A stretch of DNA of 64,000 nucleotides from Wuchereria bancrofti. Lineage: Eukaryota; Nematoda; Chromadorea; Rhabditida; Onchocercidae. Numbering within the stretch: position 1 is the first letter of the stretch; each line of letters opens with the position of its first letter. Location of the stretch: positions 13,576,863-13,640,862 of the forward strand of contig SSBO01000012.1 in the NCBI GenBank assembly GCA_005281725.1, given 5' to 3'. A model generated the notes under the pieces. The model was not told the DNA's origin. It did not search any database and saw only the letters and a program-made list of their open reading frames with translations. Position numbers and translations under genes: made by a program. Of this stretch, positions 1 to 64,000 are shown piece by piece.

Positions 1-2277
1 ACTATATAAAGAGGCCCAAAAAGAAGGTTTTCTACACACACTAGAAATCGGACGAAATGCACTGTTTACGCTAATTTCAAACGTACAACGACTGGAACAA
101 GCTATACAAACCATTGATAAAGAAATAGACAGCACAGAACCTCCAACTCCAGTTTCGACCGCACCACTTGTCAGTCAAATGCAACTTCCAAAAATGGAAA
201 TGAGGACTTTTGATGGCACCCTTACTGCATGGCCAGTATTCTGGGATTGGTTCCGAATCGCCGTACATGATCAGCCAATCCCTCCGCTAAACAAACTAAC
301 GTACCTTCGGGGCTGTCTTCTGGGAGCAGCAGCCTCAGTCATAGAACCCTACGCGCTACGGACCCAGAATTATGAAGTAGTTCTCGCAGCACTAAAAAAG
401 CGATATGAACGGCCGGCAGCAATCAAACAAGCTCTATACAGAGAACTAGAAAGATTGCCTAGAGCGAAAGAAGGTAATCTACGAACCACTATAGAAGCTA
501 TTGATCGAATAATAGAATTACTCGGATTCCAAGGGGAAGATGTTAATTCAACTCTTATAATCTATCTCATAAAACAAAAGCTTCCAAAGTCCATATTGGA
601 GAAAATAGAATACGAGAAATCTGAATGGACAGTACCCACCTTAAGAGATCGCCTAGCAACCTTTGTTATTGCTGAAGAAAATGTGGCAAGTATATTAGGC
701 TATGCCTCAAAAGAATCATACAGTCCGCATTGGGACACAATGGAGATGTCAAAACTGACATCAGCACTACCAACGATCAACACGAAACATAATCTCCCGG
801 CAAGAAAAAATGAAGTAACCTTAACGCACCCACCTAGAACGAACAGAAGGTGTTCGTTCTGCACAAAACCACATCGTACTCATGAATGCCGAAAATTTTC
901 TACACCTGATGAACGCTCGAAACGAGTGGTAGAACTAAAATTATGTTTTTTGTGCTTGAAAGAAGGACATAGATCAAAAGATTGCAAAGCTTCACAGTGC
1001 TTCAAATGCGGGCGAAGACACCATCCGGCATTATGCTCACCTGCAAACAACACGGACAATAAAGTTACGAAGAACACACCAGTAAATCAAACAACAATCC
1101 ACCTTGCAACGACAGAAACTAATGCAACATTCGCAAATATCAGAACATCCCTTACGCCATTGTGGTGTATAGAAGGATTTGCCAGTAATCCACGAAATCA
1201 CCATAATAGTAAAAAAGTAATGGTACTCCTGGATACAGGCAGCGAAAGATCCTATATCACAAAAAATCTCGCACAGACATTAAAAATGACTGACAGTCAG
1301 CACGAGACACTGTCAGTTGGACTTTTCGCAGCAACAAAACCAATCACAATGGAAACCAGACGACTTCAGGTCGTCCTTGAAAGCCAGGATCGCCAAACCA
1401 AAGAAGTAGTAACCGTCAACACAGTTCCTAGTATCTTACACCGCCCGCTACAATACGCCAAAATAAAAATGAATATAAGACAACGACATGATATCCAAAC
1501 AGCGTTACAGGAACCGGAATTACTTTTGGGGGCAGATGTCATTTCAAGAATTCTCCTACCCCAAACAACTCTTCGCCAAGGCAATTTTATTATAATTGCG
1601 ACAACACTAGGTCAAATAGTAACGCGAGCAGAACCGCCACAATCAATCGACAGCAACGTCTGCACGGTAACAGTGGACCCCGTCGAAACATTTTGGAACC
1701 TTGAACTGATGGGAATCAAGGAAGACGAAGTCAAAGAAGAAGATATCATAGCTCAGGAACATTTTGACCGAAATGTCCACACTAATGAAGAAGGAAGAAT
1801 AGTGGTAAGCTTTCCCTGGAGACCAAAGCAGGATAATTTGCGCCCACTATCAGACAATTTTGCACTCTCGTCCGCAAGACTTTACTCCCAATGGAACAAA
1901 TTACAATCAAAACCCGAATTAATTTCGCGGTACCATCAGACCATTCAAAACCATATCGCGAATGGAATAATAGAACCCACAACGCGCCAACACAACAACG
2001 AATATTTCCTCCCGCACCAGCCGATTTGGAATGAGAACAGTATTTCAACCAAATTACGTGTTGTCTTTGATGCAAGTGCAAAGCTACAAGGACAATCAAG
2101 CTTAAATGAATATATTTTACGGGGCCCAGTAATACTCCCACAGTTATTAGGTGTAGTAATGCGATGGAGATTACCACCAATTGCAATTATCGCCGACATA
2201 GAAAAAGCTTTCCATCAATTAACTTTGCACATAGATGACAGGAAATTTACAAAATTCCTTTGGCTTAAGGACATATC
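1..2277 (+). mobile_element. BEL/Pao gag-pol fragment, copy A (truncated both ends)
   Basis: An open frame runs from base 2 to the gap at 2278. It starts inside gag (beyond the window's left edge) and stops inside reverse transcriptase. In order it shows the Pao-type gag domain (DUF1759-like, motif MRTFDGTLTAWPVFW from about base 200), three cysteine/histidine knuckles at about 850-1040 (CSFC, CFLC..H..C, CFKC..H..C), an aspartic protease with an intact LLDTGSERSYI motif near 1230, and the RT start with KLRVVFDASAK and ADIEKAFHQ near 2060-2220. The YxDD box, RNase H and integrase are absent. By eye the sequence is identical to 4616-6892, and both copies end at the same base before an n. This is therefore probably the same contig end placed twice rather than a second insertion. 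The family assignment is firm; independent existence is doubtful. Confidence 0.85.
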
Positions 2278-2278
2278 N
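2278..2278. other. Single-n scaffold gap
   Basis: One n joins the end of Pao copy A to unrelated AT-rich DNA. The same Pao end point recurs at the n at 6893. Confidence 0.95.
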
Positions 2279-3650
2279 ATACTAGAAATAAAAAATAAAT
2301 TATCAAAAAAATAAGTAATAGAATAAAAACGGAAAAAATGAATCAAAAAGATACAGCGTAAAATGATGTATATAATTATTATGAGACAATAGTAATTGTT
2401 TGCTTTGTAAAACAATAAGACTTAATAAAAATCAAAGATGTTATAATACGATTAATTCATCAAAAATATTATAATAAGAAGAAAAGGCTATCAACTATAG
2501 AAGTAATAATTACACCCATATTATTAAGCTATGTCTAAGGTCACTAAAACGAAACAAAACAAAAAAAGCAAAAAAAAAACAAAAATGATGGAAAAAAATT
2601 TGTTTTTCATTTCTTCTCACTTATTTCAGTATAATTTTTCTTTTTTCTTACCATTATTTCATAAATGATTATTTCAAATGAAAAATTTCAACCAAATTCT
2701 AAAATTATCGCAAAAAAAAAGTTCTCCATTTTAATATTTAAAAACAAAACAAAAAAAAAAAATTTATAATTCTATACGTTGCAACTTATCATATTAAGCT
2801 AATATAGCAATTATAGAATGATAATGAATTCAACGATATTTGTAAATACATATTATTAACTACACACGTACGTACACGTTTACGTCTAAATGTATTGCCT
2901 AACTCAAACATTACGTCATAGAGCAAAGAAGAAATATGCAGAAGAAAGAATTTGAAATGATTTGTAATGAAGTAGATTCTATCAATATTTAAAACATTAT
3001 AAAAATAAATGAAAAGCTAAATAATATTATATTTTAATAGGAATTTAAAATTAAATTTATAAAATTAATTTTTTTTAAATATTCTAAATTATTATTGTTT
3101 CTTTATCGTTTACTTTTCTATTATAGAAAGAAAAGAAAGAAAGAAACACCCTTATATTTCTCATATTATTCATATGATTTTTTAAACAATTTCTTTAAAA
3201 AGAAAAAAGAATAAATTTAAATTCCGAAAATATCATTTGAAATTTTTCCTTCCTTTAACTTAAACATTTCGGAAATTCAATTATAAAATCAAATTTCACA
3301 ATGACATTTCTTTTTTTCTTCTTTTGTTTGTTTGTATGAGTTAGAAAAGAAAAATTATGACACAATAATACAATATAATGATTGATATGACTGAAAAAAA
3401 GAAAAGAAAAATAAAACAGAAAATGTCATCAGTAAAGAAAAAAATCAAAAAAATGAATAACAGAAAATTTGTCAACATTGATTGTGATTTGTTTACAATT
3501 TTTCTTTTTTTTTTGTTTACAATGTGATATAACTAAGAAAAAAAAACTAAAATTAATCCTAATTCACAATGATACAATGATATTTAAGACAAAAAGTAAA
3601 AAACATTTCAGAAATTAGCACTAAAATATATTATAATAATTAGATTCATA
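2279..3650. repeat. AT-rich non-coding block with a diverged direct copy at about 9650-10980
   Basis: There is no coding potential. The block aligns in the same orientation with about 9650-10980 at roughly nine identical bases in ten over the stretches compared by eye, for example around the shared words TCATAGAGCAAAGAAGAAATA and TTTGTCAACATTGATT. The similarity stops at AGATTCATAT: this copy continues towards the LTR-bearing Pao element, the other into ordinary AT-rich DNA. The divergence looks too high for simple allelic copies, so this may be an old segmental duplication or dispersed repeat. Confidence 0.7.
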
Positions 3651-3928
3651 TGACTAAATGCATCTGTCGCCACAATGGCGAAGCTATGATGTAATGAACA
3701 AAGAGTATTGTTTTAAGTGATTTTAATCTACTTTGTAACCTTAACATCCAAAAAATCCCTCCCAATTTTCTTCCTTACAAAGCCATTTATAGTATCTTGT
3801 AATGGTATGGCTCGGTTGGAAAGTGTCTAGCTTGCTTACATCTTTAAATGTTTTATAATTAAGTTATATTCGTGTGTTATGTATCAACTCGTTATTGTAA
3901 TGTTGTATAATTTTTAATGTTAATCTGT

Positions 3929-3950
3929 GGTTTAATTACCCAAGTTTGAG
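3929..3950 (+). promoter_or_regulatory. Exact SL1 spliced-leader sequence inside the Pao LTR
   Basis: The 22 bases start GGTTTAATTACCC and end AAGTTTGAG, identical to the nematode SL1 trans-spliced leader exon. They are followed by GT, as at the donor site of an SL RNA. No Sm-binding site of the AATTTTTGG type follows, so it does not look like a complete SL RNA gene. It lies in sense orientation relative to gag, 9 bases before AATAAA, in the place expected for the R region. Confidence 0.9.
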
Positions 3951-3958
3951 GTTTGAAT

Positions 3959-3964
3959 AATAAA
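3959..3964 (+). promoter_or_regulatory. LTR polyadenylation signal AATAAA
   Basis: AATAAA lies just downstream of SL1 in the LTR. This is consistent with an R region that starts at or near SL1 and ends a few tens of bases later. Confidence 0.55.
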
Positions 3965-4139
3965 GTATTTCACGAAGACTCCCACAGTACACGTACACAG
4001 AACGGAACCAGTACAGATTCGAGAATCTACCAGTATCGAAGGCAAAGAAGTCAACGATCTGAACTGTCAAGGAAGGAAACCTACTTTGTTTCGCAAGGAA
4101 GCAGAGCAGTAAGAAAGGGTTATTAAATTTGTTTTTACA

Positions 4140-4157
4140 TGGGGGCTGAGCAAAGAA
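4140..4157 (+). promoter_or_regulatory. Candidate primer-binding site of Pao element 1
   Basis: The sequence begins TGGGGGCTGAGC directly after the TACA end of the LTR. A primer-binding site normally starts TGG, pairing with the CCA end of a tRNA. The tRNA was not identified, so this rests on position and TGG only. Confidence 0.4.
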
Positions 4158-4355
4158 AAAACCAGACCAAGTAAATCAGCAACCTTTTCTTTGAGAGTGA
4201 ACTTTTGTCAAACTTGTGAACCTAATTGTACTAGTACCTTAATATTTTACACTTTTATATAATTGCACCAATTTTTTTTGATATTGTAATTCTGTTTTCT
4301 TTTTTCATTTGTGACTTATACTGGGATTGCTTTTGAACATTACGTACCTATTACA

Positions 4356-6892
4356 ATGAGTGCTGGCATTAGAAGAACAGCTCAAGGAACGGCGGCAAAG
4401 CTGCAGGAATTACTTGTGGCCGTCCCTCCCTGGATGGAACCACCAGAGAACAGTACCGCGCTGGAAACACGACAACTTTATGAAACCCAGCTCAAAAAAG
4501 TACAGGACCTAAAGCGCAGAATTGAAGACAGCATACAGCGCTTACAACAAAAAGAACAACGATGAGAAGATATTATGAACATTATGGAAAAAGAACAACT
4601 AAAGAAGGAAGAACAACTATATAAAGAGGCCCAAAAAGAAGGTTTTCTACACACACTAGAAATCGGACGAAATGCACTGTTTACGCTAATTTCAAACGTA
4701 CAACGACTGGAACAAGCTATACAAACCATTGATAAAGAAATAGACAGCACAGAACCTCCAACTCCAGTTTCGACCGCACCACTTGTCAGTCAAATGCAAC
4801 TTCCAAAAATGGAAATGAGGACTTTTGATGGCACCCTTACTGCATGGCCAGTATTCTGGGATTGGTTCCGAATCGCCGTACATGATCAGCCAATCCCTCC
4901 GCTAAACAAACTAACGTACCTTCGGGGCTGTCTTCTGGGAGCAGCAGCCTCAGTCATAGAACCCTACGCGCTACGGACCCAGAATTATGAAGTAGTTCTC
5001 GCAGCACTAAAAAAGCGATATGAACGGCCGGCAGCAATCAAACAAGCTCTATACAGAGAACTAGAAAGATTGCCTAGAGCGAAAGAAGGTAATCTACGAA
5101 CCACTATAGAAGCTATTGATCGAATAATAGAATTACTCGGATTCCAAGGGGAAGATGTTAATTCAACTCTTATAATCTATCTCATAAAACAAAAGCTTCC
5201 AAAGTCCATATTGGAGAAAATAGAATACGAGAAATCTGAATGGACAGTACCCACCTTAAGAGATCGCCTAGCAACCTTTGTTATTGCTGAAGAAAATGTG
5301 GCAAGTATATTAGGCTATGCCTCAAAAGAATCATACAGTCCGCATTGGGACACAATGGAGATGTCAAAACTGACATCAGCACTACCAACGATCAACACGA
5401 AACATAATCTCCCGGCAAGAAAAAATGAAGTAACCTTAACGCACCCACCTAGAACGAACAGAAGGTGTTCGTTCTGCACAAAACCACATCGTACTCATGA
5501 ATGCCGAAAATTTTCTACACCTGATGAACGCTCGAAACGAGTGGTAGAACTAAAATTATGTTTTTTGTGCTTGAAAGAAGGACATAGATCAAAAGATTGC
5601 AAAGCTTCACAGTGCTTCAAATGCGGGCGAAGACACCATCCGGCATTATGCTCACCTGCAAACAACACGGACAATAAAGTTACGAAGAACACACCAGTAA
5701 ATCAAACAACAATCCACCTTGCAACGACAGAAACTAATGCAACATTCGCAAATATCAGAACATCCCTTACGCCATTGTGGTGTATAGAAGGATTTGCCAG
5801 TAATCCACGAAATCACCATAATAGTAAAAAAGTAATGGTACTCCTGGATACAGGCAGCGAAAGATCCTATATCACAAAAAATCTCGCACAGACATTAAAA
5901 ATGACTGACAGTCAGCACGAGACACTGTCAGTTGGACTTTTCGCAGCAACAAAACCAATCACAATGGAAACCAGACGACTTCAGGTCGTCCTTGAAAGCC
6001 AGGATCGCCAAACCAAAGAAGTAGTAACCGTCAACACAGTTCCTAGTATCTTACACCGCCCGCTACAATACGCCAAAATAAAAATGAATATAAGACAACG
6101 ACATGATATCCAAACAGCGTTACAGGAACCGGAATTACTTTTGGGGGCAGATGTCATTTCAAGAATTCTCCTACCCCAAACAACTCTTCGCCAAGGCAAT
6201 TTTATTATAATTGCGACAACACTAGGTCAAATAGTAACGCGAGCAGAACCGCCACAATCAATCGACAGCAACGTCTGCACGGTAACAGTGGACCCCGTCG
6301 AAACATTTTGGAACCTTGAACTGATGGGAATCAAGGAAGACGAAGTCAAAGAAGAAGATATCATAGCTCAGGAACATTTTGACCGAAATGTCCACACTAA
6401 TGAAGAAGGAAGAATAGTGGTAAGCTTTCCCTGGAGACCAAAGCAGGATAATTTGCGCCCACTATCAGACAATTTTGCACTCTCGTCCGCAAGACTTTAC
6501 TCCCAATGGAACAAATTACAATCAAAACCCGAATTAATTTCGCGGTACCATCAGACCATTCAAAACCATATCGCGAATGGAATAATAGAACCCACAACGC
6601 GCCAACACAACAACGAATATTTCCTCCCGCACCAGCCGATTTGGAATGAGAACAGTATTTCAACCAAATTACGTGTTGTCTTTGATGCAAGTGCAAAGCT
6701 ACAAGGACAATCAAGCTTAAATGAATATATTTTACGGGGCCCAGTAATACTCCCACAGTTATTAGGTGTAGTAATGCGATGGAGATTACCACCAATTGCA
6801 ATTATCGCCGACATAGAAAAAGCTTTCCATCAATTAACTTTGCACATAGATGACAGGAAATTTACAAAATTCCTTTGGCTTAAGGACATATC
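4356..6892 (+). pseudogene. BEL/Pao element 1 gag-pol, one in-frame TGA, truncated in RT
   Basis: The start ATG (MSAGIRRTAQG) lies about 215 bases after the LTR. The first 69 residues are followed by an in-frame TGA at 4563-4565, and the same frame then stays open to the gap at 6893. The region around the stop is rich in Glu, Lys and Gln and is probably coiled coil. Counting from this ATG, the Pao gag domain covers about residues 150-315, three Cys/His knuckles about 370-432, the aspartic protease near 497 (LLDTGSERSYI, intact DTG), and the RT start near 771-845 (FDASAK, ADIEKAFHQ). The catalytic YxDD, RNase H and integrase lie beyond the gap. The reading frame is more GC-rich than the surrounding DNA. 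Apart from the TGA the frame is clean, so this is a young copy or one with suppression or a sequencing error at that codon. Confidence 0.85.
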
Positions 6893-6893
6893 N

Positions 6894-6937
6894 CACGTAC
6901 ACAGAACGGAACCAGTACAGATTCGAGAATCTACCAG
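6894..6937 (+). repeat. 44-base LTR scrap between two single-n gaps
   Basis: Identical to 3990-4033 inside the 5' LTR and bounded by n at 6893 and 6938. It is probably the remnant of the unassembled 3' LTR. Confidence 0.75.
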
Positions 6938-6938
6938 N

Positions 6939-9640
6939 GTTTTTATAATAATATTAATTTCATCATTAGCATAATTAGTAATTACTATCTATGGAAGATA
7001 GCTTTTTATGAACAATAAAAAAAAAATGCATACATGAATATGTTGCATCATCAAAAGGTAACGAAGTGATTACAATGGTAATTTATCGGTACCTTTTATG
7101 ATGTTATAAGGTGACAAAGGAGTCATTTGCATCCGACAGTGAGTTGACACTACCGTTCGGCATAAAGTAATCCATCGTATTATCCATCGATCATCCATCA
7201 TTTTCGAAATCTTTCTTTCTTCATTTCGACTATCTTAAATTTACTTTATGGATAATAATACCAATACTAATCAGTCATAATAATACCACCTACTGTTTTT
7301 CTTTTTTTCTTTTTCTCTCTCTCTTTCTATTCCTCAATAATACCTATCTTATGATAATAAAAATTTCATTTGCATTTAATGAACGTTTATTTTTTTATCG
7401 AAATTAAATTATATGTTTTTTTATTAAGTGAATTTTTAATATAATAATATTAATTTCATCATTAGCATAATTAGTAATTACTATATGAAGATAGCTTTTT
7501 ATGAAACAATAAAAATCATTTAATATGTTAATATTATTTATGATAATAGAATTTTTTTATTTTACATATAAAAAATTGGAATTAATTTTTTAGAATTATC
7601 ATATATAAATGAAACGAATTAATAATATGCTTTACTAATACTATCATAAGTAAATCATTCATTCAAACTTTAACAAACAGAAGAATAATTTATTTACTTT
7701 TCAGATTTTAACTTTATATCCTTTCTTTTATCCAGTGCTTTTAATCTTGCATCGCTTTTTATTTTTCCTTGGCCTACATATAATTACATTTCTTTTCTTT
7801 TTTTTTTTTGATGTTTTCTTAATCAAATTTCAAAGATTATAGAATGCACTTATTGAAAATACAAGTTTTTTTCTTGCCTTTAGCAGTCTTTATTTAACAA
7901 AATATTTGTGAAATCTCAAATTTGTTACAATAAGTTATTTGTTCAATTAAAATTCAGTTTATTTAATTAAATTATTTCAGAAATAAAAGCATTTTAAGTG
8001 TGCTTTTGTTTTTCATTATGTAAAAATTAGTCGAGCAGTAAATGTTGCGATATTAATGATAATTTAATTAAATATTTGCATGAATTTTTAATATATTTTA
8101 TTATACTTTTAGGAGAAGTAATAGTTGTGTAATAATTTTTTTGCATTTCTTTACTATTTTGTTGATAAAATTTATTAAAATGGCAAATTTATAAAAATTA
8201 GTGAAAACAATTGAATTTATTTTATTTCTTACTTTTATCATTCTTTTTTTTCACTTTTTAACTTCTTCAATTTATTTTATATTTATTGTTTTCATCCACC
8301 GTTTTATATCAGAGGGATATAATTTCTCGTTTGCAAATCTAACAGCGATTATATCCATCGCCACTAATTATCTTATCATCTGCTACTTCATTAGTAAGAG
8401 AAATATATTATCTGATTTATTTATCGGATTATATTCAGTTCATTACAATCAAACTATATTCATTGTAAAATAAGCTTACATATTCGTATATATCATTCAT
8501 CAAAATAACATTAATTGAAATTTCACTCTATAATGAATTAATTATTGATAATACCTGATAATGATAGTGCAGTAATGCTATACTTTATGAATGACATCGA
8601 AAAATTCTCTCATTCTTTTCTCAAATCGATCCCATCATTTTTTGATGTATTTTTTTAGCACTGAATAAGTTAAGTTAAGATTTGCCAATTTGATAATTAT
8701 TATCTTTCAAATTAAGCCATCAGTCATCATTATCGGAACATTATGATTCAGTAGTTTCAACATATTCAAATTATAATAATTAGTATATTTATTCTGAACA
8801 AGTGACATTTAATGAATTGGTGACATTTTCATGTTAATGAATCACAATCAGCGAAATATTATTCTTCGTAATATTTTTAAATTGTCATCATTTTAAAGCA
8901 TACAAAATTTCCCAAATAATATTACCAGTCAGACAGATTAACGGAATACAAATTATTTTTCTTCCTATAAATTTAAACTTCTAAATTAATAATTGAAATT
9001 TGCTTCCTTTTTTTAAAAAATAATAGCAAGAAAAGTTTAAAGAATTGAAACAATAAAAAAGGAAAAATAATAACTAAAAAGTTTTTCAAATTTAAAAATT
9101 TGCACTTTTCTCTCCTTTCCTATCCATTATTAATTGAAAAACTACAAAAACAATTTTAAAAAGAAAAAAAACGAAAAAAGAAAATCTTTCAGCAATGATA
9201 TTATTTTGTTAACTCAATGTTGTAATTATTCGAAAAGTTGAAAGATTACCAAAACTTCATTTCTTCTTTTCCACTTCTTTTTTTGATCCAATTAATAATT
9301 CATTAAAAATTGTTCTATAAGACAATAATAATAAAATGAATTTTCATTTATAAAATGTAATTTTCAAGTGTTTTACTAAATTTAATTTAAAGTAAATATT
9401 TATCTGTTATACATATATATATATATATGTATTTTTGCAATGATTTAAAATTGTATTTTTAATTAATTTAATCATATAGGCATAAAAAATATGCCTGTTT
9501 CTTATATCTACAGATTATGTTTTGCAGTACAATGAAAATTTAACTATTAATAGAGTGATAATTGTTACCAACATTTTTTAATATATATTATTGCGGAAAA
9601 TATCAGAAAAAGTAAATAATAAATAGAAATAAAAAATAAA
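6939..9640. other. AT-rich non-coding region
   Basis: No gene is seen. A short block at 6945-7016 recurs with small differences at 7441-7510, around TTAATTTCATCATTAGCATA, close to the gap at 6938; this may be two allelic contig ends. The open frames here are hydrophobic, T-rich and without splice or homology support. Confidence 0.6.
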
Positions 9641-9649
9641 TAAAAAAAT

Positions 9650-10980
9650 AAATAGAAATGAAAAATAAATTATCAAAAAACAGAAATCATCGAAAAAATA
9701 AATGGAAATAAAAAATAAATTTAAAAAAAAATACAGCGCAAAATGACATATATAATTATTATGAGACAATAAGAATTATTTGCTTTATAAAACAATAAGA
9801 TTTAATAAAAATTAAAAATGATATAATACGATTAATTCATTACAAATATTACAACAAGAAGAAAAGGCTATCAACTATAGATGTAATAATTGCACCCATA
9901 TTATTAAGCTATGTCAAAGGTCATTAAAACAAAACGAAAAAAAGAAAAAGAAAGAAACAAAAAAAAAAAAAAAAACAAAAATGATGAAAAAAAAAAATTT
10001 GTTTTTCATTTCTTCGCACTTATTTCAATATAATTTTTCTTTTTTCTTACCACTATTTCATAACCAAATTCTAGAATTATCAAAAAAGAAAAATTCTCCA
10101 TTTTAATTTCAAATTTATAATAATTGTACACGTTGCAACTTATCATACTAAGTTAATATAGCAATTATAGAATGATAATGAATTCAATGATATTTGTAGA
10201 TACATATTATTACGTACGTACAAGTTTACTCTAAATGTATTGGTTAACTCAAACATTACGTCATAGAGCAAAGAAGAAATATGCAGAAGAAAGAATTTGA
10301 AATGATTTGTAATGAAGTAGATTATATCAATATTTAAAACATTATAAAAATAAATGAAAAGTTAGGTAATATATTTTAATAGGAATTTAAAATTACATTT
10401 AAAAAATTGGTTTTTTTTTTTTAAATGTTCTAAATTATTGTTGTTTCGTTATCGTTTATTTTTCTATATAGAAAAAAAAAGGAAGAAATACCCTTACATT
10501 TCTCATATTATTCATATAATTTTTTAAACAATTTCTTTAAAGAAAAGGAAAAAAAGAAGAAACAAATTTAAATTCCAAAAATGTCATTTGAAATTTTTTC
10601 TTCCTTTAACTTAAACATTTCGAAAATTCAATTATAAAATCAAATTTCATAATGACATTTCTTTTTTTTTCTCTTTTTGTTTGTTTGTATGAGTTAGAAG
10701 AGAAAATGATACAATAATACAATATAATGATTGATATGACTGAAAAAAAAGAAAAAAAAACAGAAAATGTCATCAATAAAGAAAAAGAAATGGAGAAAAT
10801 GAATAAAAGAAAATTTGTCAACATTGATTATGATTTGTTTACAGTTTTTCTTTTTTTTGTTAACAATGTGATATAATTAAGGGGAAAAAAAATTAAAATT
10901 AATCCTAATTCACAACGACACAATGATATTTAAGACAAAAAGTAAAAACATTGTAACTAATATAATAATTAGATTCATAT
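9650..10980. repeat. Diverged direct copy of 2279-3650, without the Pao insertion
   Basis: Non-coding and aligned with 2279-3650 over about 1.3 kb with many substitutions and small indels in A and T runs. After AGATTCATAT at 10980 it continues into AT-rich DNA. Confidence 0.7.
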
Positions 10981-13900
10981 TAATTCAATAGCAAATATGT
11001 TAAATTATATTAAATTGATTTATTTTATAAGTGAAAAGAAAAAAAAGATCTAATTTTAATTGACAATAAATCCATTTAAAGTTTTATTAGTTATTAGTAG
11101 TTTCAAAATGAATTATCATTATTCATACTAATCATAATAATGCCTCTGTTATTATCATAATTTTAGAACTGTTCTAAATAAATTTATCATACATTCCTCG
11201 ATAAATTTTGTGTATATGTATAAGGCATTTGCGCTTATCCAAATTATATTATGCGCACAATCGACTACGTACAAGTACATAAATATTATCAGAATTACTT
11301 TGTTGAAAATAATACAGAAAATAAAAGAGAATGTAAAACCTTAAATGAATTAAAATTTTTTTCTTTTTCTCCTTTTTTTTAAAAAAAACTAAGAATTAAT
11401 TTCGAAGAAATACCAAATAAATCAAATAATTAATTTGTATTGAAACAAATAAATAATTTAATAATTTATTACAGTAGAAAATCTTTTTTTAAGTTTTTCT
11501 TATAATTTTAAATTGAAATTTTATTTAATTTAAAAAGAAAAAAAAGAAATGATTTTTACTAACAGCTGTGCAACTTTTCTTTTCTCTTTGGTAACAAAAA
11601 CTTAAAATTAGACGAATAGAAATCATCATATCATTCATCCACTTTACCATCTGTTCAGTTCAGTTAAAAGATTATTGATGGTACTAAAGAATCAAAAAAA
11701 AAAGATATATAAGAACCTGAAAATGAGGAATCTGAAATGAGTAAAACCTATTATTGATAAAAATCTTCAAAAAAAAAGGAGTACCATTTGTTGTTATAAA
11801 ATATACGGTATTACTGCTTTAAAAAAAAGTAAGGATGTTAAGCTTGGAGTGGAACTTTAAAAAAGATACCGCAAATGATGATATGTTCTTACCCACATTA
11901 TACCCATTTCTTTTCATTACCCATCCTCATCTTCACCTTTCTTTCCTACGTTAAGCTTTCATTCAAACATTTCAACCCGCACCCCCTCCCCTACCCAATC
12001 ATATTTGTTAATATTAGGATGAATGTGAATGAACAAAGTGTACAAATAATAATTTAAGAGGAAAAGATAGCGCCGTCATATCGCCTTGCTTGTGATCAGA
12101 TCAGTTGACAGAATGCTTAATACACGATCAAAGAAAAGGTGAATAAACTACGAATTACTTTAACGGATAATCCAAATTGGTAAACTGTAATTATTTCAAA
12201 TGTTTTCCTCATTTCATTCCTTCATTATTGCTTAAATAAACATTAAAAATTTATTGCTATTTATTTAGCACTATTAATAAAATTTTAGAGTAAATGTAAA
12301 ATAAACTGAAATTATTTGTTTCAAATTAAATTTTGAAAAAAAAAGAGCAAAAAGAAAAAGAAGGTAGAAATATAAATTAAAGGATTGTTCGATTAATTAA
12401 TTTAATAAATGAAATAATTTAATAATTTGTTTAGCAAAACTTATTTTATACTTATATATAATTATATTTTAAATTAATATAATCGATATTTAATATTACA
12501 CATTTCCTCTTTTTATTTTTTCCCCTTAATTTCTCTCTCCCTTTCTCCTTCTCTCTATTTTCATTCTATAACGCAAATCAGCGATGCTTTTCATTCTTCT
12601 TTTTTTCTTTTTTTTTTTTGGTAAAAGCGATAAGAGGAAGTGTAAATGTAATGAAATTCGATGATGGAATAAACATTCATCATGAAGAAATAACTGATAA
12701 AAAAGGGAAACTAAAATTAAAATAACGAAATAGCTAAATTGAATAGTTATCGTATTTATTATTAAATTTTCATCATTCATTCCATTTTTAACTTCTAAAT
12801 TAAGCAAATATACGATAGCATGGAGATATTATCGTATAATAAGAAGAAAGCTTAACGATAAGATAGTTATAAAAGTATTTGAAATTAATGACATTACTTA
12901 TTCCTGTTTCTTTTTGTTTCTACAATTTTCATGATAATTTAATAATTTCTATTTTTTTATGCGATCAAATGCATAAATAAATATGAAATGTGAAATTAAA
13001 TTAAAGCAATAAAATTAGCTAATTACTAATTTAAAAATATTGGAAAAACTCAAAGAAACTTCATATATTTTCTTTTTCCTTCTTCTTTAGTAATCGCAAA
13101 AATAATTTTACTACCATTATTGCTTATTAACTATTATAATCGTTTTTCTTTTTCTTGATTAAAATATATTTAAAACACTTATGAATGGATTAATTTGCTT
13201 CTTTTTCTTTTACTTTCTTTTTTCTAACTTTTCATTCAAAATACCCTTTAATTACTTTTTAATTAAAGGTATGAATAAGAAAAGGAAAGCTAAAGAAAGA
13301 AAGAACTGAACAGAGGAATGATTTCAAGCTATTCGCATAAATTAATTGTATTTTCAAATTATCATATCACTTTTTTTCTGTATTTACAACTAATAATGAA
13401 TGCATAATACAATGATATCAATGATATTATTGATTTGATAAAAAGGTATTTTTTGCTGGAATGCTCACATTGGACAAAGAAATTCATTTTAAAGTTATTA
13501 TCATCAGTATATCTATCCGAAATCAATATTATCAGTATATCTCAACTGATAAATATTAAATATATGCACAATATAGTTATTATAATTCTTTCTTTAATTG
13601 ACGATGAATTAATTATATTTAATTAAGAATGAACATTTCTGAGCAAGAGGTAAATTTTAAAATAATTTCAATGAAATTTAATTAAACTCAAGATTAAACT
13701 GATTTCAAAAAATTTTCCTTTTATTTAGGATACGGTGTGCAGCAGCAAATCGACAACTAAAAACATTCATTGCTTTTTTCATCAATATCATCTCAACAGC
13801 CAATACCATTACCACTAACTTATTCTCTGCCCTGAATTGGAAAACATTTTAGTATGTTTGTTGGTTAATCATTTTTTTTAACAATAATAATGATTTCAGT

Positions 13901-16844
13901 TGTTCCATGTGTAAACATGATAATAACAAACTTACGTGTACGTCATCGCGTGTATAAATAGAGAAAATCAAATGACACTAAGAATAACCTTACTAAAATA
14001 ATAGAATCAATTAGGTACGGAAGAACAGTTTACTATCATGTTGTCATTATCGTATTTTACTGTCTTATCGTCACATCAATGTCACCAGTTTACTCATTCA
14101 TCTGTACCGCTCATAATTAAAAAACAATTGGGTTCGAAATTCGAAATATCTATTGGGTAACAACAAACGAAATTCAATTTCATAGGACAATAGTTTAAAT
14201 AGGTGTATGGAAGTTATTGTTCCATTCAACTTATCAGTTTTCCTTACCAGAAAAACCTACCGATACAGTTGGAATATTAAAGGAATACAATTGCTATATA
14301 ATTAAAAATGCTTACTCATGCTTACCTTTTAGGTACTACAAATACCTGTCAAAAATATATGAGATTTCTGACTTAGCTTCGCTCTATTCTCGGGTAAATC
14401 TTCGAAATTAGAAAAAAAAATATCCACAAAGCTTAATTGTTTAATTTACCACTCATAATTAGCTATTAAAAAAATCTAAAGAAAAAAAAAACAAGTAAAA
14501 AAGAAATGAACAAAATTACCCAAATAAGTTTTTTGTGTATACCAGGAGGCAAAACCACCATAAATGCAAATTTCCTTTATTTGTAAAATAAAAAAAAACA
14601 TTATCATAATATCATATCATATATCATACAGCAGGCAAAAACGTAAAACTTCGTTTACAATGCTTCCTGTTTACTGTCTCAAAAGTAACAAGAAAAATAT
14701 AAATGTAAGATAGGAAAAACAAATGAATGGATGAATGAATGAATGAATGAATGAATGAATGAATAAATAAATGAATGAATGAATAGAATGATAATCAAAA
14801 TTTATAGCAATTTAATCTAATATGCAAAAAGAAAAAAGCGGGAAGAAAATAAAAACATCCAAGAAAAAAAGAAAGATGGCACAAAATACCTACAATTAAA
14901 TTTGAAATTTTCATGAACTTTTTTTTAGCTGAAAAATTTCCATCTTTTGTGCATATTTACGCAATACCTATTTAGTTTACTTACTTTTCTAACACTAGTG
15001 CTATCAGGTTTAACTTACTTTAATATTTCAATTACAATAGGTTAGGAAGGAAATAGAAAAAGAAAGGTGTGGAAGATTTCCAACTCAAAAACAATTGAAA
15101 TATTAAAGGAGGGATAATGCTCTTAATTAGGTAGATATACAATCATTAAATATTTCTAATATTTAAAATCTCCCGAAAAAAAAAAGAAAAAAAACCCTGT
15201 TCTTTATTTTACTCATTTATTACGGGTAGAACAATATGGAAGATGGGAAAGTCAATTTTTTTGCATATCTGCTGTGAAATATTTATGTTATAAGTTTGTT
15301 TACTACTAAGAACAAAAGAAAAAAATCACATGAAATAAAGCTTATACACCTCGCAGATAATGATGCTAGCGATGATTTACTACGTAAACAATTTGCTAAT
15401 CAAACACCGCTAACATAGTAAATAAAATGATTTAAGAAAAAAAAGAACAGACATACGAATATCGTTAATCCTTAAATAAATTATCAAATTGATACACCAC
15501 AAAATAACTACAAAAAAAAAAATTAACTGCTGAAAAATTGATAAAGCTTTCACCAAAGCATTTTAATAATTCAAACGGATACACACAGTAATAACATACA
15601 AATTCCAAATGATACTTTTTTCCTTACCCAACGAATTTCAAATCTTTTTTTTTTCAGTAACAGTAATTATATAGTAAATATGCCTACCCGTTACTATGGG
15701 TTAAAAAAACAAAACCAAATAATTTAACGTTATCCAATCAAATCAACTGATAATTAAAATCAATGATAATTGCTGATGGTAATGTGTTTGATTTCTAAGC
15801 TTGTCACTTATTTACTTAGGTTTAGAAAAATTGAGTTTAACAAACTAGAAGTATTATTCACGTCCACGTATCGCTGCTATATTTTATGTGTTTGAATCAA
15901 TAATTAGAAATTGCATTCAACTATGTGATTATATTTACTTACCTTTATTTTTCTCATTTTTGGGAAAGTTGCCAAAAAAAAAGTTAATAAGATTTGATAT
16001 GTGGAAATTCCTTTCGTAACTTTCTCTTTTTTTAAATGAAAAAATTAATCGAGTAGAGAAAAGTAAACTAATTAATCATTTCGTAAAATTAGTTGTTAAA
16101 CTTAATTTTTATATGACATCAAAAAAAAAAAACTAACTTAAGATGATGGTTTTTAGCAGTTAGTACAGTAATTCGTTGCTGATAAAAAAGAGAAATATGA
16201 CAAAATATTATCATCGTTGGATAATGTAACAGTACAAAGTATCAAATGGAAAAAAGATTTTTTCAAGAAAAAACAAGAAACAAAAAACAAAATTTTCACA
16301 AACAATGTAATATAAAGAGAATACGAAGAAAACATAAATGCAACTAAATGAAAAGAAATATATATATGGGATAATAATAATAGTTTATTAAAATAATGAA
16401 ATTATCCTGAAAAGAAAGAAAAAGCAAAAAAGGGAAGAAAATTAGGAAAATGCTTTCCTGAAAATTGCTCCCACATTGATATTTTCGTTTTTATTTTTTT
16501 TGTTGTTAATGGGAATGATAACGAATTTTGCAAACATCTGTGATAAAACATTTAGATGATGCCCGTGAAGATTTTCCATGATAAGAGCAAAACAAGAAAT
16601 TTTCCTTTTGTTTGTTTGTTTGTTTTTTTCCTGCGCACATATGAATTTTTTCCTGAAAATTTCAAAATGGAAAAATTAAAATGAAAGATGGTAAAGAAAA
16701 AATTTAATTCTTCAAAGATGTCAAATCAAGCAAATATCTTTACTTTTACTCTCTCGCCTTCTCCCTCACTTTCTTTTCTTGTGTCTAATTCAATCATATA
16801 TTTTGAGAATCAAAAATATTCACGAAATTACACTTCGTTTACTG
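10981..16844. other. AT-rich non-coding region
   Basis: Homopolymer-rich A/T DNA with no convincing exon on either strand. It contains an (AATG)n tract at 14721-14785 and scattered poly(A)/poly(T). Confidence 0.6.
14721..14785. repeat. (AATG)n microsatellite
   Basis: About 65 bases of GAATGAATGAATG with a few AATA variants. Confidence 0.9.
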
Positions 16845-18997
16845 GGATGACTCAATTTGAATTTCATTTTTATCATAAATTTAAATCTAATTATCTTCTT
16901 CATCGATGCATCTAATTTTTAACAAACAACCGAACAGTAATATAGCCATGATTATTATTACTTATTATTATTTATTTATCACTTATCATTATTGTTAGTA
17001 ATAACAAAAAAAATATTATTATAATATTGCTGTCATCCTTAATTACTGTTAATATTTTTACTATTACTATTATTATCTCAGGCTAACGTATTTCCACAGC
17101 CTTCGAGATAGGGTAGCATAATTCAGACATAATTTTAAAAGCTTAAAGAATCTAAACAATGTGTGGATTTGATCCTTCCAAATACGGTAGTATTTTGGGA
17201 TGTGGAATGTGAAACCTAATAGTTTCAGCAATCTTTTTTCTACTTCTCTCTTCATTTAATCTTACCAATTTCAAAATATCTTAATGTTATCTTATTTTAA
17301 AATTTACAAATTCTGAAAGTTATGAAAACAAAACCTTCAAAAGTTCAAATTTATTAATGGGGAAAAATAAAACAAAATAAGTTTAACATTTACCCAAAAA
17401 AAAAAAAAACAAAATCAATAGATGACATATTTTTATTTGATTGAAAAATTAACAATACACGTCATTTCTTATCAATTCACATAATTAAATACTATTAGAA
17501 TTTGTGGCAGAGGGAAGAAAAAAAAAACTAATTTGTAATAAAAATAAATATCAAACCATTTGTTATGCTATAATAACGGTGATAGTTAAATAGGAATTTA
17601 TTGATATTATAATTTCAGTAAAGGGGACAAAAAAAAAGAGATGATGAAAGAGCAAATTATATATATTTTTATTGAGAGAAATTATGAAAATTTTTGCAGT
17701 GATAAGAAAAAAAGGAAAGAAATTAAGAGAAACAAAATCAAATGAATAAAAAAAGGTTACTGATACAAATTAATTTTATCAAAATTACTAAAAAATTTTC
17801 CTAACCTTTAAACTACCATAATTACTACTTCTCTCTCCATCAATCCTAATCCTTAAAAAGAAAAAAGAAAAAAACCGTAATCTGCAATAAAGATAATGGA
17901 TAATAATAGCAATAATATTGNGGATGACTCAATTTGAATTTCATTTTTATCATAAATTTAAATCTAATTATCTTCTTCATCGATGCATCTAATTTTTAAC
18001 AAACAACCGAACAGTAATATAGCCATGATTATTATTACTTATTATTATTTATTTATCACTTATCATTATTGTTAGTAATAACAAAAAAAATATTATTATA
18101 ATATTGCTGTCATCCTTAATTACTGTTAATATTTTTACTATTACTATTATTATCTCAGGCTAACGTATTTCCACAGCCTTCGAGATAGGGTAGCATAATT
18201 CAGACATAATTTTAAAAGCTTAAAGAATCTAAACAATGTGTGGATTTGATCCTTCCAAATACGGTAGTATTTTGGGATGTGGAATGTGAAACCTAATAGT
18301 TTCAGCAATCTTTTTTCTACTTCTCTCTTCATTTAATCTTACCAATTTCAAAATATCTTAATGTTATCTTATTTTAAAATTTACAAATTCTGAAAGTTAT
18401 GAAAACAAAACCTTCAAAAGTTCAAATTTATTAATGGGGAAAAATAAAACAAAATAAGTTTAACATTTACCCAAAAAAAAAAAAAACAAAATCAATAGAT
18501 GACATATTTTTATTTGATTGAAAAATTAACAATACACGTCATTTCTTATCAATTCACATAATTAAATACTATTAGAATTTGTGGCAGAGGGAAGAAAAAA
18601 AAAACTAATTTGTAATAAAAATAAATATCAAACCATTTGTTATGCTATAATAACGGTGATAGTTAAATAGGAATTTATTGATATTATAATTTCAGTAAAG
18701 GGGACAAAAAAAAAGAGATGATGAAAGAGCAAATTATATATATTTTTATTGAGAGAAATTATGAAAATTTTTGCAGTGATAAGAAAAAAAGGAAAGAAAT
18801 TAAGAGAAACAAAATCAAATGAATAAAAAAAGGTTACTGATACAAATTAATTTTATCAAAATTACTAAAAAATTTTCCTAACCTTTAAACTACCATAATT
18901 ACTACTTCTCTCTCCATCAATCCTAATCCTTAAAAAGAAAAAAGAAAAAAACCGTAATCTGCAATAAAGATAATGGATAATAATAGCAATAATATTG
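16845..18997. repeat. 1076-bp block present twice around a single n
   Basis: 16845-17920 and 17922-18997 appear identical (starting GGATGACTCAATTTG), separated only by n at 17921. Non-coding. Best explained as overlapping ends of two contigs left unmerged. Confidence 0.85.
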
Positions 18998-20050
18998 ATG
19001 ATAATATTTTGTTCATTCAATAATCATAATCATTACCTATTATAATAATTAAAAGTATCATAAATAAATTATATTTACTAAATTTATGATAATAATCATT
19101 GTTTCACACCACATTATCGTGTTTATTTTATTTCCAATTTTTATACCACCTTTTCATATTGCTAATTTAATTACGGAAAAATTAATGAGATACCGCAATC
19201 TACAAGTTATTGAGTTTTTATTAAGATTTACTGTTTTGTCTAATGAAGTAACTGTTAATCAACACGAATTGATTTCAAATGATATCTAAATATCTGAATA
19301 AAAAAAGAATTATCACCTGAAATAATGTAGCATTAAAATGTCATAGAATGCTTTTTGCTGATTGAATTATTAATCTATGATGAAAACTATATTAAAGAAT
19401 TATCTATGCTGCTAATTCAATAATTAATTATAAATGACTAAAACCTATTATAATTCATATTTCAAAATTTTTAACCAATTAAATTTTGCACATTTTAATA
19501 ACTCAATAAATATTTCAATATATTAAACAAAACTAAAATAGTTAGAAAATTAATATTGTGATAATATATATCAGAGATAGTAATATTCATATAAGCATCA
19601 GAAAATTGGCTACAATTAAAATAATCTTTGTAATCTCTGAAAGGAAGGAGGAAAAAGGCAGAAAAAAGAAAGCAGCAATAATTTAGATGTTACTTTTATG
19701 GATATATATAACATTTTTAATAGAATTAATTAGTATATATAATTAACATGAATTGATTTCTTTTCTTAACTCTAAGTACTGTCAACCATTGTCGCTTGAT
19801 TTATATGTTTATTAGCTAGTAAAATAATAGTGTTATTTATAATTTTGTCAGCATAAAATTTGATCAATTAGTATCAAATTAAAAGAAACCGAATGCATCT
19901 TTTCTCTTCATTTTTATGCATATTTAAATAATTTGCATATTCACTTCTTATCTAATTATTATTTCTTCCCTTTTACACATAATTTATACCCACTCAAAAA
20001 AGAAAGAGAATAGATTTGATGAAAACAATAAAAGGAGGTAGTAGACAGAC

Positions 20051-20073
20051 ATACACACACACACACACACACA
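20051..20073. repeat. (AC)n microsatellite
   Basis: A run of about eleven AC units. Confidence 0.9.
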
Positions 20074-21278
20074 TCCATATAACAGTATAAAATTTCTTCT
20101 TTATGCTCCCAAGCTATTCATACTAATACTGAATGAATGGAAACGGCGGCGCAAAGGATAAAATGAGGTGTAACAAATTTGTATTGTTACAGCGATCATT
20201 TTGCGTCTTCTTTGTTCCAAAAAAATATTAATTTCAAGCTGATCGATTAGATATCAAATTAGACTGGTTTCTCAAACAAACTTGAAAGAAAAAAGGGGAA
20301 AACGAACAAGACTAATTTTTCTAATGATTTATTATCTCTCTCTATGTGTATTTATATGTGATAGCAATAAACAGATAAATAACAGAATTAAATATTCCGT
20401 ATATTTCAACAAAAAAAAAATGAAATGATGAGAAAAATTTGACGTAATGAGCTAAATATGATATAATTTGTAGTGTAAAGAGATAAGAAAGAATATGAAA
20501 ACTAATAAAAAGTAAGCATAAAAAGGAAATTAAAATACTTTAATCTTTTACACAGTAATTCGCTATATATATTTTTTTATAAAATCAGCACATAACAATC
20601 GTTAAAATATTATTACATAATTTGTTGTATATTTAATAAAAATATTATTTATGTATATACTTTATAACAATCATTTATTACATGGAATGAAGTTTTAATT
20701 TATATTATTTCACTTAATATTCACTTTTCCTTTTCTCCCTTATTTTTGTCTAGTTTAATCCGTCAAATTTTTAATAATTAATCAAAAAAGAAATTAATTT
20801 GTGCATATTATAATTGTGCGAAAAAAAACTGCTCCAATTTTCATTTAAAAAAAAAAATATGGAATATTTTTCTCCAAAAAAAAAGTAAAAAAACTGAGAC
20901 AAATATATTATAATGTGTTAACAACAAAAAGCCATTATTCATTATGTACCTTCGTTTGTTTTAGTCTTTCTTTGAAGTTTAAATATAATTTAAAAATTAA
21001 CTTATGTTGCAAAACATTTTTGCATATCTTTTCCCACTTATCTTTTCTTCTATTTCTCCTCCTGTTGCAAATTACATTTCATTTCATTCAACAATTTCAA
21101 AAGAAATTCTTTTGGAAAGAAAAAGAAACAAAAAAGATAAAAAGTATTATTAATGGCTGAAGAATAAAAAGATGGAAAAAGAAATATTTTTTTTTCAGAC
21201 CAATGAATAAATAAGGGATAATAGAATGAAGATTTAAAATAAGTGTTAAAGTAAGATGATGGAAATGAAACGACTATG

Positions 21279-21455
21279 CACTATTATTATTTACTCACAT
21301 CACTGCCATTATTAATTGTCACCATCATTGTCACTATTATTTATTACCATTTATTTATGTATTTACTTTATTTATTTATTATTATCATTAGCACTATCAT
21401 TATTATTACTATTATTACTATTACTTTTATTATTATTATTGCCATAATATCATTA
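21279..21455. repeat. Imperfect (TTA)n-rich tract
   Basis: ATTATTATT-type units interrupted by CAC and TTTA over about 175 bases. The tract gives a spurious isoleucine/tyrosine-rich open frame. Confidence 0.75.
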
Positions 21456-23558
21456 TAATTATATCTAAAATCTCATATATTTATATTAACTAAAACGATT
21501 TTCATTTTAAGAACAACTATATTTTAAATTCCTGTTTTTAAACCTCCTTCCACCTCCTGCAGTCATTCATCAACCTGTTTTCCACTATTCCTCTTTAGCC
21601 TAACTCTTTCACGTAAAGGAATGATTTTCTCCGCAATCGGAAAGAAAAGCAACAAGGAATTCAATCAGAAACATCAAAATGATTTGAAAAGAAGTGCAAA
21701 ACAACCATATTTATTCTTTTTTTTTGGTTCCTATAATTAATTTCTTACCTTTTTCATTTGAATTAATTGTTACGTAATATTAATATTCATTGATGATATC
21801 ATCATCTGATGATATCACTGTCAAATAATTGCAATAAACCTTGCTAGAGAACGATTAGAATTAATTATATTGTAACTCATTTTATCTTATCAGTTCTACA
21901 GTTAAAAAATTTAAATTAATGAATTTTTGATAATAACGTTAATATGAAATTCCCTATGCTAAGCTTTTGTTAGTGATATTTGCCCTTATTTTTTTACTGC
22001 AAAACATTATGCAAAAATACCACATACACACTGAACAGGTAAGATAAGATAATAAAGAGGAGACATGCAGGTAAGATAAGATATTAAAAATAATGTTATC
22101 ACTTCATGTTATGAAAGTTACTTACAAGAATAGATTAAGGAAGAATAAGCAATCATCAATGTATAACATACAATTATAAAACAGCTTCAACTTTTCTCAA
22201 CAATGAATTTTATTAAAACTGTAAAATAAAGTGAAATTAAAATTTTATTAAAATTAGAAAATAGAATACTGAAATTAGGCAACTTTAATCTATTACCAAT
22301 ACCATTAAATAAAATAAATGGTAATAGATACATTGACCTCAAATAATTTTATGTTAATCTTCTCAATCTTTTAGTCTATTACTTAGATTTTTATATTCAA
22401 AAATTTTCTCTCAAAACTTACAGATTTTTAATACTAAATAAGAGAAATAAAATTAAAATAATAAAATTTTTCCATTTTACTTCTCTTCCTCCACTTTTTT
22501 CCCTTTATTTTTGCTTCCTTTCTTCACTTTTTTTTAACTGATATGATAGCAACATTATCTTTTACCATTAAAGGTTATATATTTGAATAGAGTGCAAACA
22601 AAGAAGCATATACCACCATTCTTAGTTTTTCTTCCTTCTCTTTTTTTTCTTTTTTCTTTGTTACTTTCACCCTAAAATCGGAATTATTTTGTTTGATGAA
22701 TCATAAAGCATTTTTAGCTGAGAATTTAAAAAAAAAAGAAGGAAAAAACAGAGAAAGGGAAAGGAGAGAGAGAGGGAGTGAAAGTTAAAGAGTGAATTTG
22801 AGGACAGTATAATGACACATATATATACATATGTATAAACCATATAAAATACAAACATACGATACATTAAACTCAAAATTTTTTAATTGTATAAATGGAT
22901 GATAACTTTCTTTGGAAATCTAACATTCAAGAAAAAAGTATGAATCGTTAAAAAAAAGAAAGAACGGAATGATTTTGTATTTAAATACTAACAATAATTT
23001 TAAGGTTTTAATGTTCATAAAAAAAGAATTTCTAAATTTGAAATTTATGATATTTCTAAATTAATAGACAAAAAAAGAAATTTCAAAATTTTGGTTTTTC
23101 GATTTAAGTATATTATATAGTTTATTATATCACATTATGTCAAAATAACAGATTTAGTCTTCAAGAACTGAATTTTTCCTTGTTTTATATTCAAAATTAA
23201 TTCCACGTAACAATCTTTCAAATTTGATAAATTAGTGTGTCGGAAAAAAGAGAAGGAAGATATGTAGAAAAAAAGTTATGATGAATCATTTCTCTTTTTC
23301 TTGTTCCACCTAAAATTTTACGAAAATTATAATTAAAATAATTTCATCTCAAAGTCATTTCGTAATTTATTCACACAAATAATACAATTCAAAAATGTAG
23401 AAAATTGAAATAATTATGATTAATAGAATATAAGATAATTTCTCTCCTTTTTTTCTTTAAATTTCAAATTTTTAAATAAAAATTCTTTGAATAAAATTAT
23501 AATAAATTGAATACGTAATAAAAACAAAACAATGAAAAAAAAAGAAACGTACGTCAAA

Positions 23559-26297
23559 TTATACGGCTGATGCAGCTTGCGTTAAAGCTGTTGTTGTAGT
23601 ACAACATGCATTACTATTACCATTGCTACTATTATTGCTATTATTTGTTACAGGTGATTGTACTGCAACTGCAGCTGCAGCTGCATGCGCCATAACATTT
23701 GTTTTCATTGCATATGCAGCTAATACATTTCGTTGTAAATCATATGGATTATATGTAGGCATTAAGCTGAAAGCATAGCAAAGAAAAAAGTAAATGATTG
23801 CAACGGTGAAAAATTTCATTTTTCATTTTCTTTAATCATAAAAATTCATTACTTTTTGAATAATAATAATAAATAAAATAGAAAGTATAATAAAATAAAA
23901 ATTAAATAAAATCACAACTGATAATAACATTCTTTGAAATATCCGCAAATAAAAAAAATTAAAATGAAGAATTAAGAAAAGTATTAATGAAGTAGAAAAT
24001 GAAAGTAAACAATTGTAAATATTATCAGTCATTCATTATCACAATTAAGCATGTAATTTATTTGTAATTAATTAATTAATTAATGTAAAAGTCAACCTAA
24101 TAAAATACATACCAAAATTAATCGAATTAAATGTAATATTATCTCAAATTAGAATTGTCATTTCTCATTAATTGATTATTAGATAACAAAATTTATCATA
24201 TCCTGCCATATATTAAATTACGGCATAAAACTCTCAATTAATTCCATTCTATTTATCATTTCATTCACTATTGCTAAATCCATAAATAATTTCTTTATTA
24301 ATAATTACTTTATCATATATTTTTTTATCGGAAATATTTTCAATAAAATTTTAAAATTTTGATGATATATTTCTTTTCATAAATACACTTAAAAATAGCA
24401 ATGAAAATTAGTTTCTAAAACAAAAAAATAAAAAGTTAAGGCATAAATAAATAGCCCAGAGTACTTATTTGACCTTGTTTCTTTTCTTTTTTTCTCTCTT
24501 CTGTTCTAACAAAGTAATATCAGTGTTTTGGAAAAAAGGAAAAAAAAAAAACAAAGCAAAAAAAAGAAAAAAAGAAGCATATTTATTCAGTTACCCAGCT
24601 GTTGTGTTGGCCGGTGTGGCAGGATGAAAAAATGGTGGATAGTAGGGAAATTCGGTAGCTTTTGATAATGCCGCACTATCAGCGGCAATTTTAGCTGCCA
24701 TATCAAGTGGATTCATTGATGGATAAAATGGTGTTGCCCGTGATACTGTTTGTTGGCCTAAAAATATGTTAATTTTCATATTTAAAAATTAATCATCAAA
24801 AATGGTTGGTAAAATTTAAAAAGTTTTTGAAATAAATAATACATAATAGCTAATTATAAATTTATTATAATGTAATGAATAATTTTATAATTACATAACT
24901 TTTATCATTTATTTTTTGATTAATAAATAAATGAGTTTTGGGAAAGAAGAAAATAAAGAAAAATACCAATTAATGATATTTTAGTAATATTAACAACACT
25001 TCTAATATACCTCAAATATATATATATATATATATGAGTAATGATTAGATATCAATTATTTCTACTGATAAAAAAAATGATTAAAAATTTTATGACAATG
25101 ATCAATCAATCAATCAATCAATCAATCTTTTGTTATTATTTTATATAACATAACGAACTTAGCAAATTTGTTGCCGGAAAAGCAGTAAATGGTAATGTAA
25201 ACCGGTATTTTTCTTTTGTTTTTGTTACACTTTTCGGTTTTCGCCGTGGCCTGTACTTATAATCCGGATGTTCTTTCATATGTAATGCACGTAAACGTTT
25301 TGCTTCATCTATAAACGGCCTTTTTTCTGCATCACAAAGTTGCTTCCATTCCGCACCTGAAATTGAAAAGAAAATTAGACAAAAAAAAAGAGAAACATCT
25401 TGAAAGACATACAATTCAATCATTGAGGTAAATTTTATGCCAAAATCGCTATATTTCCTTCATTTTATAAAACAAATCAAAAAAAAAATCGGTCTCAGTA
25501 TGTCTTAACTAGATTAATCCCTAAGATATCACAAAATAAATCAGCAATGAGAATTTTCGTAAAATTGTTTGAAACTGACTACAAAATGCTAACCCAAACG
25601 TTTGCTAATTTCACTATTATGCATTTTAGGATTATCTTGTGCCATTTTTCGTCGTTGACCTCTAGACCAAACCATAAAAGCATTCATTGGCCGTTTTACA
25701 TGTGATTCCATTGACATTTTGCCGGTGCTAAGGCTTATTGCATGACCTGAAATGGAAATAAATTTACTGCATTTTCCATTAGCAAACATTTAAAACTAAG
25801 CTTATAAAACAAAAATTCATTCAACGTCATTACTCTAAGCATATGGTAGCAACTACTAGTATAGCTTACAGAAAATAGCTAGAAATTATACATTTATAAT
25901 TAGTGATTTAAAGAATGAAAATTACTTCATTGAAAACAATAATAAAAATTATGGAACTAATGAAATTTCTCTTGAAGAAGATATCTTAATGCAAAAATTT
26001 ATAAAATAATTAACTAACAAACTAAACAAAACTGAAATATTATAATTATTAATAAACCTTAATTAACTATTACTTATACTCATTTAATACTAGAAATGAT
26101 TTACTAGTAGCTGATGAACGACCGCCATCTGATGATACGGAACCAAGATCATCATCGTCATCCAGTAATTCATCATCTCGTTGACTGTTATGTAATTTAT
26201 GAGTTGTAGCAATTCCTGTTCCTGACACATTGACCGGAATAGTTGATGCTGATGGTGCTGTTACAATTGACGGATAAAGCATGGTTAATTCGGTCAT
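23559..26297 (-). CDS. sox-3-like: SoxB-group HMG-box transcription factor, five exons
   Basis: Exons on the minus strand: 26297-26105, 25746-25594, 25356-25159, 24757-24595 and 23766-23559 (TAA). All junctions agree in phase; the model is 915 nt, 304 residues. The HMG box lies at about residues 80-150. It has [53 protein letters not shown] and [11 protein letters not shown], typical of SoxB; the RRKPK tail and the following KEKYRF.LP resemble SoxB2 (Sox14/21, worm sox-3). An intron splits the box after KRLG. The N-terminus is acidic (LLDDDDD); the C-terminus has alanine and asparagine/serine runs. A sequence-specific DNA-binding nuclear regulator is expected. Exon 1 is less certain. The donor used here (ACTA/GTAAAT) keeps frame, while the stronger-looking GA/GTATAAG would not. 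A 230-residue form starting at [10 protein letters not shown] (25717) is a good alternative. B2 versus B1 was not tested by phylogeny. Confidence 0.88.
25100..25128. repeat. (ATCA)n microsatellite in a SoxB intron
   Basis: Seven units of ATCA/CAAT in the third intron, 30 bases past the splice donor on the minus strand. Confidence 0.85.
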
Positions 26298-27606
26298 CAG
26301 GATTAAGAAATAATGATATACTGATTGCTTAGGATATTTATCGAATTCAGTTAATCAAAACTAAACTGATAAATACTATTAACTTCCGTTTCTTTTGTTT
26401 TGTTTTTCTTTCCTTCCTGAAATTTTTATCATTTTTCAAATTTATTATAACAAAATGCTTTAGCAATAACATATTTGAAATAAAATATTAAAAGTATTAA
26501 ATGATAATTTACGACATTAAATATATTGTCAACAATTTTACTTTTTCTCCTCTCTCTTCTATCCCCTTTATTCCTTCCTTTTATTCCTTCCTTTTTTTCT
26601 TTCCTTTTCTTAGTAACAAGATATTTGGGTAATATTTAGTAATATTTCGTAAGATTAGATATAAATTACATGCTCAATTAAATTATAAATGAAAAGTAGA
26701 AAAAAAAGAGGGAAGGAAAGAAGAAAAAAAGGACATATTTCTAATGTCAGAAAATTCATCATGATGACACTTTTAGAAATGAATGAGAAAGGATTCAAAC
26801 GAACGACAAATAAGAAAACAAAAATTTCTTTTAGCTCTTTGTACTGATAACATTTCACAATGGTGACAATAAACAATTAATAAACATATATATATGAAGT
26901 GAAAATATTATGACAAAAAGAGGATACCACAATCTATATAGTTCAATGGATTCGATTGGGTTGGTTAATGATTAGTCAATGATGTGACAATATGTATAGA
27001 TGATGATGACAATGCAGATGACGACGATAATGGAGATGACAATAACGATGACAATGATGCATTTTAAAGAAAGGACTTATAAATAATATACAATGACTAC
27101 AATTGACAATGACAGTGACAATGAAAGAAAGAAATTCATGGAATATAATGGGAACACTTTATAGCAACTTACTTTAACATTTGATTATATGTGTGAGAAA
27201 AAAGGAAAAAAAAAACTGTGACACTACCAAATGATAATTGTCATGATGTTAGATGATCAATGTGTTCAATGTTAAATGAGAGTAATTGTAGTAATCGAAA
27301 AACGGATGAAAAAAAAAGGGTAGGGAAATTATCGAATATTTTACTTACACACATTATTTAATTAATTTGCATACATATATTATGAGGTAATATAATTGTA
27401 AAATGTAAAAATTAAATATAACAATAAATAATTCCCCTTATTTAATAATTTTATTGAAAATTATTCAAATTATTTCACATGTTTACTGCTTAAATTTTAT
27501 ATATATTGGAGGAGTAAGATCAGGTAATTTCAAAGATCTCATCTTTATGCGTTAATTATTTAATTAATTTATAAAATATTGCGAATGTAAGAAAAAATGT
27601 AAAGGT
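26298..27606. other. Region upstream of the SoxB gene
   Basis: No exon is seen. About 26998-27125 holds an imperfect GATGAC/GACAAT repeat (ATGATGATGACAATG and variants). A promoter or SL1 trans-splice acceptor for the SoxB gene is expected here but cannot be placed. Confidence 0.5.
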
Positions 27607-27921
27607 GAAATTTATCAAATGAATAATTTAATATGAAAATTTATGAAAGGTAATTATAAAAATATAATTTCGGATAAAAAAAAATTCCTTTTTCTTTGAT
27701 TAAATAAATTCCTGAAAAAAGAGTATGAAATCATTATAGGTCATCAATTTTAGGATTAATTAANGAAATTTATCAAATGAATAATTTAATATGAAAATTT
27801 ATGAAAGGTAATTATAAAAATATAATTTCGGATAAAAAAAAATTCCTTTTTCTTTGATTAAATAAATTCCTGAAAAAAGAGTATGAAATCATTATAGGTC
27901 ATCAATTTTAGGATTAATTAA
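27607..27921. repeat. 157-bp block present twice around a single n
   Basis: 27607-27763 and 27765-27921 are identical, separated by n at 27764. Unmerged contig overlap. Confidence 0.85.
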
Positions 27922-28189
27922 ACGAATTGAATGGAAAGATAAGGAATGCAAAGCATATATATTGAAGGAATAAAAAAGATAACAATTAAAATGTTTTATT
28001 TTAATAAATGGAAAACTTTTCCGGACTAGTCCTATAATTAATTTCCAAAAAATTTTATTTATGATAATGACAAATAGAATTAGTGTCTCTTTTAGCCGAT
28101 TTCATCACCGCCATCAACACCATCAAAAACAGGAAAAATGATGAGTGTTTTATTTATTTGAGAAGAGATGAATTGTATGTTATTGGTAT

Positions 28190-28196
28190 ATGTGTA

Positions 28197-28253
<57 letters not shown>
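28190..28253. repeat. (TG)n microsatellite
   Basis: About 64 bases of TG with rare TATG interruptions. Confidence 0.95.
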
Positions 28254-28254
<1 letters not shown>

Positions 28255-29056
28255 ATAAGTTTGAATGAATTGAAATTGGGGATGTGTAATGAAGCGCAGC
28301 ATCGCTATCTATCTACTTACCTACCTATCTATCCACCTCACCTACCTATTCATCTATTTACCCATCTTATCCTACTTACCTATCTTAATTACTTTATCCA
28401 TTTCTTCTTTTCAATATTCTTCCCCTACCAATCAACGCTTTATCTTTTCTTCTTTCTAAATTATTTCTTTTGAAACTTTCCTTCCATTTATGGATTGCAA
28501 AAATAGAAAAAGAAATGATGACTATTTCCTCCATTCATCATCAAATGACTTTTCAATTGTTCACCAAAGAAACATTCCATTTCTTTTATTTCCTCCCTCT
28601 CTCTTTCCCTCTCCTATTTTTTCATTACTTCTCAGCCTTAAAAAAAATTAATAACATATTTTTTTTCGAAATAGGCAAAAATTGAGAAGGTGGAATAATG
28701 GAAAAAAAGGGAAAGAAAAAGAAGTGAACAGAAAAGGAAATGAAATAAATTGAAATGAATAATAGAATGAATGATAAAATAGAAAATATAAATATTCCAT
28801 AGATGTTATTTCTATAAGAAATAATACATCGTTGATTGATTTAATAAATGGAAAATGATAACTATTTGTTTATATAAAATGAAGAAATAAAGACAAAAGA
28901 AAAAAGAAAGAAAAGAATAATGAACGAATTTATTGGGAATAAAAGAAGCGGGAAAATATGAAATAGTTCCATTTATCATAACAATATTTATTAGATGACA
29001 AGAATTTTAGGTGCTACAAATAATTAAATGATAATAAAAAAAAAAACCATTTCTTT

Positions 29057-29185
29057 TCACCATCATCATTACCATCATCAATCATCACTATCATCATTAT
29101 CATTTTTACCACCATTGCCATTATCATTATCATCATCGTTATATTACCATTATCACCATCATTACTATCTATTATTATCATCTCG
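29057..29185. repeat. Imperfect (CAT)n tract
   Basis: CATCATCATTACCATCATC and related triplets over about 130 bases. Confidence 0.8.
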
Positions 29186-29300
29186 TTTCTTCCACTTTAT
29201 TCAAATTGATAATTGTTTCATAATGATTGATGGCAGAAAAAAGGAAATGATGACAAAAGAGGATCATATTATTAAAAGCATTTCTTTCTAAAATCAACCA

Positions 29301-29487
29301 ATTCATTCATTCATTCATTCATTCATTCATTTATTTATTCATTCACTCATTCCATTCATTCCATTCATTCATTCATTCATTCATTCATTCATTCATTCCA
29401 TTCATTCATTCATTCATTCATTCATTCCATTCATTCATTCATTCCATTCATTCATTCATTCCATTCATTCATTCATTCCATTCATTC
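29301..29487. repeat. (ATTC)n microsatellite with periodic ATTCC units, ending at a gap
   Basis: About 187 bases of ATTC units with an extra C at irregular spacing. The array runs directly into n at 29488, so its true length is unknown and it probably stopped the assembly. Confidence 0.9.
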
Positions 29488-29579
29488 NAGATTGTACGGT
29501 TGCTTCTGTTAATAAAGGATTATTCTCTTCCTCTGTTACCCCACATACTTACATCTACATTCAACGAATCTCCCTGCAA

Positions 29580-32500
29580 TCAACAACCTCTCCCGAAATA
29601 ATAAATTAACTTAACAAATCTTCCAAGAGAAATTTTGCTTCCACAACATCCATAGGTGTTGAAACAAAGAAATTTAAATCTGATCATTACACGAACTAGA
29701 AAACGTAGCGGGTCGTGTTGAGATGCTATGAATCGTAAGACTGTTCTCTTTGTTAAGGTTTTTCCTTTCCATGGTTTTAATGCCACGTTTATGGTATCCC
29801 TCTTAGGGTTTGACTTAGATCATCATAAGGTATTCTCTCATTGAATTCTTTATCATTAGAAAGGAATTCCCTTATGTTCATTGAGGCTTCTCCAAAAATT
29901 ATCTTCATTTCTTCATACTTGTTTAACGCCTCTTCAGTGTTAGCCGCTGATATACGTGGAGATTTTTTCTTATTTCGTCCGCTAGTTCACTGCTGCTGCC
30001 AACAGAAAAGGTGATGAGATCACTCCAAAGGGAACTCGTTTGAAGAGATAACATTTTATATTTTCATCGATGGTTTCTTTTTAAAGATTTTAAAAAGGAA
30101 AAAAATATTCAACCAAAGAAATCGTGTACAACTTTTTCCTTCTTTTTGTAGTCCTATTTGTGGGAATGCCTTTTCAATGTCAGCAGTGATCACTATTTCC
30201 ATCATTCGAAAGCGTAATAATACCTCAACTAATTCTGGTGGGCCTCGATACAGTACATCATTTAGGCTTCTAAATCCTTTGTAGTACGCTGACGCGTCAT
30301 AGACGATTCTTAATTTGGTTGTATTTTTACTAGGGGTGAATACTTCATGATGTGGTAAGTAATGTATAACACCACCCTCATCGTTTGACGGAACTTCTTC
30401 AATTATACCTAATCGTAATTGTTCCTGGATTGTGTTGTGGTATAGTTGAATCAGTGACTGGTATTGTAGGCATTTGACCAAGTTCTTCAAACGTCCAAGA
30501 CATAGTCCATAATTATTGCTCAATTTCTGTTTAGAATCTCTCCATGGCCAACATACTTGGTATCTCCCATCTTGTTTGATGATGGTTTGTTTAAAATGCT
30601 CTAAGGCTTGATCATCATCATCCGCAGTAGGAGTGCCTATCATTTCTAACTTCCAGAATTTCTCTAATTCTGAATTAATATTTACATTGACCAAACATGT
30701 TACTCTTGTAGGATAATTATTATTCTTACAAAGTTTATTAATATCACCACTTCCTACAATCATAGGACAATCTTTGATCGAACCAATATATGTCCGGAAT
30801 GCAGCTCCTTGAGTTCTTGTAGATCTATAAATTTGAAGAAACAATCCGCGCCAATCAGTATATCAAGTTTTTCCCAATGCTTGTTAGATCTTGAAATTGT
30901 AACTCCTTTGGTATCTCGACAACTTGTACTTCATTCGTCAAATATTCTATTACATTAGCACGCAATGGTATAATCTCGTTTTCTTGGGTTTGTATACTCA
31001 GTTGCGCACTAGTTGTTGGACACAGTTTCGGTTTGTTAGTTCCAAATGGGGATATCTTCATGATTTGGTTTTCAGATTCGGACAATCCCAATTGATGAGA
31101 TAATTTTCTCGAAATGAAGGATAATTGAGAGCCTATATCAAATAGTGCTAAGGCCTTCAATTTCCGTTGAGGTTGCTTCGGATTGAATACATTTATTCCT
31201 CTGCATAGAAGTAATGTTTCGCCTGGTTTTTTTGTTCGAGTCGTGCATATTGAATTGGAAAGAGATGTTGAACTATCCTGCTTGGTCGGATGTTTAGAGT
31301 TTTCTGGCGTTTTATTCTTCCAACGCGCCATATTTTCTGAGCTAATTATATTTCTTTGTTCACATAAGGCACTGTTATGAGAACCTTTGCANNNGAAGCA
31401 TTGTTTTTTAACTTTGCATGCTTCTCCTTTGTGATTATCTCTAAAACATATTGGACATTTTTTCAATCTTTTGAGACGATATAGTCGAGTTTTTGCCGTA
31501 GGATAGTCATCACAATCGCTATCCCAGTGATCTCGATTGCAGAATATGCACGGTTTCTTTTTATTTGTTGTAGGTTGTGACACTTTTGGTTGTGACGTAC
31601 TTCGTATCGTTGATAATGCTGAGGTCTCCTCGAGATTGTATCGTTGTTTTTGTCCAAACTTGGTAGTTGTTGGTTTACTTTCAGCCTGGGTGTAAAAGTT
31701 TAGAACTTTACTTACTTGTTCATCCATATTAGTCACTTCTACTAAGAGCTCTCTTAGTTTAGAAGTTGACCAAGTTCTCTCTGCTTTCTTTTGTTCATAT
31801 ATTTTATTTAAGATCCATCGTGGTAATTTGTCTTCAATCATGGTTTGATATTTGAATGCTCCATCTCTTCTGCAAGAGCTTCTAACTGGCGTAACACTCT
31901 CTCGATGTTTTCGATCACTTGTTTCCAATCTCTCTCGTTCCCTTTGATAGATTGGAGTTCCTTATAAAGAATGGTTGTGATCGTTGAAGAATTTCCATAT
32001 TTATCTTTAAGCAGTCTTCTTATCACTCCATAGTTCTCTGGAGCAATATCATATCCTGATACTACTTGTAATGCGTTTCCTTTGAGACACGAATATAAGT
32101 AATTTAACTTTTGGATGTCAGAGATTGCTTGTGAATGGACTGCTGCATCGGAACTACTCCAAAATTGTCGCCATTGTTTGGGATCTCCACTGAATGTCGG
32201 TAAGGATAATTGAGGAAGACTGACTGTGAGTTTCGAGGGGAAGTTTAAGCCTTTTTCACCCTTTTTTGATTCCTTTGAGAGCTGTTTTAATTTTTGGTCA
32301 GCTTCATCCTTATGCATTGTTAACGTTATTATTGCTTCCTTACCTTCATGTAATATTTGGTATATTCCTTCATCGCCCCTTGTGATCTCCATAAAATTCT
32401 CTTCTTCCTCCCTTTTTTTTGTTGCTTTGCTTTTCCGTATGTAATCGCGCCATTCATCACATGTGGATTGGATCGTATTGATACATAATTGTATTCTTAG

Positions 32501-32698
32501 GAGTTTGTCTTCGAGGATTCGTTTCCTCCTCGTATAGAGATTCTCCTTTTGATCTATCGTGGCATCTGGATCAGGAGACTTAAACTCTAATTGATTTATT
32601 TCTTGAAGAAGATTGACTAACCTTTCTTTTGCCGGTTGGATGCTCGCAATAATGTTGCTGAAAATGAAAAGTTCAAATATTGATAATAACCTTATCAA
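29580..32698 (-). pseudogene. Decayed BEL/Pao gag-pol copy
   Basis: Read leftwards: a gag frame from about 32640 (QPAKERLVNLL; LPTFSGDPKQWRQFW near 32190), a frameshift near 31850, Cys/His knuckles at about 31540-31370 (interrupted by nnn at 31392-31394), protease near 31130 with FDIGSQLSFIS, further frame breaks near 30850, then RT from about 30330 ([19 protein letters not shown]). Downstream homology continues in broken frames ([22 protein letters not shown]). The YVDD region is deleted or garbled near 29960. At 29786-29580 there is a Pao A17-type remnant (KRTVLRFIASQHDPLRFLV). The protease loop reads DIG instead of DTG/DSG. No LTR was found. It is related to, but clearly diverged from, the copies at 52.5 and 60.6 kb. 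A non-autonomous fossil. Confidence 0.88.
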
Positions 32699-33063
32699 TG
32701 GTAGATAATGGATCTGAGAAAATAGTTTAATAGCTGGTACGATGAATTATTTTTGTAGAAATCAGTACAAGCCTATATTCGAGGTGTTAATTACTATTGG
32801 AAATGTAAATAAACTAGGAATTTAAATAAACTAAAAATCACTATAATAAAAATTGTATATATATATATATAATCGATAACTGAGATGTTTCGGAAGAATT
32901 AATTATTGATTAATATTTATATAATATTTATATCGAATTGTGTAACATATTGCATTAAATAATTTCAACTGATGAAAATCTAATTACTTAAAGAAATGAT
33001 GTAGCCTTTACTCTAGAGTATTGAGAAACTTGGATCTCTTCATCTAGTTTTATTATGTTTCAG

Positions 33064-33331
33064 AAATTTCGATGCACACGGAAAACTTGAAATTCAGTGA
33101 GAGCAAGGCTTATTTTGGAATTGATAAGCGAAAACCACTAGATGAGGTGATAGTAGTAGCTTCACAGTCCTATCTGGAAGTTTGCAATCCTGCAGCTCAT
33201 AAACGAAAAGTAACAGCGTCATTTTTGAACAGTTTTGCGGTAATATGTTTCTACTTCTGGTATTCCAGGTAAATGATTTACCCGATCATATTTACCGAGC
33301 TGAAGAGGGTGCTTTTACGCTTGACATTTGA
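33064..33331 (+). CDS. Unidentified gene, last exon(s), left copy
   Basis: After a good acceptor (TTATGTTTCAG) an exon at 33064-33239 reads ISMHTENLKFSESKAYFGI and continues through LDEVIVVASQSYLEVCNP to SFLNSFA. It has balanced codon use unlike the surrounding A/T-rich DNA. Reading on through a GT...AG segment of only 29 bases (33240-33268) as an intron gives VNDLPDHIYRAEEGAFTLDI and a TGA at 33329-33331, which also looks coding. Without that splice the frame ends in a hydrophobic tail at 33272. AATAAA occurs about 110 bases later. The upstream exons are not visible: the Pao fossil and AT-rich DNA lie there. The family is not recognised and no function is proposed. The gene converges with the NADAR gene on the other strand. 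An identical copy is at 35905-36172. Confidence 0.5.
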
Positions 33332-34965
33332 ATTTCATTATTTCATATTGTTAGTGACTACCACCGAAAATCTGTGCTAGATTCGGAAAAGATATTTTCA
33401 AGACTATACAGTCATGTAGCTCCTGTAATTTAGAATATCAGAAAATAAATCGTGACATGACCCTGCTGGTAACCACCGTTGGTTTTAATGCAGTATAATG
33501 TAGTTTAAATTCAATATTTCATTTGACTATCTGGTTCACGTGACCTCTGAAACTATTCCATTCCATTCATCTACTAAGACAGCCAAATTTCGTTGATGGT
33601 CAGAAGATTTAGGACAGTTCCGCTAGGCTAAGGCCTTAATTGGACCCAAAGTTCAAACCCCGGCTACTAATCGCAATTTCGGCATCTGATGCCACGTTTT
33701 TACGGTGTCATGCATCAGACGTTAAAGCGTGGAATCATCTCCTGACTTTTGATTCTTCCGTCTCAGGTTTATTCCGTAGTAGCAGTAGCAATTTATGAGA
33801 ATCTCGAGAACTCGAAAAATATTTTTGACTATGCGGTATTTTGAATTTTTAAGTATACACTTTATGCATTTAGCCTCGCTTATTTCAAAACACAATTTGT
33901 TGCTTGCATTTTTCAGGATCACAATGACTTTGTCTGCCTATCATTTAGCGGTTTGACGAAATACCTTGTAACTTCAAATTTAACGAAAAAAAAAAGCGCT
34001 CGGCACCAACTTTTAACTTTTTAACAAAAATCGGCAACATTCCCTCTTACAGCATTTCAAACTAAAGACATTGCAACAGAGTAAAACGGCGGCTAAGGAA
34101 CAGCGATTCTTTCTGACGGCATTTTTTTATAGTCCTAAAAATTGTCGTTGGAAATGTTTCGAATTTGGAATAGAATGATATAAAATTTGAAAGCTGAACA
34201 AAAAACGAACGCGAAGAGGACAATGTTAGCACAGGACTTAGATGTAAAGAGCAAAGTGAGCTAACTGTGAGGAATTCCCATAAAAAAGAATTATATAGAA
34301 ATCAAAGCATAAAGATCGAAGATACCCAAGATTTTCGGTCGGTGAAGTCATTCACAACAGAAAAATTGCATATTTTGCCGTAATTTTAATATAAAAAGCC
34401 CATCAAAAAAGGTGAGCGAAATATTGGAAAACTGAAAATCTACATACGTCACTGTGAAGAAATTTCCATGTTGATTATTCACCCCGAATAACAGGAACAG
34501 CAGAGAAAGAGAACAAAACCTGAGAGATTTTCCGGAAAATCTTTTGCTAATTATAAAAAAACATAAAAGCACGCAGTAGTAAAAGCAGAAAATCTTTTGC
34601 TAAGCACTGTAGCAACTTGGACGTATTGCCTAGTCAGTTGGTCAAAGCAGTATGCAAAGTTTTCTGATGCAAGCAGCAAAAATATATGAGGGAAGGGGGG
34701 AGAGAGTAGAAAGAAAGAGGGAGAGGGAAAAAACGAGAAGCCATAATAAGCGAGGATGCCAACACTCACGTGTTTCAAAAGGTGTCAAATCTAGAAATAT
34801 AAATGAAAACTACTCCTTGAAAATCATTGCAAATTTGTATGCCTTTCAAAACCAAATTTGGAACAACAAAGTTAAAACATTATTATTTTATGGTTTCAGT
34901 AATTTTCTGGAATGGCTTTCATACGACGATAACTTCGAGATCATGTTAGCTTTCTGATGTGTACC

Positions 34966-35496
34966 TCAGTTTGTCATACTGTCTGCTTTTGTCAGACTAT
35001 CCAATTTCAGCGTTTGCATGGCTACTATCATGGTCGGATCTGTTAGAGGTGGCTGTGTTGCTCGTGTTGTTTTAAACTGTAGGAGCTGTTGACGAACCTG
35101 GAACTTGTCAATCGATAAAGCCTGATAAGCAGCAGGATTTATAAATGCTATTGGATACAAAGTTGTCAAAACTAGTTACAGAATTACAGAAGGTTACATT
35201 TCCATTCTCATCGTACCATTTATCACAGAACACATTTGAAAGAGAATGTCTCAAGAAACACTTCATATTTTGAAAAAAAAAAGAACCATTTAAAATTCTT
35301 TTTTTAAAATCCTTTTTCTAAAGAAAAAAAAATGAGAATCAACCAGTTATTGAAATGTTTTATCGTTCCTCTTGATACTTAAACTTAATAAACGAAAGAA
35401 AAAAAAAACCTTCATGTTGATAAAGCCAAGAACATTTTTGCCTTCACCTATTAGTGGAATGTACACCAATGTTCCATTATCTATTTTGGTCGGAAT
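34966..35496 (-). pseudogene. Duplicate of the last two NADAR-gene exons (assembly copy)
   Basis: 35496-35410 and 35121-34966 equal exons 7 and 8 of the NADAR gene at 38337-37807, shifted by 2841. They are cut off from the rest of the gene by n at 35708. Treat as the redundant end of an overlapping contig. Confidence 0.75.
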
Positions 35497-35672
35497 CTGC
35501 AAAAGCGCGAAGATGATTTCTTCTACTTTTGCTAACTTGAAGTTGTACGGATCAACCCTTCACCTATTAGTGGAATGTACACCAATGTTCCATTATCTAT
35601 TTTGGTCGGAATCTGCAAAAGCGCGAAGATGATTTCTTCTACTTTTGCTAACTTGAAGTTGTACGGATCAAC
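35441..35672. repeat. 116-bp tandem duplication over a NADAR exon, left copy
   Basis: Two head-to-tail units of 116 bases (CCTTCACCTATTAGTGG...GTACGGATCAA) starting at 35441 and 35557. The same pair recurs at 38282-38513. Confidence 0.85.
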
Positions 35673-35904
35673 TTTTTATTCTTCGACGCCTCATCCGTTC
35701 AATACTTNTATATATATATATAATCGGTAACTGAATTAATTATTGAAGAATTAATTATTGATTAATATTTATATCGAATTTTGTAAGATATTGCATTAAA
35801 TAATTTCAACTGATGAAAATCTAATTACTTAAAGAAATGATGTAGCCTTTACTCTAGAGTATTGAGAAACTTGGATCTCTTCATCTAGTTTTATTATGTT
35901 TCAG

Positions 35905-36172
35905 AAATTTCGATGCACACGGAAAACTTGAAATTCAGTGAGAGCAAGGCTTATTTTGGAATTGATAAGCGAAAACCACTAGATGAGGTGATAGTAGTAG
36001 CTTCACAGTCCTATCTGGAAGTTTGCAATCCTGCAGCTCATAAACGAAAAGTAACAGCGTCATTTTTGAACAGTTTTGCGGTAATATGTTTCTACTTCTG
36101 GTATTCCAGGTAAATGATTTACCCGATCATATTTACCGAGCTGAAGAGGGTGCTTTTACGCTTGACATTTGA
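35905..36172 (+). CDS. Unidentified gene, last exon(s), right copy
   Basis: Same as 33064-33331: exon 35905-36080, a 29-base GT-AG segment 36081-36109, then 36110-36172 with TGA. In this copy the sequence upstream ends at the n at 35708, so the rest of the gene is not available here either. Confidence 0.5.
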
Positions 36173-37806
36173 ATTTCATTATTTCATATTGTTAGTGACT
36201 ACCACCGAAAATCTGTGCTAGATTCGGAAAAGATATTTTCAAGACTATACAGTCATGTAGCTCCTGTAATTTAGAATATCAGAAAATAAATCGTGACATG
36301 ACCCTGCTGGTAACCACCGTTGGTTTTAATGCAGTATAATGTAGTTTAAATTCAATATTTCATTTGACTATCTGGTTCACGTGACCTCTGAAACTATTCC
36401 ATTCCATTCATCTACTAAGACAGCCAAATTTCGTTGATGGTCAGAAGATTTAGGACAGTTCCGCTAGGCTAAGGCCTTAATTGGACCCAAAGTTCAAACC
36501 CCGGCTACTAATCGCAATTTCGGCATCTGATGCCACGTTTTTACGGTGTCATGCATCAGACGTTAAAGCGTGGAATCATCTCCTGACTTTTGATTCTTCC
36601 GTCTCAGGTTTATTCCGTAGTAGCAGTAGCAATTTATGAGAATCTCGAGAACTCGAAAAATATTTTTGACTATGCGGTATTTTGAATTTTTAAGTATACA
36701 CTTTATGCATTTAGCCTCGCTTATTTCAAAACACAATTTGTTGCTTGCATTTTTCAGGATCACAATGACTTTGTCTGCCTATCATTTAGCGGTTTGACGA
36801 AATACCTTGTAACTTCAAATTTAACGAAAAAAAAAAGCGCTCGGCACCAACTTTTAACTTTTTAACAAAAATCGGCAACATTCCCTCTTACAGCATTTCA
36901 AACTAAAGACATTGCAACAGAGTAAAACGGCGGCTAAGGAACAGCGATTCTTTCTGACGGCATTTTTTTATAGTCCTAAAAATTGTCGTTGGAAATGTTT
37001 CGAATTTGGAATAGAATGATATAAAATTTGAAAGCTGAACAAAAAACGAACGCGAAGAGGACAATGTTAGCACAGGACTTAGATGTAAAGAGCAAAGTGA
37101 GCTAACTGTGAGGAATTCCCATAAAAAAGAATTATATAGAAATCAAAGCATAAAGATCGAAGATACCCAAGATTTTCGGTCGGTGAAGTCATTCACAACA
37201 GAAAAATTGCATATTTTGCCGTAATTTTAATATAAAAAGCCCATCAAAAAAGGTGAGCGAAATATTGGAAAACTGAAAATCTACATACGTCACTGTGAAG
37301 AAATTTCCATGTTGATTATTCACCCCGAATAACAGGAACAGCAGAGAAAGAGAACAAAACCTGAGAGATTTTCCGGAAAATCTTTTGCTAATTATAAAAA
37401 AACATAAAAGCACGCAGTAGTAAAAGCAGAAAATCTTTTGCTAAGCACTGTAGCAACTTGGACGTATTGCCTAGTCAGTTGGTCAAAGCAGTATGCAAAG
37501 TTTTCTGATGCAAGCAGCAAAAATATATGAGGGAAGGGGGGAGAGAGTAGAAAGAAAGAGGGAGAGGGAAAAAACGAGAAGCCATAATAAGCGAGGATGC
37601 CAACACTCACGTGTTTCAAAAGGTGTCAAATCTAGAAATATAAATGAAAACTACTCCTTGAAAATCATTGCAAATTTGTATGCCTTTCAAAACCAAATTT
37701 GGAACAACAAAGTTAAAACATTATTATTTTATGGTTTCAGTAATTTTCTGGAATGGCTTTCATACGACGATAACTTCGAGATCATGTTAGCTTTCTGATG
37801 TGTACC

Positions 37807-40772
37807 TCAGTTTGTCATACTGTCTGCTTTTGTCAGACTATCCAATTTCAGCGTTTGCATGGCTACTATCATGGTCGGATCTGTTAGAGGTGGCTGTGTT
37901 GCTCGTGTTGTTTTAAACTGTAGGAGCTGTTGACGAACCTGGAACTTGTCAATCGATAAAGCCTGATAAGCAGCAGGATTTATAAATGCTATTGGATACA
38001 AAGTTGTCAAAACTAGTTACAGAATTACAGAAGGTTACATTTCCATTCTCATCGTACCATTTATCACAGAACACATTTGAAAGAGAATGTCTCAAGAAAC
38101 ACTTCATATTTTGAAAAAAAAAAGAACCATTTAAAATTCTTTTTTTAAAATCCTTTTTCTAAAGAAAAAAAAATGAGAATCAACCAGTTATTGAAATGTT
38201 TTATCGTTCCTCTTGATACTTAAACTTAATAAACGAAAGAAAAAAAAAACCTTCATGTTGATAAAGCCAAGAACATTTTTGCCTTCACCTATTAGTGGAA
38301 TGTACACCAATGTTCCATTATCTATTTTGGTCGGAATCTGCAAAAGCGCGAAGATGATTTCTTCTACTTTTGCTAACTTGAAGTTGTACGGATCAACCCT
38401 TCACCTATTAGTGGAATGTACACCAATGTTCCATTATCTATTTTGGTCGGAATCTGCAAAAGCGCGAAGATGATTTCTTCTACTTTTGCTAACTTGAAGT
38501 TGTACGGATCAACTTTTTATTCTTCGACGCCTCATCCGTTCAATACTTACCGTTGTTGTGGATAGAACAGAGAGATTCCCAATGTTCTGAAACCTACCAC
38601 ACAACGTATTGCGAATAAACACAAAGAAAAGTAGTAATCGGTAATGAAGTACACAAAGAAAAGTAGTAATCAGTAATGAAGTAATAAATCCAGGGACCGA
38701 ATATTTAATAAATACAGAAAAATGACTTGCTGAATAGATGATGAAGCACGTAGCTTGTGAGCATCACGCAAAGATTGGCAAATACGGATAATAGGGAAGC
38801 ATTAAATTATAAGAAGCCGATAAACATCATCCTGATAAATGAAAATACCGACTTAAACACTAAACACAAGTATTCACCTAAGTATAGACTCGTAAATAAC
38901 ACGAAAAAAATAAAAATACCTTAATTATTTGACCATTATGACTTTTTGCCCATTCTAATATCTTCTCCTTGTCGCAACCCGTAGCAAAGATATTATCCCG
39001 TTCGTACGTATGTGCGAGCAATGCATTACCTGTTTCCAAAAGTTTCGCGCGAAGTTGAGGATTTTGTACAAATTTGTGTACTATTGCATGATGTAGTAGC
39101 GCTGGACCCTGAGTACGCTTCCATTCTTCCACCTGAAAAATCCCTTCTAGAAAAGAAGAATCTGGATTGAATTGTTTACGAATGAAACGAAATGAAAATT
39201 TTGAGAAAGACTTTTGAATTTTCAAATATTCACTAGCTAATCTGAAGTTACGATTCTGAGATTTTATTAAAAATAAAAGCAAAACTTATTAAAACTCCAG
39301 ATTTAAATATTAGCCAGTCTTTTATACACGCAAAATTTAATATAAACAAAAAATCAGTGCGAAAGTAGCAATATTAATTATACCTTCTCTATTGAAATGT
39401 TAGCTGAACGCAACAATTTTTTTGCGTGAGCTTTAGTCAAACCAGCATTAGATATATTACGAAGCTGTGCAGCAAAACGTGCACCACCTAATGTATACAA
39501 TTTACAAGCTTGATAATAATGTTCCACGCTCGGATACTCATGTCCATCCACAGTTAGCGTAACCTGTTTTGTGGGAGTTAAAATTAAAAGTGACATTTTT
39601 CGTTACGAATATAAAAATAACAAAAAAAAAAACCATTCCTTCGAGTATTCTGATTAGTGCTAGAACAGAAACTCAGGACATAGAGTATGGATAAAGCAAA
39701 ACTGATGCTTAATATCGTGGTCGATAAAACCCCTATTCAACTTAATATAATTGGATGAAAGGATCGGGAGAATGGTTAAATTCATGAATTATACTAGAAA
39801 AGCAGTTAGCGTATTAAAAGAAAAAAGCTGTATAAAACCGACGGGAAATAAATTTGAGAGGAAATGTTGACGACCGCTAAAACAAATGACTTCATCGGCA
39901 TCTACTTTGTAATCATCGGTATCCACATCGATTGGAACATCGTCTACCTGAAATTGTAAAATTATGAGATTAGAAATATTCGTGGAGTTGAAGTATACTC
40001 ACTTATCGACTTAGAGAAATCATTTGGTTAATCGGAATCAACTGGTCACCTGAGATACTGATACTGCTTCTGCGCTTTTTCAACAATAATAATAAACAGA
40101 ATATATCCTAAGCAAAACTTATTCCAGCTTATTTCCATATTGAGAAGAGGTTTTTACTATATTCTTAAATAAAAAACACATTACAGGAGGTGGAGTAAGC
40201 GGTTTTGGTGGTAAACGCGGTTCTATTTCCTTCCTTCCACTTTCAAAACTAGTATATTGTCGCCCATCTGCTTTATCCGTGGTAAAATCGATATTCTTTC
40301 CACGATAAACTTCCTAAAACAATCGGTTATAGTAACACATATAAAGATTAACAAGTTTTTCGTCGCTGATCCTTAGAAATACATACTCTTGAAAAAAAAA
40401 CCGTACTCTTAGTAGAATTCAATACAACTAGGAAATATTTGACAAAAAGTACACAGTTCCAACCCAAATAACAAAATTTTAGCAGCTTACTTACATAGTA
40501 GTAAGCTCTGGATGACCACGGTTGCGTAAGTGGTGCCAGTCCACATGTATCGCCTTGTCTATGACGTCGTGCAGCCTTTTCTCGTGCAATTTCCATCGCT
40601 TTAATGGATGCAGGCGTTGACATCTCCACACAATCCTCTAAAACATCAGTTATGAGAAAAACAAGCTCAAAAATTTGTAACCTTGTATAGACATAACAAA
40701 CATGAAATTCAAATGGACTTTATAAGGCATAATATTGAAGTATAATATTGAATGACCTTTAGGCCAGTCCAT
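37807..40772 (-). CDS. NADAR-domain protein (YbiA/COG3236-like N-glycosidase), eight exons
   Basis: Exons: 40772-40757, 40637-40495, 40313-40185, 39947-39843, 39563-39384, 39132-38920, 38337-38251 and 37962-37807 (TGA). Phases agree and the sum is 1029 nt, 342 residues. The start chosen is MDWPKE (40772), the only ATG in phase before exon 2; a longer first exon is possible. The NADAR domain spans about residues 117-291. Key motifs are ICFSGRQHFLSNLFP, then YPSVEHYYQACKL (the conserved Glu at about 145), GNALLAHTYERDNIFATG, and GEGKNVLGFINMK. The 116-residue leader is unassigned; the 51-residue tail is QVRQQLLQF-rich. NADAR enzymes hydrolyse N-glycosidic bonds; reported substrates are riboflavin-pathway intermediates and ADP-ribosylated guanine. 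The true substrate here is unknown. The exon 4 donor (CCC/GTCGGT) is weak but needed to keep domain continuity. A possible 36-nt in-phase exon at about 38566-38531 was left out. Confidence 0.82.
38282..38513. repeat. 116-bp tandem duplication including NADAR exon 7 and its acceptor
   Basis: Units start at 38282 and 38398. Each carries the acceptor TTTTGCAG and the coding stretch ending LIGEG. Only the unit nearer 38282 runs on into GKNVLGFINMK and a donor. The other reads into LIRTTSS and a stop. Because both overlapping contigs contain the pair, the duplication is probably real. Confidence 0.85.
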
Positions 40773-41119
40773 AAATCGTACTCTGGGATAGTTCCAAATA
40801 GATTTGTAACATAGCAAGCTAAAAATAATGTGTGGAATATGAAATAGACCACAGCCTAATAATCCTAATAATTCCATCTGCTTTTTAAGGACTATGGGTT
40901 ACAATTTTAAATTTATTGAAATGAAATAAAAGTGTCATGAAAATGTATAAATACGTGACATATTACTACATAAACACTCAATAAATTTAATAAGTCCCAT
41001 TCAGGTTCCTTATTTATCAGGGCAAAATTTAAGTTCTGCAAAAATTCTACAAAAACAAAATTGTTAGAAATGCAGAACTGTAAAAGAATCTGTGACCTGA
41101 TGTGGACTCTCTAGGTAAA

Positions 41120-41440
41120 AATTATTTTATTAAAGAATTAGGTGAAAAATATGTTTCAGAATTTGAATGCTTTTATTGTCAAGGTTAATTTAATAATTGC
41201 AAAACAGTGAAAATCTAAAAAATAGCATGGAGATTTAAATTATGAATTAAAATATTTAACAGAATGATACAAAACTTAGNAATTATTTTATTAAAGAATT
41301 AGGTGAAAAATATGTTTCAGAATTTGAATGCTTTTATTGTCAAGGTTAATTTAATAATTGCAAAACAGTGAAAATCTAAAAAATAGCATGGAGATTTAAA
41401 TTATGAATTAAAATATTTAACAGAATGATACAAAACTTAG
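41120..41440. repeat. 160-bp block present twice around a single n
   Basis: 41120-41279 equals 41281-41440, with n at 41280. Assembly overlap. Confidence 0.85.
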
Positions 41441-44400
41441 AATTCTATCGAAAAATCTATAAATAGTGAAACAACAAAAATTACTTGTTAGGAAATTTTC
41501 TCAATTACAAAATTATGTCACAAGAATAGAATGCTGATCAGATCCAGTGCGTTTATGGGTTATTCATATGTATTAGAAATATCTCGATAATGCTTTGATT
41601 TGATCAATCTATGAATTAGGTTTAGAAATTAATTTCATCAATCTATGAATCAGATTTGAAAAAATTCAATTTTTCTCAAATCCGTCATGTACTACCATAA
41701 TTCACACATCATCAAGAAACTTTACACTACACTCAATGCAACTAATTCCACAAATGGCTAATTAACCAGAAATACCACAGCAGACAGAACCTTGACCCAT
41801 GACCCCTACAGTAGAGACCATTTCTTAGCCACAAGACACCAATTAACCGTACCACCTCTCGTATATTCAACCAAATACTATCGTTACATGAACATGTCTC
41901 AAATATAACAGCACTTTTCGATAGCATGTATCACTTATTTGAATGTCTTGTGGTAACTTTATGTTTTGTATTATTACGTTTATACGTTTAAAGTGAGTTA
42001 ATCGGAATATATTTTCACTTACACGTTTGAATTGAATTATATGGAATATATTTATAATTACTGAGAAAAACACCATTATAGGTTTTAAGTGCTATTAGTT
42101 ATTTGATCAGTGAAAGAGATGAAAATTCCTGATTAAGAAATCGCAGCTCGTTCAGCAAATTGTTAATTCTTAATTATCTATTTTGCTTCCACTTTGTTTT
42201 TCAAATAATCAATATAATAGCATAGTAATGGGAGAGATGTAATTAAAATAATAAATGGACTTAACTTGAAGAGTAATAAATAATGATGATAAAACATGCA
42301 CACATGTCACAATGCTAGTGTCAGTGGTTGCACTTGCTAATAGCACATCGTTTGCTGCAAATAAAGCAAAATGTAAATTTCGCATCCATTTAAAATAGTT
42401 CCTTCGAGAGTAGACGTGAATGACTTGTATCCGTGGAATTTTAACTGATTATTATTTGATAACAGAGTTAATTATCATTTTGAATTTCTTGTATTCATAT
42501 CATATATTCAAAATGAAAGTTAAAACAACATGCTGAAAGGTATCTGCTAATTAAAGTAGCAATTTATAATCATAAATAAGCAAATATCAATGATTTATGC
42601 AGTATCATCAGTTTTCCAAGAAGCTGGTCAATTGCAGATTTTTTTTGGTTAAATTCTGAAATTTAACTAATTTCTGCATTTATGAATTATTTTATAATAC
42701 TGTAAAATAGAATAACAACCTAATATCATTCTTCCATTTAAAGTCTATTTCTACATTTATTTTATCAATTAAATTAATTTAATTTCTTTCTTCTTTTATC
42801 TTCTCATTCATATGTATCATTTATTTCCACATTGTTATTTTTAAATTATAGTATTATGTATTATTTGGATAATATTTAGCAAATTACATTTAATTAAAAA
42901 AATAACAATTCATTAGAAAAATAATACCGAATGATCAACGTTACGTGCTCGTTTTTTGACGTGAAAAATCTTTTTTTTTTCTTCCATTATTGTGCAATAA
43001 ATGGCAAAGCATTTATAAATGAATAAAATATCTTCTTCATTAAAAAAATATCATAATATTGTCAAAATTAGCATCAACAAAAATAAAAGTAATAAAAATA
43101 ATATGCAAACAAATCAAATAGTAGGCGGTGTATTTTAAAAATATATTTCAACTTTTTTTACATATTTAAAAAAAAGCATATCAAAGTACTAAATATGATT
43201 TAAGCGTTTATTTATTTTGATTGTAATATATAAAAACAATACGTATATGCTTATTATTGACATATAAACATGAAAATAATGCATAAAAAAGTGTAAAATT
43301 ATAATTTTTTCTAGGAAAAATTAATTTTAAGAAATTACAATTAAAGAATCAAATGCTTTAAAGTTGGGCATACAGTGAATTAGATGAAGAGATGAATTCA
43401 ATTTGATTATATTGAATGCAAAAGATTAAGATTAATCAATGATAACAAATTCATTAGCAGTGTATTACTAAAAGTAATAAAAAATTGTATGAATTATTTG
43501 TGATGAGTGAATTTTAACAATTCATGCTAATTATTTAATATTTTTCAAAAAAAAACATAAAGAATGCCTAATCTTTAAATTCTAATCTTACTATGAAATA
43601 TGCAATATTTCTCGCAATAGTTCAGAAAAGATGATTGCATAGTGATATCAATTATTAATTATTTTATTGTATATCAAATTTTGAAATGCAGAAAATATTC
43701 ATAAAAATGACAGATATGCCACTTTGTTATAATTGTATTTTTCATAAAAATAAAAAATTAGCAAAAATAATTTAGAAATTTAGTCAATTCATATTTAACG
43801 TAAATTCATTTCTAGATCAATTTCCAAAGATTATGCGTTCATTAATAAAAACAAAATTTTGTTGAGAACTTATTTCAAAGTATTTTTTGAATAACAGATT
43901 CGAATTTCGATGAGAATTAGCGCAATTCATATTAATAAATTAATATTCTTTTTTCTTAAAACTTCAGATAATAAAGATTTTTATCAGCAAGAATGTTGGA
44001 ATTATCAACTTTAATTTAGAAGGAAAGATTTAAAGAAAGATAAAATTATTCCGAATAACGTGCAATTTCTCATAGAGATCTAATTCCGCCAAAGAAAATT
44101 ATTTCGGAGAAATTTCAAGAAAAATCCTGAAAGAAAATAATAGCACGGAAAATATTTGTATTATTTATTATTTATTGCATTGGTACAAATAAATAATTAT
44201 TAAATTTCATGCAAATAAAAGAATTATTAATAATATTTGAGTCACATTAGTTTATGACGTGACATTTGCGCTCGTTGCGAAAACTCGGAATGCTTTCCTC
44301 TCTTATTACACCAATATCTTCATAGAATACAAAAAAAAAATCTTAATTTTTTTTAGAAAGGGTAACTTCTTTTACTATTTAAACAAAGAATTCTAGTAAT

Positions 44401-46996
44401 TTAAATATTTTATTCTTTCAAATTTTTCAAACAAAAAAAGAAAAAAAATTTTTTCAACAAGAAAGAAAGAAAGAAAGAAGAAAAAACGGAGCAAAAAGAG
44501 TATAAATATAATAGCATTGTTTGTTCTTTTTATCTTTTTTTTGAAGTTAAGAAAATTGAAACGGAAAAAAATTAAAAATAATTGCTTATCTGCTAAAACA
44601 AACTAAGCAGCTTTTTTCCAATTTTTTTCAAGCAATAATTTTAAAAATTTCAAAAAATTCAATACAGTAGGACAGAATAAACAGGAAAGTTTGCCAAATG
44701 ATCATTCATCTGGATGTGACTCATTCAGTGTCAATCGTGAAATTTTTAAAACTTGCTTTCAGAAAGACATTTTATTGAATGTAGCAAAAAAATAAAAATA
44801 AGAGGAGTAAATTTGCTTTATGCATACATACATTGCATCATAATTGTTTGCTTTTTGTTTCCATTTTTAATTTGATAAAAAAATTAACTGACAATAAACT
44901 GATAGAGATAGCTGATTTAAAATAGCTATTATTATTTCAATTATTTTTTTAACTTAATTTTAATATATTATTTTGTGATTTATTGTATATTATTGTTAGA
45001 CTTAATTGTATATCATTTTTAAATTAGATTTTTTATAAAATTTTTCTAAAGCAGAAATATTAGCATTAATTACCCTAATTTAATAATATTTTCCTGCTTT
45101 TAATTTTCAAATTTTAATCAGTTCTTCCTTTTTTTCATCATTTCACTTTGGTATGCAACAAATATTATCAGTGAAGCTATTATCAGCAAACAATTATGAA
45201 TCATTTTTCGCCTTCTCTTTTGGCAATAATTAATTTCATAAGCATAGTGATATTTTTGCATAATTAAAACTGATAACAGTATGCAAAACATGAATATTTC
45301 GAGAAAATTTTCCTAACAATTTATTTCCTTTTTTCCTATATAAAATTTCAACAATCAAAATTTGAAATTTAAAAATTAAATCAACTTTTCTTTTTTAAAA
45401 AAAGAAAAACTAAGGATATTAACTGAATTTGTATATTTAATAAAAAAAATTTTCTTTCTCTTCTCTCCCTCTCTTCCTCTCTCCTTCATTTTTATTTCTT
45501 CAATACTGAAGTGCAACTAGTAAAAAGTAAATTACATAAGTGAAATAAAATAATTGAAAAATCGAAAAACTTGAAATATTTTGAAACAACAAATAATACG
45601 AAGTATTGTTTACATATGATAAAAAAATTAGCTGAGCACAGTAAACTTTTCTTTTTTTAAAATTTTTTTGTTACAAAAAAAAAAATTATGGAGACGCTAA
45701 TTATATGAACAGAGAAGTATTTTATCATTCAACAAAAAGCAGCACAACAAATAGCATATGCAAATGAAAGAATTGATAATTTGTAAGCTAAACATCAAAA
45801 GCGGCAGTGGTATTAATGACATTTACGCATTTCAACAAGTAGATATGGAGAGGATAATTAATCTTTAATTTATTATTTTTTCATAAATTTAAAATCAAAA
45901 TTGTACTCAAAAATTTAACAATCTTCATTTCATTTTTTTCTTCCATTTTTCCATTCCGCAAAACATAAAAAGAAAAGAAAAACAGAATTTGAGAAATTTT
46001 AGAATTACTTCCAATAAATTATTACTAAAATATTATAATGTGATAAAAATTGAAAATTTTCTTAAACATAAATTTCTGAAAATTTATAAAATGTAATTTA
46101 GTGAATAAAACAAAGTCGTCATTGCTATAATTTTAGAAATGATCTAACCCATAAGATTGCCTTCCCAATAAAAAAGAAAAGAAATGGTGTTATTAAGTTG
46201 GTGTTAAGAATACATCAAAATATACGGAAAGATTCGTGACAGCATTTTACCAGAATAAATTTTAAGTGTTATGAAATAGTACATTAATAAATAGTAGTTG
46301 CATAAATTCGTCAAAATTTTTTCCACTAATTTATCATTAAATTTGTCTTCAAGATACAAATGAAGAAAGATGATAAAAAACAGATTTAATCATAAGAAAT
46401 AAATTGTTTTTTATTATCAAATAACAAAATAGAAGAAAAAAGAGAATTGGTAAATACAAATAATAGAAAAGACATACAAGCACACGAACAAATAAATAAA
46501 CAAACAAACAAACAAATAAATAGATAAACAAACACAAACGAGAGGGTAGTGAATGGAAACCACACGAAAAAATCGAAAAAAAAAGAAAAAAGAAAAAATT
46601 GATAATGACAACGATTAAAATTCAAAATTCACAAAAGATTTTATTTTTCGCATATCGCTTATATATGTAATGAATATATTATAGAATGATTATCATTAAT
46701 ACGTTCAAAATTATAAAATTTTAAATTTAAATGAAAAGTAAAAAAATAAGCACCGTCTGTATAAATGAATGATTGTATTTGCCTATTTTTTGAGGAAAAA
46801 ATGAAAAAGAAAAATTTGGTACTCAATTTAGCTAAATGCAAATGAGTAAATGATAAGTTTTTTTTTCCATTTATTAATTTTTAATTCAAATAATTCAAAT
46901 GCGCTTTTTTTCTCATTTTTTTTTATCAGATGATATTCGAAAATGGTTAATTTTGCTATGGTAGAATAACTTTTTCAAAAAATTCGTTGAAAATAT

Positions 46997-47009
46997 TTTA
47001 TTGTTTATT
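46997..47009 (-). terminator. Polyadenylation signals of the glypican-like gene
   Basis: Two AATAAA words on the minus strand (46997-47002 and 47004-47009), 38-50 bases past the stop codon. Confidence 0.6.
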
Positions 47010-47046
47010 GCCAAGATTTTATCAGTTATTTTATAGGTAGGTATCC

Positions 47047-49266
47047 TTAATGAAGTAATAATGGTACCCAAATAGTAATAATAAATGCAGTTAGCATTTT
47101 AGATAATGTTGAACGATCGGTTGATCCAACTTCTGGCGGTTTAGCAATAACAGGTGGAGTAATTGGTAATTTACTTTCCAACGATGGTTCTGTAAAATTT
47201 ATTTTCAAATAAATTCAGAACATTTTACACATCGAAGTTTTTTATGATATTACATCAATAATGTTGCATCTAAAATGTAAAAAAAATAAAAACTTAATAT
47301 TTTATTGTAAAATTTCTTTATGAATTCAAATTTTTATATTCCTAATTAATAATTTAATAGTAAGTATCAAAATTACAGACGAAGTAAAATTAATGTGTGA
47401 TAGGTTGAAAACGAGATATTCATATAAAGTAGATTATCGCGATATGGTAAAAAATTTCTTCCAAAATTGCAAAATTCTTCCTTTTTTTCAACAATTTTTC
47501 TTTCTTTTTCTCCATAACAAACAAAGATTTTTTCCATTTGATATTATCAAAAGTAAATTGCTATGTAAGAGAAAGAAATGGAAATATAACAAAAGAAAAA
47601 AGTTAAAAAAAAGTTTGCTCTAATTTTTTAGATTGTATGTGAGTGGAAAAGAAATATAATCATATGTTTTGAGTAATCAGAAATGCAATTTATATAATTC
47701 ATTCTATTACTATCATTCATATCATATCAGCAGGTACGATCATCGTCGTTAGAATGATAATGTTGTAGCAATCGAGAAAAAAACAATATATAATGGAAGA
47801 AAATAAAGTGAATAAATTACAAATAAATGCAATTTGTATTGCTAACTGTCTAATCTGTGCAAAATTTATATTAGAAATACATAATATTATATTTGATAAA
47901 TATCACATAATTAATATTCTGTAGTGTAATTAATAGTTATCATTTAATTAATGTTATATTATTTAATTAAAGTTATTTCATACTATGGAAAATGCAAAGC
48001 AAGGTTGTACTTAATAACTATCATATAACTGATATTTTTTGTTGCAGTGCAAATTAAATAGTGTTATAATTAATATTTGTGGAAAAATAAATCATAAATA
48101 TTGCTTGAACTTAAAATTTTTTCTTAATTTACCTAAGTTATTCCTTTTTTTATTCTCTCGTTTAAAAGTTAGCGTGAAATTTCAATTATATGTCTTATGT
48201 CACTTTTTTTCTGCTGAGAAATAATCACTTTATACTCGAAAATTTGTTTTAATTTTTGATCTGCAAATTTGATTAGTTAATTAATGTTGGTAACATAAGG
48301 GAAAGTATCATTAAGGTCTGATTTGAATTTTGAAATTGAATATTAGAATTATTGATGAAGTAATTGACAAAGCAAAATATATAACCTTGATAAGTAGTAG
48401 TAGTAGTAATTCGATCGACTAATTCCGTACGGCCATCTTCAGCAGATGTAATAATTGGTGCTATAGCATGTTCCTGATCTTCTTCCGTATCACCGGATCC
48501 TTTATTTTGACTACCTGAACCTTCACCTCCTAAATCCTCATCATCGGACCATTCTATCATACTATTGCTACTTCCTGATCCTTCTATGTTTTCCATCACT
48601 TCCTGTAATTACAAAAAAAAAAACTTCAATTAATTATCATTTTCAATATAAGATGACAGTAAAAATGTAACATCTTATTACATAAATGAAACTAAATAAT
48701 CTGAAATGTTATCATATGGAACTTTAAAATAATTTGTTGGCACATATTTAAGCAACTAATTACCGTTTAAAATTTAATTCCTCAATATTTTCAAGTATTA
48801 TCACTTCACTTTTTTTCAGTTTACAATCTAATTCTTTTTTTCTGGGAAAGATTTATACTTTTGCTTTTGAAGCACATACATATGTATATATACTACATTT
48901 ATCATTCCAGAAAACGGATCCAGAAATTACGAGACAATACTTTTTTCTTTTTTTCTGTCATATCTATGTTATTTTATATTTACATGATAATGTATGCTTC
49001 CTTTTTTCCTTCTCTTTTTTTCTTTTTTTTTTTTAAAGATACAAGCCTATATATTCAAATCAGTCGTCGTTTAATAGTTTTTTTTATTTTTCAAATGAAA
49101 AAATATGAAATGGCCACAAATATGTATAATGCAAATTGAGGATAAATGTAGGAAAAAAAAGAAAAAGGTTATATATTGACAGAAGATATTATGAGGATCA
49201 AATAATAATGGTATATATTACCGCGGAGAATTGATAAAAGCGGGACAATAGTGATTCATCATCCAT
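47047..49266 (-). CDS. Glypican-like GPI-anchored heparan sulfate proteoglycan, last three exons (5' part missing)
   Basis: Exons 49266-49222, 48602-48386 and 47189-47047 (TAA) join in phase and give 134 residues. The first reads MDDESLLSRFYQFSA after an AG; its Met is unlikely to be the true start because a secreted proteoglycan needs a signal peptide. The middle exon carries Ser-Gly clusters in acidic context (IEGSGSSNS, DDEDLGGEGSGSQNKGSGD), the usual glycosaminoglycan attachment pattern. The last exon is Pro-rich and ends in VGSTDRSTLSKM plus a hydrophobic run AFIITIWVPLLLH with no cytoplasmic tail. That is a GPI signal, with the cleavage site probably near GS. Glypicans combine exactly these C-terminal features and modulate growth-factor signalling at the cell surface. 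Syndecan is less likely because it has a conserved cytoplasmic tail. The cysteine-rich core would lie upstream and is not seen, so the family call is an inference. Confidence 0.72.
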
Positions 49267-49763
49267 CTATGGAATGTTATTAAGGTAAAAGACGAAAAAG
49301 TTTTTTCTTTTTTTTCCGCCCCGTTTACGATGCTTTCAAAGTGTACGTTGTCGGCAAATAGGCCGAAAGTATCAATACAGTAACTAAGAACCAAGAGAGG
49401 GCGCTAACACAGGAGTCAAACTGACAAGCAACCAGATAATAAAAATGCAATTTAACGATGTGGATATTTGACCTCAACAAAGAGCCATTTTAAGCGGTAT
49501 AACAGGGGGCAATTTCTCTTTATGGATGTTACAACGGATCGACGAATTGGGGGATAGTGGTCTTAGGACAGCTACAGGACGATGCGTGCACAGGATTTTA
49601 ACTGATAAACGGATAACCCTTTGTTACAAACGATGTAGCTGGAAAGCGAGGAGAAGCAGCCAAGAATCTCTTTGTTCATAAATTAACCTCGCTTTACACA
49701 CATTACATTGTATAAAATACATGACAATTAAATGCATGTAATAGGCTATTGTAACAAGATATC
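49267..49763. other. Unassigned stretch with raised GC
   Basis: About 49310-49640 is distinctly less AT-rich than its surroundings (for example GAGAGGGCGCTAACACAGG and GGACAGCTACAGGACGATGCG) but shows no long frame or recognised motif. It may be a decayed mobile element or a missing part of the glypican-like gene's neighbourhood. Confidence 0.4.
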
Positions 49764-50692
49764 TATGCTTAAACAAATCTCCTTTCTTCTCAATTTCACA
49801 TTTTTTGATCTTCAGTCTCAATTAACTCCAACACCAGCTCTTAATTGCAGTTAATCATTTTTTACAATTGTACATTTATAGTGTGGTTGCGGTTTCAGCT
49901 CTCTGGTAACTATATATGTACAGAAGTTTATTTTTCAACTATCTTGTACAAAAGGATGTATAAAAGTTTATTTTTCCACTATTTTTCAACTATTACAAAT
50001 TTATTTTCAACCATTCTTTTAAAAAAAGAAAAAAAACAGATAAGAAAAAATATTTTTCTTTACAAATTCTTTCTCTTTCACTTTTTCTTTCTCTCTCCCT
50101 TTTTTTCTCTCCTTTTTCTTATTCTCATAAACTCTTTTCTCGTTTTTACTCGCTTTAATAATCCAAATTCTTTCTTTAAAGAAATACAAAATAAAACTAA
50201 GAAAAACCCTTGCAAACTATAAAAGTATGACTCAATAAGTTTGATTTAATATATTACATATATCTAAACAAATATGTATTCTTAGATGTCTGCTTAAAAA
50301 TAACTAGAATTATTCAGAATTCCAATTCGAAGCTTTTTGGTGAAGTAATGATAAAATTATATTATTTGGGAACATATAAATAGATAAAACATCCGAAATA
50401 TCTTTGATGAATTCCGTTTTCTAATGCTACAAAATTACTAAATGAGAAAATTTTATTCCCTTTATTTATTCTACACTATCATAATTCAATAACAGAATTT
50501 TTTCAAAATTTCAAAATGTTTGAATTTCAGAAAATATCTTCATTTCGATAAAAAGTTTTCTAAAAAACATATCGAAAAAACCTTTTAAAAAGAAAAGGAG
50601 AAATAAGAGGAAATATTTGGTAGATTTAAATATTCATAATATTAATAATCATTAATTCCTTTATTTATTAGAAACAGACACTAGACATATTT
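49764..50692. repeat. 929-bp block, form without the SL1-bearing LTR
   Basis: Matches 50694-51883 except that the latter has 261 extra bases (50840-51100). The blocks meet at n 50693. Probably the two allelic or overlapping versions of one locus. The long T-rich open frames inside are not credible genes. Confidence 0.8.
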
Positions 50693-50839
50693 NTATGCTT
50701 AAACAAATCTCCTTTCTTCTCAATTTCACATTTTTTGATCTTCAGTCTCAATTAACTCCAACACCAGCTCTTAATTGCAGTTAATCATTTTTTACAATTG
50801 TACATTTATAGTGTGGTTGCGGTTTCAGCTCTCTGGTAA

Positions 50840-51087
50840 TGTTTAGCGTTTTATAACTGTGTAGCATCCGTGCGATATGTATAATGCGCTATTATGATGT
50901 TGATTTGTTTTATGCTAAATAAAGGTTTAATTACCCAAGTTTGAGGTGCGGAAAACAATCAGTTCGTCCAGTTCTACTGAGAGTACAACGAGAACGACGA
51001 GAATAGACGTAAGAATAAATTAAAGTAGGAAACAATTAAATAAACAGATTTTCGTCCCTTAAAGAAAAAGGAGGGAATATCATAACA
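50840..51087 (+). repeat. Solo LTR-like insertion carrying SL1
   Basis: Begins TGTTTAGCG and ends ATCATAACA (TGTT/AACA inverted ends). It contains AATAAA at 50918-50923 and exact SL1 at 50924-50945. The next 13 bases (51088-51100, ACCTTATTTTTTC) are also absent from the form without the insert, and no clear target duplication is visible, so the right edge is uncertain. Outside SL1 and a GTTTTATAA word it does not resemble the LTR at 3849-4139. No internal retroelement genes are attached. Confidence 0.65.
50924..50945 (+). promoter_or_regulatory. Exact SL1 spliced-leader sequence directly after AATAAA
   Basis: The 22 bases GGTTTAATTACCC...AAGTTTGAG are followed by GT. They start immediately after AATAAA (50918-50923), so cleavage and polyadenylation 10-30 bases downstream would fall at the end of SL1, making R roughly equal to SL1. 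No Sm site of an SL RNA gene is visible. Confidence 0.9.
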
Positions 51088-51454
51088 ACCTTATTTTTTC
51101 CTATATATGTACAGAAGTTTATTTTTCAACTATCTTGTACAAAAGGATGTATAAAAGTTTATTTTTCCACTATTTTTCAACTATTACAAATTTATTTTCA
51201 ACCATTCTTTTAAAAAAAGAAAAAAAACAGATAAGAAAAAATATTTTTCTTTACAAATTCTTTCTCTTTCACTTTTTCTTTCTCTCTCCCTTTTTTTCTC
51301 TCCTTTTTCTTATTCTCATAAACTCTTTTCTCGTTTTTACTCGCTTTAATAATCCAAATTCTTTCTTTAAAGAAATACAAAATAAAACTAAGAAAAACCC
51401 TTGCAAACTATAAAAGTATGACTCAATAAGTTTGATTTAATATATTACATATAT

Positions 51455-52500
51455 CTAAACAAATATGTATTCTTAGATGTCTGCTTAAAAATAACTAGAA
51501 TTATTCAGAATTCCAATTCGAAGCTTTTTGGTGAAGTAATGATAAAATTATATTATTTGGGAACATATAAATAGATAAAACATCCGAAATATCTTTGATG
51601 AATTCCGTTTTCTAATGCTACAAAATTACTAAATGAGAAAATTTTATTCCCTTTATTTATTCTACACTATCATAATTCAATAACAGAATTTTTTCAAAAT
51701 TTCAAAATGTTTGAATTTCAGAAAATATCTTCATTTCGATAAAAAGTTTTCTAAAAAACATATCGAAAAAACCTTTTAAAAAGAAAAGGAGAAATAAGAG
51801 GAAATATTTGGTAGATTTAAATATTCATAATATTAATAATCATTAATTCCTTTATTTATTAGAAACAGACACTAGACATATTTGGAATAAGAATAATTAT
51901 ATAATTAATGCAAATTATATTTAATATAATTATATAATTAATTCAAACACTGTCAATTATTTTTATATTATTTTAAATTGTGCAATTTATAATCATACCG
52001 TGTTATCAAGATAATAAATTATATCATACTGCATAGTTTGTTGTATCTAATCACATCACTCTGATGGCAATAAATAAAATTTGCATTGAAGAAAATAAGT
52101 TATTAGTTTATCTAAACTATTCTTTCTTAAATTGCAATTAAACTATTATTTTTATATTCAAATTATACAATTTATATTCACACCGTATGATATGATTGAT
52201 CTATTATACCAATCACATATACTACGATATGTTACATCACACTACACAGTTTACGTTACCTAACATTATCGCTCTGATGACAATAAATAAAGCTTGAATT
52301 GAAGAAAATAAATTATTAGTTTATCCCAGCTATTCTTTCTCAAATCTCGATTAAACTGTTTTAAGAGATCATTACCTTTTTTGATATGATATCACATTTA
52401 GTTAATTCGCTCATTAATATTTATTCATTAAGCCATAATTAGTAATTGTTAACAACACTTCTACCCAATGGTGACAGTCAATATCTTTTTTTCTTTAAAT
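51455..52500. repeat. Inverted repeat, left arm (1046 bp)
   Basis: The reverse complement of 56841-57886, with no difference noticed. It directly abuts the truncated RT end of the minus-strand Pao element. Inside are two diverged tandem units (about 51985-52145 and 52167-52360), both with CTCTGATG.CAATAAATAAA and GAAGAAAATAA.TTATTAGTTTATC. Confidence 0.8.
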
Positions 52501-53945
52501 GATACCCAGAATCTTTTTTATTTGACTTACTTCTGCTCGGTCGTTCTCGGGAATAAGTTTATTGAAATCGTTGTCATTTGAAAGGAATTCTCGTATATTC
52601 ATTGAGGCATTCATAAAGATGTCCTTCATTTCGTTGTAAATTTTGAGTGCTTCAGTTCCACTTGCAGGTAATAAAACATTATCGACATAGAGGTTTTTCT
52701 TAATTTCTAACGCGGTTTTGCTTCCATGAGTTTCTAGATGATAATTGAGAGTAGCTGAAAGTAAAAAGGGAGACGCTATTACTCGAAATGGAACCCTCTG
52801 AAAACGATAACATATCAAATTTTCCTTGGTGATTTCTTCTTGAATATCCTTTAACCACAAAAAACGAGTGCAGTTCCTTTCGGACGGGTGTAATTCCAGT
52901 TGCAAAAAAGCCTTTTCTATATCTGCTGTTATAACAATTTTCATCATTCTGAAACGAAGTAAAACACCTGCTAAGCCAGGTAGTGTAGTGGGACTACGAT
53001 ATAATATATTATTCAGACTTTTTTCTACTTAAATATGGGCCGAAGCGTCATAGACAATTCGTAATTTTGTAGTTGTCTTTCCCGGGGTTAGTACTTCATG
53101 ATGACGTAAATAATGTAAAATACCTTCTTGATCCATGTTTGCTGTCACTTTCTCAATAATATTCGACAGTAATTGCTCTTTGATTATCTCGTCATAACGT
53201 TCGAGCAAAGATTGATTGGATTGAAATCGTTTGACTAATGTCTTTAATCGTCCATAACAAAGACCATAATTGTCTTGTAAGTTAATCTTCTTATCTTTCC
53301 ATGGCCAACAAACTTGATACCTATTGTTTTCCTTAGTAATACTATTTTTAAATTGTTTTAGTGCCTCCTCATCGTCTTGATTATTTGGTTGTTCGTTAAT
53401 CCCTATTACTTCCAATTTCCAAAACTGATCTATATCTGGATTAGTAATGACAGTAGTTACATTAATAGAATTAAGGCTATCAAGTTCGCAAGTCATATTA
53501 GTATATCCACAACCTGTTATTATCGATCCTACCTTGGTGTGAAGTAAATAAAAACCTGATAGCATACTGTGGACTTTGTAAGGTTGCATGAATTCGAAGA
53601 AATGGTCTACTCCGATTATGATATCGGGTCGACTCCAATATCCTTCCGATTCATCTAACTGTTTCTGACGTGTAATAAATTTCATATCATAAAAACTTGG
53701 ATTAATAATTTGTAGTTTATCCGTTAAATAGTCTAATGCATAAGCGTTGATAGTTATGAATTTAGATTCTAAAGTTCTTATTCCTAATTTCACTTTATTA
53801 GTTTGGTAGAGTTTGGGAAATTGGTTGCCGAAAGAAAAAAGTTTTAATTCTTCCTTTGTGGTTTCAGCTAGACCTAAACGACTGGCTAACTTTCTTGAAA
53901 TGAAAGATGATTGGGAACCTGGATCAAATAATACTAAAGCGTCTT
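52498..53945 (-). pseudogene. BEL/Pao element 2 protease-RT, mutated
   Basis: This frame continues gag after a frameshift at about 53945. The protease loop reads FDPGSQSSFIS (DPG instead of DTG or DSG). A TAA interrupts the frame at 53031-53029, just after YDASAHI. RT continues with [17 protein letters not shown], then FRVIASPFLLSATLNYHLE, and LYVDNVLLP, where the catalytic YxDD box has become YVDN. The frame ends after KKILGII where the inverted-repeat arm begins; the rest of RT, RNase H and integrase are gone. Both catalytic centres look damaged, so the copy is not expected to be active. Confidence 0.85.
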
Positions 53946-55415
53946 CTCGAGTTTACTTGGGTTGACTGCTTCAATTTCTTTGCATATTAATAAAACCTTC
54001 TTGCCTTGATGGTTGATCGGTTGATTTAGTAAATTTGTAATGATTGTTGAATTTGTTTCTTCTTTACTAGAACCATTATTGAGCGAACAATATTTCTTGT
54101 AGCATAATGCCGTATTGTGTTGACCTTTGCAGTGGAAGCATATACGTCTTTTTTGTTTGCAGTCACTTGTCGCATGCTTCGTACGGAAGCAATTAGTGCA
54201 AGCCTTAAGCTCCTTCAGGCGCTCAAATCGTTGTTTAGCCGTAAGGCAGTTTGGGCATTCATTATCCCAATGATTTTTGTTACAAAATATACAAGGTCTT
54301 CTTTCCTTGTTAAATTTTATTTTACTACTAGACTGAAGGTTCTTAACTTCATTTAATTGTTTTGTTATAAATAAGGCGGAGGTTCCTCTTCCCCTTTGAA
54401 ACTGAAGTGCTCTTTTTGCGATTTGTTCTAGTGAAGTTTTCTGGTTCCTATTTACCTCTTCATTTCTTTGAATTAATATCATTAAAAATTTTCGTAAATC
54501 ACTTACGGACCAGGTTTCCCTTTCTGTTTTTGTTTGATAGACCTTATCCAGAATCCATGTTGGTAGTTTGCTTTCAATTGTTACTTCGATGCTGGAATGC
54601 TCTAAATTCTCGCCTATTGCTTCTAATTGACGAAGGATTTTCTCCATTGCTTCCACTTTTGTTTTCCATTCTTTGTCGTTCCGTTGAATAGAATAAAACT
54701 CGTTGTATAATGATTTCTTTATAGTAATAGGATTACCATATTTGTCGATTAAGACCTGTCTTATCAAATCGTAATTCTCTGGAGCTATGTCAAACCCTCT
54801 TATTGCTTCTAAGGCTTCTCCCTTTAAGCATGAAATCAAATAAGTGAGCTTTTGAATATTTGGAATCTCCTGCAGGTGTATGGCTGCATTAAAACTGTTC
54901 CAAAATTCTCGCCACAATTTTGGATCCCCACTAAAGACTGGTAGTGGTAGCTGTGGCAGATTTATTGTTGAATGATAACTGGGTGAGAGTCTCTCCATTA
55001 TCTTTTCTTTGGTACTCATGGACTTCTCTTGTTGGAAGGCTGATTCAAAATCATTATAATATGATGTTAGTGTAATGATAGCCTCCTTACTACTATTAAT
55101 CATATGAAGAATACCTTGTTTGTCGTTGACCATTTTCTCGTATTTCTCTTCTTCCTCCTTTCTCTTTGTTGTTATCGTGATCTGTTGTATGAAGTCCAGC
55201 CATTTTTGGTTGATTGTCTCCAAAGTCCCAACATACATCTCGAGCCGCTTGGCTTTGTCCTTGACGATTTGCTTCTTGATTTCGTATTGCTGCTTCTGTT
55301 CCTCCAGTAGCTGGTTTCGATCTGGTGGTAACAACCCGAGTTTCTTGATCTCGTCCAGAAGTTCGATCAGTCTGCCAACTGTTGGTTTCGCTGATTGACT
55401 GAGAGAGGCCGCCAT
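53934..55415 (-). CDS. BEL/Pao element 2 gag
   Basis: A 493-residue frame from ATG at 55415 (MAASLSQSAKPTVGRLIELL) to TAG. The N-terminal third is helical and Glu/Lys/Gln-rich. The Pao gag domain starts near residue 155 (LPQLPLPVFSGDPKLWREFW). The Cys/His knuckles at about 376-440 are CIFCNKNHWDNEC, CTNCFRTKHATSDC and CFHCKGQHNTALC. It is a structural and nucleic-acid-binding protein of the retroelement particle. The frame ends a few codons before the protease; no convincing slippery heptamer was seen there, so a disabling frameshift is more likely than programmed shifting. The initiator lies only three bases beyond the predicted primer-binding site. An identical copy is at 62072-63553. Confidence 0.88.
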   Translation of the reverse strand: MAASLSQSAKPTVGRLIELLDEIKKLGLLPPDRNQLLEEQKQQYEIKKQIVKDKAKRLEMYVGTLETINQKWLDFIQQITITTKRKEEEEKYEKMVNDKQGILHMINSSKEAIITLTSYYNDFESAFQQEKSMSTKEKIMERLSPSYHSTINLPQLPLPVFSGDPKLWREFWNSFNAAIHLQEIPNIQKLTYLISCLKGEALEAIRGFDIAPENYDLIRQVLIDKYGNPITIKKSLYNEFYSIQRNDKEWKTKVEAMEKILRQLEAIGENLEHSSIEVTIESKLPTWILDKVYQTKTERETWSVSDLRKFLMILIQRNEEVNRNQKTSLEQIAKRALQFQRGRGTSALFITKQLNEVKNLQSSSKIKFNKERRPCIFCNKNHWDNECPNCLTAKQRFERLKELKACTNCFRTKHATSDCKQKRRICFHCKGQHNTALCYKKYCSLNNGSSKEETNSTIITNLLNQPINHQGKKVLLICKEIEAVNPSKLEKTL

Positions 55416-55418
55416 CTT

Positions 55419-55436
55419 GACCTCACCTCGGACACC
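55419..55436 (-). promoter_or_regulatory. Candidate primer-binding site of Pao element 2
   Basis: Minus strand TGGTGTCCGAGGTGAGGT, eight bases inside the LTR end and three bases before the gag ATG. It starts with TGG as required for a tRNA CCA end; the tRNA is not identified. The first nine bases (TGGTGTCCG) recur within the LTR at about 55470. Confidence 0.5.
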
Positions 55437-55444
55437 AAAAGATT

Positions 55445-55629
55445 TGTTATGAAAGCTTTACGGACACCAACGGCTCGTGGAGAAAGCGTTTATTTTTGAA
55501 TAACCACGGCTTAATATCGCAAGGTTTATAAATGCTTAAAATGAGAGTGGTTTACATTAAACTTTAAACAGCTGCTCATTTACATAAAGAAAGCTGTAAA
55601 CATCTAGTTACAGTATAAGCATTATAACA
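55445..55629 (-). repeat. Short 5' LTR of Pao element 2
   Basis: Bounded by TGTTAT...ATAACA inverted ends, 185 bp, upstream of the minus-strand gag. It contains an AATAAA on the element's sense strand. No SL1 is present. The matching 3' LTR is absent. Confidence 0.7.
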
Positions 55630-56840
55630 ATGGGAGATTAGCATGTGTGAATCTCTTTAGATTTGAATAAAGATAACAAAAACGCATTGGAATTCGATGG
55701 GAATAAATCTAAGAATTATAAATGAGATAATTAATGAGTCATAGATGGAGGAAATTATTTCTATTTTTTCTTAAGGATTTCTTCCAACTTTCGCGTCTTT
55801 CGCGATATCATATGATAACATTTTATAATGATTATAGTTGGATATTCAATGATGACGAAATGAACAAATACGACTAGTTAACGTGTCAAAAACAAATTTA
55901 AATTGCATGTAATATTTGTATTTTATCATTGGTAAGATAAGTATGGATTAAAATATTGTTAAAATAGATATAGAAAGGGGGAGAGAAAAGAAGAAAAAAA
56001 TCAATGGAATAGTTTACAATTTTTTCACACATTTTCCTTCTTTTTAAATTATTAAAATGAATTTGAATAATAGATTTTTATTGGCAATTTATTTCAACCA
56101 GTTTTAATTTCTAGTTAAAAAAAATAGCAATATTTAAATTTATTTGTTGTTTAATTTAATCGTATAACTTTCTTTTTCGTTTTTTTTTCTTTCTTTCTTT
56201 AAATTAAACAATAAAAATTTTGTTCCTTCGCTTATTTCAATCGAAAACGTGATGTTTTTGGAAAGGATAATTTACTTTTATTAGCTTTATTAGCGGTTTC
56301 TTTCGTTTTTTTCCTCTGAACACTTTAATTGTTACCAATTACTTGAAAAAAGTGAAAAAACTCAAAAATACTTCTACTTGTAGGAAAATATTAAACGAAA
56401 AAAGCGGTAGTGCTATTGGCTTGTACTTAAAATAGTCATTTTGATCAATTTAAACAGTCAAAACTTCTTTCTTTTGCCTGAATTTAAAGAAACATTAAGT
56501 ATTGATAATTCATAGCAAATTTTTTTAAAAAATGTCAAAATTTAAATCTTTTAAGAAAAAATTAATTATGAGATGAAAAATGATTCTAAATGTCCTATTT
56601 TCCGGACTATTGTATTTCTTTTAGATTTTATTCGATATTTTTTTAAAGTTTTACTATAAATTATTAATTCATTTTTTCTTAAATTCAAGCAAAAAGAAAT
56701 TTTAGATTGTTTAAACTGGTTATTTAAACTAATTTACAAAAATATACAAATGAACAGAAGAATTTATATCAAAACTATGATCATTAAAAAGTCGAAATCG
56801 CTATGATCATGAAAAAGGATGCTATAAAAAAAATCAATTA
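55630..56840. other. AT-rich non-coding flank between the LTR and inverted-repeat arm
   Basis: No gene is seen. It recurs as its reverse complement at 59259-60469. Confidence 0.6.
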
Positions 56841-57886
56841 ATTTAAAGAAAAAAAGATATTGACTGTCACCATTGGGTAGAAGTGTTGTTAACAATTACT
56901 AATTATGGCTTAATGAATAAATATTAATGAGCGAATTAACTAAATGTGATATCATATCAAAAAAGGTAATGATCTCTTAAAACAGTTTAATCGAGATTTG
57001 AGAAAGAATAGCTGGGATAAACTAATAATTTATTTTCTTCAATTCAAGCTTTATTTATTGTCATCAGAGCGATAATGTTAGGTAACGTAAACTGTGTAGT
57101 GTGATGTAACATATCGTAGTATATGTGATTGGTATAATAGATCAATCATATCATACGGTGTGAATATAAATTGTATAATTTGAATATAAAAATAATAGTT
57201 TAATTGCAATTTAAGAAAGAATAGTTTAGATAAACTAATAACTTATTTTCTTCAATGCAAATTTTATTTATTGCCATCAGAGTGATGTGATTAGATACAA
57301 CAAACTATGCAGTATGATATAATTTATTATCTTGATAACACGGTATGATTATAAATTGCACAATTTAAAATAATATAAAAATAATTGACAGTGTTTGAAT
57401 TAATTATATAATTATATTAAATATAATTTGCATTAATTATATAATTATTCTTATTCCAAATATGTCTAGTGTCTGTTTCTAATAAATAAAGGAATTAATG
57501 ATTATTAATATTATGAATATTTAAATCTACCAAATATTTCCTCTTATTTCTCCTTTTCTTTTTAAAAGGTTTTTTCGATATGTTTTTTAGAAAACTTTTT
57601 ATCGAAATGAAGATATTTTCTGAAATTCAAACATTTTGAAATTTTGAAAAAATTCTGTTATTGAATTATGATAGTGTAGAATAAATAAAGGGAATAAAAT
57701 TTTCTCATTTAGTAATTTTGTAGCATTAGAAAACGGAATTCATCAAAGATATTTCGGATGTTTTATCTATTTATATGTTCCCAAATAATATAATTTTATC
57801 ATTACTTCACCAAAAAGCTTCGAATTGGAATTCTGAATAATTCTAGTTATTTTTAAGCAGACATCTAAGAATACATATTTGTTTAG
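56841..57886. repeat. Inverted repeat, right arm (1046 bp)
   Basis: The reverse complement of 51455-52500; ends at n 57887. Confidence 0.8.
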
Positions 57887-57887
57887 N

Positions 57888-58873
57888 ATTTTGATCAATT
57901 TAAACAGTCAAAACTTCTTTCTTTTGCCTGAATTTAAAGAAACATTAAGTATTGATAATTCATAGCAAATTTTTTTAAAAAATGTCAAAATTTAAATCTT
58001 TTAAGAAAAAATTAATTATGAGATGAAAAATGATTCTAAATGTCCTATTTTCCGGACTATTGTATTTCTTTTAGATTTTATTCGATATTTTTTTAAAGTT
58101 TTACTATAAATTATTAATTCATTTTTTCTTAAATTCAAGCAAAAAGAAATTTTAGATTGTTTAAACTGGTTATTTAAACTAATTTACAAAAATATACAAA
58201 TGAACAGAAGAATTTATATCAAAACTATGATCATTAAAAAGTCGAAATCGCTATGATCATGAAAAAGGATGCTATAAAAAAAATCAATTAATTTAAAGAA
58301 AAAAAGATATTGACTGTCACCATTGGGTAGAAGTGTTGTTAACAATTACTAATTATGGCTTAATGAATAAATATTAATGAGCGAATTAACTAAATGTGAT
58401 ATCATATCAAAAAAGGTAATGATCTCTTAAAACAGTTTAATCGAGATTTGAGAAAGAATAGCTGGGATAAACTAATAATTTATTTTCTTCAATTCAAGCT
58501 TTATTTATTGTCATCAGAGCGATAATGTTAGGTAACGTAAACTGTGTAGTGTGATGTAACATATCGTAGTATATGTGATTGGTATAATAGATCAATCATA
58601 TCATACGGTGTGAATATAAATTGTATAATTTGAATATAAAAATAATAGTTTAATTGCAATTTAAGAAAGAATAGTTTAGATAAACTAATAACTTATTTTC
58701 TTCAATGCAAATTTTATTTATTGCCATCAGAGTGATGTGATTAGATACAACAAACTATGCAGTATGATATAATTTATTATCTTGATAACACGGTATGATT
58801 ATAAATTGCACAATTTAAAATAATATAAAAATAATTGACAGTGTTTGAATTAATTATATAATTATATTAAATA
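57888..58873. repeat. Direct copy of 56438-57423
   Basis: The two appear identical (offset 1450); bounded by n at 57887 and 58874. Unmerged contig overlap. Confidence 0.85.
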
Positions 58874-58874
58874 N

Positions 58875-58976
58875 TTTCTTTAAATTCAGGCAAAAGAAAG
58901 AAGTTTTGACTGTTTAAATTGATCAAAATGACTATTTTAAGTACAAGCCAATAGCACTACCGCTTTTTTCGTTTAA
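58875..58976. repeat. 102-base scrap equal to 59607-59708
   Basis: Bounded by n on both sides; inverted relative to about 56391-56492. Confidence 0.8.
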
Positions 58977-58977
58977 N

Positions 58978-60649
58978 TACTACGATATGTTACATCACAC
59001 TACACAGTTTACGTTACCTAACATTATCGCTCTGATGACAATAAATAAAGCTTGAATTGAAGAAAATAAATTATTAGTTTATCCCAGCTATTCTTTCTCA
59101 AATCTCGATTAAACTGTTTTAAGAGATCATTACCTTTTTTGATATGATATCACATTTAGTTAATTCGCTCATTAATATTTATTCATTAAGCCATAATTAG
59201 TAATTGTTAACAACACTTCTACCCAATGGTGACAGTCAATATCTTTTTTTCTTTAAATTAATTGATTTTTTTTATAGCATCCTTTTTCATGATCATAGCG
59301 ATTTCGACTTTTTAATGATCATAGTTTTGATATAAATTCTTCTGTTCATTTGTATATTTTTGTAAATTAGTTTAAATAACCAGTTTAAACAATCTAAAAT
59401 TTCTTTTTGCTTGAATTTAAGAAAAAATGAATTAATAATTTATAGTAAAACTTTAAAAAAATATCGAATAAAATCTAAAAGAAATACAATAGTCCGGAAA
59501 ATAGGACATTTAGAATCATTTTTCATCTCATAATTAATTTTTTCTTAAAAGATTTAAATTTTGACATTTTTTAAAAAAATTTGCTATGAATTATCAATAC
59601 TTAATGTTTCTTTAAATTCAGGCAAAAGAAAGAAGTTTTGACTGTTTAAATTGATCAAAATGACTATTTTAAGTACAAGCCAATAGCACTACCGCTTTTT
59701 TCGTTTAATATTTTCCTACAAGTAGAAGTATTTTTGAGTTTTTTCACTTTTTTCAAGTAATTGGTAACAATTAAAGTGTTCAGAGGAAAAAAACGAAAGA
59801 AACCGCTAATAAAGCTAATAAAAGTAAATTATCCTTTCCAAAAACATCACGTTTTCGATTGAAATAAGCGAAGGAACAAAATTTTTATTGTTTAATTTAA
59901 AGAAAGAAAGAAAAAAAAACGAAAAAGAAAGTTATACGATTAAATTAAACAACAAATAAATTTAAATATTGCTATTTTTTTTAACTAGAAATTAAAACTG
60001 GTTGAAATAAATTGCCAATAAAAATCTATTATTCAAATTCATTTTAATAATTTAAAAAGAAGGAAAATGTGTGAAAAAATTGTAAACTATTCCATTGATT
60101 TTTTTCTTCTTTTCTCTCCCCCTTTCTATATCTATTTTAACAATATTTTAATCCATACTTATCTTACCAATGATAAAATACAAATATTACATGCAATTTA
60201 AATTTGTTTTTGACACGTTAACTAGTCGTATTTGTTCATTTCGTCATCATTGAATATCCAACTATAATCATTATAAAATGTTATCATATGATATCGCGAA
60301 AGACGCGAAAGTTGGAAGAAATCCTTAAGAAAAAATAGAAATAATTTCCTCCATCTATGACTCATTAATTATCTCATTTATAATTCTTAGATTTATTCCC
60401 ATCGAATTCCAATGCGTTTTTGTTATCTTTATTCAAATCTAAAGAGATTCACACATGCTAATCTCCCATTGTTATAATGCTTATACTGTAACTAGATGTT
60501 TACAGCTTTCTTTATGTAAATGAGCAGCTGTTTAAAGTTTAATGTAAACCACTCTCATTTTAAGCATTTATAAACCTTGCGATATTAAGCCGTGGTTATT
60601 CAAAAATAAACGCTTTCTCCACGAGCCGTTGGTGTCCGTAAAGCTTTCA
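58978..60649. repeat. Reverse-complement copy of 55450-57121
   Basis: 58978-59258 equals 52220-52500 in direct orientation; 59259-60649 is the reverse complement of 55450-56840, reaching into the LTR. Taken as one unit it is the same contig placed in the opposite orientation. Non-coding. Confidence 0.8.
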
Positions 60650-60650
60650 N

Positions 60651-63640
60651 CTTTTTTATTTGACTTACTTCTGCTCGGTCGTTCTCGGGAATAAGTTTAT
60701 TGAAATCGTTGTCATTTGAAAGGAATTCTCGTATATTCATTGAGGCATTCATAAAGATGTCCTTCATTTCGTTGTAAATTTTGAGTGCTTCAGTTCCACT
60801 TGCAGGTAATAAAACATTATCGACATAGAGGTTTTTCTTAATTTCTAACGCGGTTTTGCTTCCATGAGTTTCTAGATGATAATTGAGAGTAGCTGAAAGT
60901 AAAAAGGGAGACGCTATTACTCGAAATGGAACCCTCTGAAAACGATAACATATCAAATTTTCCTTGGTGATTTCTTCTTGAATATCCTTTAACCACAAAA
61001 AACGAGTGCAGTTCCTTTCGGACGGGTGTAATTCCAGTTGCAAAAAAGCCTTTTCTATATCTGCTGTTATAACAATTTTCATCATTCTGAAACGAAGTAA
61101 AACACCTGCTAAGCCAGGTAGTGTAGTGGGACTACGATATAATATATTATTCAGACTTTTTTCTACTTAAATATGGGCCGAAGCGTCATAGACAATTCGT
61201 AATTTTGTAGTTGTCTTTCCCGGGGTTAGTACTTCATGATGACGTAAATAATGTAAAATACCTTCTTGATCCATGTTTGCTGTCACTTTCTCAATAATAT
61301 TCGACAGTAATTGCTCTTTGATTATCTCGTCATAACGTTCGAGCAAAGATTGATTGGATTGAAATCGTTTGACTAATGTCTTTAATCGTCCATAACAAAG
61401 ACCATAATTGTCTTGTAAGTTAATCTTCTTATCTTTCCATGGCCAACAAACTTGATACCTATTGTTTTCCTTAGTAATACTATTTTTAAATTGTTTTAGT
61501 GCCTCCTCATCGTCTTGATTATTTGGTTGTTCGTTAATCCCTATTACTTCCAATTTCCAAAACTGATCTATATCTGGATTAGTAATGACAGTAGTTACAT
61601 TAATAGAATTAAGGCTATCAAGTTCGCAAGTCATATTAGTATATCCACAACCTGTTATTATCGATCCTACCTTGGTGTGAAGTAAATAAAAACCTGATAG
61701 CATACTGTGGACTTTGTAAGGTTGCATGAATTCGAAGAAATGGTCTACTCCGATTATGATATCGGGTCGACTCCAATATCCTTCCGATTCATCTAACTGT
61801 TTCTGACGTGTAATAAATTTCATATCATAAAAACTTGGATTAATAATTTGTAGTTTATCCGTTAAATAGTCTAATGCATAAGCGTTGATAGTTATGAATT
61901 TAGATTCTAAAGTTCTTATTCCTAATTTCACTTTATTAGTTTGGTAGAGTTTGGGAAATTGGTTGCCGAAAGAAAAAAGTTTTAATTCTTCCTTTGTGGT
62001 TTCAGCTAGACCTAAACGACTGGCTAACTTTCTTGAAATGAAAGATGATTGGGAACCTGGATCAAATAATACTAAAGCGTCTTCTCGAGTTTACTTGGGT
62101 TGACTGCTTCAATTTCTTTGCATATTAATAAAACCTTCTTGCCTTGATGGTTGATCGGTTGATTTAGTAAATTTGTAATGATTGTTGAATTTGTTTCTTC
62201 TTTACTAGAACCATTATTGAGCGAACAATATTTCTTGTAGCATAATGCCGTATTGTGTTGACCTTTGCAGTGGAAGCATATACGTCTTTTTTGTTTGCAG
62301 TCACTTGTCGCATGCTTCGTACGGAAGCAATTAGTGCAAGCCTTAAGCTCCTTCAGGCGCTCAAATCGTTGTTTAGCCGTAAGGCAGTTTGGGCATTCAT
62401 TATCCCAATGATTTTTGTTACAAAATATACAAGGTCTTCTTTCCTTGTTAAATTTTATTTTACTACTAGACTGAAGGTTCTTAACTTCATTTAATTGTTT
62501 TGTTATAAATAAGGCGGAGGTTCCTCTTCCCCTTTGAAACTGAAGTGCTCTTTTTGCGATTTGTTCTAGTGAAGTTTTCTGGTTCCTATTTACCTCTTCA
62601 TTTCTTTGAATTAATATCATTAAAAATTTTCGTAAATCACTTACGGACCAGGTTTCCCTTTCTGTTTTTGTTTGATAGACCTTATCCAGAATCCATGTTG
62701 GTAGTTTGCTTTCAATTGTTACTTCGATGCTGGAATGCTCTAAATTCTCGCCTATTGCTTCTAATTGACGAAGGATTTTCTCCATTGCTTCCACTTTTGT
62801 TTTCCATTCTTTGTCGTTCCGTTGAATAGAATAAAACTCGTTGTATAATGATTTCTTTATAGTAATAGGATTACCATATTTGTCGATTAAGACCTGTCTT
62901 ATCAAATCGTAATTCTCTGGAGCTATGTCAAACCCTCTTATTGCTTCTAAGGCTTCTCCCTTTAAGCATGAAATCAAATAAGTGAGCTTTTGAATATTTG
63001 GAATCTCCTGCAGGTGTATGGCTGCATTAAAACTGTTCCAAAATTCTCGCCACAATTTTGGATCCCCACTAAAGACTGGTAGTGGTAGCTGTGGCAGATT
63101 TATTGTTGAATGATAACTGGGTGAGAGTCTCTCCATTATCTTTTCTTTGGTACTCATGGACTTCTCTTGTTGGAAGGCTGATTCAAAATCATTATAATAT
63201 GATGTTAGTGTAATGATAGCCTCCTTACTACTATTAATCATATGAAGAATACCTTGTTTGTCGTTGACCATTTTCTCGTATTTCTCTTCTTCCTCCTTTC
63301 TCTTTGTTGTTATCGTGATCTGTTGTATGAAGTCCAGCCATTTTTGGTTGATTGTCTCCAAAGTCCCAACATACATCTCGAGCCGCTTGGCTTTGTCCTT
63401 GACGATTTGCTTCTTGATTTCGTATTGCTGCTTCTGTTCCTCCAGTAGCTGGTTTCGATCTGGTGGTAACAACCCGAGTTTCTTGATCTCGTCCAGAAGT
63501 TCGATCAGTCTGCCAACTGTTGGTTTCGCTGATTGACTGAGAGAGGCCGCCATCTTGACCTCACCTCGGACACCAAAAGATTTGTTATGAAAGCTTTACG
63601 GACACCAACGGCTCGTGGAGAAAGCGTTTATTTTTGAATA
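60651..63640 (-). mobile_element. BEL/Pao element 2, second placed copy
   Basis: Appears identical to 52513-55502 (offset 8138). It covers gag (62072-63553), the frameshifted protease with DPG, the TAA at 61169-61167 and RT with YVDN. It starts at n 60650 and ends inside the LTR at 63640, where the sequence jumps without a gap into an inverted gag piece. Probably redundant with the copy at 52.5-55.6 kb. Confidence 0.85.
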
Positions 63641-64000
63641 TTTGACATAGCTCCAGAGAATTACGATTTGATAAGACAGGTCTTAATCGACAAATATGGT
63701 AATCCTATTACTATAAAGAAATCATTATACAACGAGTTTTATTCTATTCAACGGAACGACAAAGAATGGAAAACAAAAGTGGAAGCAATGGAGAAAATCC
63801 TTCGTCAATTAGAAGCAATAGGCGAGAATTTAGAGCATTCCAGCATCGAAGTAACAATTGAAAGCAAACTACCAACATGGATTCTGGATAAGGTCTATCA
63901 AACAAAAACAGAAAGGGAAACCTGGTCCGTAAGTGATTTACGAAAATTTTTAATGATATTAATTCAAAGAAATGAAGAGGTAAATAGGAACCAGAAAACT
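63641..64000 (+). mobile_element. Inverted fragment of Pao element 2 gag (runs off the window)
   Basis: The reverse complement of 54794-54435: an open plus-strand frame reading FDIAPENYDLIRQVLIDKYG and onward through the later part of the gag domain. It is fused directly to LTR sequence at 63640/63641 with no n. Confidence 0.85.

What the first reader, a model, noticed from the sequence alone, without database searches (positions are those of the whole stretch)
50918..50947. In a second, dissimilar LTR the SL1 sequence lies directly after AATAAA: R region may equal SL1
The two LTR sequences share almost nothing except SL1, the following GT, and a GTTTTATAA word about 75 bases upstream. Here AATAAA ends at the base before SL1, so poly(A) cleavage would fall at or near the SL1 end. 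An element RNA with SL1 at its 5' end (by trans-splicing) and SL1 at its 3' end would have the terminal repeat needed for first strand transfer. That would amount to a retroelement that depends on, or exploits, spliced-leader trans-splicing for replication.
Basis: partly seen in the sequence, partly recalled or inferred. Interest (0 to 1): 0.93.

Follow-up and report, generated by a model that had tools for sequence, protein, structure and literature searches.

The report
Host leader sequence inside retrotransposon LTRs
In this filarial worm genome, jumping elements of the Pao family carry an exact copy of the worm's own 22-base spliced leader inside their end repeats, at the point where the two ends of their RNA must match to be copied, so they may borrow the host's leader to replicate.

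Summary
The feature is real: exact SL1 at 50924-50945, directly after AATAAA. The genome (86.5 Mb, filarial) has 243 exact SL1 copies, reversed control 0. Of 192 held with flanks, 4 are SL RNA genes and 188 have LTR-type flanks; 19 of 32 measurable LTRs have perfect 5-bp target duplications. LTRs sharing U3 but not U5 lose homology at the SL1 end; LTRs sharing U5 but not U3 start homology at SL1 base 1. The focal LTR is a composite joined at SL1. AATAAA flanks SL1 in 153 of 188. This is what SL1 as the 5' edge of R, used for first strand transfer, would leave. That host trans-splicing supplies it each cycle is inferred, not shown; rivals are encoded initiation at SL1 and an old capture. SL1 beside Pao elements is already reported in Brugia malayi (Foster 2020, passages); SL1 as R with U3/U5 exchange at SL1 I did not find in eight searches.

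The parts
50694..51105 (+). Focal LTR (family A, partial: 5' part lost at assembly gap N 50693); U3 50694-50923, R/U5 from 50924; 3' end cctata (cctaca in sister copies)
50848..50856 (+). GTTTTATAA (TATA-like word); TTTTATAA at -75 from SL1. At least 66 of 97 A-type sites have it at -73..-77 and 40 of 44 B-type sites at -71..-82; 0 of 8 C-type and 0 of 9 E-type sites have it
50918..50923 (+). AATAAA, likely poly(A) signal, ends at the base before SL1
50924..50945 (+). SL1 22-mer, exact; proposed R (or its 5' edge)
50946..51105 (+). U5 of the gtgcgg type, to the LTR end
49349..49909 (+). 5' part of the same LTR type in a second (allelic or duplicated) copy that lacks the SL1/U5 part; left flank tacgt
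3665..4139 (+). Second SL1 LTR (family B), TGTCGCC...TTTTTACA, 475 nt
   Evidence: for the letters; ends as in sister copies
3850..3858 (+). GTTTTATAA in LTR B
3929..3950 (+). SL1 22-mer, exact, in LTR B
3959..3964 (+). AATAAA at +30 from the SL1 start in LTR B
4140..4151 (+). Primer-binding-site position directly after LTR B (TGGGGGCTGAGC); tRNA not identified
4566..6974 (+). Pao gag/protease/RT-start reading frame downstream of LTR B; its partial copy at 2-2314 has DUF1759 and DUF1758
55445..55620 (-). 3' part of an LTR of a Pao family (F) WITHOUT SL1 (AATAAA 55489-55494, U5 shared from 55482); its U5 reappears behind SL1 + attgag in other loci

Best explanation
SL1 is the 5' edge of the R region of several BEL/Pao LTR families. 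The genomic RNA begins with SL1 and its 3' end is cleaved in or just behind a second SL1 copy in the 3' LTR, so minus-strand strong-stop DNA ending in anti-SL1 anneals there (first strand transfer). Because every SL1-bearing element has the same R, strong-stop DNA of one family can prime on the RNA of another, which makes U3 and U5 exchangeable modules. Most likely the SL1 at the RNA 5' end is supplied, at least recurrently, by host SL1 trans-splicing, which would restore the exact 22-nt exon in each new copy. Shown from DNA: SL1 inside LTRs with target duplications; exchange at SL1; AATAAA next to SL1. Inferred: RNA 5' end at SL1 base 1, RNA 3' end in or just behind SL1, strand transfer on SL1. 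Inferred with less weight: trans-splicing as the source in each cycle. My split: R at SL1 about 0.8; trans-splicing as current source a little over one half.
For: (1) 243 exact SL1 versus 0 reversed; 188 of 192 held sites have LTR-type flanks. (2) 19 of 32 copies with both LTR ends found have perfect 5-bp duplications, shuffled mean 0.74; L070 carries protease, RT, Pao peptidase and integrase matches between two SL1 LTRs, with attat on both outer sides. (3) Same U3, different U5: homology stops at +21..+24, e.g. L081/L044 97.7% over 354 nt to +23, L014/L003 89% to +23, L012/L003 87.5% to +23. (4) Same U5, different U3: homology starts at 0, e.g. L003/L007 32 of 32 from 0 to 31, L050/L039 0 to 61. 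(5) Focal family A = outer C2-type U3 + the U3 of another SL1 LTR from within one base of its terminal TGT + SL1 + C2-type U5 pieces: expected if a 3' LTR interrupted by a foreign SL1 LTR could still serve transfer. (6) AATAAA at -12..+36 in 153 of 187 against 0 of 185 in each of two upstream control stretches; a downstream stretch (+60..+108) has 39 of 188. (7) Double-SL1 LTRs: the second SL1 starts at base 1 behind aacggg, gtaagg (gtaaag in L112) or atggg, as if RT ran off a capped RNA beginning with SL1. (8) Strand transfer only needs the two R copies to match each other, not to be SL1; constancy of the exact exon between families points to a host source. (9) In families A and B TTTTATAA at about -75 would put a start upstream of SL1, yet the exchanged block starts at SL1.
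Against: No RNA evidence. SL1's own end (TTTGAG|) and its internal CCCAAG| are weak acceptors by recalled nematode consensus; I saw no separate strong acceptor by eye. In young families SL1 decays about like U3, and in family B the first 20 nt of U5 vary less than SL1. Two LTRs share one SL1 variant (L117/L118, 347 of 348 letters alike) and two old ones share TTTGAA at the SL1 end (L001/L043), which fits inheritance rather than renewal, unless they are duplicated copies. GT follows SL1 in 202 of 242 sites, and the second base after SL1 is T in all compared U5 types of the large U3 cluster; trans-splicing does not predict this. TTTTATAA is absent from the C and E types. 35 of 188 sites have no AATAAA at either place. 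Family F, also Pao, has no SL1. In C. elegans Cer1 the full-length RNA is not SL1 trans-spliced, only the spliced 2.4-kb RNA is, with and without SL1 (PMC3315495, passages). The SL1+TTTGAG repeat, which could mark splicing at the internal AG, is in only one of the two LTRs of L070. The 192 sites were chosen by exact SL1, so their invariance is partly by choice of sites.
Confidence: 0.57

Rival explanations
1. Encoded start: SL1 was captured and now acts as a promoter/initiator element, so Pol II starts at SL1 base 1. R still begins with SL1 and strand transfer works as above, but trans-splicing plays no part. In Ascaris the 22-nt SL is said to be an internal promoter element of SL RNA genes (Hannon et al. 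1990, recalled, not read).
For: Explains an R edge at SL1 base 1, constancy of the 22-mer and the frequent GT (SL RNA genes also have SL1 then GT). U3 ends of A and B are related.
Against: Upstream flanks of the 4 SL RNA gene copies held do not resemble any U3 by eye (only 4 copies, perhaps not all active). The constant block ends at the exon end in families without GT. TTTTATAA at about -75 in A and B is too far for a start at SL1.
Confidence: 0.28
2. Relic: SL1 was added once to a Pao RNA by trans-splicing, integrated, and has been carried along since without present function; LTR chimeras arose by ordinary recombination.
For: Foster 2020 reads the B. malayi pattern as past addition and integration. 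Decay of SL1 within families is neutral-like. Shared SL1 variants exist.
Against: Between families U3 and U5 have diverged beyond alignment or to about 75-80% while SL1 stays 22 of 22; exchange points sit at SL1 from both sides; AATAAA placement around SL1.
Confidence: 0.1
3. Leader mimicry by cis-splicing: SL1|GT is a splice donor so that spliced gag mRNA carries SL1 like host mRNAs.
For: GT follows SL1 in 202 of 242 sites, SL RNA genes included.
Against: Several types, including the multi-copy attaaacg and attgag types, lack GT. I saw no strong acceptor before gag in the window element by eye.
Confidence: 0.05

Closest known systems
BEL/Pao LTR retrotransposons of filariae; SL1-flanked PAO elements of Brugia malayi (Foster et al. 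2020, PMC7181701, passages read)
   Same: Same element class and same 22-mer; they report 316 SL1-bearing places, 120 outside SL RNA arrays, 60 of these within 1 kb of PAO elements, sometimes flanking an element on one strand, and infer that leaders were added to expressed PAO RNAs and integrated.
   Different: The passages I read do not place SL1 inside the LTR, do not call it R, and do not describe U3/U5 exchange or the poly(A) signal at SL1. Supplements were not available to me. Here 4 of 192 held SL1 sites are SL RNA genes (they report 196 of 316).
Cer1 of C. elegans (Ty3/gypsy; PMC3315495, passages read)
   Same: An LTR retrotransposon RNA can receive SL1 by trans-splicing.
   Different: Only the 2.4-kb spliced RNA does; the full-length RNA does not. 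No encoded SL1 in an LTR is mentioned in those passages.
U3/U5 hybrid LTRs such as Ty1/Ty2 hybrids (recalled)
   Same: Hybrid LTRs with a junction in R, explained by transfer between two RNAs.
   Different: There R is the element's own sequence and the partners are close relatives; here R is a host exon shared by unlike families.
Trypanosomatid retrotransposons with Pr77 (seen in search listings)
   Same: Retroelements in a trans-splicing host.
   Different: By the listed abstracts, elements with a shared promoter sequence, not a spliced leader, at the 5' end.

Membership tests
BEL/Pao LTR retrotransposon | Pao peptidase domain (PF05380) | tested here: met
   L070 piece 2879-4078, E 2.8e-48, between two SL1 LTRs
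BEL/Pao LTR retrotransposon | Gag DUF1759 and protease DUF1758 | tested here: met
   window:2-2311
BEL/Pao LTR retrotransposon | RT followed by integrase core in one element | tested here: met
   In order in L070: RVT_1 E 1.8e-6 (28.3 bits, curated cut-off 29.6; the match runs into a piece border), Integrase_H2C2 E 5e-8 (above cut-off), rve E 4e-5 (24.3 bits, cut-off 32.6)
BEL/Pao LTR retrotransposon | TG...CA LTRs with short target duplication | tested here: met
   TGTC...ACA; 19 of 32 perfect 5-bp duplications
BEL/Pao LTR retrotransposon | tRNA primer-binding site behind the 5' LTR | tested here: inconclusive
   TGGTGCCCGAGG or TGGGGGCTGAGC follow some LTR ends; the tRNAs were not identified
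SL RNA gene | SL1 followed by the SL RNA body | tested here: not met
   Neither window copy; only L033-L036 of 192 held sites have it; no Rfam match at E 1 in the window
Retroelement replicating through host spliced leader | SL1 lies at the R position of the LTR | tested here: met
   exchange borders and poly(A) signal; inferred from DNA only
Retroelement replicating through host spliced leader | Genomic RNA starts with trans-spliced SL1 | not testable with these tools
   no RNA data held
Retroelement replicating through host spliced leader | RNA 3' end lies in or just behind SL1 | not testable with these tools
   only hexamer positions

The most novel reading that the evidence does not exclude
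A group of LTR retrotransposons that needs the host spliced leader to replicate: the host SL RNA supplies one of the two R copies in every cycle, so R is host-templated and self-repairing, and SL1 is a common R through which otherwise unlike Pao families trade U3 and U5 and build composite LTRs.
Probability: 0.45. Interest if true: 0.93.

Novelty: new variant of a known kind. Interest (0 to 1): 0.76.

Why it matters
LTR elements are understood to encode their own R. An R that is a host exon, delivered by trans-splicing, would be a new way to satisfy first strand transfer, would explain why filarial genomes hold many SL1 copies outside SL RNA genes, and would give a simple reason for LTR module shuffling. 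It would also mean that searches for SL1-bearing transcripts pick up element RNAs that need no trans-splicing to contain SL1, a trap for trans-splicing surveys.

Tried and rejected
SL RNA gene reading: rejected, no SL RNA body behind SL1 in the window and no Rfam match. Chance: rejected. Purifying selection on SL1 within young families: tested on U3-ascertained copies (A: 30 rows = 26 of 36 exact-SL1 hits held, plus L032 and 3 mutated; B: 31 rows = 28 of 38 held plus 3 mutated). Singleton variants per column: SL1 0.09 (A) and 0.18 (B); U3 0.11 and 0.31; first 20 nt of U5 0.65 (A, mixed U5 types) and 0.05 (B). No constraint on SL1 after insertion is visible. U3-query hits with exact SL1 within 80 nt: 36 of 41 (A) and 38 of 41 (B); only the 40 best candidates were scored in each, so old copies are missing. 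U3 single-linkage at 0.70 identity merged A, B, D and E types, so that cluster count says little. SL1+TTTGAG as proof of splicing at the internal AG: kept only as a hint, because one LTR of the L070 pair lacks it. SL1 in viral contigs and genome contigs: 0 stretches, as expected for collections of viruses and prokaryotes. Cross-species DNA could not be compared; the protein search gave two Wuchereria bancrofti fragments, 92% identical over 67% and 98% over 39% of the query.

Papers: answered searches (0 papers); no listed title or abstract describes SL1 as R. Passages were read of PMC7181701, PMC3315495 and PMC2527325. Only CC-licensed PubMed Central papers are held; Zeng et al. 1990 (SL sequences in many Onchocerca loci), Felder et al. 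1994 (Tas) and Hannon et al. 1990 are recalled, not read.

Full report
What is there. The window lies on contig C12 of an 86.5-Mb assembly of 108 contigs. Its Pao gag/protease frame has two listed relatives, fragments from Wuchereria bancrofti, 92 and 98% identical, so the host is a filarial nematode near Brugia/Wuchereria; I do not name the species. SL1 (GGTTTAATTACCCAAGTTTGAG) occurs exactly at 3929-3950 and 50924-50945. AATAAA at 50918-50923 abuts the second copy.

Census. G000 holds 243 exact SL1 copies (118 forward, 125 reverse), reversed control 0; 389 with up to 3 mismatches, control 1. 242 of the 243 were classified by the next bases: GTG 83, GTT 94, GTA/GTC 25, A/C/T 28, G then A/C/G 12 (recounted). 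Of the 192, 4 are SL RNA genes by their downstream body (L033-L036) and 188 have LTR-type flanks. The rest of this account uses sites found by exact SL1 unless said otherwise.

LTR anatomy. In the families whose ends could be seen (A, gtgtctac, short-U5, D, B and, by eye, E) the LTR starts TGTC and ends ACA. In 32 copies both ends could be set by pattern; 19 have a perfect 5-bp duplication, against a mean of 0.74 with right flanks shuffled. Copies with GGGAG on the left or TGGGG on the right look like 3' and 5' LTRs of full elements rather than solo LTRs. L070 shows two SL1 LTRs in the same direction, outer flanks attat and attat, and between them protease, RT, Pao peptidase (E 2.8e-48), integrase zinc-binding and core matches, scanned in three pieces. 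Measured LTR lengths run from 393 to 835 nt. U5 is as short as 11 nt (SL1 + GTTTCACGACA); in L145 and L153 a primer-site-like TGGTGCCCGAGGTGAGG follows 10 nt further on.

Exchange at SL1. Relative to SL1 base 1 = 0, U3s that are 84-98% alike over some 350-390 nt stop being alike at +21 to +24 when their U5 types differ: L081 versus L044 (97.7%, to +23), L014 versus L003 (89%, to +23), L012 versus L003 (87.5%, to +23), L039 versus L003 (91%, to +23). The mirror case: U5s that are alike with unlike U3s begin to be alike at 0: L003, L004, L063, L074, L081 versus L007 (32 of 32 from 0 to 31), L050 versus L039 (0 to 61), L015 versus a site in L038 (0 to 145). The cross-table of U3 and U5 groups is: one U3 group (82 sites) sits with four U5 types, and one U5 group (gtagct/gtaact) sits with several U3 groups. 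The two window LTRs fit this: related U3s, unrelated U5s. In retroviral logic the new LTR takes U3 from the acceptor RNA and R-U5 from the donor RNA, so the left edge of the donated block is the 5' end of the donor RNA: here SL1 base 1.

The focal family is a composite. Family A's outer U3 resembles the C2 family (for example L014 -564..-421 and -433..-364 against L015, about 82%), and from -361 it resembles the gtgtctac family, starting within one base of that family's terminal TGT; behind SL1 it shares pieces with C2-type LTRs. The simplest history is a C2-like element whose 3' LTR was interrupted by another SL1 LTR: the foreign LTR ended the RNA at its own SL1, and the C2 strong-stop DNA could still anneal because R was the same. 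This is inference from structure.

Poly(A) signal. AATAAA starts at -7/-6 in 98 and at +26..+36 in 55 of 188 LTR-type sites; 35 have neither. Within -12..+36 it is found in 153 of 187, against 0 of 185 in each of two upstream control stretches; a downstream stretch (+60..+108) has 39 of 188. Unlike U5s (gtttga, gtaact, ggcaaaataaa, and GATAAA in gtagct and atttct) put the hexamer at nearly the same place, +30/+31. Either way the 3' end would fall in SL1 or a few tens of bases behind it.

Double SL1. Several LTRs hold two SL1 copies: 32 nt apart (9 exact sites behind aacggg) or about 100 nt apart (L020, L027, L030, L112). Where the second copy is exact it starts at base 1 behind aacggg or gtaagg (gtaaag in L112); a one-mismatch copy in L038 follows atggg. 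A reverse transcriptase that runs off a capped RNA starting with SL1, adds C residues and re-anneals at a G-run would leave this; I recall that behaviour from other reverse transcriptases.

Why trans-splicing is favoured, and how weakly. R only has to match itself, so R function alone does not keep the letters of SL1 constant between families; a host source does. TTTTATAA lies at about -75 in at least 66 of 97 A-type and in 40 of 44 B-type sites, but not in the 8 C-type and 9 E-type sites; by ordinary spacing it would start RNA upstream of SL1, whereas the exchanged block starts at SL1; removal of the upstream piece by trans-splicing would reconcile the two. SL1 (its last 20 nt) followed by TTTGAG or ATTGAG is found at 12 places, 3 TTTGAG and 9 ATTGAG, and at 2 more with one mismatch; the repeat starts right after the only internal AG of SL1, but in L070 only one LTR of the pair has it. 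Against: poor acceptor letters; GT after SL1 in 202 of 242; T as second base behind SL1 in all compared types of the large U3 cluster; shared variants in L117/L118 (347 of 348 letters alike) and L001/L043; neutral-like decay within families; Cer1's full-length RNA is not trans-spliced. I therefore give about 0.8 to SL1 as the 5' part of R and a little over one half to trans-splicing as its present source.

A family without SL1. Family F (window 55445-55620, minus strand) is a Pao LTR without SL1; the query gave 36 matches in G000, 29 of them over at least 155 of its 181 letters, 2 partial, and 5 only at the U5 part, which lie in L056, L057 and contig C43 behind SL1 + attgag. So SL1 is not present in every Pao family, and a U5 that elsewhere has no SL1 has at some time been joined to SL1 and a foreign U3.

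In print. Foster et al. 2020 (passages read) already reported SL1 beside PAO elements in B. malayi and inferred addition to expressed RNAs followed by integration. In eight answered searches I found no title or abstract that describes SL1 inside the LTR as R or module exchange at SL1; many subscription papers are not held, and supplements could not be read.

Noticed in passing
contigs C13-C108 of G000: 89 of 242 listed exact SL1 sites lie on contigs C13-C108, which with C5 make up at most about 8.1 of 86.5 Mb; perhaps Y-linked or heterochromatic pieces.
   Followed up: partly
L056, L057 (1501 and 4384); L082 near 283 on the minus strand: Head-to-head LTR/gag arrangements (842-bp inverted arms); in L082 an SL1 prefix is joined to the reverse complement of the primer-site region at a shared GGTAAT, like a self-primed minus-strand product.
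   Followed up: partly
L050 near 1122 (minus); L038 near 2870: LTRs of the gtaact type appear to have inserted into the SL1 of another LTR: GGTTTAATTACCCAAG|TGTTGC on the left in L050, ACA|CCAAGTTTGAG on the right in L038; the two are different loci.
   Followed up: partly
L153 274-375: The primer-site region behind a short-U5 SL1 LTR occurs three times in 42-nt tandem steps.
   Followed up: no
window 49759-52500, 55450-60649, 35441-38513: Many perfect direct and inverted repeats, some next to single N letters, suggest haplotype or scaffolding duplications; distances within the window should not be trusted.
   Followed up: no
L043 504 (minus), L001 1838: An old SL1 LTR subfamily shares a changed last SL1 base (TTTGAA) in two copies.
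   Followed up: partly
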